A DNA stretch of 36,886 bases, taken from positions 1 through 36,886 of the forward strand of contig CANQIP010000014.1 in NCBI GenBank assembly GCA_947623955.1, given 5' to 3'. The position numbers and the translations under genes are program-made. This DNA is from an uncultured Clostridia bacterium (GTDB taxonomy: Bacteria; Bacillota; Clostridia; UBA1381). Under the pieces are notes generated by a model. That model was given only the letters and a program-made list of their open reading frames with translations, had not been told where the DNA came from and made no database searches. How positions within the stretch are numbered: the first letter of the stretch is position 1; every line of letters starts with the position of its first letter. Below are positions 1 to 36,886 of the stretch, piece by piece.

Positions 1-13
1 TCATATTTTTCAT
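1..13 (-). CDS. Possible start of a truncated divergent gene
   Basis: On the minus strand an AAAGGA ribosome binding site is followed by two in-frame ATG codons, at 13 and at 4; the second has the better spacing (9 bases). A good sigma-A promoter lies upstream (50-79). Only one to four codons are inside the window, so the product cannot be named. This would be the gene divergent from hypB. Confidence 0.35.
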
Positions 14-49
14 TCCTTTCCACAGAACAAACTACCTATTATCCATTTA

Positions 50-79
50 ATTTTATCACAAAATACAAATATAGGACAA
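50..79 (-). promoter_or_regulatory. Sigma-A promoter for the divergent gene at the window edge
   Basis: Minus-strand -35 TTGTCC at 74-79 and -10 TAAAAT at 50-55 with an 18-bp spacer. The -10 box is preceded by TGTGA, giving a TGn extension. It points toward the left edge of the window. Confidence 0.5.
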
Positions 80-113
80 TCGAAATGCAGACTTTTTAGT
101 GTAATTATTTGAC

Positions 114-142
114 TTGATTTTACACGGATTTTGTGATAGAAT
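114..142 (+). promoter_or_regulatory. Sigma-A promoter of hypBA
   Basis: The -35 box TTGATT (114-119) and -10 box TAGAAT (137-142) are separated by 17 bp. The -10 is extended (TGA directly upstream). Transcription would start near 149 and leave a leader of about 24 bases with the GGAGG ribosome binding site of hypB. Confidence 0.7.
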
Positions 143-172
143 ATACCAAGCAAATCACGGAGGGTTACGGAT

Positions 173-832
173 ATGGAAATAAAAGTCGTACATCAGATTA
201 TGGAGTGGAACGAGGACTGCTCGGACAAGATAAAGAAGGATCTGCGCGAAAAAAAGGTGTGCCTTGTGAATGTAATGGGCAGCCCGGGCGCGGGTAAAAC
301 GTCGGTGATAACGTCGATTATAGAAAGGTTGTCGGACAGGTTCAGGATAGGCGTTATCGAGGGCGACATCGCGGGCAAGATCGACGCGGAGAAGATACAG
401 TCGCTCGGTATACCCGTTGTGCAGCTTAACACCGACGGCGCGTGCCACATCGAGGCTATGGCAATCGACAATATGCTGCCCGACTTCGACCTTGACGCGC
501 TCGACGTTATTTTTGTGGAGAATATCGGCAACCTCGTGTGTCCCGCCGAGTTCAACATAGGCGAGGACTTCCGCGTCGCGCTGCTGTCAGTGCCGGAGGG
601 CGACGACAAGGCGGCGAAGTACCCGCTGATGTTCAGCACCACCGACGCGCTTGTCATTAACAAGTATGACATGGTTGACTATTTCGATTTCGACACCGAC
701 CGCGTTGTGAAGGACGCGACCGACCGCAATCCGAACGTGAAAATATTTAAGGTATCGAATAAAACGGGCGACGGTCTTGACGAGTTTCTTGACTGGCTCG
801 GTAAAAGAATTGAGGATAAAATAAGTGCATGA
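173..832 (+). CDS. hypB: Hydrogenase nickel incorporation GTPase HypB
   Basis: Cytoplasmic SIMIBI-class GTPase that, with HypA, inserts nickel into [NiFe]-hydrogenase precursors. The 219-aa protein shows Walker A GSPGAGKT (residues 36-43), the EGDIAGKIDAEKI switch region (63-75), the metal-site pair Cys91-His92 in TDGACHIEA, the family motif ENIGNLVCPAEFNIGED (116-132) with Cys123, and a base-recognition motif NKYD (163-166). It lacks the histidine-rich N-terminal nickel store found in some HypB proteins. The ATG follows GGAGG with good spacing. The stop codon overlaps the hypA start by 8 bases, so translation is probably coupled. The order hypB-hypA is the reverse of the commonest order. No hydrogenase structural gene is in the window. 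Confidence 0.95.
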   Translation: MEIKVVHQIMEWNEDCSDKIKKDLREKKVCLVNVMGSPGAGKTSVITSIIERLSDRFRIGVIEGDIAGKIDAEKIQSLGIPVVQLNTDGACHIEAMAIDNMLPDFDLDALDVIFVENIGNLVCPAEFNIGEDFRVALLSVPEGDDKAAKYPLMFSTTDALVINKYDMVDYFDFDTDRVVKDATDRNPNVKIFKVSNKTGDGLDEFLDWLGKRIEDKISA

Positions 833-1166
833 GCTGTCCGTAACGCAGAGTATACTCAACATCGCGCTCGAAAGCGCCGAAAAGGCGAGCGCGGGAAAGA
901 TAAATAAAATAACGATAGCGGCGGGGGAGATGACCGGCTACGTTCCCAAGTACGTGCAGGAGTATTTTAATATCGTGAGCTGCGGCACGATTGCCGAGGG
1001 CGCGGAGCTTGAGTTTAAAAAAATACCCGCGTCCGCGCTGTGCCGTTCGTGCGGAAAGGAAACGCCGCTTACCGATTACCGCTTTATATGCGCCCATTGC
1101 GGCGGCAATGACTTAAAGCTCACCCACGGGCGCGAGTTTCTTGTGGACAGTATAGATGTTGACTGA
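825..1166 (+). CDS. hypA: Hydrogenase maturation nickel metallochaperone HypA
   Basis: Small zinc-containing protein of 113 aa that carries nickel and hands it to HypB/hydrogenase. The GTG at 825 is chosen as start because it gives the invariant N-terminus MHELS, in which His2 is a nickel ligand, and because it overlaps the end of hypB. The structural zinc site is Cys73-x2-Cys76 and Cys89-x2-Cys92. Length matches the family (about 113-118 aa). It ends 7 bases before a strong terminator, so hypBA is a two-gene transcript. Confidence 0.95.
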   Translation: MHELSVTQSILNIALESAEKASAGKINKITIAAGEMTGYVPKYVQEYFNIVSCGTIAEGAELEFKKIPASALCRSCGKETPLTDYRFICAHCGGNDLKLTHGREFLVDSIDVD

Positions 1167-1173
1167 CAAATTA

Positions 1174-1202
1174 AAAAGACCCGATTTAAAATCGGGTCTT
1201 TT
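1174..1202. terminator. Bidirectional rho-independent terminator
   Basis: Inverted repeat GACCCGAT / ATCGGGTC (1178-1185 and 1191-1198) with a 5-base loop, flanked by an A-run on the left and a T-run on the right. It closes hypBA from the left and the GH43 operon, which ends at 1214, from the right. Confidence 0.9.
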
Positions 1203-1213
1203 GTGTTGCGTTG

Positions 1214-4200
1214 TTATTCGCAAAGCAGTTTAACCTGCTCGTCGGTGAGAGTTTCGTTAAACAGCTTTAAATTGTCAATCGCGCCGTTGAACGGTGTATC
1301 CCACGCGTTTGCACCGACAAACATTCTTGTTGTATCGTCGATTATATTCGCGATATTACCGCTTGCGACAAGCGCACCGTCAACGTAAACCTTGCCCGAT
1401 GTGCCGCTTGCGGTCACGGTGATTGTATGCCATGTGTTTAGCTGTATTTTATTGTTGTTTTCACCATACAGCGCATAGAATTTGCTATCGTCGGTGTTAG
1501 CGTCGGTTACGTCTCTCGACCATACGAGCGGCGCGTCGTCAAGCTGCAGCCAGTGACCCTGAGGAATAACCGAAATCCACCGCGCGTCCTCATCGCCGCC
1601 TTTTATCGTGTCGCCGTCATAGTCAGCCCAGAATACCATTGCAGTACTCGCCGTTGCAGCCTTTATGTTAGCGTCGAACGACACCGTGTAATTTGCTCCG
1701 GAGGGTTTTACCACTGTCGGCAGCGCGACACCGTACGAACCTTCTCCCGTGAACGAAATCGCCTTGTCGTCAGTCTCGCCCGATGCTCCGTCAACGTATG
1801 TCGCCGCTGTTACTGTTGTCGTTTCGGTTATCTTTGAGCCGATAAGCGTTCCCGACTGCTCCGATACCGAGTCGGTCAGATCGCCGTCAAAGCTGAAGCT
1901 TGCGGCGGGGTCGGGGAGAGTCACCTCGGGAGGAGCCTCACCCTTTTCGATAGGCGCATAGGTATCCATATCCCACAGGAATACCTTTGTTGCCGTCGTA
2001 CCGTCCGTGGTCGGCGCGTCAACGCTGAGCTCCGCACTCTCGCCCTTTGCTATTTCCGCGTCCTTCATGCTTACTTTGAGCAGCCTGTTGTCGGCGTACG
2101 ATGCGGATATAAGCGCGGCTTTCGCTTTGCCGTTCTTGTTGTTGACAACGGTCGCCGCCGCGCTGCCGTCGGCGTTTTGGGTAAGAGCCGTGTAAACAAG
2201 CGATCCCGTGAGCGTTGTCGGCTCCGTAACGATGCTCAAATCGTCGAAGTATATTGACTGGCTTTTGCTGTTTTCCGTTGTACCCCAGAATACGGGGAAT
2301 GTGTCAACATAGTCGGTAAACACTGTTCTACCGCCGAATGTCATCGTTCTTGTATATACATCGCCGTCGTTTTTGATCGTAATCACAAGCTCTTGATATT
2401 CAGTCGTAAGACCTGTGAGCTCCGTTCCCGCCTCGGCGGACGTGGAGTCGTTGTATCTCAGTACGGAGCCCGCCGCGCCCTGTTTTATCCATATGCTTGC
2501 CGTCGCTATATATCCGTCGGGGATAACAGGCGTGGTGATCTTCATACGACCGCCGCGTGACGCGCTTTGATATTTTCCGCTGTTAAGCACAAGCGCGTTG
2601 CCTGTTCTGCCGCCGGTCTGTATCGCAAAGTTTTGACCGGGCTGGAGGTCGCCGTCACACGTACCCATATAGAGCGTTACGCCTTCGAGAGCGGTGTATG
2701 GGGTCGGGTCATTTGTGAGGCTCTTCAGCGTTCCCACAGTTGTGTTAAAGTCCTGCGTAATATCCGCTCCGGGCTGCGGGTCAGCCTCGGGCGTTGCCAC
2801 GTTTATTACGGGTTCGGGCTTTGCGGTTGCCGCGCCCACGGTGAACGTCGAAGCGTCGGCGTCCTGACCGAAGGAGAGCGTCAGCGTGTCGCCGAGAACG
2901 GTCAGGTACTTACCGGGGTCGCTCACGCTTACGAACGACACACCGTCCGCGTCGCCGTTAAGCGCGCCGACCGTCTTAAATGTCATTTTGTCGTTCATGT
3001 TGTTGTCTATATCCTGCGTAAGCTCCACGCCCGTACCGGTCGAGGAAATGTACAGACCCGGCTTGTCGACGGATTGGATCGAAACGTAGTTTGCGTAATC
3101 CGCCTCGCCCTTCTTAGCCTTAGCCGGCATGATTTCCCAAGCCGTCGCGTACGCGTTCTCCGCGTCGGAAACGGTCACGCCGGTATGAATGGGGTACGCC
3201 GCGTCACCGAGCGAGTTCTCAAACGCGCTGTGACCGACGTATTTACCACTCTTTGACTTGATCGTGCTCGCCGTACCGGTAAGACCTATCGACGTTTCCG
3301 TAACGGGGTATACGTAGCCGTTTTCGTCAAATTTAAGCTCGTCGATACATACCGAGCGACGGAAGCCGAAACCGTTCGGGAGCGCGCCGTTGTGGTATAT
3401 GAAGTACGTCTTGTTATTGAAGTCGATTACCGACGGGTGGTTTGTGTTCGAGGTCGCCGTCGGCGGCATTATTATCTGCTTGAAATCGTATCTGCCGTTC
3501 ATGGGGTCGTCGGTCATGGCGTACGCCATTTCCTCGCGCCAGTTCATGGCGTAGAACAGGTAATACTTATCGCCGCGCTTGTAGAGCCACGGCGCCTCGG
3601 TGAATACGCCGTTACCCATCGACTTGATTTTCTTTTCCTTAACGTCCTTGTGCATTACGATGTCGCCGTCGCCGTCAATGTCCTTAACGGAGACCATATC
3701 CTCGTTAAGCTCGCAGATGTAATATTTGCCGTTGCCCCATGCGAGGTAGCGGTGCTCGTTGCCCGACGCGTCCTTGTCGATAAGCACGGTCGGGTCAATA
3801 TCGTTCCAGCCGCTTGACTCCGGCGTTGTGAAAGTTCCCTTTACGAGTGGGTGACCTATGTCTGTATACGGGCCTTCGGGATTATCCGCGACAGCCACAC
3901 CTATCGACTGCTTGCCGCCGGACGTGCTGTCCCATGTGCAGAAGTAGAGGTAATATTTATCTTTGTACGGAACCATCTGGCTTGCCCATGCCGCGTTCTT
4001 GTTGCTCGCCCATGAAATTGAGCTGCATTCAAGCACGGAGCCCTTGTATTCCCAAGTTTCCATGTCCTTCGATGTGTAGAGCAGCCAGTTGGGCATGGTG
4101 TAGCCCGCGTTGGCGTTCGTTACCGAGTCGGTCGTCGTGTCGTGACCTACGATAAGGTAAACGGTATCGCCGATAACGGTCGCGGCAGGGTCGCCCGCGT

Positions 4201-6991
4201 AAACCGTGTTGCCGTTCGTGTCAAAGCCGAGCTCGGGGTTTCCGCCAGCACTCTTGGTTATCGACTTCGCTGCGGGCTCGGTAATCGTTTCGGGCTCGGT
4301 ACGAAGTACGTTCACAGCCGATTTTGTCGCAAGCTGCGTGATGTGGTTCTGATCCGTACCGGTAAGACCGATTACGGGCTTAGCCGCGTCTCTGTCATAT
4401 TCGAGCATCGCGTACATAGTCATAGTGTCGCCCGACTTGTAAAACTCGTCCTTGTTGCCCGACGTGTCGCCGTTTTTCGTGAATTTAAGCGTTACGGTGT
4501 GGTCGTCGTCAAACGTCCATGTACCGATTTCCGCGCCGTCCGCGTTTGTCATTTTCATATCCGCGCCAAGCGTTACCTTTGACGAGAGCACGGGCAGGTC
4601 ATAGTTGCGGTTGGGGTCTACTATACCGCCCGCCGCTGCGCCTATGTCACCCTCGCCGCGTTTTGTCTGACCCACGGATGCGAGATCGTATGTGCCGACA
4701 ATCATATCCTTAGGCAATTTCTGTTCAACCTCGCCGCAGTACGTAACCGGTGCGACAACGGGCCAGCCGTCGGAGGTAAAGAGCATCTTTCTTACCTGCA
4801 AAGTAGCCGCGCCCTCCGCGTGGTTGACGCGCGTGTGCGAAACGTAAAAGCTTTCGTCGCCGCGCGATATTGCGCTGTTATGACCGGGACCGTAGTATGT
4901 TATAGCGTCGCCGGAATTGTTTTGAACGTAATAGTTATGTGTGTCGTTTACTATTGTTCTCGAACCGTCGCCGAGACGGTACGAGCCTATCAGCTTGTAG
5001 CCCGTGGGGACGCTCTTGAGATTTCCGGTCGAAATCGCCGTTCCCATTACCGTGCCGTTCGCGTCAACAAGCTGCGTTCCCATGTTTGTTCCGAACGACG
5101 TTGAAAGCGGACTTCTCGCGATACGCGTGTTGTAGTTGGAGCCGAGCCAACCGTAGGAGGTAAACGCGTAGCGGTAAGCGCCGTGCTCGAACATCCACGC
5201 GCCCTCGGGGCCAGCCGTGCCGTTGCCCGGCTGCGTGAATATCGACGTGCCGAAATTCTTACTGCTCGCGAGCGTAGCGTTGCCATCCTGATATGTCACG
5301 CCTTCAACAAAACCGTCGTCCTTGAGCTTTGCCGCCTGTATGCCGCCCCAGAACGAACCCCAGATGTAATATTTCTGTCCGTCCTTTGAATCGGTGTAAA
5401 TATTTACGTCAATCGCGTTTGTTTTGCTTTGTCCATCTTTTGTCGCGAACACTACGCCATCGTCGACTATATCCGCGTCAGGGTCAGCCCAGAACAGCGG
5501 CGAGCTTGACTTTATCAAGCCAATAACGGAGTTCATGCCGCCAAGTTCGCGGGACATGGAAATATACATCCAGTAAGGATGCGCGGTATCGTCGGGACGG
5601 TAGATTACATCGGGAGCCCAATATGTACCGTTGATTTTGGTTTCACCGTAGCCGTTATCCACCATATACTTAAAGGTTTTATCAAGCATTTGTATTTTGC
5701 CCGCATTTGGCATGTCTCCGTTATCTGCGGTATATTTGGTATTTGTGGTGTGAGTGCCTGCGAAATCATACTTTTTCCAGTTAATCAAATCCTCCGATGT
5801 GAAGATAAGATGGTGCGAGGTGTATACGTAATATGTATCGTTGTTCGGGAATTTCACAATCGACGGGTCGTGCGCGCCGTTCTCGGGGTCGGACGCGGCG
5901 GTAACGGGGCCGTCAACATTGTAATAAAGCGTGCCTGCCGTGTCGGTTGCCGTTGTCTCGCCGTTTGGCGTTGTGAGCTTTACCGTAACATCGCCCGTTA
6001 CCGATGCTTTCGGCACGGTAAGAGTAATCGTGCTTTCCGTAATCGAGTTAATGTCTGCGTCGCCTGTGGCAGCCGCAGTCTCGGAATTGCCGACATAAGC
6101 CGCCGCCGTGACAGAACCGTTTTTCATAGTGTGGTTCTTAACATTTACCTTGATTGTCAGGCTGTCGGCGGTCAAATCCTTTGCGCCGAATATCTCCGTG
6201 TCACCGCTGTAAAAATGCGTTTCGGCTATGTAGCAGTTGTCCTCGAAGGCGTGCTGCTTGCCCTCCTCGATTTTGTCCGCCGCCTCATATTCTTCGGCTT
6301 TCGCTTGAACAGCCGCAATTTCATCTGCGGTTATCGCTCTGTCATAAACCTGGAAATCGTCTATCGAACCGCCGAAATACGGGTCTGCGGAGTACTGCGA
6401 GCGTCCGAGCCAGTTTTGGGTGGTTGTACCCGCGTCCTTCGGGTCATAGGTGATTGCCGTGGTCGTTCCTGCGGAAACGCCGTTTACGTACATGGTAGCC
6501 GCATTGCCGGAGCGCGTCACGACAACAGAGTTCCACTCGCCGATTTTAAGCGTTGCCGTGCTTTGAAGAACCTGCTCCGTGTGAGTTGCCGCGTCCTTGA
6601 TTACGAAACGCGGCTGTCCTATTCCGAACGACGAGGACGGAGCGAGAAAAATATTTGCCGTCTCGCCCGAGCCTATATCGTAAACGCGTGTCCATGCCGC
6701 GTCGCTTGACGGATTGACAAGCACGCTGAATGTAAAGTCGCCCGTGAGCGAGTTGATTGCCGACACGTCGTTGATGTCGGCGTATTGGTTGCCGGACATC
6801 GTCAGTACATGGCTGTATCCCTTTGCCTCAACAGCCGCGCCGTGCAGCGTGTACGCGCTGCCGCCTCCGTCAAACGTGACGCTGACAACGGGGTCGGTTG
6901 CAGCCAAAGCCTGCTGCGGCAGCACGAGTACGCTCATTACCATACCGATGCTTACCGCGCCGCACAGCAGACGTTTAATAAGTCTATTCAT
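1214..6991 (-). CDS. Secreted 1925-aa protein with two GH43 (arabinan-type) domains and two LamG domains
   Basis: Exported glycoside hydrolase predicted to act on arabinan or arabinose side chains of pectin. Order: signal peptide 1-30 (cut after QQALA), LamG fold about 33-230, first GH43 five-bladed propeller about 365-745 with catalytic Asp in HDPS, second Asp in NAID and acid Glu in GPEGAW, a GH43 C-terminal beta domain (about 790-900), a second and different GH43 about 920-1230 (Asp in AGDPA, Asp in NDIDPT, Glu in FTEAPW), a beta-trefoil/AbfB-like segment about 1235-1390, a jelly-roll carbohydrate-binding-like domain about 1400-1600, an Ig-like domain ending KVFLWDMDTYAPIE, and a second LamG about 1695-1925. 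ATG follows AAAGGAGAG. It lies 24 bases behind the 771-aa GH43 gene, so both are one operon. No SLH, LPXTG or dockerin: free or held by binding modules. Exact substrate is inferred. Confidence 0.9.
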   Translation of the reverse strand: MNRLIKRLLCGAVSIGMVMSVLVLPQQALAATDPVVSVTFDGGGSAYTLHGAAVEAKGYSHVLTMSGNQYADINDVSAINSLTGDFTFSVLVNPSSDAAWTRVYDIGSGETANIFLAPSSSFGIGQPRFVIKDAATHTEQVLQSTATLKIGEWNSVVVTRSGNAATMYVNGVSAGTTTAITYDPKDAGTTTQNWLGRSQYSADPYFGGSIDDFQVYDRAITADEIAAVQAKAEEYEAADKIEEGKQHAFEDNCYIAETHFYSGDTEIFGAKDLTADSLTIKVNVKNHTMKNGSVTAAAYVGNSETAAATGDADINSITESTITLTVPKASVTGDVTVKLTTPNGETTATDTAGTLYYNVDGPVTAASDPENGAHDPSIVKFPNNDTYYVYTSHHLIFTSEDLINWKKYDFAGTHTTNTKYTADNGDMPNAGKIQMLDKTFKYMVDNGYGETKINGTYWAPDVIYRPDDTAHPYWMYISMSRELGGMNSVIGLIKSSSPLFWADPDADIVDDGVVFATKDGQSKTNAIDVNIYTDSKDGQKYYIWGSFWGGIQAAKLKDDGFVEGVTYQDGNATLASSKNFGTSIFTQPGNGTAGPEGAWMFEHGAYRYAFTSYGWLGSNYNTRIARSPLSTSFGTNMGTQLVDANGTVMGTAISTGNLKSVPTGYKLIGSYRLGDGSRTIVNDTHNYYVQNNSGDAITYYGPGHNSAISRGDESFYVSHTRVNHAEGAATLQVRKMLFTSDGWPVVAPVTYCGEVEQKLPKDMIVGTYDLASVGQTKRGEGDIGAAAGGIVDPNRNYDLPVLSSKVTLGADMKMTNADGAEIGTWTFDDDHTVTLKFTKNGDTSGNKDEFYKSGDTMTMYAMLEYDRDAAKPVIGLTGTDQNHITQLATKSAVNVLRTEPETITEPAAKSITKSAGGNPELGFDTNGNTVYAGDPAATVIGDTVYLIVGHDTTTDSVTNANAGYTMPNWLLYTSKDMETWEYKGSVLECSSISWASNKNAAWASQMVPYKDKYYLYFCTWDSTSGGKQSIGVAVADNPEGPYTDIGHPLVKGTFTTPESSGWNDIDPTVLIDKDASGNEHRYLAWGNGKYYICELNEDMVSVKDIDGDGDIVMHKDVKEKKIKSMGNGVFTEAPWLYKRGDKYYLFYAMNWREEMAYAMTDDPMNGRYDFKQIIMPPTATSNTNHPSVIDFNNKTYFIYHNGALPNGFGFRRSVCIDELKFDENGYVYPVTETSIGLTGTASTIKSKSGKYVGHSAFENSLGDAAYPIHTGVTVSDAENAYATAWEIMPAKAKKGEADYANYVSIQSVDKPGLYISSTGTGVELTQDIDNNMNDKMTFKTVGALNGDADGVSFVSVSDPGKYLTVLGDTLTLSFGQDADASTFTVGAATAKPEPVINVATPEADPQPGADITQDFNTTVGTLKSLTNDPTPYTALEGVTLYMGTCDGDLQPGQNFAIQTGGRTGNALVLNSGKYQSASRGGRMKITTPVIPDGYIATASIWIKQGAAGSVLRYNDSTSAEAGTELTGLTTEYQELVITIKNDGDVYTRTMTFGGRTVFTDYVDTFPVFWGTTENSKSQSIYFDDLSIVTEPTTLTGSLVYTALTQNADGSAAATVVNNKNGKAKAALISASYADNRLLKVSMKDAEIAKGESAELSVDAPTTDGTTATKVFLWDMDTYAPIEKGEAPPEVTLPDPAASFSFDGDLTDSVSEQSGTLIGSKITETTTVTAATYVDGASGETDDKAISFTGEGSYGVALPTVVKPSGANYTVSFDANIKAATASTAMVFWADYDGDTIKGGDEDARWISVIPQGHWLQLDDAPLVWSRDVTDANTDDSKFYALYGENNNKIQLNTWHTITVTASGTSGKVYVDGALVASGNIANIIDDTTRMFVGANAWDTPFNGAIDNLKLFNETLTDEQVKLLCE

Positions 6992-7015
6992 TTCACTCTC
7001 TCCTTTATTTTGAAT

Positions 7016-9331
7016 TTATTTATATACAACGGAGCTTATCGCTTTTTTGCCCCATTTTGTTACGTTGTTTTGATTTGTGCCGGTGAACTGTATCGTTTGC
7101 GCGCCGGTGTCGCTGTCGCAGGCGAGACTTACGAACGCCGTCACGACCTCATCGCCGATATTGAGCGTTATAACGTCCGTGCCGCCCTCGGTATAGCTCC
7201 ACGTTCCCGAAATATCTCCAAGCGTCAGCGTTTTGTCGGCGTTCAGCACGAGTTTTTTCGATGTGAGCATGGCGTTTGTGTTGTCGCCGATTGAAATGTA
7301 ATCCCACTGACCCGCGATATTGTCGGCGTTTAATTTATTGCCGTCGCCGCTATCGCCGTCCTGATACCTTTCGGGCGTTACAACGGGCCAGCCGTCGGCG
7401 TTCCAGTACATCGGGCGGACGTTGAGCGTCGCGTAGCCGCCCTTTACGGTGCGGACGTGGTGAACGAGGTACCAGTCATCGCCGTCGTGCAGCACGCTGT
7501 TGTGACCGGGGCCGTAGTACGTCGTACCCATCGGGAACTGATACGAGCCGATAAGCTTGTAGCCGTAGGTGTTGTTCGCCTCGCTTTCGGGGTCGTCGTA
7601 GCGGTCAACGCTGTTTCCGTTTTCGTCAACGTAGGGGCCTGTTATGCTCTTTGAACGCGCCACGCGTATCTGGTATGTGTCGGACAGGCTGTCGTAGGAC
7701 GTGAAAAGGTAATAATAGCCTGTGTCCTCGTTGTAGACAACATACGCGCCCTCGGGGCCTCCTATGCCGCGGAAACGGCTCATAATGCGCGTTCCGACGG
7801 TAGACGGGTCTTTGACCGTGCCGTCGTCGTTCAATTCCTTAATATGTATGCCCTCCCAGAACGAGCCGTAAACCATATACTTTTGCCCCGTTTCGCGGTC
7901 GGCGCAGATGTTGGAGTCGATCGCGTTTACTCTGCCGAGCTCCTTGTCGTCGCTCTTGCTTTGGAATATGATTTGTCCGTTCTCCCACGGGCCCTCCGGC
8001 GACGCGGATTTAAACAGAATTATCGCCGAATTGTTCTGACCGAACGCGTCCGAATACGAGCAGGTGAGGTGGTAGGGGGTAGCCGTATCGCTCTCGTCGT
8101 AGTACATGTCGGGCGCCCAGATGTTGGAATACTGCGATTTGTCGTCGTGCTTGTACGCGTCGTAAACGCACTTCGGCACCTCGGGTAGCGTGTTCACGGT
8201 TTTTGTCCACGTTTTCAGGTCGTCGGATTTGAAAATGTCGATCATGCCCGTGGAATACACGTAATATGTACCGCTTTTCGGGTCTTTGAAAATTGACGGG
8301 TCATGCACGCCGACTGTGTTGTCGAGAGTGTCGGCGGGTAGCGGTTCAATGCTGTATCTGCCCTTCATAATTACCTCCGACGAGACGCGCCCGATACCGC
8401 TTGCGTCGGTGTACAGGTACGCGGAGACCGTGTGCGCGTCGTCGTTTATCTTAATCGTGTTAGCCATACCGTCAGCCGTTTCACCGGACGCGAGCGTGAC
8501 GCTGTTCGTAGTTTTTACCGAAACAAGACGACCGTCACTATCGTAAACCGCGCTCACGAGCGAGCAGCGCACGGGCTTATTTTTGTAATTTTTAATCTCG
8601 GCATACGATGTGACATTCCCGTCCGCCGTGTAATCAAATCCCGCCTTGACCTCGACCGTGTCGGCGTTTGACGCGAGCTTTACTTCCTTTTCGGTGAGCG
8701 CGTAGTCGCGTATCTCGAAGTTGTCGATCATACCCGTAAAGTACACGTCCTGCGGCTGCTGCGACTTGCCGAGATAGTTTTGTCCCGTTTTGCCGAGCAG
8801 TCCCAAATCGTTTACGAACGACGTTGAAGTTGCCGCTATTTCACCGTTTATGTACAGCCGTGCCTCACCGCCCCTGCGCGTGATAACGGCGTGGTTCCAC
8901 TCATTCAGCTTGAAGAAAATGCTGTCCGAATACAAATCGTCGCCCTTGTAGCGGAACTTCGGCACGCCGCCGCCCCAGGTGGTGAAGTACATAAAATTAT
9001 TTTGGTCGCTCGCAAGGTCGAACACACGCGCGAACGACGCCTCGTTTTCGGGGTACACGTCAACCGAGATCGAGTAGTCGCCCGTAAGTCCTTCCGTAAT
9101 ATCGTCGGCAAGCTTTACGTACTGATTTTTCTCTCCGTCAAGCTTTACCGCCTTGCCGTCAATTCCGTCCGCGAGCGACGCGCCGTCCATAAGCTCGTAC
9201 GCTCCGCCGCCCTCGTCGAAGGTGACGCTGTACGTTGCCGCGCCATCGTATTTCGCGGCGAACGCCGCCGTACAGAGCGCGGACGAAACAATACATATAG
9301 CCGCCGTCACAGCGGCTGTTCTCTTTATCAT
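7016..9331 (-). CDS. Secreted LamG-GH43 arabinanase-type glycoside hydrolase
   Basis: 771-aa exported enzyme, first gene of the arabinan operon. Signal peptide 1-26 (cut after AAFAA or just before), LamG/concanavalin-like domain about 30-222, an Ig-like domain about 225-320 ending SAYLYTDASG, then a GH43 propeller about 335-690 with the expected three acids: Asp base in GVHDPSIF, Asp in NAIDSNI, and Glu in GGPEGAYV. The end is a small beta domain typical of GH43 endo-arabinanases. It is closely related in layout to the first half of the downstream 1925-aa protein, including the motif YYGPGHNS, so one may be a duplicate of the other. ATG follows GGAGGATA. Endo-1,5-alpha-L-arabinanase is the best guess; another GH43 specificity is possible. 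Confidence 0.9.
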   Translation of the reverse strand: MIKRTAAVTAAICIVSSALCTAAFAAKYDGAATYSVTFDEGGGAYELMDGASLADGIDGKAVKLDGEKNQYVKLADDITEGLTGDYSISVDVYPENEASFARVFDLASDQNNFMYFTTWGGGVPKFRYKGDDLYSDSIFFKLNEWNHAVITRRGGEARLYINGEIAATSTSFVNDLGLLGKTGQNYLGKSQQPQDVYFTGMIDNFEIRDYALTEKEVKLASNADTVEVKAGFDYTADGNVTSYAEIKNYKNKPVRCSLVSAVYDSDGRLVSVKTTNSVTLASGETADGMANTIKINDDAHTVSAYLYTDASGIGRVSSEVIMKGRYSIEPLPADTLDNTVGVHDPSIFKDPKSGTYYVYSTGMIDIFKSDDLKTWTKTVNTLPEVPKCVYDAYKHDDKSQYSNIWAPDMYYDESDTATPYHLTCSYSDAFGQNNSAIILFKSASPEGPWENGQIIFQSKSDDKELGRVNAIDSNICADRETGQKYMVYGSFWEGIHIKELNDDGTVKDPSTVGTRIMSRFRGIGGPEGAYVVYNEDTGYYYLFTSYDSLSDTYQIRVARSKSITGPYVDENGNSVDRYDDPESEANNTYGYKLIGSYQFPMGTTYYGPGHNSVLHDGDDWYLVHHVRTVKGGYATLNVRPMYWNADGWPVVTPERYQDGDSGDGNKLNADNIAGQWDYISIGDNTNAMLTSKKLVLNADKTLTLGDISGTWSYTEGGTDVITLNIGDEVVTAFVSLACDSDTGAQTIQFTGTNQNNVTKWGKKAISSVVYK

Positions 9332-9366
9332 AACATATCCTCCGCAAAATCATTATTAGTAGATAT

Positions 9367-9395
9367 ATTATAACAAAATTTCGGCAATGTGTAAA
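9367..9395 (-). promoter_or_regulatory. Sigma-A promoter of the GH43 operon
   Basis: Minus-strand -35 TTTACA (9390-9395), 17-bp spacer, -10 TATAAT (9367-9372). The leader to the ATG at 9331 is about 30 bases. The 297-base space 9332-9628 between the GH43 operon and the GLUG gene holds this promoter, the divergent promoter/operator at 9467-9539, and A/T-rich sequence. I see no gene in it. Confidence 0.7.
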
Positions 9396-9466
9396 TAAGA
9401 TTACAAAAATTTTTCGAATTTTTTGTTAAAAATATCTCTGACAAAAAATTGCGGATACGGATACCT

Positions 9467-9539
9467 TCGTAAAAGTCAGTTTTGGTATCGTAAACGTCAC
9501 TCCCGTTTTATTGAGAGGGCATTTGTTTTATGGTATAAT
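9467..9539 (+). promoter_or_regulatory. LytTR-type direct-repeat operator and promoter of the GLUG/cohesin gene
   Basis: Two direct repeats TCGTAAAAGTCA (9467-9478) and TCGTAAACGTCA (9488-9499), 11 of 12 bases identical with a 21-bp period. Eleven bases later is -35 TTGAGA (9511-9516), a 17-bp spacer and extended -10 TGG-TATAAT (9534-9539). Layout and sequence match the operators around 27117, which lie beside the LytTR regulator gene; control by that regulator is inferred. Confidence 0.7.
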
Positions 9540-9628
9540 TACATTGAATATTATACAGCCGCATACTGTCGGAAAGGCTTATGTAGCGGACTGTTTGGGG
9601 ACATTAAAGAGTGACGGAGGAGTGTAAG

Positions 9629-12600
9629 ATGAAAAAAAGAATTGTAAGCTTAACGGTCATATTGTCAATGGCGCTTGCCATGATACCGGCGTTTTCACTG
9701 ACCGCGTCGGCGACCGGCAGCTTTACCGGCGCATCGAGCGGCAACGGAACCGCAAGCAGTCCGTACATTATAGCAAACGCCGCAGATTTCATTGCGTTTC
9801 GTGATTATATAAATATTACTTCGCCTGATGGCGGTAGGGGTCAGTATTTCAGGCTGACAGCCAATATAAACCTCGGCGGCAGAGAAAAGCCGTGGACGCC
9901 GATAGGCAGCGAGGAAAAACCGTTCGAGGGTATGTTTGACGGAATAGGTCGTACGATAAGCGGACTGTATTTGGAGGAAAAAGGAGAAAATCCTGAATTA
10001 ACGGAGTCAGTCGGACTCTTCGGCACTGTTTCGGGCGGCATGATTCAAAATGTCAATATCAGCGACAGCGCTGTTATCGGCACATCTTATGTCGGTATGA
10101 TTGTCGGTCATGCTAAGCAGAGTGCAGTAATAAATCATTGCTCTGTTTCATCGGGAACAGTTTCGGGAGAAATGAATGTCGGCGGTATTGTAGGTTTTTC
10201 AGATGAGTCTGATGTAAAGTTTTGCAGCAACCAATCCGCCGTTTCCGTAAATGTTGAATGTGCGGGCGGCATTGTAGGCTCCGGACGCGATTTCGATATT
10301 ACATCTTGCGACAACAGCGGTACCGTTTCGGGGAAAGGAGACAAAATAGGCGGTATCATAGGAGATTATAACAGCCGCTATAGTGGATTCTGGTTCGTAT
10401 GGGGTTGCCGTAACATGGGCACAGTTACGGGAGTAAACATTGTGGGCGGTATAGCGGGAGAAGCAGTGGGCAATATTCAAGCGTGCCACAACATCAATAC
10501 CGTTTCGGGAAAAGGAAAAGAAATAGGCGGTATCGTCGGAATCGCAAGTACGAGCGATTCCGTATCAGATTGCCATAATACGGGTGAAGTTTCGGGAGAA
10601 ATGAATGTCGGCGGTATAGCGGGAGGTGCACAGTTCAGTGACGTAGAAAGATGCAGCAATGCGGGCAGTATAACAGTCACGGGCAGTATGAATTCGGGAG
10701 GTATCGTAGGTGCGCTTGAAGGCGCAGCAGCAGAGGAATGTTATAACACCGACAGCGTCAGCGGCGAAAACGCCGTCGGTGTGGGCGGTATTGTGGGTGA
10801 GGTAGGCTCACATTGCACAGTAAGCTGCTGCTATAATACCGCCGAGGTGTCCGGCCGCGATTCGGTCGGCGGTATAGCGGGAATCAACTATGTAGACGAG
10901 CACGGTGTGACGAGCTGCTACAATTACGGCAAAGTCAATGCGAGCGACTCTATGAGCGGCGCAATTGTGGGATATGGGGGAGGCAGTACAAATTGTTATT
11001 ACCTTGAGGGTACAGCCGATGCAGGCGATAAGGGTGCAGCCGTAAAAACCGAAAAGGAATTTTATACGCTTGCCTCGGCGCTTAACGCAGGCGGGGACAA
11101 ATGGAATGACTACAGACTGTCGGAGTTCGGCAGACCTCGTCTCGTCAATAACAAAGAAAATTCAAGCGGCGGTATAAGCGGTAACGGTAAGAAGGATGCC
11201 CCGTACCTTATCAAAAGCTTAAAGGATATGGAAGCCGTGAGCGATTACGTGAACACGGGTAACGGAGCGAACGAGTATTTCAAGCTGACAGCCGATATAA
11301 ACCTCGGCGGCAGAGAAAAGCCGTGGACGCCGATAGGCAGCGAGGAAAATCCGTTCAAGGGTACGTTTGACGGCGACGGTCACACGATAAGCGGACTGTA
11401 TACGGACAGTGCGGAGAGTAATAACGTCGGTCTGTTCGGGTACGTCGACGGCGGCACGATAAAAAATCTCGACGTGGACGGCACGGTCACGGGCGGTGAA
11501 AATGTCGGTCTTGCCGCGGGATACTTAAAGAGCGGAACAATCGACAATTGCGCCGCGACGGGCAGAGCTGCCGGAAACAAAAACGCGGGAGGCATTGTCG
11601 GAGCTTCGGAGACCGGCGCGTCTGTAACGTCCTGCTATAATGAGGCTGCTTTGCGCAGCGCCGCCGCCGAATCGGTAGGCGGTATTGTCGGCAATAACGG
11701 CGGCAGCGTCAAAAATTGCTACAATATTTCAAAGTCCGTTACAGGTCAAACGAATTACGGCGGTATCGCCGGCAGCAGCAGCGGTACAATAGAGAGCTGC
11801 TATAATTACGGCGAAATAGAGAAAAAAGAAGAACCGGGCGACAGCGTGTACGGCGCGGTCGTCGGTACAACCACGGGTACGGTCACGAATTGTTTCTACC
11901 TTACCGGCACGTCGGATAAAGGTATCGGCAGCGGCGAAGGCTCGGCGGAAGGAAAAAACGCGGATGGGTTTGCCGCGCTTTCGGCGAAGCTTAACGGCAA
12001 AACCGCAGTGTGGCAGGATTCGCCGTTCCTGAAAAGACCTATACTTTTGTCAAATCCTGAGCACGACGCTGACGGATTGGGTACGAAAGAGGATCCGTAT
12101 ACCATATCTACCGCGGAACATCTCAGAGCTGTGGCTAATTATATTAACACAAGCTCGCAAAGCGGAGATAAAAAGTATTTTAAGCTGGAAAACGATATAG
12201 ATCTCGGCGGCAGCGAAGCCGAGCAATGGGATCCGATAGGCAGGGCAGGCTACGGCGAAAACAATTATTCGTTTAACGGCGAATTCGACGGCTGCGGACA
12301 CGTGATAAGCGGACTGTACATAGACGATGAATGGTGGATGCAGCAAGGCTTGTTCGGTGTTGTCGGAGCTTCGGGTGTGATAAAGAATCTCGGCGTGACA
12401 GGCTATATTAACGGCGGAACTGAGGTCGGCGGTATAGTCGGATATAATGAAGGAAATATAGAGAATTGTTACAGCGCCGTCACCGTAATAAGCCATATTG
12501 ACGAGGAATTCGGTGACACCGACAGTGACGCCGGCGGTGTAGCGGGAAGCAATATCGGTACGATAAGCAATTGCTTTAATATCGGCAGCGTTACCGGAGA

Positions 12601-15600
12601 CGGTAATTATGTCGGCGGCGTGGCAGGCTATTCGCCGAATCTGGTGAAGAATTCGTACAGCGCGGCTAACGTTCAAGGTGTAGACGGCGTCGGCGGCATT
12701 GTGGGTTATACGGCAGGCGGCTCGACAAGCATAACAAATTGCTACAGCTACGGCAGCGTAACAGGCAGTGAAAATGTCGGCGGTATCGTGGGTGAAAACA
12801 CGACGGACGGAAGCGGAAAGACAACCGTGAAAAATTGTTACTACCTCAAAGACACGGCGGAGTACGGCGTAGGCAATGATGAAACCACAAAGGACGGTGC
12901 AGAGATACCGAGCGAACAGACGGCAGCGAAAACGGCGGAGGAATTTAAGACGCTTGCCGAGGCGCTGAATGCAGGCGTTGAAGGAACGTGGGAGGACAGC
13001 GAGTTTTTGGGCAGACCTATACTTATTGCCGTTTCCGAAATTGTCGGTGAAGGAACGGCGAACACTCCGTACCTTATACCGTCTTTGTCGGTATTGAAAT
13101 CGGTGCGCGACCATATAAATGTTAACGGCAGCAGCAACGAGCATTTTAAGCTGACGGCGGATATTGATATCGCCGGCAGCGCGGATGATCAATGGGCGCC
13201 GATTGGAACGGAAACCAATAAATTTCAAGGCACGTTTGACGGAGACGGGCATAAAATAAGCGGGCTTTATATAAATACCGAAGACGATATTCAAGGTTTA
13301 TTCGGATATATAGACGAGGCGGGAACGGTTAAAAATCTCGGCGTCAAAGGCTCTGTTACCGCAGGCAGACACGGAGGCGGTATCGCGGGACGCAATAACG
13401 GAACGATAATATGTTGTTATAACGGTGCTAATGTAAAATCCAATACTGAGTATGCATATGTGGGAGGAATTGTCGGAGATAATTCCGGTAAAATAGAGAA
13501 TTGCTATAATACAGGCAGTATTGAGATAGGTGTTAATGGGGCTTATGCAGGCGGTATCGCGGGCGTCGGCGGCACCATAGAAAACTGCTATAATACAAGC
13601 AAAAATATTACGGCAAGCTCAACTCTGTACGCCGGCGCCATTATAGGATACGCAGCAATGGGCTGCAGGGTAACGAATTGTTATTATCTTGAGAAAGAAA
13701 ACTTAAAAGGCGTCGGAAGTTCAAACGATTTCTTGAGTCCGATTGAAAATTTGGAGTCGAAAACGGAGGAGGAGTTTAATTCCGGCGAGGTAACGTGGCT
13801 TTTGCAGAAAGGTCAGACCGCGCCAGATACACAGGTGTGGGGACAGAAGATCGGCGCAGCGGCGGATGAGTACCCCGTGCTGACGGGTGACACGGACGCG
13901 AAGGTGCTGAAGGTTACGTTTGCGACGAATGATAACGAATCATACGCCGCGAAGTATACAAATTCGAACGGCACTGTGGAAATGCCGGAAAAGCCCGTAA
14001 AGGATAATTATACATTTGAAAAGTGGTCGCAAAGTAATGACGCTGCGGGTACGGAATTTAATGAGAAAACCACCGTCAGCGCAGATATGACGGTTCACGC
14101 CGTCGGACGTGATTATTTCGGCGGTGACAGTGACATCACGCTGAATGAGACTTACGGCTACAAAGAGGCGATTACGGCGAATTTGGACGACTATATGAAG
14201 TACGCGAACGAGAGTGTTACGTCCAAGAATAAGTTTACGTACAGTATAGAGAGTGATGAAAATTATACGCAGGCGAAAATAGAAAGCGAGAATACGCTGT
14301 CGGTACCCATAGGACTTGACGCGAATGATTATACGATTAAGGTTAAGGCACATGAAAAAGAGCCGCAGTATTCGCTTATGAGCGTGGAGAGCAACGGCGC
14401 GGAAGATGTGACGCTCACGATTACGGTAAGCATATCAAAAGCCGAGCCGTCCGTAACGAGTGTTCCGACGGCGGCGGATTTGACGTATAACGGCGAAGAG
14501 CAGGAGCTTGTCACGGCAGGTGAAACAGCGGACGGCACAATAGAGTACAGCACGGACGGCGATACATATTCGACGGATATTCCCAAGGGTACAGAAGCGA
14601 AGGAGTACACGGTTTGGTATAAGGTGGTCGGCGACAGTAACCACAACGACAGCGAGCCGCAGCAGGTGGAAAATGTTGAAATAAAGAGGGCGGCGCCAAA
14701 AGTGACTGCGCCGACGGCAAAGGATTTGACGTACACGGGCGAGGCGCAGGAGCTTGTAACGGCGGGTGAAACAGCGGACGGCACAATACAGTACAGCAAG
14801 GACAATGAAAACTATTCAGCCGATATTCCTACGGAAATGAACGCCGGCACGTATTCGGTTTGGTACAAGGTTATAGGCGACAGTAACCATAATGACACGG
14901 AGCCTGTGAAAATTGAAAATATAAATATCGGTAAGGCGGAGCCGATCGCGGTTGTAACGCCGAAGGATTTGACGTACACCGGCGAGGCGCAGGAACTTGT
15001 GACGGGCGAAACAGCGGACGGTACGCTTAAATACGCGACGGACGAAGCGGGCGAATATACGGACGCTGTTCCGACGGGTACCGAGGCGGATACATACACG
15101 GTTTGGTACATGGTTGAGGGCGACAAGAACCACAACAACAGTACGCCGCAGTCTGTGGACGTGACGATTAAAAAAGCAGATTCAACGCTGGCGGTTGACG
15201 GCGGTGAGGTGACATACGGCGATACGATCACGCTTACCGCAGCCGTTGCGAGAGACAATACAAACGATATACGTTTGGCGGCTGTGGATGCGGTAGAGTT
15301 TTATCTCGGCGAAACGCCTCTCGGTTCGGGAACGGTTACATACGACAGCCTGTTTAACGACAGCGGCACGGCGACACTCACAATAACGGCTGACAAGAAA
15401 TTTGAAATCGGCGCAAACACAATCCGCGCGGAGTACGGCGGCAGCGTGAACCTTAACGGCAGTGAAAACAATTCAATCACCGTTACGATGAATAAAAAGC
15501 CGCTGACGTACACGGTGACGGCTGACGGCAAGGTGTATGATGAAAATACATCGGTAAATGTGACGCTGACGCCAACAAATAAGGTCGGTGAAGATAATGT

Positions 15601-17932
15601 AACGCTTACGGCAAAGGGAGCGGTATCGTCCGCGGACGTCGGCAGCTATGACAAAGTTGATTTGACTGAAATAGCCCTTGACGGTGACGACGCAGAGTAT
15701 TACAGCGTTGAAACCGAAAAGAGCGGAGCGGACTTGAAGGATGGGATTGAAATCACAAGAGCGGACGGCATTGCGGCAGTCACTATGGCGGATTACAAGT
15801 GCGGCGACGAAAGCATAAACCCTGTTCCCGCATCGGATACGAACGGTATAAATAACGTCACGTACACGTATTCGGTAAAGGACGCAGACGAGTACGGCGA
15901 GGAAAAGCCGCTGCTTGCGGGCGAGTACACTGTTAAGGCGGTATTCGAGGCGACGAACAATTACAATGAGGTGACCGTGACCGATGATTTTGTAATAACG
16001 CACAACTGGGACGAGTGGACAATTACCGAAGAACCCACGCAGACAATGGGCGGCATGGCGGAGCGTGATTGCCTGAGCGCGGATAACGATGCACCCGACA
16101 GGTATGCGCTGCCAAATTTGACGGATGCTTCGGTGTGGACAAAGGGCACATACATGAGACCTACTCCCGACAGGGAAGGCTCGCAGGAGTACACGTCCGA
16201 ATACGGCACTGTTACCGAAATCATACCGCAGCTTGTTGTAACGGAAATACGCGTGAAAAACAACCCCGTGGACACAACGGTCACGGAGAGTATGGTGCTC
16301 GACGTGACGGGACTTGAGGTCGAAGCCGTGTATTCGGACAATTCAACGGCTGACGTTACGCACGACTGTAAGCTGAGCTACGACACCTCCGCGGTTGGAA
16401 CGCAGACGGTAACGGTCGAATACGGCGGCAAGACGGCGGCGTTTAATATTACGGTCGCGGCAAAAGAGCTTACAGGAATTACGATTACAAAGAAACCCGA
16501 TAAACGCCTTTACAATAAGGGTGACAGCCTTGACACAGCGGGTATGGTCGTAACTGCGTCGTACAATAACGGCACGGAAGCGCAAATCACGGACTACACC
16601 ACACAAGGATATTCGCCGCAGACGGTAGGAACGCAGACCGTTGCCGTTTCATACGGCGGTTTTACGGCTGAATTTACGGTGACGGTTGAGGAAGTAACGG
16701 CTCCGAGCGGCACAGTGCCGACGCCGGTAATAGAAACAAGCGGTTTTTACGGCGGTAAGACGGTGACGCTTACGTGCGCGGCAGCGGATGCGAGGATTTA
16801 TTATACAACGGACGGCTCCGCTCCTACAAGCGCGTCAACGCTTTATACCGAGCCGCTCACGGTAACGGCAACGACAGTGATTAAGGCGATAGCCGTTAAG
16901 GACGGTATGGAGCCGAGTCGAGCTGCAAGCGGTAAAGTATCGGTGTCAAAAACCGACGCTATCGTGCCGAGCATTGAGGCGGGCGAGGTTGAAGCGGGTA
17001 CGCTCGTAACGCTCCGGAGCGCGTCGAGCGGCGCGGAAATATTCTACACGATCGACGGCACTGCCCCGACGACGGAGAGCGCGCGTTATGGCGGCGCGAT
17101 AACGGTAACGGAAGAGATGACGATTAAGGCGATAGCCGTTAAAAACGGTTACGCGGCAAGCGACGTCTGCGAGTTGAGCTACACCGTTAAGGAGCGCGAG
17201 CCGAACACGGCTAATCTTTCGGTCGGCTCCGCAGTCGGCAAGGCGGGCGATACGGTTTACGTGCCGATATATATAACGGCTGACGGCGATATAACCGATT
17301 ACCGTTTCACGCTGACATTTGACAGCACAAAGCTCGCTTACGCGTCGGTTTCATCGACTGACGGAGCGGCAGGGAATATATTCACTTCGCTCGGTGAAAA
17401 TGCCGTTACTGTACTGTATAGAGGCAGCAGTGAGGTAAAGAGCGGCGAGGTGTGCCGCGTGGGATTTAAGGCGCTTGACGGTGCGGCTGACGGTGAGTAC
17501 ACGTTAGCGGTGAGCGGCGCGGAAATCTCTGTCGGAAACATGTACTGCGGCGTGACAAGCGCGAACGGCAAGGTCACTCTCTCAACTCCCGACATAAAGG
17601 TGTCAGCCGACGCTGTGTTTACCGATAGCGATGGAAACGAGGTTGACATGGACAGCATGAGCGGCGAGGTTGACGCGAGCTTGACGATTGACGAAGTTGA
17701 GGGTACGGACGGCGAACAGCCGATGATAGCGAATATACTCCTCGCGGTATACGACAGAAGCGGTGCGCTTGCGGCACTGAATGTAATGGAAACCGATTTG
17801 TCGGACACGAGCTTCGTATTCCAAAAGACGATAAGCATACCCGCAAACGTTTCGGTCGGCTCGATTAAAATGATGATATGGAACGGACTTAGCGATATGT
17901 CGCCGCTCACGGCGGCAAGTAAAATGCTGTAA
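9629..17932 (+). CDS. Secreted giant GLUG-repeat protein with Ig-like, MBG, chitobiase-C and cohesin-like domains
   Basis: About 2767 aa. ATG 9629 is preferred over the in-frame GTG 9611 because GGAGGAG (9616-9622) sits 6 bases before it and a clean signal peptide follows (MKKRIV...TASA, about 28 aa). Residues about 38-1400 hold four blocks, each opening with a segment like TANINLGG...WTPIG...FDG and followed by GLUG motifs (GGIVG...CYNTG). Then come an InlB-like repeat (about 1425-1490), three MBG-like repeats (1613-1850), an Ig domain, a YDG-like domain (about 1956), two Big_3 domains (2202-2360), two chitobiase/hexosaminidase C-terminal-type domains (2369-2520), a cohesin-like domain (2526-2654) and a C-terminal Ig-like domain ending MMIWNGLSDMSPL. 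No SLH, LPXTG or transmembrane anchor is seen, so attachment may be through another protein. Function is likely adhesion or scaffolding; no catalytic domain recognised. Confidence 0.9.
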   Translation: MKKRIVSLTVILSMALAMIPAFSLTASATGSFTGASSGNGTASSPYIIANAADFIAFRDYINITSPDGGRGQYFRLTANINLGGREKPWTPIGSEEKPFEGMFDGIGRTISGLYLEEKGENPELTESVGLFGTVSGGMIQNVNISDSAVIGTSYVGMIVGHAKQSAVINHCSVSSGTVSGEMNVGGIVGFSDESDVKFCSNQSAVSVNVECAGGIVGSGRDFDITSCDNSGTVSGKGDKIGGIIGDYNSRYSGFWFVWGCRNMGTVTGVNIVGGIAGEAVGNIQACHNINTVSGKGKEIGGIVGIASTSDSVSDCHNTGEVSGEMNVGGIAGGAQFSDVERCSNAGSITVTGSMNSGGIVGALEGAAAEECYNTDSVSGENAVGVGGIVGEVGSHCTVSCCYNTAEVSGRDSVGGIAGINYVDEHGVTSCYNYGKVNASDSMSGAIVGYGGGSTNCYYLEGTADAGDKGAAVKTEKEFYTLASALNAGGDKWNDYRLSEFGRPRLVNNKENSSGGISGNGKKDAPYLIKSLKDMEAVSDYVNTGNGANEYFKLTADINLGGREKPWTPIGSEENPFKGTFDGDGHTISGLYTDSAESNNVGLFGYVDGGTIKNLDVDGTVTGGENVGLAAGYLKSGTIDNCAATGRAAGNKNAGGIVGASETGASVTSCYNEAALRSAAAESVGGIVGNNGGSVKNCYNISKSVTGQTNYGGIAGSSSGTIESCYNYGEIEKKEEPGDSVYGAVVGTTTGTVTNCFYLTGTSDKGIGSGEGSAEGKNADGFAALSAKLNGKTAVWQDSPFLKRPILLSNPEHDADGLGTKEDPYTISTAEHLRAVANYINTSSQSGDKKYFKLENDIDLGGSEAEQWDPIGRAGYGENNYSFNGEFDGCGHVISGLYIDDEWWMQQGLFGVVGASGVIKNLGVTGYINGGTEVGGIVGYNEGNIENCYSAVTVISHIDEEFGDTDSDAGGVAGSNIGTISNCFNIGSVTGDGNYVGGVAGYSPNLVKNSYSAANVQGVDGVGGIVGYTAGGSTSITNCYSYGSVTGSENVGGIVGENTTDGSGKTTVKNCYYLKDTAEYGVGNDETTKDGAEIPSEQTAAKTAEEFKTLAEALNAGVEGTWEDSEFLGRPILIAVSEIVGEGTANTPYLIPSLSVLKSVRDHINVNGSSNEHFKLTADIDIAGSADDQWAPIGTETNKFQGTFDGDGHKISGLYINTEDDIQGLFGYIDEAGTVKNLGVKGSVTAGRHGGGIAGRNNGTIICCYNGANVKSNTEYAYVGGIVGDNSGKIENCYNTGSIEIGVNGAYAGGIAGVGGTIENCYNTSKNITASSTLYAGAIIGYAAMGCRVTNCYYLEKENLKGVGSSNDFLSPIENLESKTEEEFNSGEVTWLLQKGQTAPDTQVWGQKIGAAADEYPVLTGDTDAKVLKVTFATNDNESYAAKYTNSNGTVEMPEKPVKDNYTFEKWSQSNDAAGTEFNEKTTVSADMTVHAVGRDYFGGDSDITLNETYGYKEAITANLDDYMKYANESVTSKNKFTYSIESDENYTQAKIESENTLSVPIGLDANDYTIKVKAHEKEPQYSLMSVESNGAEDVTLTITVSISKAEPSVTSVPTAADLTYNGEEQELVTAGETADGTIEYSTDGDTYSTDIPKGTEAKEYTVWYKVVGDSNHNDSEPQQVENVEIKRAAPKVTAPTAKDLTYTGEAQELVTAGETADGTIQYSKDNENYSADIPTEMNAGTYSVWYKVIGDSNHNDTEPVKIENINIGKAEPIAVVTPKDLTYTGEAQELVTGETADGTLKYATDEAGEYTDAVPTGTEADTYTVWYMVEGDKNHNNSTPQSVDVTIKKADSTLAVDGGEVTYGDTITLTAAVARDNTNDIRLAAVDAVEFYLGETPLGSGTVTYDSLFNDSGTATLTITADKKFEIGANTIRAEYGGSVNLNGSENNSITVTMNKKPLTYTVTADGKVYDENTSVNVTLTPTNKVGEDNVTLTAKGAVSSADVGSYDKVDLTEIALDGDDAEYYSVETEKSGADLKDGIEITRADGIAAVTMADYKCGDESINPVPASDTNGINNVTYTYSVKDADEYGEEKPLLAGEYTVKAVFEATNNYNEVTVTDDFVITHNWDEWTITEEPTQTMGGMAERDCLSADNDAPDRYALPNLTDASVWTKGTYMRPTPDREGSQEYTSEYGTVTEIIPQLVVTEIRVKNNPVDTTVTESMVLDVTGLEVEAVYSDNSTADVTHDCKLSYDTSAVGTQTVTVEYGGKTAAFNITVAAKELTGITITKKPDKRLYNKGDSLDTAGMVVTASYNNGTEAQITDYTTQGYSPQTVGTQTVAVSYGGFTAEFTVTVEEVTAPSGTVPTPVIETSGFYGGKTVTLTCAAADARIYYTTDGSAPTSASTLYTEPLTVTATTVIKAIAVKDGMEPSRAASGKVSVSKTDAIVPSIEAGEVEAGTLVTLRSASSGAEIFYTIDGTAPTTESARYGGAITVTEEMTIKAIAVKNGYAASDVCELSYTVKEREPNTANLSVGSAVGKAGDTVYVPIYITADGDITDYRFTLTFDSTKLAYASVSSTDGAAGNIFTSLGENAVTVLYRGSSEVKSGEVCRVGFKALDGAADGEYTLAVSGAEISVGNMYCGVTSANGKVTLSTPDIKVSADAVFTDSDGNEVDMDSMSGEVDASLTIDEVEGTDGEQPMIANILLAVYDRSGALAALNVMETDLSDTSFVFQKTISIPANVSVGSIKMMIWNGLSDMSPLTAASKML
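9853..9942 (+). repeat. Near-identical 90-bp repeat, copy 1
   Basis: This segment codes the TANINLGGREKPWTPIGSEE block opener and matches 11284-11373 with only 4 differences in 90 bases, although the sequences around both copies have diverged. The copies are 1431 bases (477 codons) apart. Confidence 0.85.
11284..11373 (+). repeat. Near-identical 90-bp repeat, copy 2
   Basis: Second copy of the block-opening segment of the GLUG protein, matching 9853-9942. Three of the four differences change an amino acid. Confidence 0.85.
14467..15180 (+). repeat. Three tandem MBG-like repeats in the GLUG protein
   Basis: Units starting near 14467, 14712 and 14958 each contain DLTYxGExQELVTxGETADGT and a closing YTVWYxVxGDxNHN. 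The first two are about 245 bases apart. The third unit has an in-frame loss of one codon (ELVTGE for ELVTAGE). Unequal copies at both DNA and protein level suggest recent expansion. Confidence 0.85.
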
Positions 17933-17935
17933 AAC

Positions 17936-17969
17936 AAAAATCCGCCCGCTGTATGCGGGCGGATTTTTT
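17936..17969. terminator. Bidirectional rho-independent terminator
   Basis: AAAAATCCGCCCGC, a 5-base loop, and GCGGGCGGATTTTTT form a long G/C-rich stem with A- and T-runs on the two sides. It separates the convergent GLUG gene and the stalk-protein gene ending at 17986. Confidence 0.92.
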
Positions 17970-17985
17970 ATAAGGTAATTATTTT

Positions 17986-18723
17986 TCAATTCAAACCGTT
18001 TGCATCACGTATTGTCTGTAAATCTGCTTCTGTGGGTTCTTGAACAGACATATCTGCCCAACTGCCATATAACCAAATCCAATTTTTATCCTCAGACAAC
18101 TGATACTCAAATGTACCCTCTGTTGTCGGCTCTGAAGTCATAGCCATCCATTCTGAACCCCAATGACCCTCTCCTGTTAATTTATTGACATAATAATGAG
18201 CATTTATAACAGATTTACCCGTTGAGTCTTTGAAGTCTGTCAAACCGGAAAAGACCTTATATGCTTCAACTCTTCTATTACCACCTGTTGGAACTTCCAA
18301 ACCGAGATCCGGCGCAACGCCCTGTTCTTCACCTAAAATGCCATGTACCCCTTTTTTCAGCACTACCGCCGTACCGTCCGCTTTTATAACGGTGTCGCCT
18401 TCTCTCGCAAATCTTCTTTGCGATACCTCGCCCTCGTGGATTATAATCGGGTCATCGTCGTTTGCCGTTTCCGACGGCTCGGCTTGCGTACTTATGGTAA
18501 TTGTATTATTCACAAAATCTACAGTAAATCCGCCTACGGCATCGGCTGCGTCTCGGAGTTTAAAGTATGTGCTGTCGTTTATGTTATAGCCTTCGATTGA
18601 CTTAGAAACGCCGTCAACCTTAACCGGGAACGGGTTCGCCGTAACGGCATACTCAACCGCAAATCCCGTCAGCGCGGAACAGATAATGCCGCCTATTACG
18701 AAACCTAAAATAAACTTTTTCAT
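17986..18723 (-). CDS. Secreted stalk-domain (copper amine oxidase N-like) protein
   Basis: 245 aa from the ATG at 18723; longer in-frame readings are rejected because the GGAAGGGGG ribosome binding site and a signal peptide (MKKFILGFVIGG...FAVEYA) belong to this start. Residues about 33-80 form the stalk domain named after the copper amine oxidase N-terminus (VKVDGVSKSIEGYNI...FKLRDAADAVGG...ITIST), which is a structural surface module in Clostridia and does not imply amine oxidase activity. The remaining about 160 residues, with YYVNKLTGEGHWGSEW, are not recognised. It is a possible distant paralogue of the gene at 34616-35320. Function unknown. Confidence 0.85.
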   Translation of the reverse strand: MKKFILGFVIGGIICSALTGFAVEYAVTANPFPVKVDGVSKSIEGYNINDSTYFKLRDAADAVGGFTVDFVNNTITISTQAEPSETANDDDPIIIHEGEVSQRRFAREGDTVIKADGTAVVLKKGVHGILGEEQGVAPDLGLEVPTGGNRRVEAYKVFSGLTDFKDSTGKSVINAHYYVNKLTGEGHWGSEWMAMTSEPTTEGTFEYQLSEDKNWIWLYGSWADMSVQEPTEADLQTIRDANGLN

Positions 18724-18763
18724 AAAAAATCCCCCTTCCGATATATTATACATCAGAAGGGGG
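18724..18763 (-). terminator. Terminator-like hairpin overlapping promoter and ribosome binding site
   Basis: On the minus strand CCCCCTTC (18756-18763) pairs with GAAGGGGG (18731-18738); a U-G pair and GAT/ATC extend it to a 12-bp stem with a 9-base loop, and ATTTTTT follows. It can stop transcripts of the SLH protein/peptide operon. The loop contains the -10 box of the next gene, and the 3' arm is its ribosome binding site. Confidence 0.7.
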
Positions 18764-18773
18764 AAAAAATCAA
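18745..18773 (-). promoter_or_regulatory. Sigma-A promoter of the stalk-protein gene
   Basis: Minus-strand -35 TTGATT (18768-18773), 17-bp spacer, -10 TATAAT (18745-18750). The start would be near 18738, so the promoter's own transcript lacks the left arm of the hairpin and its ribosome binding site stays free. Confidence 0.75.
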
Positions 18774-18784
18774 GATGACGATTT

Positions 18785-18806
18785 ATTTGCCCGTTTTGCG
18801 GCAAAT
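18785..18806 (-). promoter_or_regulatory. Inverted repeat behind the peptide gene
   Basis: ATTTGCC (18785-18791) and GGCAAAT (18800-18806) form a perfect 7-bp inverted repeat with an 8-base spacer, touching the stop codon of the peptide gene. There is no T-run, so it is not a normal terminator. It lies 12 bases upstream of the stalk-gene -35 box and may be an operator or an RNA 3'-end hairpin. Confidence 0.4.
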
Positions 18807-18946
18807 CATATCTTGCGTCTCAAGGAGTCGTCAATCTCGTGTTCCGGTACGCGCGGTACGTTGTCAAACGCGCCGCCGCCCGTTACTTGCTCCAAGTCCT
18901 CCAAGTCCAATTCCTGAGTGTTCTTCTCTTTCTCATTTTCAGCCAT
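18806..18946 (-). CDS. 46-aa peptide with double-glycine leader (candidate exported signal peptide)
   Basis: The frame begins MAENEKEKNTQ, continues ELDLEDLEQVTGG and then G, and ends with a core AFDNVPRVPEHE-IDDSLRRKI. The leader fits the double-glycine consensus for export by C39-peptidase ABC transporters: Leu at -12, Glu at -9 and Asp at -8, Leu at -7, Val at -4 and Gly-Gly at -2/-1, counting the second glycine as -1. Predicted cut after the second or third glycine leaves 21-22 residues. The core has no Cys and is charged and proline-containing, unlike membrane-active bacteriocins, and resembles a signal more than a toxin. An excellent ribosome binding site AAGGAGGA sits 6-7 bases upstream, only 20 bases behind the stop of the SLH giant, so it shares that transcript. 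Real gene likely; the pheromone role is inference. Confidence 0.8.
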   Translation of the reverse strand: MAENEKEKNTQELDLEDLEQVTGGGAFDNVPRVPEHEIDDSLRRKI

Positions 18947-18966
18947 TTTTATATCCTCCTTAAAAT

Positions 18967-21900
18967 TTATTTGATTGTCTTGTCAAACCGCTCCGTCAGC
19001 GCGGCGGCTTCGGCGCGTGTGGCGTTGTTTTGCGGCCTTAATGTGTTGTCCGTGTAGCCGCTCATAACGCCCGAACCGCATGCCCACTGTATGGCGGGTA
19101 TTGCGTATTCGCTCGTTTCTTCCGCGTCGGCGTAGCTTAGTATATTCGTGCTTTCACCGACCGACACGTCCTTTCCGATGTACTGCGCGTACCGCCACAG
19201 CATAGCCGCGACCTGTTCGCGCGTTACCAATTCATCGGGTGCAAACTCCGTATCGCTGTAACCGGAGACTATTCCGTTTTCCGTACCCCATGCGATATAC
19301 GGCGCGTAGTACATATCCTTGTTTACATCGGTGTACGTCATATCCGTGCTTTCGGGCTTAACGCCGTTCATGCGTCCTATTACCGTTATGAGCATACCTC
19401 TTGTGATGTTGGTATTGGGTTCAAACGTGTCCTCACTTACACCCGCGAAGTAACCCTTTTCAGTTGCATACTTCACGCTGCCGCTGAACCAGTCCGCAGA
19501 AGTTACGTCATTAAACTGTGTTTCCGCGGTATTGCCGCCGTCGGGTTCGGTCGTCGGTTCAGGTGTTGCCGTAGGCTCGGGCGACGCTGTCGGGGCAGGG
19601 GTTGCCTCCGCGCGCCGCGACGCGCCGGAACCCGAACCGTGCGGTCTGGATGTAGGCTCTGCTTTACGCGGCGTTACCGTTACCGTTATGTCGGGTATCG
19701 CATTGCCGTACGGAGTGACGTTACCGTGTATCACGGTCGTACCCTCGCCGATTGCCTTAAGCGTTGTGCCGTCGAATGCCGCGACCGCCGCATCGTCCGT
19801 ACCGAGAGCCGCGCTCATGCCTTCGCTAAGCGCACTCGGCTCGCACGTTATGCTGAAGTCCATCGTCTCACCCTCGGCAAGCTCTATCTTTTCCGGGAAC
19901 GGCTCGCCGTTTAACATAAATTCCATCGGCATCGCTGCGGTAAGAGAAATATTTTCACCCTGCGTTACATATTCTCCGTCCTTATTCTTGCCCAATAACA
20001 GACAATCCACAAATCCGTATTTTTCAAACGGCTCCGCAACGGCATTTATATCTATCGTAAAGCTTTTGGTTTCGCCGACGCCTATTCCGTCCATTGCAGC
20101 CTTGCCCCAGTCGCACTCGTCAACCGTGTAGCCCGTGGCGGCTCCGTACGGACCGGAGAAAATAACGTTCATCGTGTCGTCCGAGTTTGACGGCACATTG
20201 CCCGTGTTTGTTATATTATATTTGACATGATAACCGTTGCTGTCCTGATACGGATAAACGTCATCCACAACATATTGAGGCTTATCTTCAAGCCTGTCAC
20301 TCTCATAAGACGATACATTTTCCATACCGCCCTCTTTTACCTCGGCAATAAGGCTTACGCCTTCTACGCTTGCGGGGGCAGTCCATTCAAATCTTAAAGT
20401 ATCCGTGCCGGAGGGGAGCAGCTTGCTATCGCTGTTAAGCGTATATATCGGCTCACCATGCTTTTTACCGTTTTTAGCCTCGTAAACGTTTAAGGTATAA
20501 CCGTCTGCGTAAGTAAGACCGTTGTTTGTGATGTCGACGTACACATCTGCCGTGTCGCCTCCGCCCGGAGTTTCATCGGACAGCGTTATATCCGTAACAT
20601 CGACCGCTCCGCACGGCGTCATATATGAAGCCATGAGCTTAAAGTCGCTTATTTCAACGGGGTTTTCGGCGTTATCGGTTATCTTCTGTTTAAAGCTGTT
20701 ATACATAACCATGAGGTTTCCGCTGTCATCTATCACGGCATTGGGTTCATCGGTGAATGCGCCGGTGTTTGTCAGCCTATATGCCGGCGCCCACGCGGAA
20801 CCGATCGCCTCGGCAGGCTCGTTCGGGTCGGACGAAGGTATCGGATCGTTTTGAATTAAAGCCGTCGCGTATATCTCGGTTCCCTGCTTTTCGTTAAAGT
20901 CGTCCGTGTCCTTATCCTTCGTTTCGGGCTGTGTCCAAACGACGTATATATCGTCGCCGTCCGTAACCGCCTTAAAGTCAGCCATGTACCGCGTGTTATC
21001 CGAATTTTCTGCAGGCATCGCGACATAGGAGTAAAGCGAGTCGATATCCTTTACCTCATTGCTGTTTTCGGTATTGAGATACTCATCCTTGATGTGACCG
21101 TCATTGTCAATGCCGTCACGCACGAGCGACGTTATGTCTATGTACGCGACAGTCCTGTCGTCTCTGTACCAGAACAGCTTTGTATCAGCCGCTTCCGCTT
21201 TCGTCGTTTTGGCTTCCGGATGCTCGGCAATAGCTTCGGCAAACGCTTTGTTTTCCGTTCTCACGAACTGCGGCAGAGCGTCCGCCACATTGTCGTCCGT
21301 AATTCTTACCGGTTTATACGTCGTGTGTTTCTCAAAGTCGTAGCACTGCACGAACAACTCCTTGTCGTTAGTCGTATCACCGTTCGAATCCTGATCGATC
21401 GTGTACGCGTAAACGGCTATACCGTTATACGTTATTGCCGTGAAGTCGGACACGTTAGGAACATCAAGTCCCAGCTCCGGCAGCGGCGACGACAGGAAAC
21501 GCTGACCGTGCCATTCGTTTATGAGAGTTTCCTTTTCATCTTCCGTGCTGCCGTTTCCGTTGCTGTCGGACAGCTCTTCGGGGTAATACTCGTCGACCAT
21601 CCACTTGCTCTTTTCGGCGGAGTACAGCATATATATAACGGCGCAGTCGTTCGTGTAGGAGTTAGCCAGATCCGCAGCCGTTCCCTCGGAATTACCGGTT
21701 TTTACGTAATATACCGCTCTGTCGTGCGTCTTTTCGTCGTAGACGCAGGTCGGGTTGTAATCGTAATACTCATCCGTTGTAAGACGCGTTTCCCCGCTGA
21801 CCGTACCGTTTGCGGGATCGATTACTGCTGTGTAGACCTCCAAATTTCTCAAATAATCGGCGGAATCCTCCGTAGTCGCCTTATCGGGATCGCTCGACAG

Positions 21901-24900
21901 CCACGCAATCATCACCTTGCCGTCCTCGATCTCGCATACGCTCGGCTGGAAGTCAGCCTTTTTATCGTCCTGAACAACTTTAGGATCGCTCCATGTGCCG
22001 CCCTTATACACCGCGTATTTGAGTACGGTTCTCTCCGTTGCGCCGCGCGATGTGTCGGAATCGAGGAATGCTGCGAAAACACTGTCATCGCTGAGCTTTA
22101 TGAGCTGCGTGTCGGGATGCTCGTAAGCGTTATCCACTATCGTTTCGCTCGATGCTTCACCGAACGCCGACATAAGCGAAATATCGCCGTCGGGACGCCA
22201 TTCGCTCTTTTCATCGCTGTAAGGCTGCCTTACGGAGAACGTCGGCTCGTTTTCCGCGCTTGTAAGCGATATATCATTGTTGTCGGAAAGACTGGTGGGC
22301 GTTACCGGCCCCATTTGCGCGTACTGCTCGAACGAGCCGAATTTCCAGTCGGGGAATGAGTACTGCAGCGGTATCGAGAACAGGAACAAATCCACCCAAA
22401 TACCGAGCTTCAGCACAAGATCGCAGCCCCAGTCATCAACGTAAGGATCGGGTTCGTACAGCGCCATTGCAGAGAACGTGCCGCCGCCGCGCAGACCGAT
22501 CGTTCCGGCAAGTCCGACGCCAACGTAAATCTGAACGGTCGCTCCCATCTGAACGGACGCTTCAAATTCTCCGAGCACATTGTTAAAATCAACCCGTGAT
22601 TTCTGAGCGTCGGTGTATGTAATTTGGGACTTTGAAAGGTCGGTACCCGCGCCGATAAAGCCGAGTACGTTGCCGCTTATTTCAACACCGAAGTAGGCGG
22701 GTATGAACACGACGGGAAGGAACCAATAACATGTCATCCTAAATCCCGCGCTTAATCCCAAATACAGGCCGATGCCGGTAAACACCGCGTTTTTCCCCTT
22801 TGTCTTGCCGCTTGTGTCAAGGAGACGCGCATAAGTGAAGTCGCAATAGATGCCGATTTGAATATCCATTTTCCATGTCGGCGCGCCGAGCGAAAGCTTT
22901 CCGCCGAATTTCTCCATGAGCGCCTCGTCGTGCGGAATTTGTCCGAATGCCGTTTCAAACGACTGACCGAGACCGTTCAGGAAGGTCTCTATCGGATGCG
23001 CGATTTCAAATTCATCCTGCCAGTACTTATGGTTATCGCCCTCGTACTTGTTGAGATGCGTATGCTTAATCGTGTCCACAAGCTGAACCGGACTGAAACC
23101 GATATACATTCTGTAACCCGTGCTGGTCTTTATGCAGCCAAAGGATACAAACGGTAAATCAAAACGTGTACCCGTGTCGCCGAGCAGAGGAAGCTCCTCG
23201 AAGAAGTCTATGCTGAGCGGCAGGTCTATGTACTGAAGCACGGGGATCTCCATTTCCGTATCCTCTATGAACGTAAAGCCGGTGAACGTGTCGGTATACG
23301 TTGTGGTGTCCATAGCCTTTACGGTCTCCTCATCCGGCGGATTGCTGTCGTCAAAGCCGGTGCGGTCACCCGTTACACCGTGGGACCTGTCGGTTGTAAC
23401 GCGTATATACAGCAAATCATCGTGGTTTATCTTGGAAAGCGGCATATCGGCAGTGAATTGGTCATCGCTGCCCTCAACGGGCTCCGCCTTGCATGAGTCA
23501 ATCTCCTCGAAGGTGGTTCTGTCGTACACGACAAACTCTATTCCCGTTACCTTTTCCTCGGCGTCCTCGCTTACAAGGGTATTGTCCTTAACATAGGTTT
23601 TCTTGTACGGCATGGTACCGTTTACCGTAGCGGTTATTTCGACCGTGCTGTCGTCGCCGCTCTTAAGCTTAATCGTGGAACCGCTGTTGCCGGCGCTCGA
23701 CAGCGATATGTTTTCGAGTATGCTGCCCGTTTCCGACGTCATGCGTATAAGTCCCGCGGTTTGGTCGCATACCGGCACTTTTTTCGTCACCTGCTGCTCG
23801 CCGTCTATCACGGTAATTTCTCTGTCCTCCGTGCCGTTGTCAACGAGTTTTATTTCATCGAATAATTCCTGACCGTTCAGCGAGATCATATATCTCACGT
23901 AGCGGTCGGAGGAGCTTGTAGAGCTTATCGCGCGGAACGGCGGAACGGTGAAGGAACCGTCATCGTTCACGTACGTGACGTTCCCGGCAAAGTTTACTAT
24001 CGCGTTACGCGCGGGACGTGAATTTACGTCGGTAGCGGTTCTCGTCTGTAAATTGTAGAACGGACTGAAAACGCTTCCGGTAACGGACTGGTACACGTTT
24101 TCGGCTGTGCCCTTTTCGACGGACAGCGTTATAATGTTATTGTTCGTATCCGAGCCTGTGGACGGCAGCGCTTTGTGTAAAAATACTTCGCCGCTGTAGA
24201 ACCTGTTATTGTTCGCTTCGGTCCACAAGGGGTAGATATTGGCATCCGCCGTATCCGACATACGTACGGAAAGGGGATATACCTTGCCGTAAATGGGATC
24301 GTCGGATATAACGTATTCCTCATATGTAACACCCTTGTCGGTCATCGTATTGTGCGCCGCCGCTTTCATAAAGCTGTACGACGTATCGAAATTGGCGAGC
24401 TCGTCCTTGCGTACGCGCACGGTCATGGCGCCCTGCTTGCTCTTGAAAAGCGGAGTAATCTCGTAGCAGTCTTTCTTCAGCCTTTTGTTCGCATCGAGAT
24501 ACGCGCTTGTTCCGTTGTCCTCGGTGTAGGATATAATTTCTTCTCTGTCCCATTTTGTACTGTTTTTGTTTGCCTTATATTTAAGCTCGAAACCCGCGGG
24601 CTCGTAGTATTTCGCGTAGTCCGGATCCATAACCGTGGAAATTTTCAGTATATCGCCGTAGTGATATTCCTTAGTCACGTCCGATGCGTTTGAAATCTTG
24701 CCGTTTGTATCGCCGTTTATCACAATATTGCCCATCTTTTGCTCCGGAGCCTTGACTGTGACGTTGGAGGTTATATATCCGAAACTCGGCTTAAGATATA
24801 TCGTGCCGCGTGAAGCGTTTGTTTGGGTTGTCTGGTTACCCCAACCATCAATGTCGTTCTTCAGAAACTTTATGTACGACTTATTGTCATATATGAATTT

Positions 24901-27015
24901 CGAAGTTAACGTGAACGAGTGTTCCAGCAAACCGTCGTACTCATACGACGCGATCTGCTTCGGCGAAGAGCCGTCCTCATTGACAATGGACATGCCCGAC
25001 AGGTACACGTACGGAGAGGTAGTGTTGCCGCCGACGCTCTGCGAGTAGCCTATCTGGTTCGCTTCGTCTTTCGTGTAGCGGATAATCTCATTGTTGCTTG
25101 TGTTGTCCGCACCCAAAAGCGCGAGGAATGCCGCGTCCGACCAAGCATGGTATTTGTTGTCCTCGCCGAGGAACTGCGGCTGATCTTCAGTCTCAAGATC
25201 GGTAAGCATAATTTGGAACGGTCTGTATATCGGCTTTATGCTGCTTATATACACATGGTTACAGTCGCGGCAGTTTGACTCATACTGTACCGCAAGATAA
25301 GCCGGATCGTTATTTTGACAGAAAATATTTGTGACCGTATTATCCGCTATTGTGGCTTGGGCGTTGTAGTCCCACGAAGTACCCGAATACCACGACCACA
25401 AAAGTTCTGGGTTATTCACGATAGGCGCCGTGACAAAACCGATTTTCACCCTTGGGCAGGATCCGGTCGTTTTCCATTTGATTTGAGCGCCGGCGATGTC
25501 GTAGCCGTTATATGTGGTATCGGTAAGCTTCCAGCTTGCGTACAGATTACCGTTATGGGCGCCATCAACACCGGGCAGCCAACTGAATGCTCGATCCCAG
25601 CCGTTGCTGTCATCCTTCCACATCATGTCCCAGTATTTGTTGTTGGAATCGTATCCGTTGGTGCCGTTATAATGTGAGTCTTGCTGTACATGCTCAGCCT
25701 TAGACAAATCCAGCTCGCTGCCCGTGACGATGCTTTGCAGGTTGTAAGCGGTTGTCACCGACGAGAGCGTCGCGTCGCTGCCGTCGCTGCCCTTGACGGT
25801 CTCGCCGAGCGTGCCGTCGATCGTGACGGTCGCTTCGCCGCCGTCAATGCTGCATACCTCGCTTTCTTCAAGCTTCAGCTTAAAGTCGGCGCTGCCGAGT
25901 ATGTATTCGCCGCGTATCGGTATATCTATTTTACGTGTGTCAATTCCCATCGGGAATATTACATCCATTTCGACGGGGGAGAAGTCGCGTCCCGCTTCGG
26001 CTGTGCCGTTTTCCGACGTGAGGTGCGCTTCCGATATCGTGTTAAGCGCGCCCTCGCGCTTAATCTCAACCGTGACGCTGTCACCTTCGGCATTGTAGCT
26101 TTCCTCGGCAAAGTAAATCCGGGACGGCTGCTGTTCCTCGTCGTCAACTACGGTAAGAGCGCACGTTGACGACGCGCTTATTGTCGTCGTGCCGTGCGGA
26201 TCGGCGAGCACCATAAAGAAGGTGCGGTCGCCGTCACCCTCGCCGTTGTCCTCAACGTCTATGGCTATGTACTTCTCCTTTTCACCCTCGGCAAATTCAA
26301 CGTTGAGCGTCGCACCGACAACAACATTTGTTATGACGTTTGCCATCTGCTGAATTTGCTGCATCATATCGGTCGTTGCGGTGACGTTCTGCGGTTCGCC
26401 CTCAATGCCCGTGAACATCGCCCGCGCCTGTTGGAGCGAACTTGTGCCGCTGTCCGAAGGCACGGCTTCCGTTTCGGCGTTCTGCTGCTCATCCGCGGAG
26501 AGCAGACCGCTTTCTTCCTCCATGTAGTCAACGACGTCCTGAAGTCCGGTCTGAGTTTGTTCCTTAAGCTCCTCGTCGTTTTCAAGCATTTTGTTAAATT
26601 CTTCTTCCGATTCGAGCTTGGCTTCCGTGTATTCCTCGCCTTCGATACGTTCGAGGAACGACAGGTTGTCGTCGGGGCTTACGGCTTCCGTATCGCCGCC
26701 GAGCAGAGAAACCCTGTAGTCCCTGCCGTACTTTGCGGTGAGGTCGGAAATCTTGACCGTCACATCCGACGCGGACGCGCAGTCTCCGCCTCTCGCGAGA
26801 CGCAGAAGATAACGCTCGTTTGCGCCCTCCTTGAGCTGTGCGCTCGAAGCGGTGAGGTAGAATACGTCGTTTTCGAGTATACCCTCTTCCATTTCGATTT
26901 CGGGGATATACACGTCCGTCGTTTCCGCTTCGGCGGGAAACGCTATTAACGGAGCGATAAGCGCTGCCGACAAAACGGCGCTTATACCCCTCTTTAATCT
27001 TGATATTGCTTTCAT
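18967..27015 (-). CDS. Giant SLH-anchored surface protein with Calx-beta and CARDB-like domains
   Basis: 2682 aa, exported and held to the cell wall. Signal peptide 1-31 (cut near AEAETT). Calx-beta-like strands about 68-110 and 235-290 are split by an acidic helical, Gln/Glu-rich insert of about 120 residues; a second Calx-beta is about 298-395. Large unrecognised beta regions follow. Residues about 1278-1565 are rich in alternating hydrophobic and glycine segments (GIGLYLGLSAGF, QIYVGVGLAGTIGLRGGG). About 1630-2120 looks like repeated propeller blades, then two CARDB-like domains (2135-2355), a Big-like domain (2365-2450), a Pro/Thr/Glu linker and three SLH repeats (2498-2682) with motifs ITRGM, VTREQ and ATRAE. 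ATG follows AAGGAGGA. It is first in an operon with the GG-leader peptide and divergent from the LytTR/kinase operon. No catalytic site recognised; adhesion, receptor or scaffold role is possible. Confidence 0.9.
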   Translation of the reverse strand: MKAISRLKRGISAVLSAALIAPLIAFPAEAETTDVYIPEIEMEEGILENDVFYLTASSAQLKEGANERYLLRLARGGDCASASDVTVKISDLTAKYGRDYRVSLLGGDTEAVSPDDNLSFLERIEGEEYTEAKLESEEEFNKMLENDEELKEQTQTGLQDVVDYMEEESGLLSADEQQNAETEAVPSDSGTSSLQQARAMFTGIEGEPQNVTATTDMMQQIQQMANVITNVVVGATLNVEFAEGEKEKYIAIDVEDNGEGDGDRTFFMVLADPHGTTTISASSTCALTVVDDEEQQPSRIYFAEESYNAEGDSVTVEIKREGALNTISEAHLTSENGTAEAGRDFSPVEMDVIFPMGIDTRKIDIPIRGEYILGSADFKLKLEESEVCSIDGGEATVTIDGTLGETVKGSDGSDATLSSVTTAYNLQSIVTGSELDLSKAEHVQQDSHYNGTNGYDSNNKYWDMMWKDDSNGWDRAFSWLPGVDGAHNGNLYASWKLTDTTYNGYDIAGAQIKWKTTGSCPRVKIGFVTAPIVNNPELLWSWYSGTSWDYNAQATIADNTVTNIFCQNNDPAYLAVQYESNCRDCNHVYISSIKPIYRPFQIMLTDLETEDQPQFLGEDNKYHAWSDAAFLALLGADNTSNNEIIRYTKDEANQIGYSQSVGGNTTSPYVYLSGMSIVNEDGSSPKQIASYEYDGLLEHSFTLTSKFIYDNKSYIKFLKNDIDGWGNQTTQTNASRGTIYLKPSFGYITSNVTVKAPEQKMGNIVINGDTNGKISNASDVTKEYHYGDILKISTVMDPDYAKYYEPAGFELKYKANKNSTKWDREEIISYTEDNGTSAYLDANKRLKKDCYEITPLFKSKQGAMTVRVRKDELANFDTSYSFMKAAAHNTMTDKGVTYEEYVISDDPIYGKVYPLSVRMSDTADANIYPLWTEANNNRFYSGEVFLHKALPSTGSDTNNNIITLSVEKGTAENVYQSVTGSVFSPFYNLQTRTATDVNSRPARNAIVNFAGNVTYVNDDGSFTVPPFRAISSTSSSDRYVRYMISLNGQELFDEIKLVDNGTEDREITVIDGEQQVTKKVPVCDQTAGLIRMTSETGSILENISLSSAGNSGSTIKLKSGDDSTVEITATVNGTMPYKKTYVKDNTLVSEDAEEKVTGIEFVVYDRTTFEEIDSCKAEPVEGSDDQFTADMPLSKINHDDLLYIRVTTDRSHGVTGDRTGFDDSNPPDEETVKAMDTTTYTDTFTGFTFIEDTEMEIPVLQYIDLPLSIDFFEELPLLGDTGTRFDLPFVSFGCIKTSTGYRMYIGFSPVQLVDTIKHTHLNKYEGDNHKYWQDEFEIAHPIETFLNGLGQSFETAFGQIPHDEALMEKFGGKLSLGAPTWKMDIQIGIYCDFTYARLLDTSGKTKGKNAVFTGIGLYLGLSAGFRMTCYWFLPVVFIPAYFGVEISGNVLGFIGAGTDLSKSQITYTDAQKSRVDFNNVLGEFEASVQMGATVQIYVGVGLAGTIGLRGGGTFSAMALYEPDPYVDDWGCDLVLKLGIWVDLFLFSIPLQYSFPDWKFGSFEQYAQMGPVTPTSLSDNNDISLTSAENEPTFSVRQPYSDEKSEWRPDGDISLMSAFGEASSETIVDNAYEHPDTQLIKLSDDSVFAAFLDSDTSRGATERTVLKYAVYKGGTWSDPKVVQDDKKADFQPSVCEIEDGKVMIAWLSSDPDKATTEDSADYLRNLEVYTAVIDPANGTVSGETRLTTDEYYDYNPTCVYDEKTHDRAVYYVKTGNSEGTAADLANSYTNDCAVIYMLYSAEKSKWMVDEYYPEELSDSNGNGSTEDEKETLINEWHGQRFLSSPLPELGLDVPNVSDFTAITYNGIAVYAYTIDQDSNGDTTNDKELFVQCYDFEKHTTYKPVRITDDNVADALPQFVRTENKAFAEAIAEHPEAKTTKAEAADTKLFWYRDDRTVAYIDITSLVRDGIDNDGHIKDEYLNTENSNEVKDIDSLYSYVAMPAENSDNTRYMADFKAVTDGDDIYVVWTQPETKDKDTDDFNEKQGTEIYATALIQNDPIPSSDPNEPAEAIGSAWAPAYRLTNTGAFTDEPNAVIDDSGNLMVMYNSFKQKITDNAENPVEISDFKLMASYMTPCGAVDVTDITLSDETPGGGDTADVYVDITNNGLTYADGYTLNVYEAKNGKKHGEPIYTLNSDSKLLPSGTDTLRFEWTAPASVEGVSLIAEVKEGGMENVSSYESDRLEDKPQYVVDDVYPYQDSNGYHVKYNITNTGNVPSNSDDTMNVIFSGPYGAATGYTVDECDWGKAAMDGIGVGETKSFTIDINAVAEPFEKYGFVDCLLLGKNKDGEYVTQGENISLTAAMPMEFMLNGEPFPEKIELAEGETMDFSITCEPSALSEGMSAALGTDDAAVAAFDGTTLKAIGEGTTVIHGNVTPYGNAIPDITVTVTPRKAEPTSRPHGSGSGASRRAEATPAPTASPEPTATPEPTTEPDGGNTAETQFNDVTSADWFSGSVKYATEKGYFAGVSEDTFEPNTNITRGMLITVIGRMNGVKPESTDMTYTDVNKDMYYAPYIAWGTENGIVSGYSDTEFAPDELVTREQVAAMLWRYAQYIGKDVSVGESTNILSYADAEETSEYAIPAIQWACGSGVMSGYTDNTLRPQNNATRAEAAALTERFDKTIK

Positions 27016-27047
27016 GACATCCTCCTTATTGCTTTTTATAGTACACT

Positions 27048-27120
27048 ATTATAATTATATTATACCATAAATCTTCATTGTTCGAGCCGTATTTCACGAC
27101 GGATAAAATGACTTTTACGT
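27048..27120 (-). promoter_or_regulatory. LytTR-type operator and promoter of the SLH protein/peptide operon
   Basis: Reading the minus strand: ACGTAAAAGTCA (27109-27120) and TCGTGAAATACG (27088-27099), period 21 bp; 11 bases; weak -35 GAAGAT (27071-27076); 17-bp spacer; -10 TATAAT (27048-27053). The poor -35 suits an activator-dependent promoter. A second TATAAT with TGG extension at 27059-27064 may give basal transcription. Confidence 0.65.
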
Positions 27121-27189
27121 CAAAAGCATTTTTTGTTTCGTAAAAAGCAAAGCCGAAATATTGAAAACGGTATAAAAATGTGGTAGAAT
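27117..27189 (+). promoter_or_regulatory. LytTR-type operator and promoter of the regulator/kinase operon
   Basis: Direct repeats ACGTCAAAAGCA (27117-27128) and TCGTAAAAAGCA (27138-27149), 10 of 12 identical with a 21-bp period. Eleven bases follow, then -35 TTGAAA (27161-27166), a 17-bp spacer and -10 TAGAAT (27184-27189). The ACGT at 27117-27120 is shared with the divergent operator. The site implies autoregulation. Confidence 0.7.
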
Positions 27190-27245
27190 TGCATATAAGA
27201 TAAACGCAGCTTATGTTTAACAGCGATGTGGGGGAGGAATATGTT

Positions 27246-27962
27246 ATGAGAATAGCCGTTTGCGACGATAACGCGGCTGACAGAGAGAAATTTGCAAAGA
27301 CCTTGAAGGAGTGCGCTCCGACGATCGACGCGGAGCAGTTCGCCGACGGCGCGTCATTTCTCGAAGCGGCGAAAAAAATGCCGCCGTTCGATGCCGTGTT
27401 TCTCGACATATATATGCCCGGCACGAACGGTGTGGACATTGCAAAGACGCTTAAGGAAATTTCGCCCGAAACGGGTTTGGTGTTCGTTACGACGAGTAGG
27501 GAACACGCGGTCGAAGCATTTTCTCTTTACGCGATGCATTATTTGATAAAGCCTGTGACGGCGCAGGGGATTCAGCAGGCTTTAAGCCGCCTGACGGAGC
27601 TGCGGCACAGTCACAGGGACAGCATTACGCTTACGGTCGGGCGCGAAAGACACATTGTATTTCTGGATCAAATCTGTATTCTTGAAAGCGACAATCATAC
27701 CGTGAACGTTTCTCTCTCGGACGGTCGGCGGCTGAAGGTTCGTATGCCGTTCGGCGAGCTGGAAAGAATGATGAATAAAAAATTTCTGCGGATAAACCGC
27801 GGTATAATGGTAAACATGGACTATATCATGCGTATGGGTGCGGATACGTGCGTTATGCAGAACGGTATCCGTCTGCCGATTACGATACGGCAGAGCGCCG
27901 CGATACGCGCGTCGTATGACGATTATGTGTTTGACAGGCTTGCCGGGAGGAAAGGCTTTTAA
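27246..27962 (+). CDS. LytTR-family response regulator (AgrA/ComE type)
   Basis: 238-aa cytoplasmic transcription regulator. The N-terminal receiver domain has acidic pair Asp7-Asp8, phosphorylation site Asp54 in AVFLDIYMPG, the Thr/Ser switch at FVTTS (80-84) and Lys102 in YLIKP. The C-terminal LytTR DNA-binding domain (about 135-230) includes CILESDNHTVNV and FLRINRGIMVNMDYI. ATG 27246 is chosen because GGGGAGG (27231-27237) is 8 bases upstream and MRIAVCDDN is the standard start. It is followed after 14 bases by its kinase gene. LytTR activators bind direct repeats about two helical turns apart, and such repeats lie directly upstream, in both directions, and before the GLUG gene at 9629. 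Confidence 0.95.
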   Translation: MRIAVCDDNAADREKFAKTLKECAPTIDAEQFADGASFLEAAKKMPPFDAVFLDIYMPGTNGVDIAKTLKEISPETGLVFVTTSREHAVEAFSLYAMHYLIKPVTAQGIQQALSRLTELRHSHRDSITLTVGRERHIVFLDQICILESDNHTVNVSLSDGRRLKVRMPFGELERMMNKKFLRINRGIMVNMDYIMRMGADTCVMQNGIRLPITIRQSAAIRASYDDYVFDRLAGRKGF

Positions 27963-27976
27963 GGAGGGTGGTTACA

Positions 27977-29356
27977 ATGGTTTTTCTTGAAAATACCGTA
28001 GGTTTTTTCGTGCAGTATTTTCCGTGCGCCCTGATGATTTTTCTGCCCTTCCCGAACGGAGCCTATCGTTTTCGGCGTAAATGGATTTTCGTATGGATAA
28101 CGGCTGCGGCTGCCGCCGTCGCGGCGCTGCTTCCCGTGATACTGCACAGCGGCGTTGCCGCCGACACCGCGCTCACGGCTGACCTGTTTATGTTTTCCGT
28201 AATATGTCTCACGCTTGCGGCTTATATTTTACTGGTTCGCGAAACGCTGATAAAAAAGCTGCTTGTGTTTTTCGTCGTAATGTTCTGCGCCGCGCTGCAG
28301 TATTGCATGGTAAACGCGCTCACCGCCGCACTGTCGGACGTTCTCGGTCTGTCCACGCAATGCGAGGAACATTCGGCGTATTCTCAGTGCGGCGTTATAA
28401 TGTATATAGCTACCGCCGCTGTTATGCTGCCTATTATGATGACGTTTGTACTGCGCACGCTGCGCGAATATATCAGCAGCGTCGAGACAAAGAGCATGAG
28501 GCGCGAATTCCTGATTTTGATTATCTCGACCGTCATTTTTATAGCGGCGGAAATGGGCGTCGATATGACGTATTATCACCTCGCATACGGAACATACTTG
28601 CGGTTTCTCGCAATGCTTGCCGTTTTGCTTGTGTATCAAGTGGTGATTTATTGGCTGATTTTCCGCGAATCGGTGAGGCGCAAGCGCGACAACGACCGCC
28701 GGCGGACAATGGAGATACAGCGGATTCAGTATGAAAAAATCGCGGGTGATATTGAAAGCACGCGCCGTATGCGCCACGATATGCGCCACCATTACAACTC
28801 TCTTAACGATATGCTCGACAGAGGGCGTTTGGACGAAATGAAGGATTACCTTGCCGAAGTGATTGACACCACCGTAAAGCGCGACAGCGAGATGTACTGC
28901 CAAAATATGACGGTGAACGGACTTCTGCAGTATTACATAGGTCTGGCGCGCGACAAGGGCATACGCTGTGAGGCTTGGGCGGACTGCGGCGAGCTTGCGG
29001 TCGAGCCTGCCGACTTGACGGTAATGTTCGGCAACGCCATGGAAAACGCAATAAACGCCTGTGAAAAATGCGGCGAGGACAGGTGGATTGATATAAAAAT
29101 AGGCACCGTGCAGAGTTCGCTCGCAATCGAAATATCCAATTCATGCGGCAGTGCCACGCTTGACCGGCATTTTCAGTCGGATAACGGCTTTCTGCCGGCG
29201 GAGGCGTTTCTGAGCGGCTGTCAGGGAGGCGGGTACGGCTTGCGCAGCATATCGCATACGGCGCAGAAGTACGGCGGCAGCGCAAAATTCCGTTACAACG
29301 CCGAAAAGAAAACGTTCACCGCGCGTATAAGAATGAATATAAGCGCGGAGGAGTGA
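27977..29356 (+). CDS. Polytopic histidine kinase, AgrC/ComD (HPK10) type
   Basis: 459-aa membrane sensor kinase, the likely partner of the preceding LytTR regulator. The first about 220 residues hold some six hydrophobic segments with no large external domain, as in peptide-sensing AgrC/ComD kinases. The phosphorylation box is MRHDMRHHYNSL with His267. A GHKL ATPase follows with N-box FGNAMENAINAC (about 350) and G-box GGGYGLRSI (about 417). ATG 27977 is used because GGAGGG lies 9 bases upstream; an in-frame GTG at 27968 overlaps that site. The ligand is unknown. The GG-leader peptide in the divergent operon is the best candidate in the window, which is inference from position and shared operator. 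Confidence 0.93.
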   Translation: MVFLENTVGFFVQYFPCALMIFLPFPNGAYRFRRKWIFVWITAAAAAVAALLPVILHSGVAADTALTADLFMFSVICLTLAAYILLVRETLIKKLLVFFVVMFCAALQYCMVNALTAALSDVLGLSTQCEEHSAYSQCGVIMYIATAAVMLPIMMTFVLRTLREYISSVETKSMRREFLILIISTVIFIAAEMGVDMTYYHLAYGTYLRFLAMLAVLLVYQVVIYWLIFRESVRRKRDNDRRRTMEIQRIQYEKIAGDIESTRRMRHDMRHHYNSLNDMLDRGRLDEMKDYLAEVIDTTVKRDSEMYCQNMTVNGLLQYYIGLARDKGIRCEAWADCGELAVEPADLTVMFGNAMENAINACEKCGEDRWIDIKIGTVQSSLAIEISNSCGSATLDRHFQSDNGFLPAEAFLSGCQGGGYGLRSISHTAQKYGGSAKFRYNAEKKTFTARIRMNISAEE

Positions 29357-29437
29357 CGCAAAACAACGTAATGTTCTCATATCGCCGCTCCTTGAACGCG
29401 AAAAAAAGTAATTAAGAAGAAATTTTATTATTTTTAC

Positions 29438-29466
29438 TGTACAAAACAAATTTTTTGTGATAAAAT
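29438..29466 (+). promoter_or_regulatory. Sigma-A promoter of the MCRA-like gene
   Basis: -35 TGTACA (29438-29443), 17-bp spacer, -10 TAAAAT (29461-29466) preceded by TGTGA, giving a TGn extension. I see no clear terminator between the kinase gene and this promoter. Confidence 0.6.
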
Positions 29467-29508
29467 AGAAATACTAATATTGATTATACCGTTCGGGGGT
29501 TGAGCGAA

Positions 29509-31143
29509 ATGAAGAAGAGCGACTTGAAAAAGATAATGGCGGTCGGCGCGGTGGTGGCTGCGGCTGCGGGCGCGGCTTATTTGGTGTACCGCTACAATAA
29601 AAACAGACGCGAGGACGCGGCGAAAATTGAAAAAATCAAAAACGCCAACGCCTACATTCTGGGCGGCGGCATGAGCGCATACGCGGCGGCGCTTTATTTG
29701 GCGCGTGACTGCGGCGTTAAGCCCGAGAATATCCATGTCCTCACCGACAGAAAATATGAGCGCGGAAACGCCGAGGACGGTTACATTTGCCGCAGAGGAA
29801 AAATCATAGACGACAAGAACAGCAAAAATCTGTTCGACGTTATAAAGGACGTGCAGTCGCTCGAAATTCCCGACCTCACGGTATGCGACGAAATTCTTAA
29901 TATATACAACACCCGTCCCGCAATGCGCGGTATAACGTTTATCGACGAAAGCGGCGACGTTACGGATATAACGAAAATCCGTCTGTCAAAGGAGTACAGA
30001 CGCGATATAATCGAGCTTATGCGCGGCAGAAAGGAAAACCTTGTATCGCTGCCGCTGAGAACCGTGTTCGACGACGATTTCTTCGACACGAGTTTTTGGA
30101 AACTCGTTCGCGCGTCCTACGGGTTCAACGAGGGCTCGTCCGCTTACGAGTTTGTAAACGCCGTCGCGCATATGGACGACGCGCTGTCGGGTACGATGCC
30201 GTTTGATTTTGACAGGCATGAGGAAATAACCGAGCCGCTTAAAGCGCATATTATTTCGATGGGTATAGACGTGTGCGAGGGAGCTTACGCGACCGACATT
30301 GATTTTGAAAGCGGCGCGGTCGGGGCAATTCACTACACCGATAACGGTGTGAGAAGAATTGTTTACCTGAACGAGGGCGACGTCTGCATACTCCCGACCG
30401 ACGAAATGGCTGAGTGCGAAACGTTCGGCAGCTTTGACGAGAGCGCGCCGCGCTGTTTCGGCGAGCCGTACCTTCTTTGGGAGAAGATAGCGGAGAAACA
30501 CAGCGCGTTCAAAAATCCGTCGGCGTTGTTCGACGAAAGCGACGATACAATGGCTGAGGAGTTTACGATAACGCTCAAAAATCATATGCTGCCCGAGCTT
30601 ATCGACCGCGTAACGTGCGGCGCGCTCGGTTCGGACGGCGTTATAGTGCTCGACAACTCCGCGTGGAAAATGACAATCTGCGCCGTACCCGCGTCGCACT
30701 TCAAGGATATGGACGAGGAAACGGCTGTAATATGGGGAACGGCGAGCCGATACGACGTGGAGGGCGAAAAGAGTGGCAAGCCGATGACGAACTGCTCGGG
30801 TGCGGAAATTCTCTACGAACTTGTGTCGTGTCTCAATCTTGACGAGGCGTGGGATGACATACGCGAAACGGTAGTGAACGTAATCCCGTGCCACAGACGG
30901 TACGACGGAGCGTACCTTGCGCCCGTTCAGTCGAAGCTTGAAATTATACCCACGGGCGTGACAAACCTCGCCGTGTCGGGCGACTTCGCCGACGGCGACG
31001 GCTCGGTATTCACCGAGGAATTTACCGTGACGACCGCCAAGACGGCGGCGTACAGGCTTGTGTCAAACCGCCGCAGAGTTTATACCGCACCGAAACTTTC
31101 GCTTGCAAGCATAAAGAAAATGCTGAAGAAAAATTTTAAGTGA
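29509..31143 (+). CDS. Membrane-anchored MCRA/oleate hydratase-family flavoprotein
   Basis: 544 aa. Family features: FAD-binding AYILGGGMSAYAAALYLARD (near 48-66), an ENIHVL strand, IPDLTVCDEI (like the IPSL...V.DE stretch of oleate hydratases), LSKEYRRDIIEL, and FFDTSFWKLVRASYGF (like FFETNFW.MW.T.FAF). Oleate hydratases add water to cis-9 double bonds of fatty acids. This protein is divergent: the usual RGGR motif reads RRGK, and an N-terminal transmembrane helix (about 10-28, AVGAVVAAAAGAAYLVYR) precedes the domain, which the soluble enzymes lack. ATG 29509 is chosen because GGGGG at 29495-29499 fits it; the in-frame TTG at 29500 touches that site. The family is quite sure, the hydratase activity is not. 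Confidence 0.82.
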   Translation: MKKSDLKKIMAVGAVVAAAAGAAYLVYRYNKNRREDAAKIEKIKNANAYILGGGMSAYAAALYLARDCGVKPENIHVLTDRKYERGNAEDGYICRRGKIIDDKNSKNLFDVIKDVQSLEIPDLTVCDEILNIYNTRPAMRGITFIDESGDVTDITKIRLSKEYRRDIIELMRGRKENLVSLPLRTVFDDDFFDTSFWKLVRASYGFNEGSSAYEFVNAVAHMDDALSGTMPFDFDRHEEITEPLKAHIISMGIDVCEGAYATDIDFESGAVGAIHYTDNGVRRIVYLNEGDVCILPTDEMAECETFGSFDESAPRCFGEPYLLWEKIAEKHSAFKNPSALFDESDDTMAEEFTITLKNHMLPELIDRVTCGALGSDGVIVLDNSAWKMTICAVPASHFKDMDEETAVIWGTASRYDVEGEKSGKPMTNCSGAEILYELVSCLNLDEAWDDIRETVVNVIPCHRRYDGAYLAPVQSKLEIIPTGVTNLAVSGDFADGDGSVFTEEFTVTTAKTAAYRLVSNRRRVYTAPKLSLASIKKMLKKNFK

Positions 31144-31150
31144 GGAATAT

Positions 31151-31195
31151 GAAGATAATAAAAAAGCCCGCGTGCGCGGGCTTTTTATTATCTTC
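31151..31195. terminator. Long bidirectional terminator between convergent genes
   Basis: A near-perfect inverted repeat: left arm GAAGATAATAAAAAAGCCCGCG, split here into GAAGATAATAAAAAA and GCCCGCG, and right arm CGCGGGC plus TTTTTATTATCTTC, with a 2-base centre and one bulged A. The right arm covers the stop and last codons of the minus-strand gene ending at 31188. Confidence 0.92.
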
Positions 31196-32774
31196 GTTTA
31201 TTGTATTTCAGGCGCTCCTTGTATCGTTCGCGTTTTTCGAATTTTCGGTGTTCCTCCGTTCGTCGGTGCGCTCTGGCTGCCGTTTTCGGCGGCTCGGGAG
31301 CAACTCCCATGAGTTTGCCGAGGAACGAATTACTCTTAAGCTTACCTCTGTTTTTAAGCGTCGTAAGCGTTACGAACGCCGCTATAAGCAAGAGCGCGAT
31401 TACGCTTAAAACGATAGCCGCGGTCTTGCCGTTTCCTGTTTTGTGTGACGCGGTACCGCCGCCTTTGAGATTGGGTTCGGGGCTTTCCGTCGGCATTGGA
31501 CCGGGCATTTCCACCGGACCGACAAGCGCGGGCCGCCTCGTGGGACGCGGGGTCGGCAGAGCCGACGGGCGTGCGGACGGCGATATTGAAGGCGCGGGCG
31601 CAGCCGTCTTTGTCGGACGCATCGTATTTTTGGGAGCCGTCGTCGGGCGCGGCGTCACGACACGCGGCGTTGACGCCGGACGCGCCGTTACCGTCGGACG
31701 CTGCGTAGCCGCAGGACGCGTTGTCGCCGCGCCTGACGACGTGCCTGAATTTGTTTGGCTTTGCGACGGGGCGGGGGAAGGCGTGGGAACGGCGAGAGAA
31801 ATCGTATCTCCCGCGTCGAGCCTGAAAAATGCCGTGCGGCCCTGTTTAAAGCCGAGGTGGCTCGCAAGCGCGCAAAGCGCGTATGACGTGGACTCTCCGT
31901 CCGACTTCATCTCGTCGTACGAAAATCCGCCGTCTTTGTTTTTATATGACATAAGCCCGTCGAGAGCGTTACCGTCTCTCGCGGAAAAGTAAGGGCTTGT
32001 CTCACAATCGACGCCTACCGAGTCGAGCGCGATAATCGTCATGGCTGTGGCATTGAGGTTGCCCCAGTCGCCGTCCTTCATCTGCGCCTCGGAAAGGTAC
32101 GCTAGAGCGCTCTCGACCGCATCTTCGGGAGATACGTCTATAGTCCAGCCCGTCTGCTTTTGCGTTATTGTATATGCGCCGCTTGTATTCACATACGGAG
32201 CGAGAGCCGTCACCGCCGCAGCCGTGGACAGTACGCCGCCGAAACCCCCGTCGCCGTTCTGGTACGAGAGCAGCGACGCTATGATCTCGTCTTTGCTTAC
32301 GCTCGCCCCATCGGGAATTTCGTATCCGCCCGCCTCGAGAGCGATAAGCGCCCACGAATACGCGTCGCAGCCGTCCTTTGACAGCGGCGCGGTCGCGTCT
32401 CTCATATATGTGCTGTCGGCAACCAAATCTCTGCCGCCGACGTTTTGAGCGTCGCCGTAAGACGATATGACTGCGAGAACGGTTTTCTGCATATCCGCCG
32501 CGTTATGTTCCGCGCCGTAGCCTGCGGCAACGCCGTCGAGACCGTTTAAATACGACTCGTAATCACAGCTTTTGCCGAGACGGCGGAGAACGGTGATATA
32601 CAAATTGGAGCTTGCCGTGCCTATGCTGTAGAAAGGACTGTCGTATTCGTCCTTCCACGCAGCTGCGTCGTTTATCGTTTTTATTAAATTATTCTCGTCG
32701 TAGTCGGCGCATATACACACGGACGGAATTAACATTGCCGCCGCGCACACAATCGCCGCAATCTTTTTCTTCAT
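31188..32774 (-). CDS. Secreted alpha/alpha-toroid (prenyltransferase/squalene-oxidase-repeat) protein with membrane anchor
   Basis: 528 aa. Signal peptide 1-23 (cut near CICADYD). Residues 24-315 contain prenyltransferase/squalene-cyclase-type repeats: LLSYQNGDGGFGG (168-180), AQMKDGDWGN (230-239) and LMSYKNKDGGFSYD (274-287), which build an alpha/alpha toroid. Similar toroids in secreted bacterial proteins bind ligands or protein partners; no catalytic DxDD motif of cyclases is seen. A Pro/Thr/Ser/Arg linker (about 328-440) leads to one transmembrane helix (451-473) and a very basic 55-residue tail rich in Arg, Lys and Glu. The topology is outside domain, wall-spanning linker, membrane, inside tail. 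ATG follows AGGGG. Function unknown. Confidence 0.85.
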   Translation of the reverse strand: MKKKIAAIVCAAAMLIPSVCICADYDENNLIKTINDAAAWKDEYDSPFYSIGTASSNLYITVLRRLGKSCDYESYLNGLDGVAAGYGAEHNAADMQKTVLAVISSYGDAQNVGGRDLVADSTYMRDATAPLSKDGCDAYSWALIALEAGGYEIPDGASVSKDEIIASLLSYQNGDGGFGGVLSTAAAVTALAPYVNTSGAYTITQKQTGWTIDVSPEDAVESALAYLSEAQMKDGDWGNLNATAMTIIALDSVGVDCETSPYFSARDGNALDGLMSYKNKDGGFSYDEMKSDGESTSYALCALASHLGFKQGRTAFFRLDAGDTISLAVPTPSPAPSQSQTNSGTSSGAATTRPAATQRPTVTARPASTPRVVTPRPTTAPKNTMRPTKTAAPAPSISPSARPSALPTPRPTRRPALVGPVEMPGPMPTESPEPNLKGGGTASHKTGNGKTAAIVLSVIALLLIAAFVTLTTLKNRGKLKSNSFLGKLMGVAPEPPKTAARAHRRTEEHRKFEKRERYKERLKYNKRR

Positions 32775-32807
32775 ACTGTAATCCCCTTTGGTTAAACATA
32801 CATAATT

Positions 32808-32836
32808 ATTATATCACAAATCGCGGCATATTTCAA
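32808..32836 (-). promoter_or_regulatory. Sigma-A promoter of the toroid-protein gene
   Basis: Minus-strand -35 TTGAAA (32831-32836), 17-bp spacer, extended -10 TGA-TATAAT (32808-32813). Nearly consensus, so expression is probably constitutive and strong. Confidence 0.75.
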
Positions 32837-32905
32837 CCGTTTTTAAAATAAATCTGTGACATATCGCGAAATTTTGCGAATAGGATAGAAGGAGGGGGCG
32901 GGACA

Positions 32906-33496
32906 ATGAAGATGAGCAGTAACGGTGAAAGAGGCGCGAGAACGGGCGTGTACGCCGCGTTGTTTTTTATGCTCGCGCTGGGGGTGACGGCGGGCTGCGC
33001 CTGTCTGATAAAGGGCTGGGACAGCGTGGGCGCGAACGTCACGGAATATTTAAAAAGCGTGCTTTCGCCCGACGCGGTGCATGAAAGCGGCGCGGTTGTC
33101 TTTAAAAGCTCGTTTGTTTCCAATTTGATAACATTCGCAATAATCTTTGCAATGGGTTTCTTCCGTTTCGGTTTTCTCGTTACGGGAGCCGTTATAATAA
33201 GAAAGGGCTTTATAACCGGCTTCACGGCGGCGTCGTTTATACGCGCATACGGCGCGAAGGGGATAGCGGCAATGCTGGCGTCGTCGCCGTCGATGCTCAT
33301 AACCGTGCCGGCGGCTCTGGTACTGTCGGCTGTGAGCGTCATTTTTTCGCGCTGCGAAAATAAATTCCAAAAAAATTTTATTTTTTCTTACATTTTTTTC
33401 GGAATTTTTATGATTGCCATATTTAGTGCCGCGTCATTTTCGGACGGGTTTCTGACCACAACATTTATGAATTGGGTACTTCCAAAAATATCATAA
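32906..33496 (+). CDS. spoIIM: Stage II sporulation protein M family membrane protein
   Basis: 196-aa integral membrane protein with about five hydrophobic segments. The central family pattern is seen: FGFLVTGAVIIRKGFITGF, then YGAKGIAAMLASSPSMLITVPAAL, the conserved G-KG...P...IPA part of SpoIIM. In Bacillus subtilis SpoIIM works with SpoIID and SpoIIP to degrade septal peptidoglycan during engulfment of the forespore. ATG follows GGAGGGGG by 7 bases. It lies 159 bases before xerD, and spoIIM next to xerD is known from other Firmicutes, which supports the call. The family also has non-sporulation members, so a sporulation role is likely but not shown. Confidence 0.8.
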   Translation: MKMSSNGERGARTGVYAALFFMLALGVTAGCACLIKGWDSVGANVTEYLKSVLSPDAVHESGAVVFKSSFVSNLITFAIIFAMGFFRFGFLVTGAVIIRKGFITGFTAASFIRAYGAKGIAAMLASSPSMLITVPAALVLSAVSVIFSRCENKFQKNFIFSYIFFGIFMIAIFSAASFSDGFLTTTFMNWVLPKIS

Positions 33497-33555
33497 AAAT
33501 GGAAAAAAATAGAATAAAATACCCCTTCGGAGGACATTCTAAGGGAAAATAGGGC

Positions 33556-33584
33556 TTTACAAATGAAAAAAATGGTGGTACAAT
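33556..33584 (+). promoter_or_regulatory. Sigma-A promoter of xerD
   Basis: -35 TTTACA (33556-33561), 17-bp spacer, -10 TACAAT (33579-33584). It gives xerD a leader of about 65 bases and independent expression from spoIIM. Confidence 0.65.
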
Positions 33585-33655
33585 AACACTGCTGAAATAA
33601 AAATGTAATACTACTGAAATATAAGTAACGAAACGGTAAGCGGGAGGCACACAAG

Positions 33656-34537
33656 ATGAACAGGTACATTGAGGATTACGCGAGCTTTATGACGGAGACG
33701 GGGAACAAGTCCGCAAACACGGTGGAATCGTACAAACGCGACGTCACACAGTACATCGCCTATCTCGACGAAAACGGAATACAGGCGGAGGCGGCGGCAA
33801 AGACAACCGTGCTGTCATATTTGCTTTACCTGCAGAAAAACGGCAAGGCGAGCGCGACGGTATCGAGAACGCTCGCGTCGCTGCGCTCGTTTTATGTGTA
33901 CCTGCAGCGGCGCGGTCTTGTATCGTCAAACCCGACCGCAAATCTGGAGGCGCCTCACGTTGAAAAGAAGATGCCGCAGATACTCACGGGCGCGGAGGTC
34001 GAGTGGCTTTTGGATCAGCCATCGGATGTTGACAATAAGGGCATGAGGGATAAGGCTATGCTCGAACTTTTGTACGCCACGGGTATACGCGTGAGCGAGC
34101 TTATAAACCTCAACATATCGGACGTAAATATGACGATGAGCTTTATCCGCTGCCGAGGGGGAAAGAAGGAGCGCATTATTCCCATGGGCGCGGCGGCGCA
34201 CAGTGCGCTCGAAAAGTATTTGTCCGACGCGAGACCCTATATGATTCGCAATGAAAACGAGGCGGCTCTGTTCGTCAATATGAGTGGACAGCGTTTGTCG
34301 CGTCAGGGCTTTTGGAAACTTATAAAGCATTACAGAACCGAGGCGGGCATACAGGCCGAGATCACGCCCCACACGCTGCGCCATTCGTTCGCGGCGCACC
34401 TGCTCGAAAACGGAGCAGACTTGCGTTCAATACAGGAAATGATGGGTCACGCCGACATTTCCTCGACGCAGCTTTACTCCCGCGTCGTGAACAGCAGAAT
34501 AAAGGACGTGTATTTAAAGGCCCACCCCAGAGCGTAG
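33656..34537 (+). CDS. xerD: Site-specific tyrosine recombinase XerD
   Basis: 293 aa, the normal length for XerC/XerD. The N-terminal SAM-like DNA-binding domain is about 1-85; the catalytic domain is about 105-293. All active-site residues are present: Arg145 (ATGIRVSEL), Lys170 or 171 (GGKKERIIP), His239 and Arg242 (HTLRHSF), His265 (MGHADIS) and nucleophile Tyr274 (TQLYSRV). The enzyme resolves chromosome dimers at dif in the terminus, with a partner XerC or FtsK. ATG follows GGGAGG. Position behind spoIIM favours XerD over XerC or a phage integrase. No att or dif site was recognised here. Confidence 0.93.
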   Translation: MNRYIEDYASFMTETGNKSANTVESYKRDVTQYIAYLDENGIQAEAAAKTTVLSYLLYLQKNGKASATVSRTLASLRSFYVYLQRRGLVSSNPTANLEAPHVEKKMPQILTGAEVEWLLDQPSDVDNKGMRDKAMLELLYATGIRVSELINLNISDVNMTMSFIRCRGGKKERIIPMGAAAHSALEKYLSDARPYMIRNENEAALFVNMSGQRLSRQGFWKLIKHYRTEAGIQAEITPHTLRHSFAAHLLENGADLRSIQEMMGHADISSTQLYSRVVNSRIKDVYLKAHPRA

Positions 34538-34554
34538 AAGTCATAGCGTAATAC

Positions 34555-34590
34555 AAAAGAGCGTATCAGAGGAAAATGATACGCTCTTTT
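34555..34590. terminator. Bidirectional rho-independent terminator
   Basis: AAAAGAGCGTATCA and TGATACGCTCTTTT (34555-34568 and 34577-34590) pair perfectly over 14 bp with an 8-base loop. It lies between convergent xerD and the stalk-protein gene ending at 34616. Confidence 0.93.
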
Positions 34591-34615
34591 GTTTACCCTT
34601 TTATCCTATACAATT

Positions 34616-35320
34616 TTAATCTTTCCAAACCATTAAATTCTGAATACTGCCGATAACAACGTTATCTGAAGTCGATGTTCCGTCCACATAAATTGTAACT
34701 GTGCTGCTCCCGCTTATATCTATGTCTATATCCACCGGTTCGGAACCATTGGTTAATGTCACCATTTTGTTGGCAGCGCCTCCGGCTTGTATTGCATATG
34801 TTATTTCGGATTTATCATCGCTTTGGGGAGGCAGCAGCTTACAAGTCAAGCGATTATTGCCTTCAATATCATATGTAATATATTCCCAAAACCAAAAGGA
34901 ATCATCAGAGTTTTGCGGCTTTAAAACAAAATTCAAGGATGAATTATTGTCATTGTCGTTATTTTTGATTTCCAACGAACTGAAATCACTGCAATCTTCA
35001 TATGGTTTTGATATAAGTGAATATGGATTGGTATAATCTGATATATATACAACCTTATCCTTATCATCCCACAAAACCTTTTCCCCGAGAGCCTCCGCGA
35101 CGGCTCTTGCCGGAAGATACGTTGTCCCGTTGTAAATGAACGGTTCGACGGAATTTCCGTTCACGTCCTTCGGGTCGCATTGACTGCCGTCAACGACAAT
35201 TTTGATATTGTCATACATAACCTCAAGCGTTTCCGTGCCGCTTTTAGCAAAGGCAACGCCTGCCGTAAGTATCGAGCCAATTGTCAATCCCGCGACAATT
35301 CCCTGTAATCTCTGTTTCAT
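34616..35320 (-). CDS. Secreted stalk-domain (copper amine oxidase N-like) protein beside second kinase
   Basis: 234 aa from the ATG at 35320, chosen because AAAGGAG lies about 9 bases upstream and a signal peptide follows (MKQRLQGIVAGLTIGS...VAFA, about 25 aa). Residues about 35-95 form the stalk domain: IKIVVDG, PFIYNGTTYLPARAVAEALG, DKVVYIS. The rest contains a beta-rich part with DIDISGSSTVTIYVDG and NLMVWKD, like a small carbohydrate-binding (NPCBM-type) fold; this is tentative. It lies downstream of a LytTR/kinase operon, behind its own promoter with 13-bp direct repeats, and may be that system's target. No enzyme activity is implied. Confidence 0.85.
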   Translation of the reverse strand: MKQRLQGIVAGLTIGSILTAGVAFAKSGTETLEVMYDNIKIVVDGSQCDPKDVNGNSVEPFIYNGTTYLPARAVAEALGEKVLWDDKDKVVYISDYTNPYSLISKPYEDCSDFSSLEIKNNDNDNNSSLNFVLKPQNSDDSFWFWEYITYDIEGNNRLTCKLLPPQSDDKSEITYAIQAGGAANKMVTLTNGSEPVDIDIDISGSSTVTIYVDGTSTSDNVVIGSIQNLMVWKD

Positions 35321-35369
35321 AATACATTGCTCCTTTTTTATTTTTGGCTTTAATAAGCCTTTCAATAAA

Positions 35370-35438
35370 ATTATAAATCTCAGGGGTAAAAAATCAATAC
35401 CTTATGCAGGATTGGTCATTCTGACGCAGGATTGGTCA
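35370..35438 (-). promoter_or_regulatory. Promoter with 13-bp direct repeats before the stalk-protein gene
   Basis: Minus-strand -35 TTGATT (35392-35397), 16-bp spacer, -10 TATAAT (35370-35375). Just upstream, TGACCAATCCTGC occurs twice and identically (35426-35438 and 35406-35418), period 20 bp; the nearer copy ends 8 bases before -35. The layout suits a LytTR activator, presumably the one encoded at 36752-36886. Confidence 0.7.
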
Positions 35439-35441
35439 AAT

Positions 35442-36755
35442 TTAATTGTTTATATTACGATGATTTATCAAAACCGTCGTATTAAAGGTTTTTGTTTCGC
35501 TGTTATAGCTCCAACGGATCTTTCCGTCATAACCGGCTAACGCCTTTTTAATGCTCGACATTCCTATACCGTGTAAAGTTTTATCGCTCTTGCTCGTCAT
35601 AAGCGCGCCGCCCTCGGTCACAGGCTCGCTGTCGGCGCTGTTGTCGAGGCGGATAACGGTAAAGGCGTTGTTCATTTCGTAGATACTTAAAAATATCTTT
35701 TTCGCCGCCGACTTGCCGCTCGCTTCAATGGCGTTGTCCATAAGATTTGCGAATATCGCCACCGTGTCGGCTTCGTTTATAAACGACAGGCTCACGTCTT
35801 GAATATAAATCTGAAAATCAATGCCGTTATGCGAACATTCCTCCGACTTTTGCGTAAGCAGGACGTTGAGCGCATCGTTATCCGTGTATTCCACAAGCAG
35901 TAAAGAACGATTTTTACTTTCAAGACTTCTTATCATTTCAAGAGCCGCGCCGGAATTTTCACCGAGCATTCCCTCTATGCTTTTGCAGTATTTATTGAAG
36001 TCGTGCGCCATGATTTGCAGGTCGGCGTATTTGTCCTTCAGCATATTATACTTTGTAAAGTCAATTTCATTTTTGTGTTTAAGCTGCTCCGTAAGCCGCT
36101 GCTGTTTAAGTATAGTTTCGTACAAATATAAAATAATAACAGCGGTAATTATGATACTGATCATTGCCGCTAAAATCAAATGCTTCGTTCGAATATCAGC
36201 TCCTTTGGAAATGATAATGAAAAAAAGGTAGGAACTGATAATTACCATGGCAAAGACAGGAGAAAATAAGATCCAATAATTTGTTCCCAGCAAATCATCA
36301 TCTATTTTTTTTGCTCTATGGTATACAAAGAACGCCGTAGCAATTCCCAAAAATTCAGAAATTATAATTCCGAAAACTCTGTACCATGTATTTCCCAGAA
36401 GCATAGAAGTATCCAAATTAAATATTGCAGACAGGCATACAAATACAAGCATTTCCGCCATGGCAGAGCTCATTAAACCCAAGACGGAACTGAATATTCG
36501 CATTTGCCATTTTCCGGTATATAATAATGACACAGCGATTTCGGATATAAATATACACAACAAGTTTACAATGCTGATTGAAAATATATGATTGCTTATA
36601 TAAATCAAAGCCGCAAGTATAATAACGCCTGCCGCGTAAACACATTTATTCAGCTTTTCCCGCTTGGTTAAAAAGGCTTCATAACACACGAAAAACAGAA
36701 CCGCTTCCGCAAAACAGGAAAACAAGCCAACAAATATTTCAAATAAACCGCTCAT
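35442..36755 (-). CDS. Polytopic histidine kinase, AgrC-like (second system)
   Basis: 437-aa membrane sensor kinase. Residues 1-212 contain about six transmembrane segments without an external domain. A short coiled-coil linker is followed by the phosphorylation box MAHDFNKYCKSI with His251, and a GHKL ATPase with N-box FANLMDNAIEA (335-345) and G-box HGIGMSSIKKAL (395-406). This is the HPK10/AgrC type, sensors of small peptides. The ATG overlaps the stop codon of the upstream regulator (ATGA), so both are translationally coupled. No AgrB or AgrD gene is visible on this side; they may lie beyond the right edge. Confidence 0.92.
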   Translation of the reverse strand: MSGLFEIFVGLFSCFAEAVLFFVCYEAFLTKREKLNKCVYAAGVIILAALIYISNHIFSISIVNLLCIFISEIAVSLLYTGKWQMRIFSSVLGLMSSAMAEMLVFVCLSAIFNLDTSMLLGNTWYRVFGIIISEFLGIATAFFVYHRAKKIDDDLLGTNYWILFSPVFAMVIISSYLFFIIISKGADIRTKHLILAAMISIIITAVIILYLYETILKQQRLTEQLKHKNEIDFTKYNMLKDKYADLQIMAHDFNKYCKSIEGMLGENSGAALEMIRSLESKNRSLLLVEYTDNDALNVLLTQKSEECSHNGIDFQIYIQDVSLSFINEADTVAIFANLMDNAIEASGKSAAKKIFLSIYEMNNAFTVIRLDNSADSEPVTEGGALMTSKSDKTLHGIGMSSIKKALAGYDGKIRWSYNSETKTFNTTVLINHRNINN

Positions 36756-36886
36756 CTTAAATCCTTTGCCAGCTCAAAAAACCGCGCGTCGAAATCCTTA
36801 TATCTTCTGCGCGTCATAAACACCTTGTGCGTTCTGCCCGCGTATGACATTGTAACATCGGTCTTATTGTAGCCCGTCACATATTT
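36752..36886 (-). CDS. C-terminal end of a LytTR-type response regulator (partial)
   Basis: The last 44 residues of a gene running off the right edge. They read KYVTGYNKTDVTM, then SYAGRTHKVFMTRRRYKDF and end DARFFELAKDLR, with the stop overlapping the kinase start. The pattern of a beta hairpin followed by TRRRYKDF resembles the end of LytTR domains, where ISR-R-Y is common. The call also rests on its position directly before an AgrC-type kinase. Receiver domain not visible. Confidence 0.65.
   Translation of the reverse strand, partial: KYVTGYNKTDVTMSYAGRTHKVFMTRRRYKDFDARFFELAKDLR

What the first reader, a model, noticed from the sequence alone, without database searches (positions are those of the whole stretch)
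18806..29356. Candidate peptide-controlled circuit: GG-leader peptide, giant SLH protein, LytTR regulator and ComD-type kinase
Seen: a 46-aa double-glycine-leader peptide shares an operon with a 2682-aa SLH surface protein; the divergent operon encodes a LytTR regulator and a six-helix kinase; the space between carries tandem LytTR-like repeats pointing both ways. Known: GG-leader peptides, HPK10 kinases and LytTR regulators form pheromone circuits (ComC-ComD-ComE, Blp). Inferred: here the pheromone is tied to expression of giant cell-surface proteins, not to competence or a bacteriocin cluster. No C39 ABC exporter is nearby, so export would rely on one encoded elsewhere.
Basis: partly seen in the sequence, partly recalled or inferred. 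Interest (0 to 1): 0.85.

Follow-up and report, generated by a model that had tools for sequence, protein, structure and literature searches.

The report
Giant surface protein with exported partner peptide
A gut Clostridia bacterium makes a huge wall-anchored protein and, from the very next gene, a small peptide built for export; relatives keep the two together and often have the export machine just upstream, which suggests a peptide that works with the surface protein rather than an ordinary signalling pheromone.

Summary
In detail: a 46-aa double-glycine-leader peptide lies 20 bp behind a 2682-aa SLH protein, with a divergent LytTR regulator and GHKL kinase and LytTR-type repeats between. 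The peptide is a real gene, found in 23 genomes of six Clostridia families. In 27 of 29 accepted loci it sits directly behind a homologous giant. In ten relatives a C39 exporter cassette (lipoprotein-HlyD-C39 ABC-ABC2) lies directly upstream of the giant; in the window's genome it is on another contig. The peptide travels with the giant, not with the regulator: two operons 78-88% identical from regulator to exporter carry largely unrelated giants and different peptide cores. The regulator sits beside the operon in 5 of 14 loci, and its kinase occurs without peptide or exporter in one relative. Repeats like those at the window promoter precede both giants and several regulator genes, so LytTR control is well supported; the peptide being the kinase's ligand is not. 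Best reading: a C39-exported peptide that acts outside the cell together with its giant surface protein, under LytTR control. Physical partnership is inferred, and linkage alone could explain the shared inheritance. My searches found no paper on this pairing.

The parts
18806..18946 (-). 46-aa double-glycine-leader peptide; leader ...LDLEDLEQVTGG, predicted core 22 aa (GAFDNVPRVPEHEIDDSLRRKI)
   Evidence: ComC leader model PF03047 E 0.0053, 16.9 bits, below its cut-off of 20.4
18967..27015 (-). 2682-aa giant surface protein: signal peptide (by eye), Calx-beta near the N-terminus, long conserved middle, three SLH repeats at the C-terminus
27092..27121 (-). LytTR-like direct repeats GACGTAAAA-N12-GTCGTGAAA of the giant/peptide promoter (first TATAAT 27 bp downstream, read from the sequence)
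27116..27145 (+). LytTR-like direct repeats TACGTCAAA-N12-TTCGTAAAA of the regulator promoter, overlapping the above on the other strand
27246..27962 (+). LytTR response regulator, 238 aa
27977..29356 (+). GHKL (HATPase_c_5) sensor kinase with polytopic N-terminus, 459 aa
9466..9495 (+). LytTR-like direct repeats TTCGTAAAA-N12-ATCGTAAAC before the GLUG giant
9629..17932 (+). second giant, 2767 aa, with GLUG and Ig-like domains; convergent with the peptide operon; shares its operator type

Best explanation
The peptide and the SLH giant are a dedicated pair made from one transcript. The LytTR/GHKL system switches on the promoter (operator shown, binding inferred). The giant leaves by Sec and is held on the wall by its SLH repeats (SLH shown, signal peptide by eye, localisation inferred). 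The peptide is cut after VTGG and exported by the C39 ABC1/ABC2/HlyD/lipoprotein machine (cassette and co-occurrence shown, processing inferred). Outside, the 22-aa core acts together with the giant, most likely bound to it as a ligand or small subunit of the surface structure (inferred). One exporter serves all giant-peptide pairs of a cell (inferred from gene counts).
For: Peptide directly behind a homologous giant in 27 of 29 accepted loci, six families. Of 20 close giants in 70 family genomes, all 17 with a readable 3' end have the peptide; ten more distant giants with readable surroundings have none that my motif scan could see. All 17 peptide genomes of the family have C39, against 9 of 53 others; for the lipoprotein-HlyD-ABC1-ABC2 type, judged by inspection, 17 of 17 against 1 of 53. 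Exporter directly upstream of the giant in ten relatives of several genera, and in G447 an exporter of the true NHLM type takes that place. Two giant-peptide pairs in G001, G005, G007, G015 and G266. In G060 and G044 the regulator (88%), a 1210-aa protein (87%), the lipoprotein (88%) and the exporter (78-81%) are alike, but giant and peptide core differ together. Partial Mantel core~giant given exporter r 0.76, p 0.0003, 13 loci. The core is conserved.
Against: Giant and peptide are neighbours, so moving together may be plain linkage; the leader follows the giant as well (partial r 0.65). No interaction was tested, and the structure model of the giant's middle was unusable (pLDDT 40.6). In G029 two ORFs lie between giant and peptide. 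A third profile match in G266, to the leader part only, has no giant beside it. In G031 a second giant, cut by contig ends, has no second peptide match. In G001 and G015 the giant has its own promoter 391-449 bp behind the exporter. The LytTR operator is also what a pheromone circuit would have. G205 has a peptide-giant locus but no C39 match (84% complete).
Confidence: 0.5

Rival explanations
1. One reading: the exported core is a pheromone sensed by the divergent GHKL kinase, which through the LytTR regulator turns on the giant/peptide operon, the second giant and itself (ComC-ComD-ComE-like autoinduction).
For: GG peptide, C39 exporter, LytTR regulator and polytopic GHKL kinase are all present. 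Operators stand at both giants and at regulator genes. In the genus, 6 of 6 genomes with the window-type peptide have the kinase, against 1 of 10 others (p 0.0009).
Against: Most of the genus correlation follows one clade of a PurM tree, and G010 in that clade has the kinase without peptide or C39. A divergent LytTR regulator is adjacent in only 5 of 14 loci. A regulator 88% identical is found with two different cores. Two peptides but one orthologous kinase in four genomes. Exporter promoters lack the operator, 0 of 6.
Confidence: 0.25
2. The peptide is a bacteriocin or microcin-like antagonist, merely co-transcribed with the giant.
For: The leader resembles class II bacteriocin and lantibiotic leaders (window peptide: TIGR03949 E 0.017, below cut-off; TIGR01847 in 5 of 20 members, best 0.051; NF000539 in 2 of 20, best 0.00058). 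The exporter is closest to the NHLM bacteriocin-export models.
Against: The core is about 20-25 aa, hydrophilic by eye, without Cys, and conserved between families. No recurring immunity-like gene follows it in the loci read; this was by eye, without a formal test.
Confidence: 0.1
3. The peptide helps to make or secrete the giant (a maturation factor, or a feedback signal of export status) rather than being part of the finished structure.
For: Close adjacency; exporter directly upstream of the giant in ten relatives.
Against: The giant has its own Sec-type signal peptide by eye, and related giants without a visible peptide exist.
Confidence: 0.1

Closest known systems
EbfG1-4 / PteB of Synechococcus elongatus (PMC4997328 and PMC9981879, abstracts, openings and outlines seen)
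   Same: Small GG-motif proteins whose secretion needs a C39-type peptidase transporter and which serve biofilm formation, one of them at the cell surface.
   Different: No giant surface protein is named as their gene partner in the abstracts; sequences were not compared here; cyanobacterium.
ComC-ComD-ComE / Blp / Sil pheromone circuits (recalled; of the sil paper only the start of the abstract was seen in the listing)
   Same: GG-leader peptide, C39 exporter, LytTR regulator, polytopic GHKL kinase, direct-repeat operators.
   Different: Target is a giant surface protein; the core follows the giant, not the regulator; the window-type kinase pair is not beside the operon in most loci.
NHLP/N11P export systems (TIGR03794/03796/03797; PMC2887384, passages seen)
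   Same: Exporter components are best matched by these models; the exporter upstream of the G447 giant has an ABC2 above the cut-off.
   Different: No nitrile-hydratase or Nif11 leader, conserved core, an extra periplasmic-binding lipoprotein, and a giant protein beside it; the window genome's own subunits score under the cut-offs.
LytTR direct-repeat promoters of S. mutans and others (PMC6193735, passages seen)
   Same: 9-bp direct repeats separated by 12 bp upstream of the promoter.
   Different: Half-site sequence differs (KWCGTRAAA); distance to the -10 is 27 or about 38 bp.

Membership tests
ComC/Blp-type pheromone circuit | Precursor with canonical double-glycine leader | tested here: met
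   LDLEDLEQVTGG; PF03047 hits 10 of 20 members at E <= 0.1, best 0.001; the window's own score lies below the cut-off
ComC/Blp-type pheromone circuit | C39-peptidase ABC exporter available | tested here: met
   One in the genome; 17 of 17 peptide genomes of the family; not found in G205
ComC/Blp-type pheromone circuit | Polytopic GHKL kinase plus LytTR regulator with operators at the target promoters | tested here: met
   the HPK10 subclass itself was not tested
ComC/Blp-type pheromone circuit | Peptide gene constantly tied to its kinase | tested here: not met
   LytTR regulator beside it in 5 of 14 loci; kinase without peptide or C39 in G010
ComC/Blp-type pheromone circuit | Core type changes together with the kinase/regulator type | tested here: not met
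   G060/G044 regulators 88% identical, cores of two types. Only the regulators were compared: G060's kinase is cut off by the contig end and G044's is partial
ComC/Blp-type pheromone circuit | Core induces its own promoter through the kinase | not testable with these tools
   needs cells and synthetic peptide
NHLP/N11P natural products | Nitrile-hydratase- or Nif11-like leader | tested here: not met
   No such model among the matches
NHLP/N11P natural products | Hypervariable core rich in Cys, Ser, Thr | tested here: not met
   Core conserved, no Cys
NHLP/N11P natural products | TIGR03794/03796/03797 exporter | tested here: inconclusive
   Best models for the three subunits in G000 but all under their cut-offs; met for ABC2 of G447 (717 bits, cut-off 709)
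Class II bacteriocin | Curated bacteriocin model above cut-off | tested here: not met
   TIGR03949 14.9 bits against 21.5
Class II bacteriocin | Adjacent immunity gene | tested here: inconclusive
   Nothing recurrent behind the peptide by inspection; no formal test
GG matrix/surface peptides of the EbfG kind | C39-dependent secretion to surface or matrix | not testable with these tools
   needs secretion assays

The most novel reading that the evidence does not exclude
Clostridia use C39 exporters to deliver a short conserved peptide that is an obligate extracellular partner (ligand or subunit) of a wall-anchored giant protein: a two-part surface machine whose giant and peptide are exchanged as one cassette inside otherwise constant regulator-exporter operons.
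Probability: 0.4. Interest if true: 0.75.

Novelty: new variant of a known kind. Interest (0 to 1): 0.62.

Why it matters
GG peptides of Gram-positive bacteria are usually read as pheromones or bacteriocins (recalled). Here six Clostridia families keep one with a conserved core behind a 2.4-2.8 kaa surface protein, in several genera just downstream of its exporter. If the peptide is a working part of that surface protein, C39 export has a further role in these bacteria, and annotation that calls such peptides bacteriocins would mislead. The natural swap between G060 and G044 gives a ready test of giant-peptide specificity.

Tried and rejected
Rejected: chance ORF. Peptide specificity following the exporter: partial r only 0.40 for the core. 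The kinase as constant companion. The genus-level kinase/peptide correlation as proof: a PurM tree of 18 genomes (G015 and G004 of the genus not in it) shows most of it is one clade.

Led nowhere: an AlphaFold model of giant residues 1240-2130 with a five-row alignment gave pLDDT 40.6, so no fold search was run. The giant profile against PDB sequences found SLH, Calx-beta and weak matches in the stretch 2055-2363, nothing for the conserved region around 1600-1950. I think that region looks like a beta-propeller, an impression only. An inverted-repeat search between the two giant promoters found only 11-13-bp matches. A genome-wide search of 16 genus genomes with a one-mismatch operator pattern gave 9 sites: 3 are the giant promoters (G000, G007, G001); of the other 6, those of G013 and G011 and both of the G010/G008 shared site lie inside genes by my gene calls, one in G010 lies in a spacer, and the remaining one in G008 was not looked at; the backward control pattern gave 3. 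That pattern alone is therefore not a regulon finder. Literature: searches showed no paper on the pairing in their listings (held none; the one paper was looked into, and the Hungate1000 paper); the library lacks most subscription journals.

Rows dropped: of the profile matches, G150 and G176 (E about 0.009) were not followed, and the third match of G266 (E 9e-4, leader part only, no giant beside it) is outside the 29 loci; with it the count is 27 of 30. Weak short-frame hits in G094:C32, G069 and G035 were not followed. The Mantel test used 13 loci; not used were G000, G007a, G001b, G015b, G005b (exporter not linked), G018 (exporter on another contig), G011 (giant frame interrupted), G102 and G031 (fragments), and G029, G205, G114, G447, G266. 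G012 and G038 were used although their exporter and peptide lie on different contigs and their giants are partial, so their pairing is assumed; G007b was used with its convergent neighbouring exporter. Operator background: 219 upstream regions of my own crude gene calls, less 5 that were target promoters in overlapping loci; 7 further promoters (six exporters and the second SLH giant of G007) were scored apart and none reached 15. The half-site was written from the G000 SLH and G001 GLUG sites; without these two and the near-identical G007 SLH site the count is 10 of 14. Of about 50 weaker giant matches, 12 loci were fetched, ten of them readable past the gene; the rest were not examined. In one search some printed gap lengths come from a match in another frame and are not used.
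Full report
What is there. The finding's anatomy is correct. On the minus strand a 2682-aa protein with a signal peptide (by eye), Calx-beta domains and SLH repeats is followed after 20 bp by a 46-aa ORF with a strong ribosome site and a canonical double-glycine leader. On the plus strand, divergently, lie a LytTR response regulator and a GHKL kinase. The window is contig C14 of a 2.13-Mb genome, 87.6% complete. The nearest named records are uncultured Clostridia MAGs; several isolate names begin with Lapin, which I read as rabbit gut. Contig lengths identify two of them with G011 and G001.

Is the peptide a gene? Yes. In 100 relatives a search with the single sequence gave short-frame hits in 15 genomes besides the window's; most other hits were weak matches in about 350-aa frames of PurM (the name was checked on the G000 copy). 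With a profile of 19 peptides, 17 of 70 family genomes and 11 of 391 class genomes match; G150 and G176 among the 11 are marginal and were not followed. I accept 23 genomes: the 17 plus G094, G114, G205, G266, G283 and G447, in six families. Core forms are ..AFDNVPRVPEHKIDDSLRxKI (type A), SIKNVQYTKTxEISDDTKSKI (type B) and a few others, mostly ending in (K/N)I. Per site, synonymous changes exceed nonsynonymous ones in all 13 pairs tried, narrowly in one.

What it travels with. Of 29 accepted peptide loci (the window, the 20 loci, G102, G029, G205, G283, G114, G447 and two of G266), 27 have a homologous giant directly upstream on the same strand. The exceptions are G000:C27, a truncated remnant without its start, and G029, where a 952-aa and a 53-aa ORF intervene. 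In G205 the giant's frame is interrupted before its end, though its 3' part is there. A third G266 match, to the leader only, has no giant beside it and is not among the 29. Searching the family with the most conserved part of the giant (residues 1590-1960) gave 20 matches at E below 1e-115. All 17 with a readable 3' end have the peptide; three (G102:C80, G031:C82, G012:C7) are cut by contig ends. Weaker matches (E 3e-91 to 1e-11) are other large surface proteins. Among those fetched, G029:C63 has its peptide two ORFs on, G004:C527 has a 64-aa GA-leader variant just upstream of the giant, and ten readable ones show none. The 18 giants aligned are 2425-2764 aa. Of seven scanned with Pfam five end in SLH repeats; G447 has an LPXTG-like end (SPKTG in the sequence; Pfam E 0.078), and G114 neither.

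The exporter. The window genome has one C39 match, on contig C1, in a cassette of periplasmic-binding-type lipoprotein, HlyD-like protein, C39 ABC1 and ABC2, best matched by the NHLM export models but under their cut-offs. In G001, G015, G060, G005, G055, G058, G094, G020, G044 and G283 the same cassette lies directly upstream of the giant in the same direction, within 140 bp in eight and 391-449 bp in G001 and G015, where the giant has its own operator-bearing promoter. G012, G038 and G102 show exporter-giant and giant-peptide halves on separate contigs. In G007 and G011 the cassette lies next to the operon, convergent. In G447 a C39 ABC and an ABC2 above the NHLM cut-off stand upstream of giant and peptide: a different exporter with the same pair. 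All 17 peptide genomes in the family carry C39, against 9 of 53 without the peptide. For the cassette type, judged by inspection with fragments in G031 and G102, it is 17 of 17 against 1 of 53. The exception, G033, has it on a 7-kb contig, 98% identical in DNA to the window's, which may be contamination. Outside the family C39 was found in G266, G114, G447, G283 and G094 but not in G205 (84% complete).

The regulator. The window-type kinase (58-95% identity) is in 7 of 16 genus genomes, the window's included. Its pair is beside the SLH giant in G000 and G007, beside the GLUG giant in G001, away from giants in G011 and G005, and near contig starts in G015 and G010. G010 has no profile match to the peptide and no C39. 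Of 13 upstream neighbourhoods fetched plus the window, 5 have a divergent LytTR-type regulator. A kinase follows in four (G044's is partial and matched by alignment only); in G060 the contig ends. One of the 14 (G094) has too little upstream sequence to tell. G012's exporter stands beside a regulator of another type (Trans_reg_C). The regulators of G058, G044 and G060 are 29-30% identical to the window's. A PurM tree puts the kinase-plus-peptide genomes it holds in one clade together with G010 (kinase only), G008 (neither) and G018, so the genus correlation (6 of 6 against 1 of 10) is mostly ancestry.

The operator. A pair of 9-bp direct repeats (KWCGTRAAA, 21-bp period), 27 or about 38 bp upstream of a TATAAT-like box, stands before SLH giants, GLUG giants and regulator genes: 13 of 17 reach 15 of 18 matches, against 2 of 214 other regions (both from one divergent spacer in G015) and 1 of 3400 shuffles. 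For two SLH promoters the script printed a later box; the 27 bp is read from the sequence. The misses are the regulator promoters of G007, G001, G015 and G010. The six exporter promoters and the second SLH giant of G007 do not have it. Direct repeats of 9 bp separated by 12 bp are a published form of LytTR sites (PMC6193735, passages). The regulator therefore very probably controls both giants, the peptide and itself; binding was not tested.

The swap. G060 and G044 have regulators 88%, a 1210-aa protein 87%, lipoproteins 88%, ABC1 78% and ABC2 81% identical. Their giants' best local match is 38% over 290 aa, and their peptides are type A and type B. Giant and peptide thus seem to have been exchanged together inside one operon. 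Over 13 loci the peptide core follows the giant (partial r 0.76, p 0.0003) more than the exporter (0.40, p 0.016). Linkage alone can produce this, because the leader follows the giant too (0.65). It does say that the peptide's identity is not set by the regulator.

How it works. I conclude that the LytTR system drives a transcript for a wall-anchored giant and a C39-exported peptide that acts outside with that giant. Shown: gene order, conservation, co-occurrence, operators, swap. Inferred: transcript, export, cleavage, binding. The pheromone model stays possible at about one in four, mainly because operator and kinase type fit it and a receptor could read the shared end of the core. The bacteriocin reading is weak: short, hydrophilic, conserved core and no recurrent immunity gene seen.

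Known or new. Parts are known kinds; the combination I did not find in print. The nearest functional parallel is the EbfG/PteB system of a cyanobacterium, where GG-motif proteins support biofilm (PMC4997328, PMC9981879; abstracts and outlines). I rate it a new variant of a known kind.

Noticed in passing
window 9600-27250 against L035 (G001:C16): The block GLUG giant / peptide / SLH giant is inverted relative to the regulator in G001 (window 14708-18179 aligns to L035 13779-10283, while window 27657-28136 aligns forward), so either giant can be the one divergent from the regulator. Both promoters share 11-13-bp identical stretches in inverted orientation.
   Followed up: partly
G000:C27 (L045 4732-4845): A second peptide copy in the window genome is a remnant: C-terminal part in frame but no start, near integrase- and replication-like genes (by eye).
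   Followed up: partly
L067 6627-10253, L058 6669-10301: A 1208-1210-aa protein (G044's has a weak beta-helix match below cut-off) sits between regulator and exporter in G044 and G060; TTTGTGATA repeats 20 bp apart precede it, and similar ones precede the exporter operon of G058.
   Followed up: no
L216 178-11458: G029 variant: giant, 952-aa GLUG-like protein, 53-aa ORF, then a GG peptide with core TGGTPKKEPEPISPDTEKNI.
   Followed up: partly
L179 3731-3925: G004: 64-aa peptide with a GA leader end and core NPFASHPRVSSQKISSKVRNDG, upstream of a giant and downstream of an exporter whose ABC1 passes the NHLM cut-off; core resembles type A.
   Followed up: partly
L176 (G033:C60): Exporter cassette 98% identical in DNA to the window genome's, in a genome labelled another genus and without peptide or giant match: recent transfer or contamination. 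PurM of G018, also labelled that genus, falls in the window's clade.
   Followed up: no
L167 8676-8957: Operator-like repeats in the divergent spacer before a secreted-looking 705-aa protein and a 185-aa one, on the same contig as the G015 regulator: possible further regulon member.
   Followed up: no
window 17986-18723: 245-aa protein between the peptide and the GLUG giant; similar proteins occur twice near the C39 cassette (L054 3-1454).
   Followed up: no
G000:C2 (L231 1111-2148): PurM contains ITGGGFIENVPR, by chance close to the peptide's VTGGGAFDNVPR; it explains the weak about-350-aa-frame hits.
   Followed up: yes
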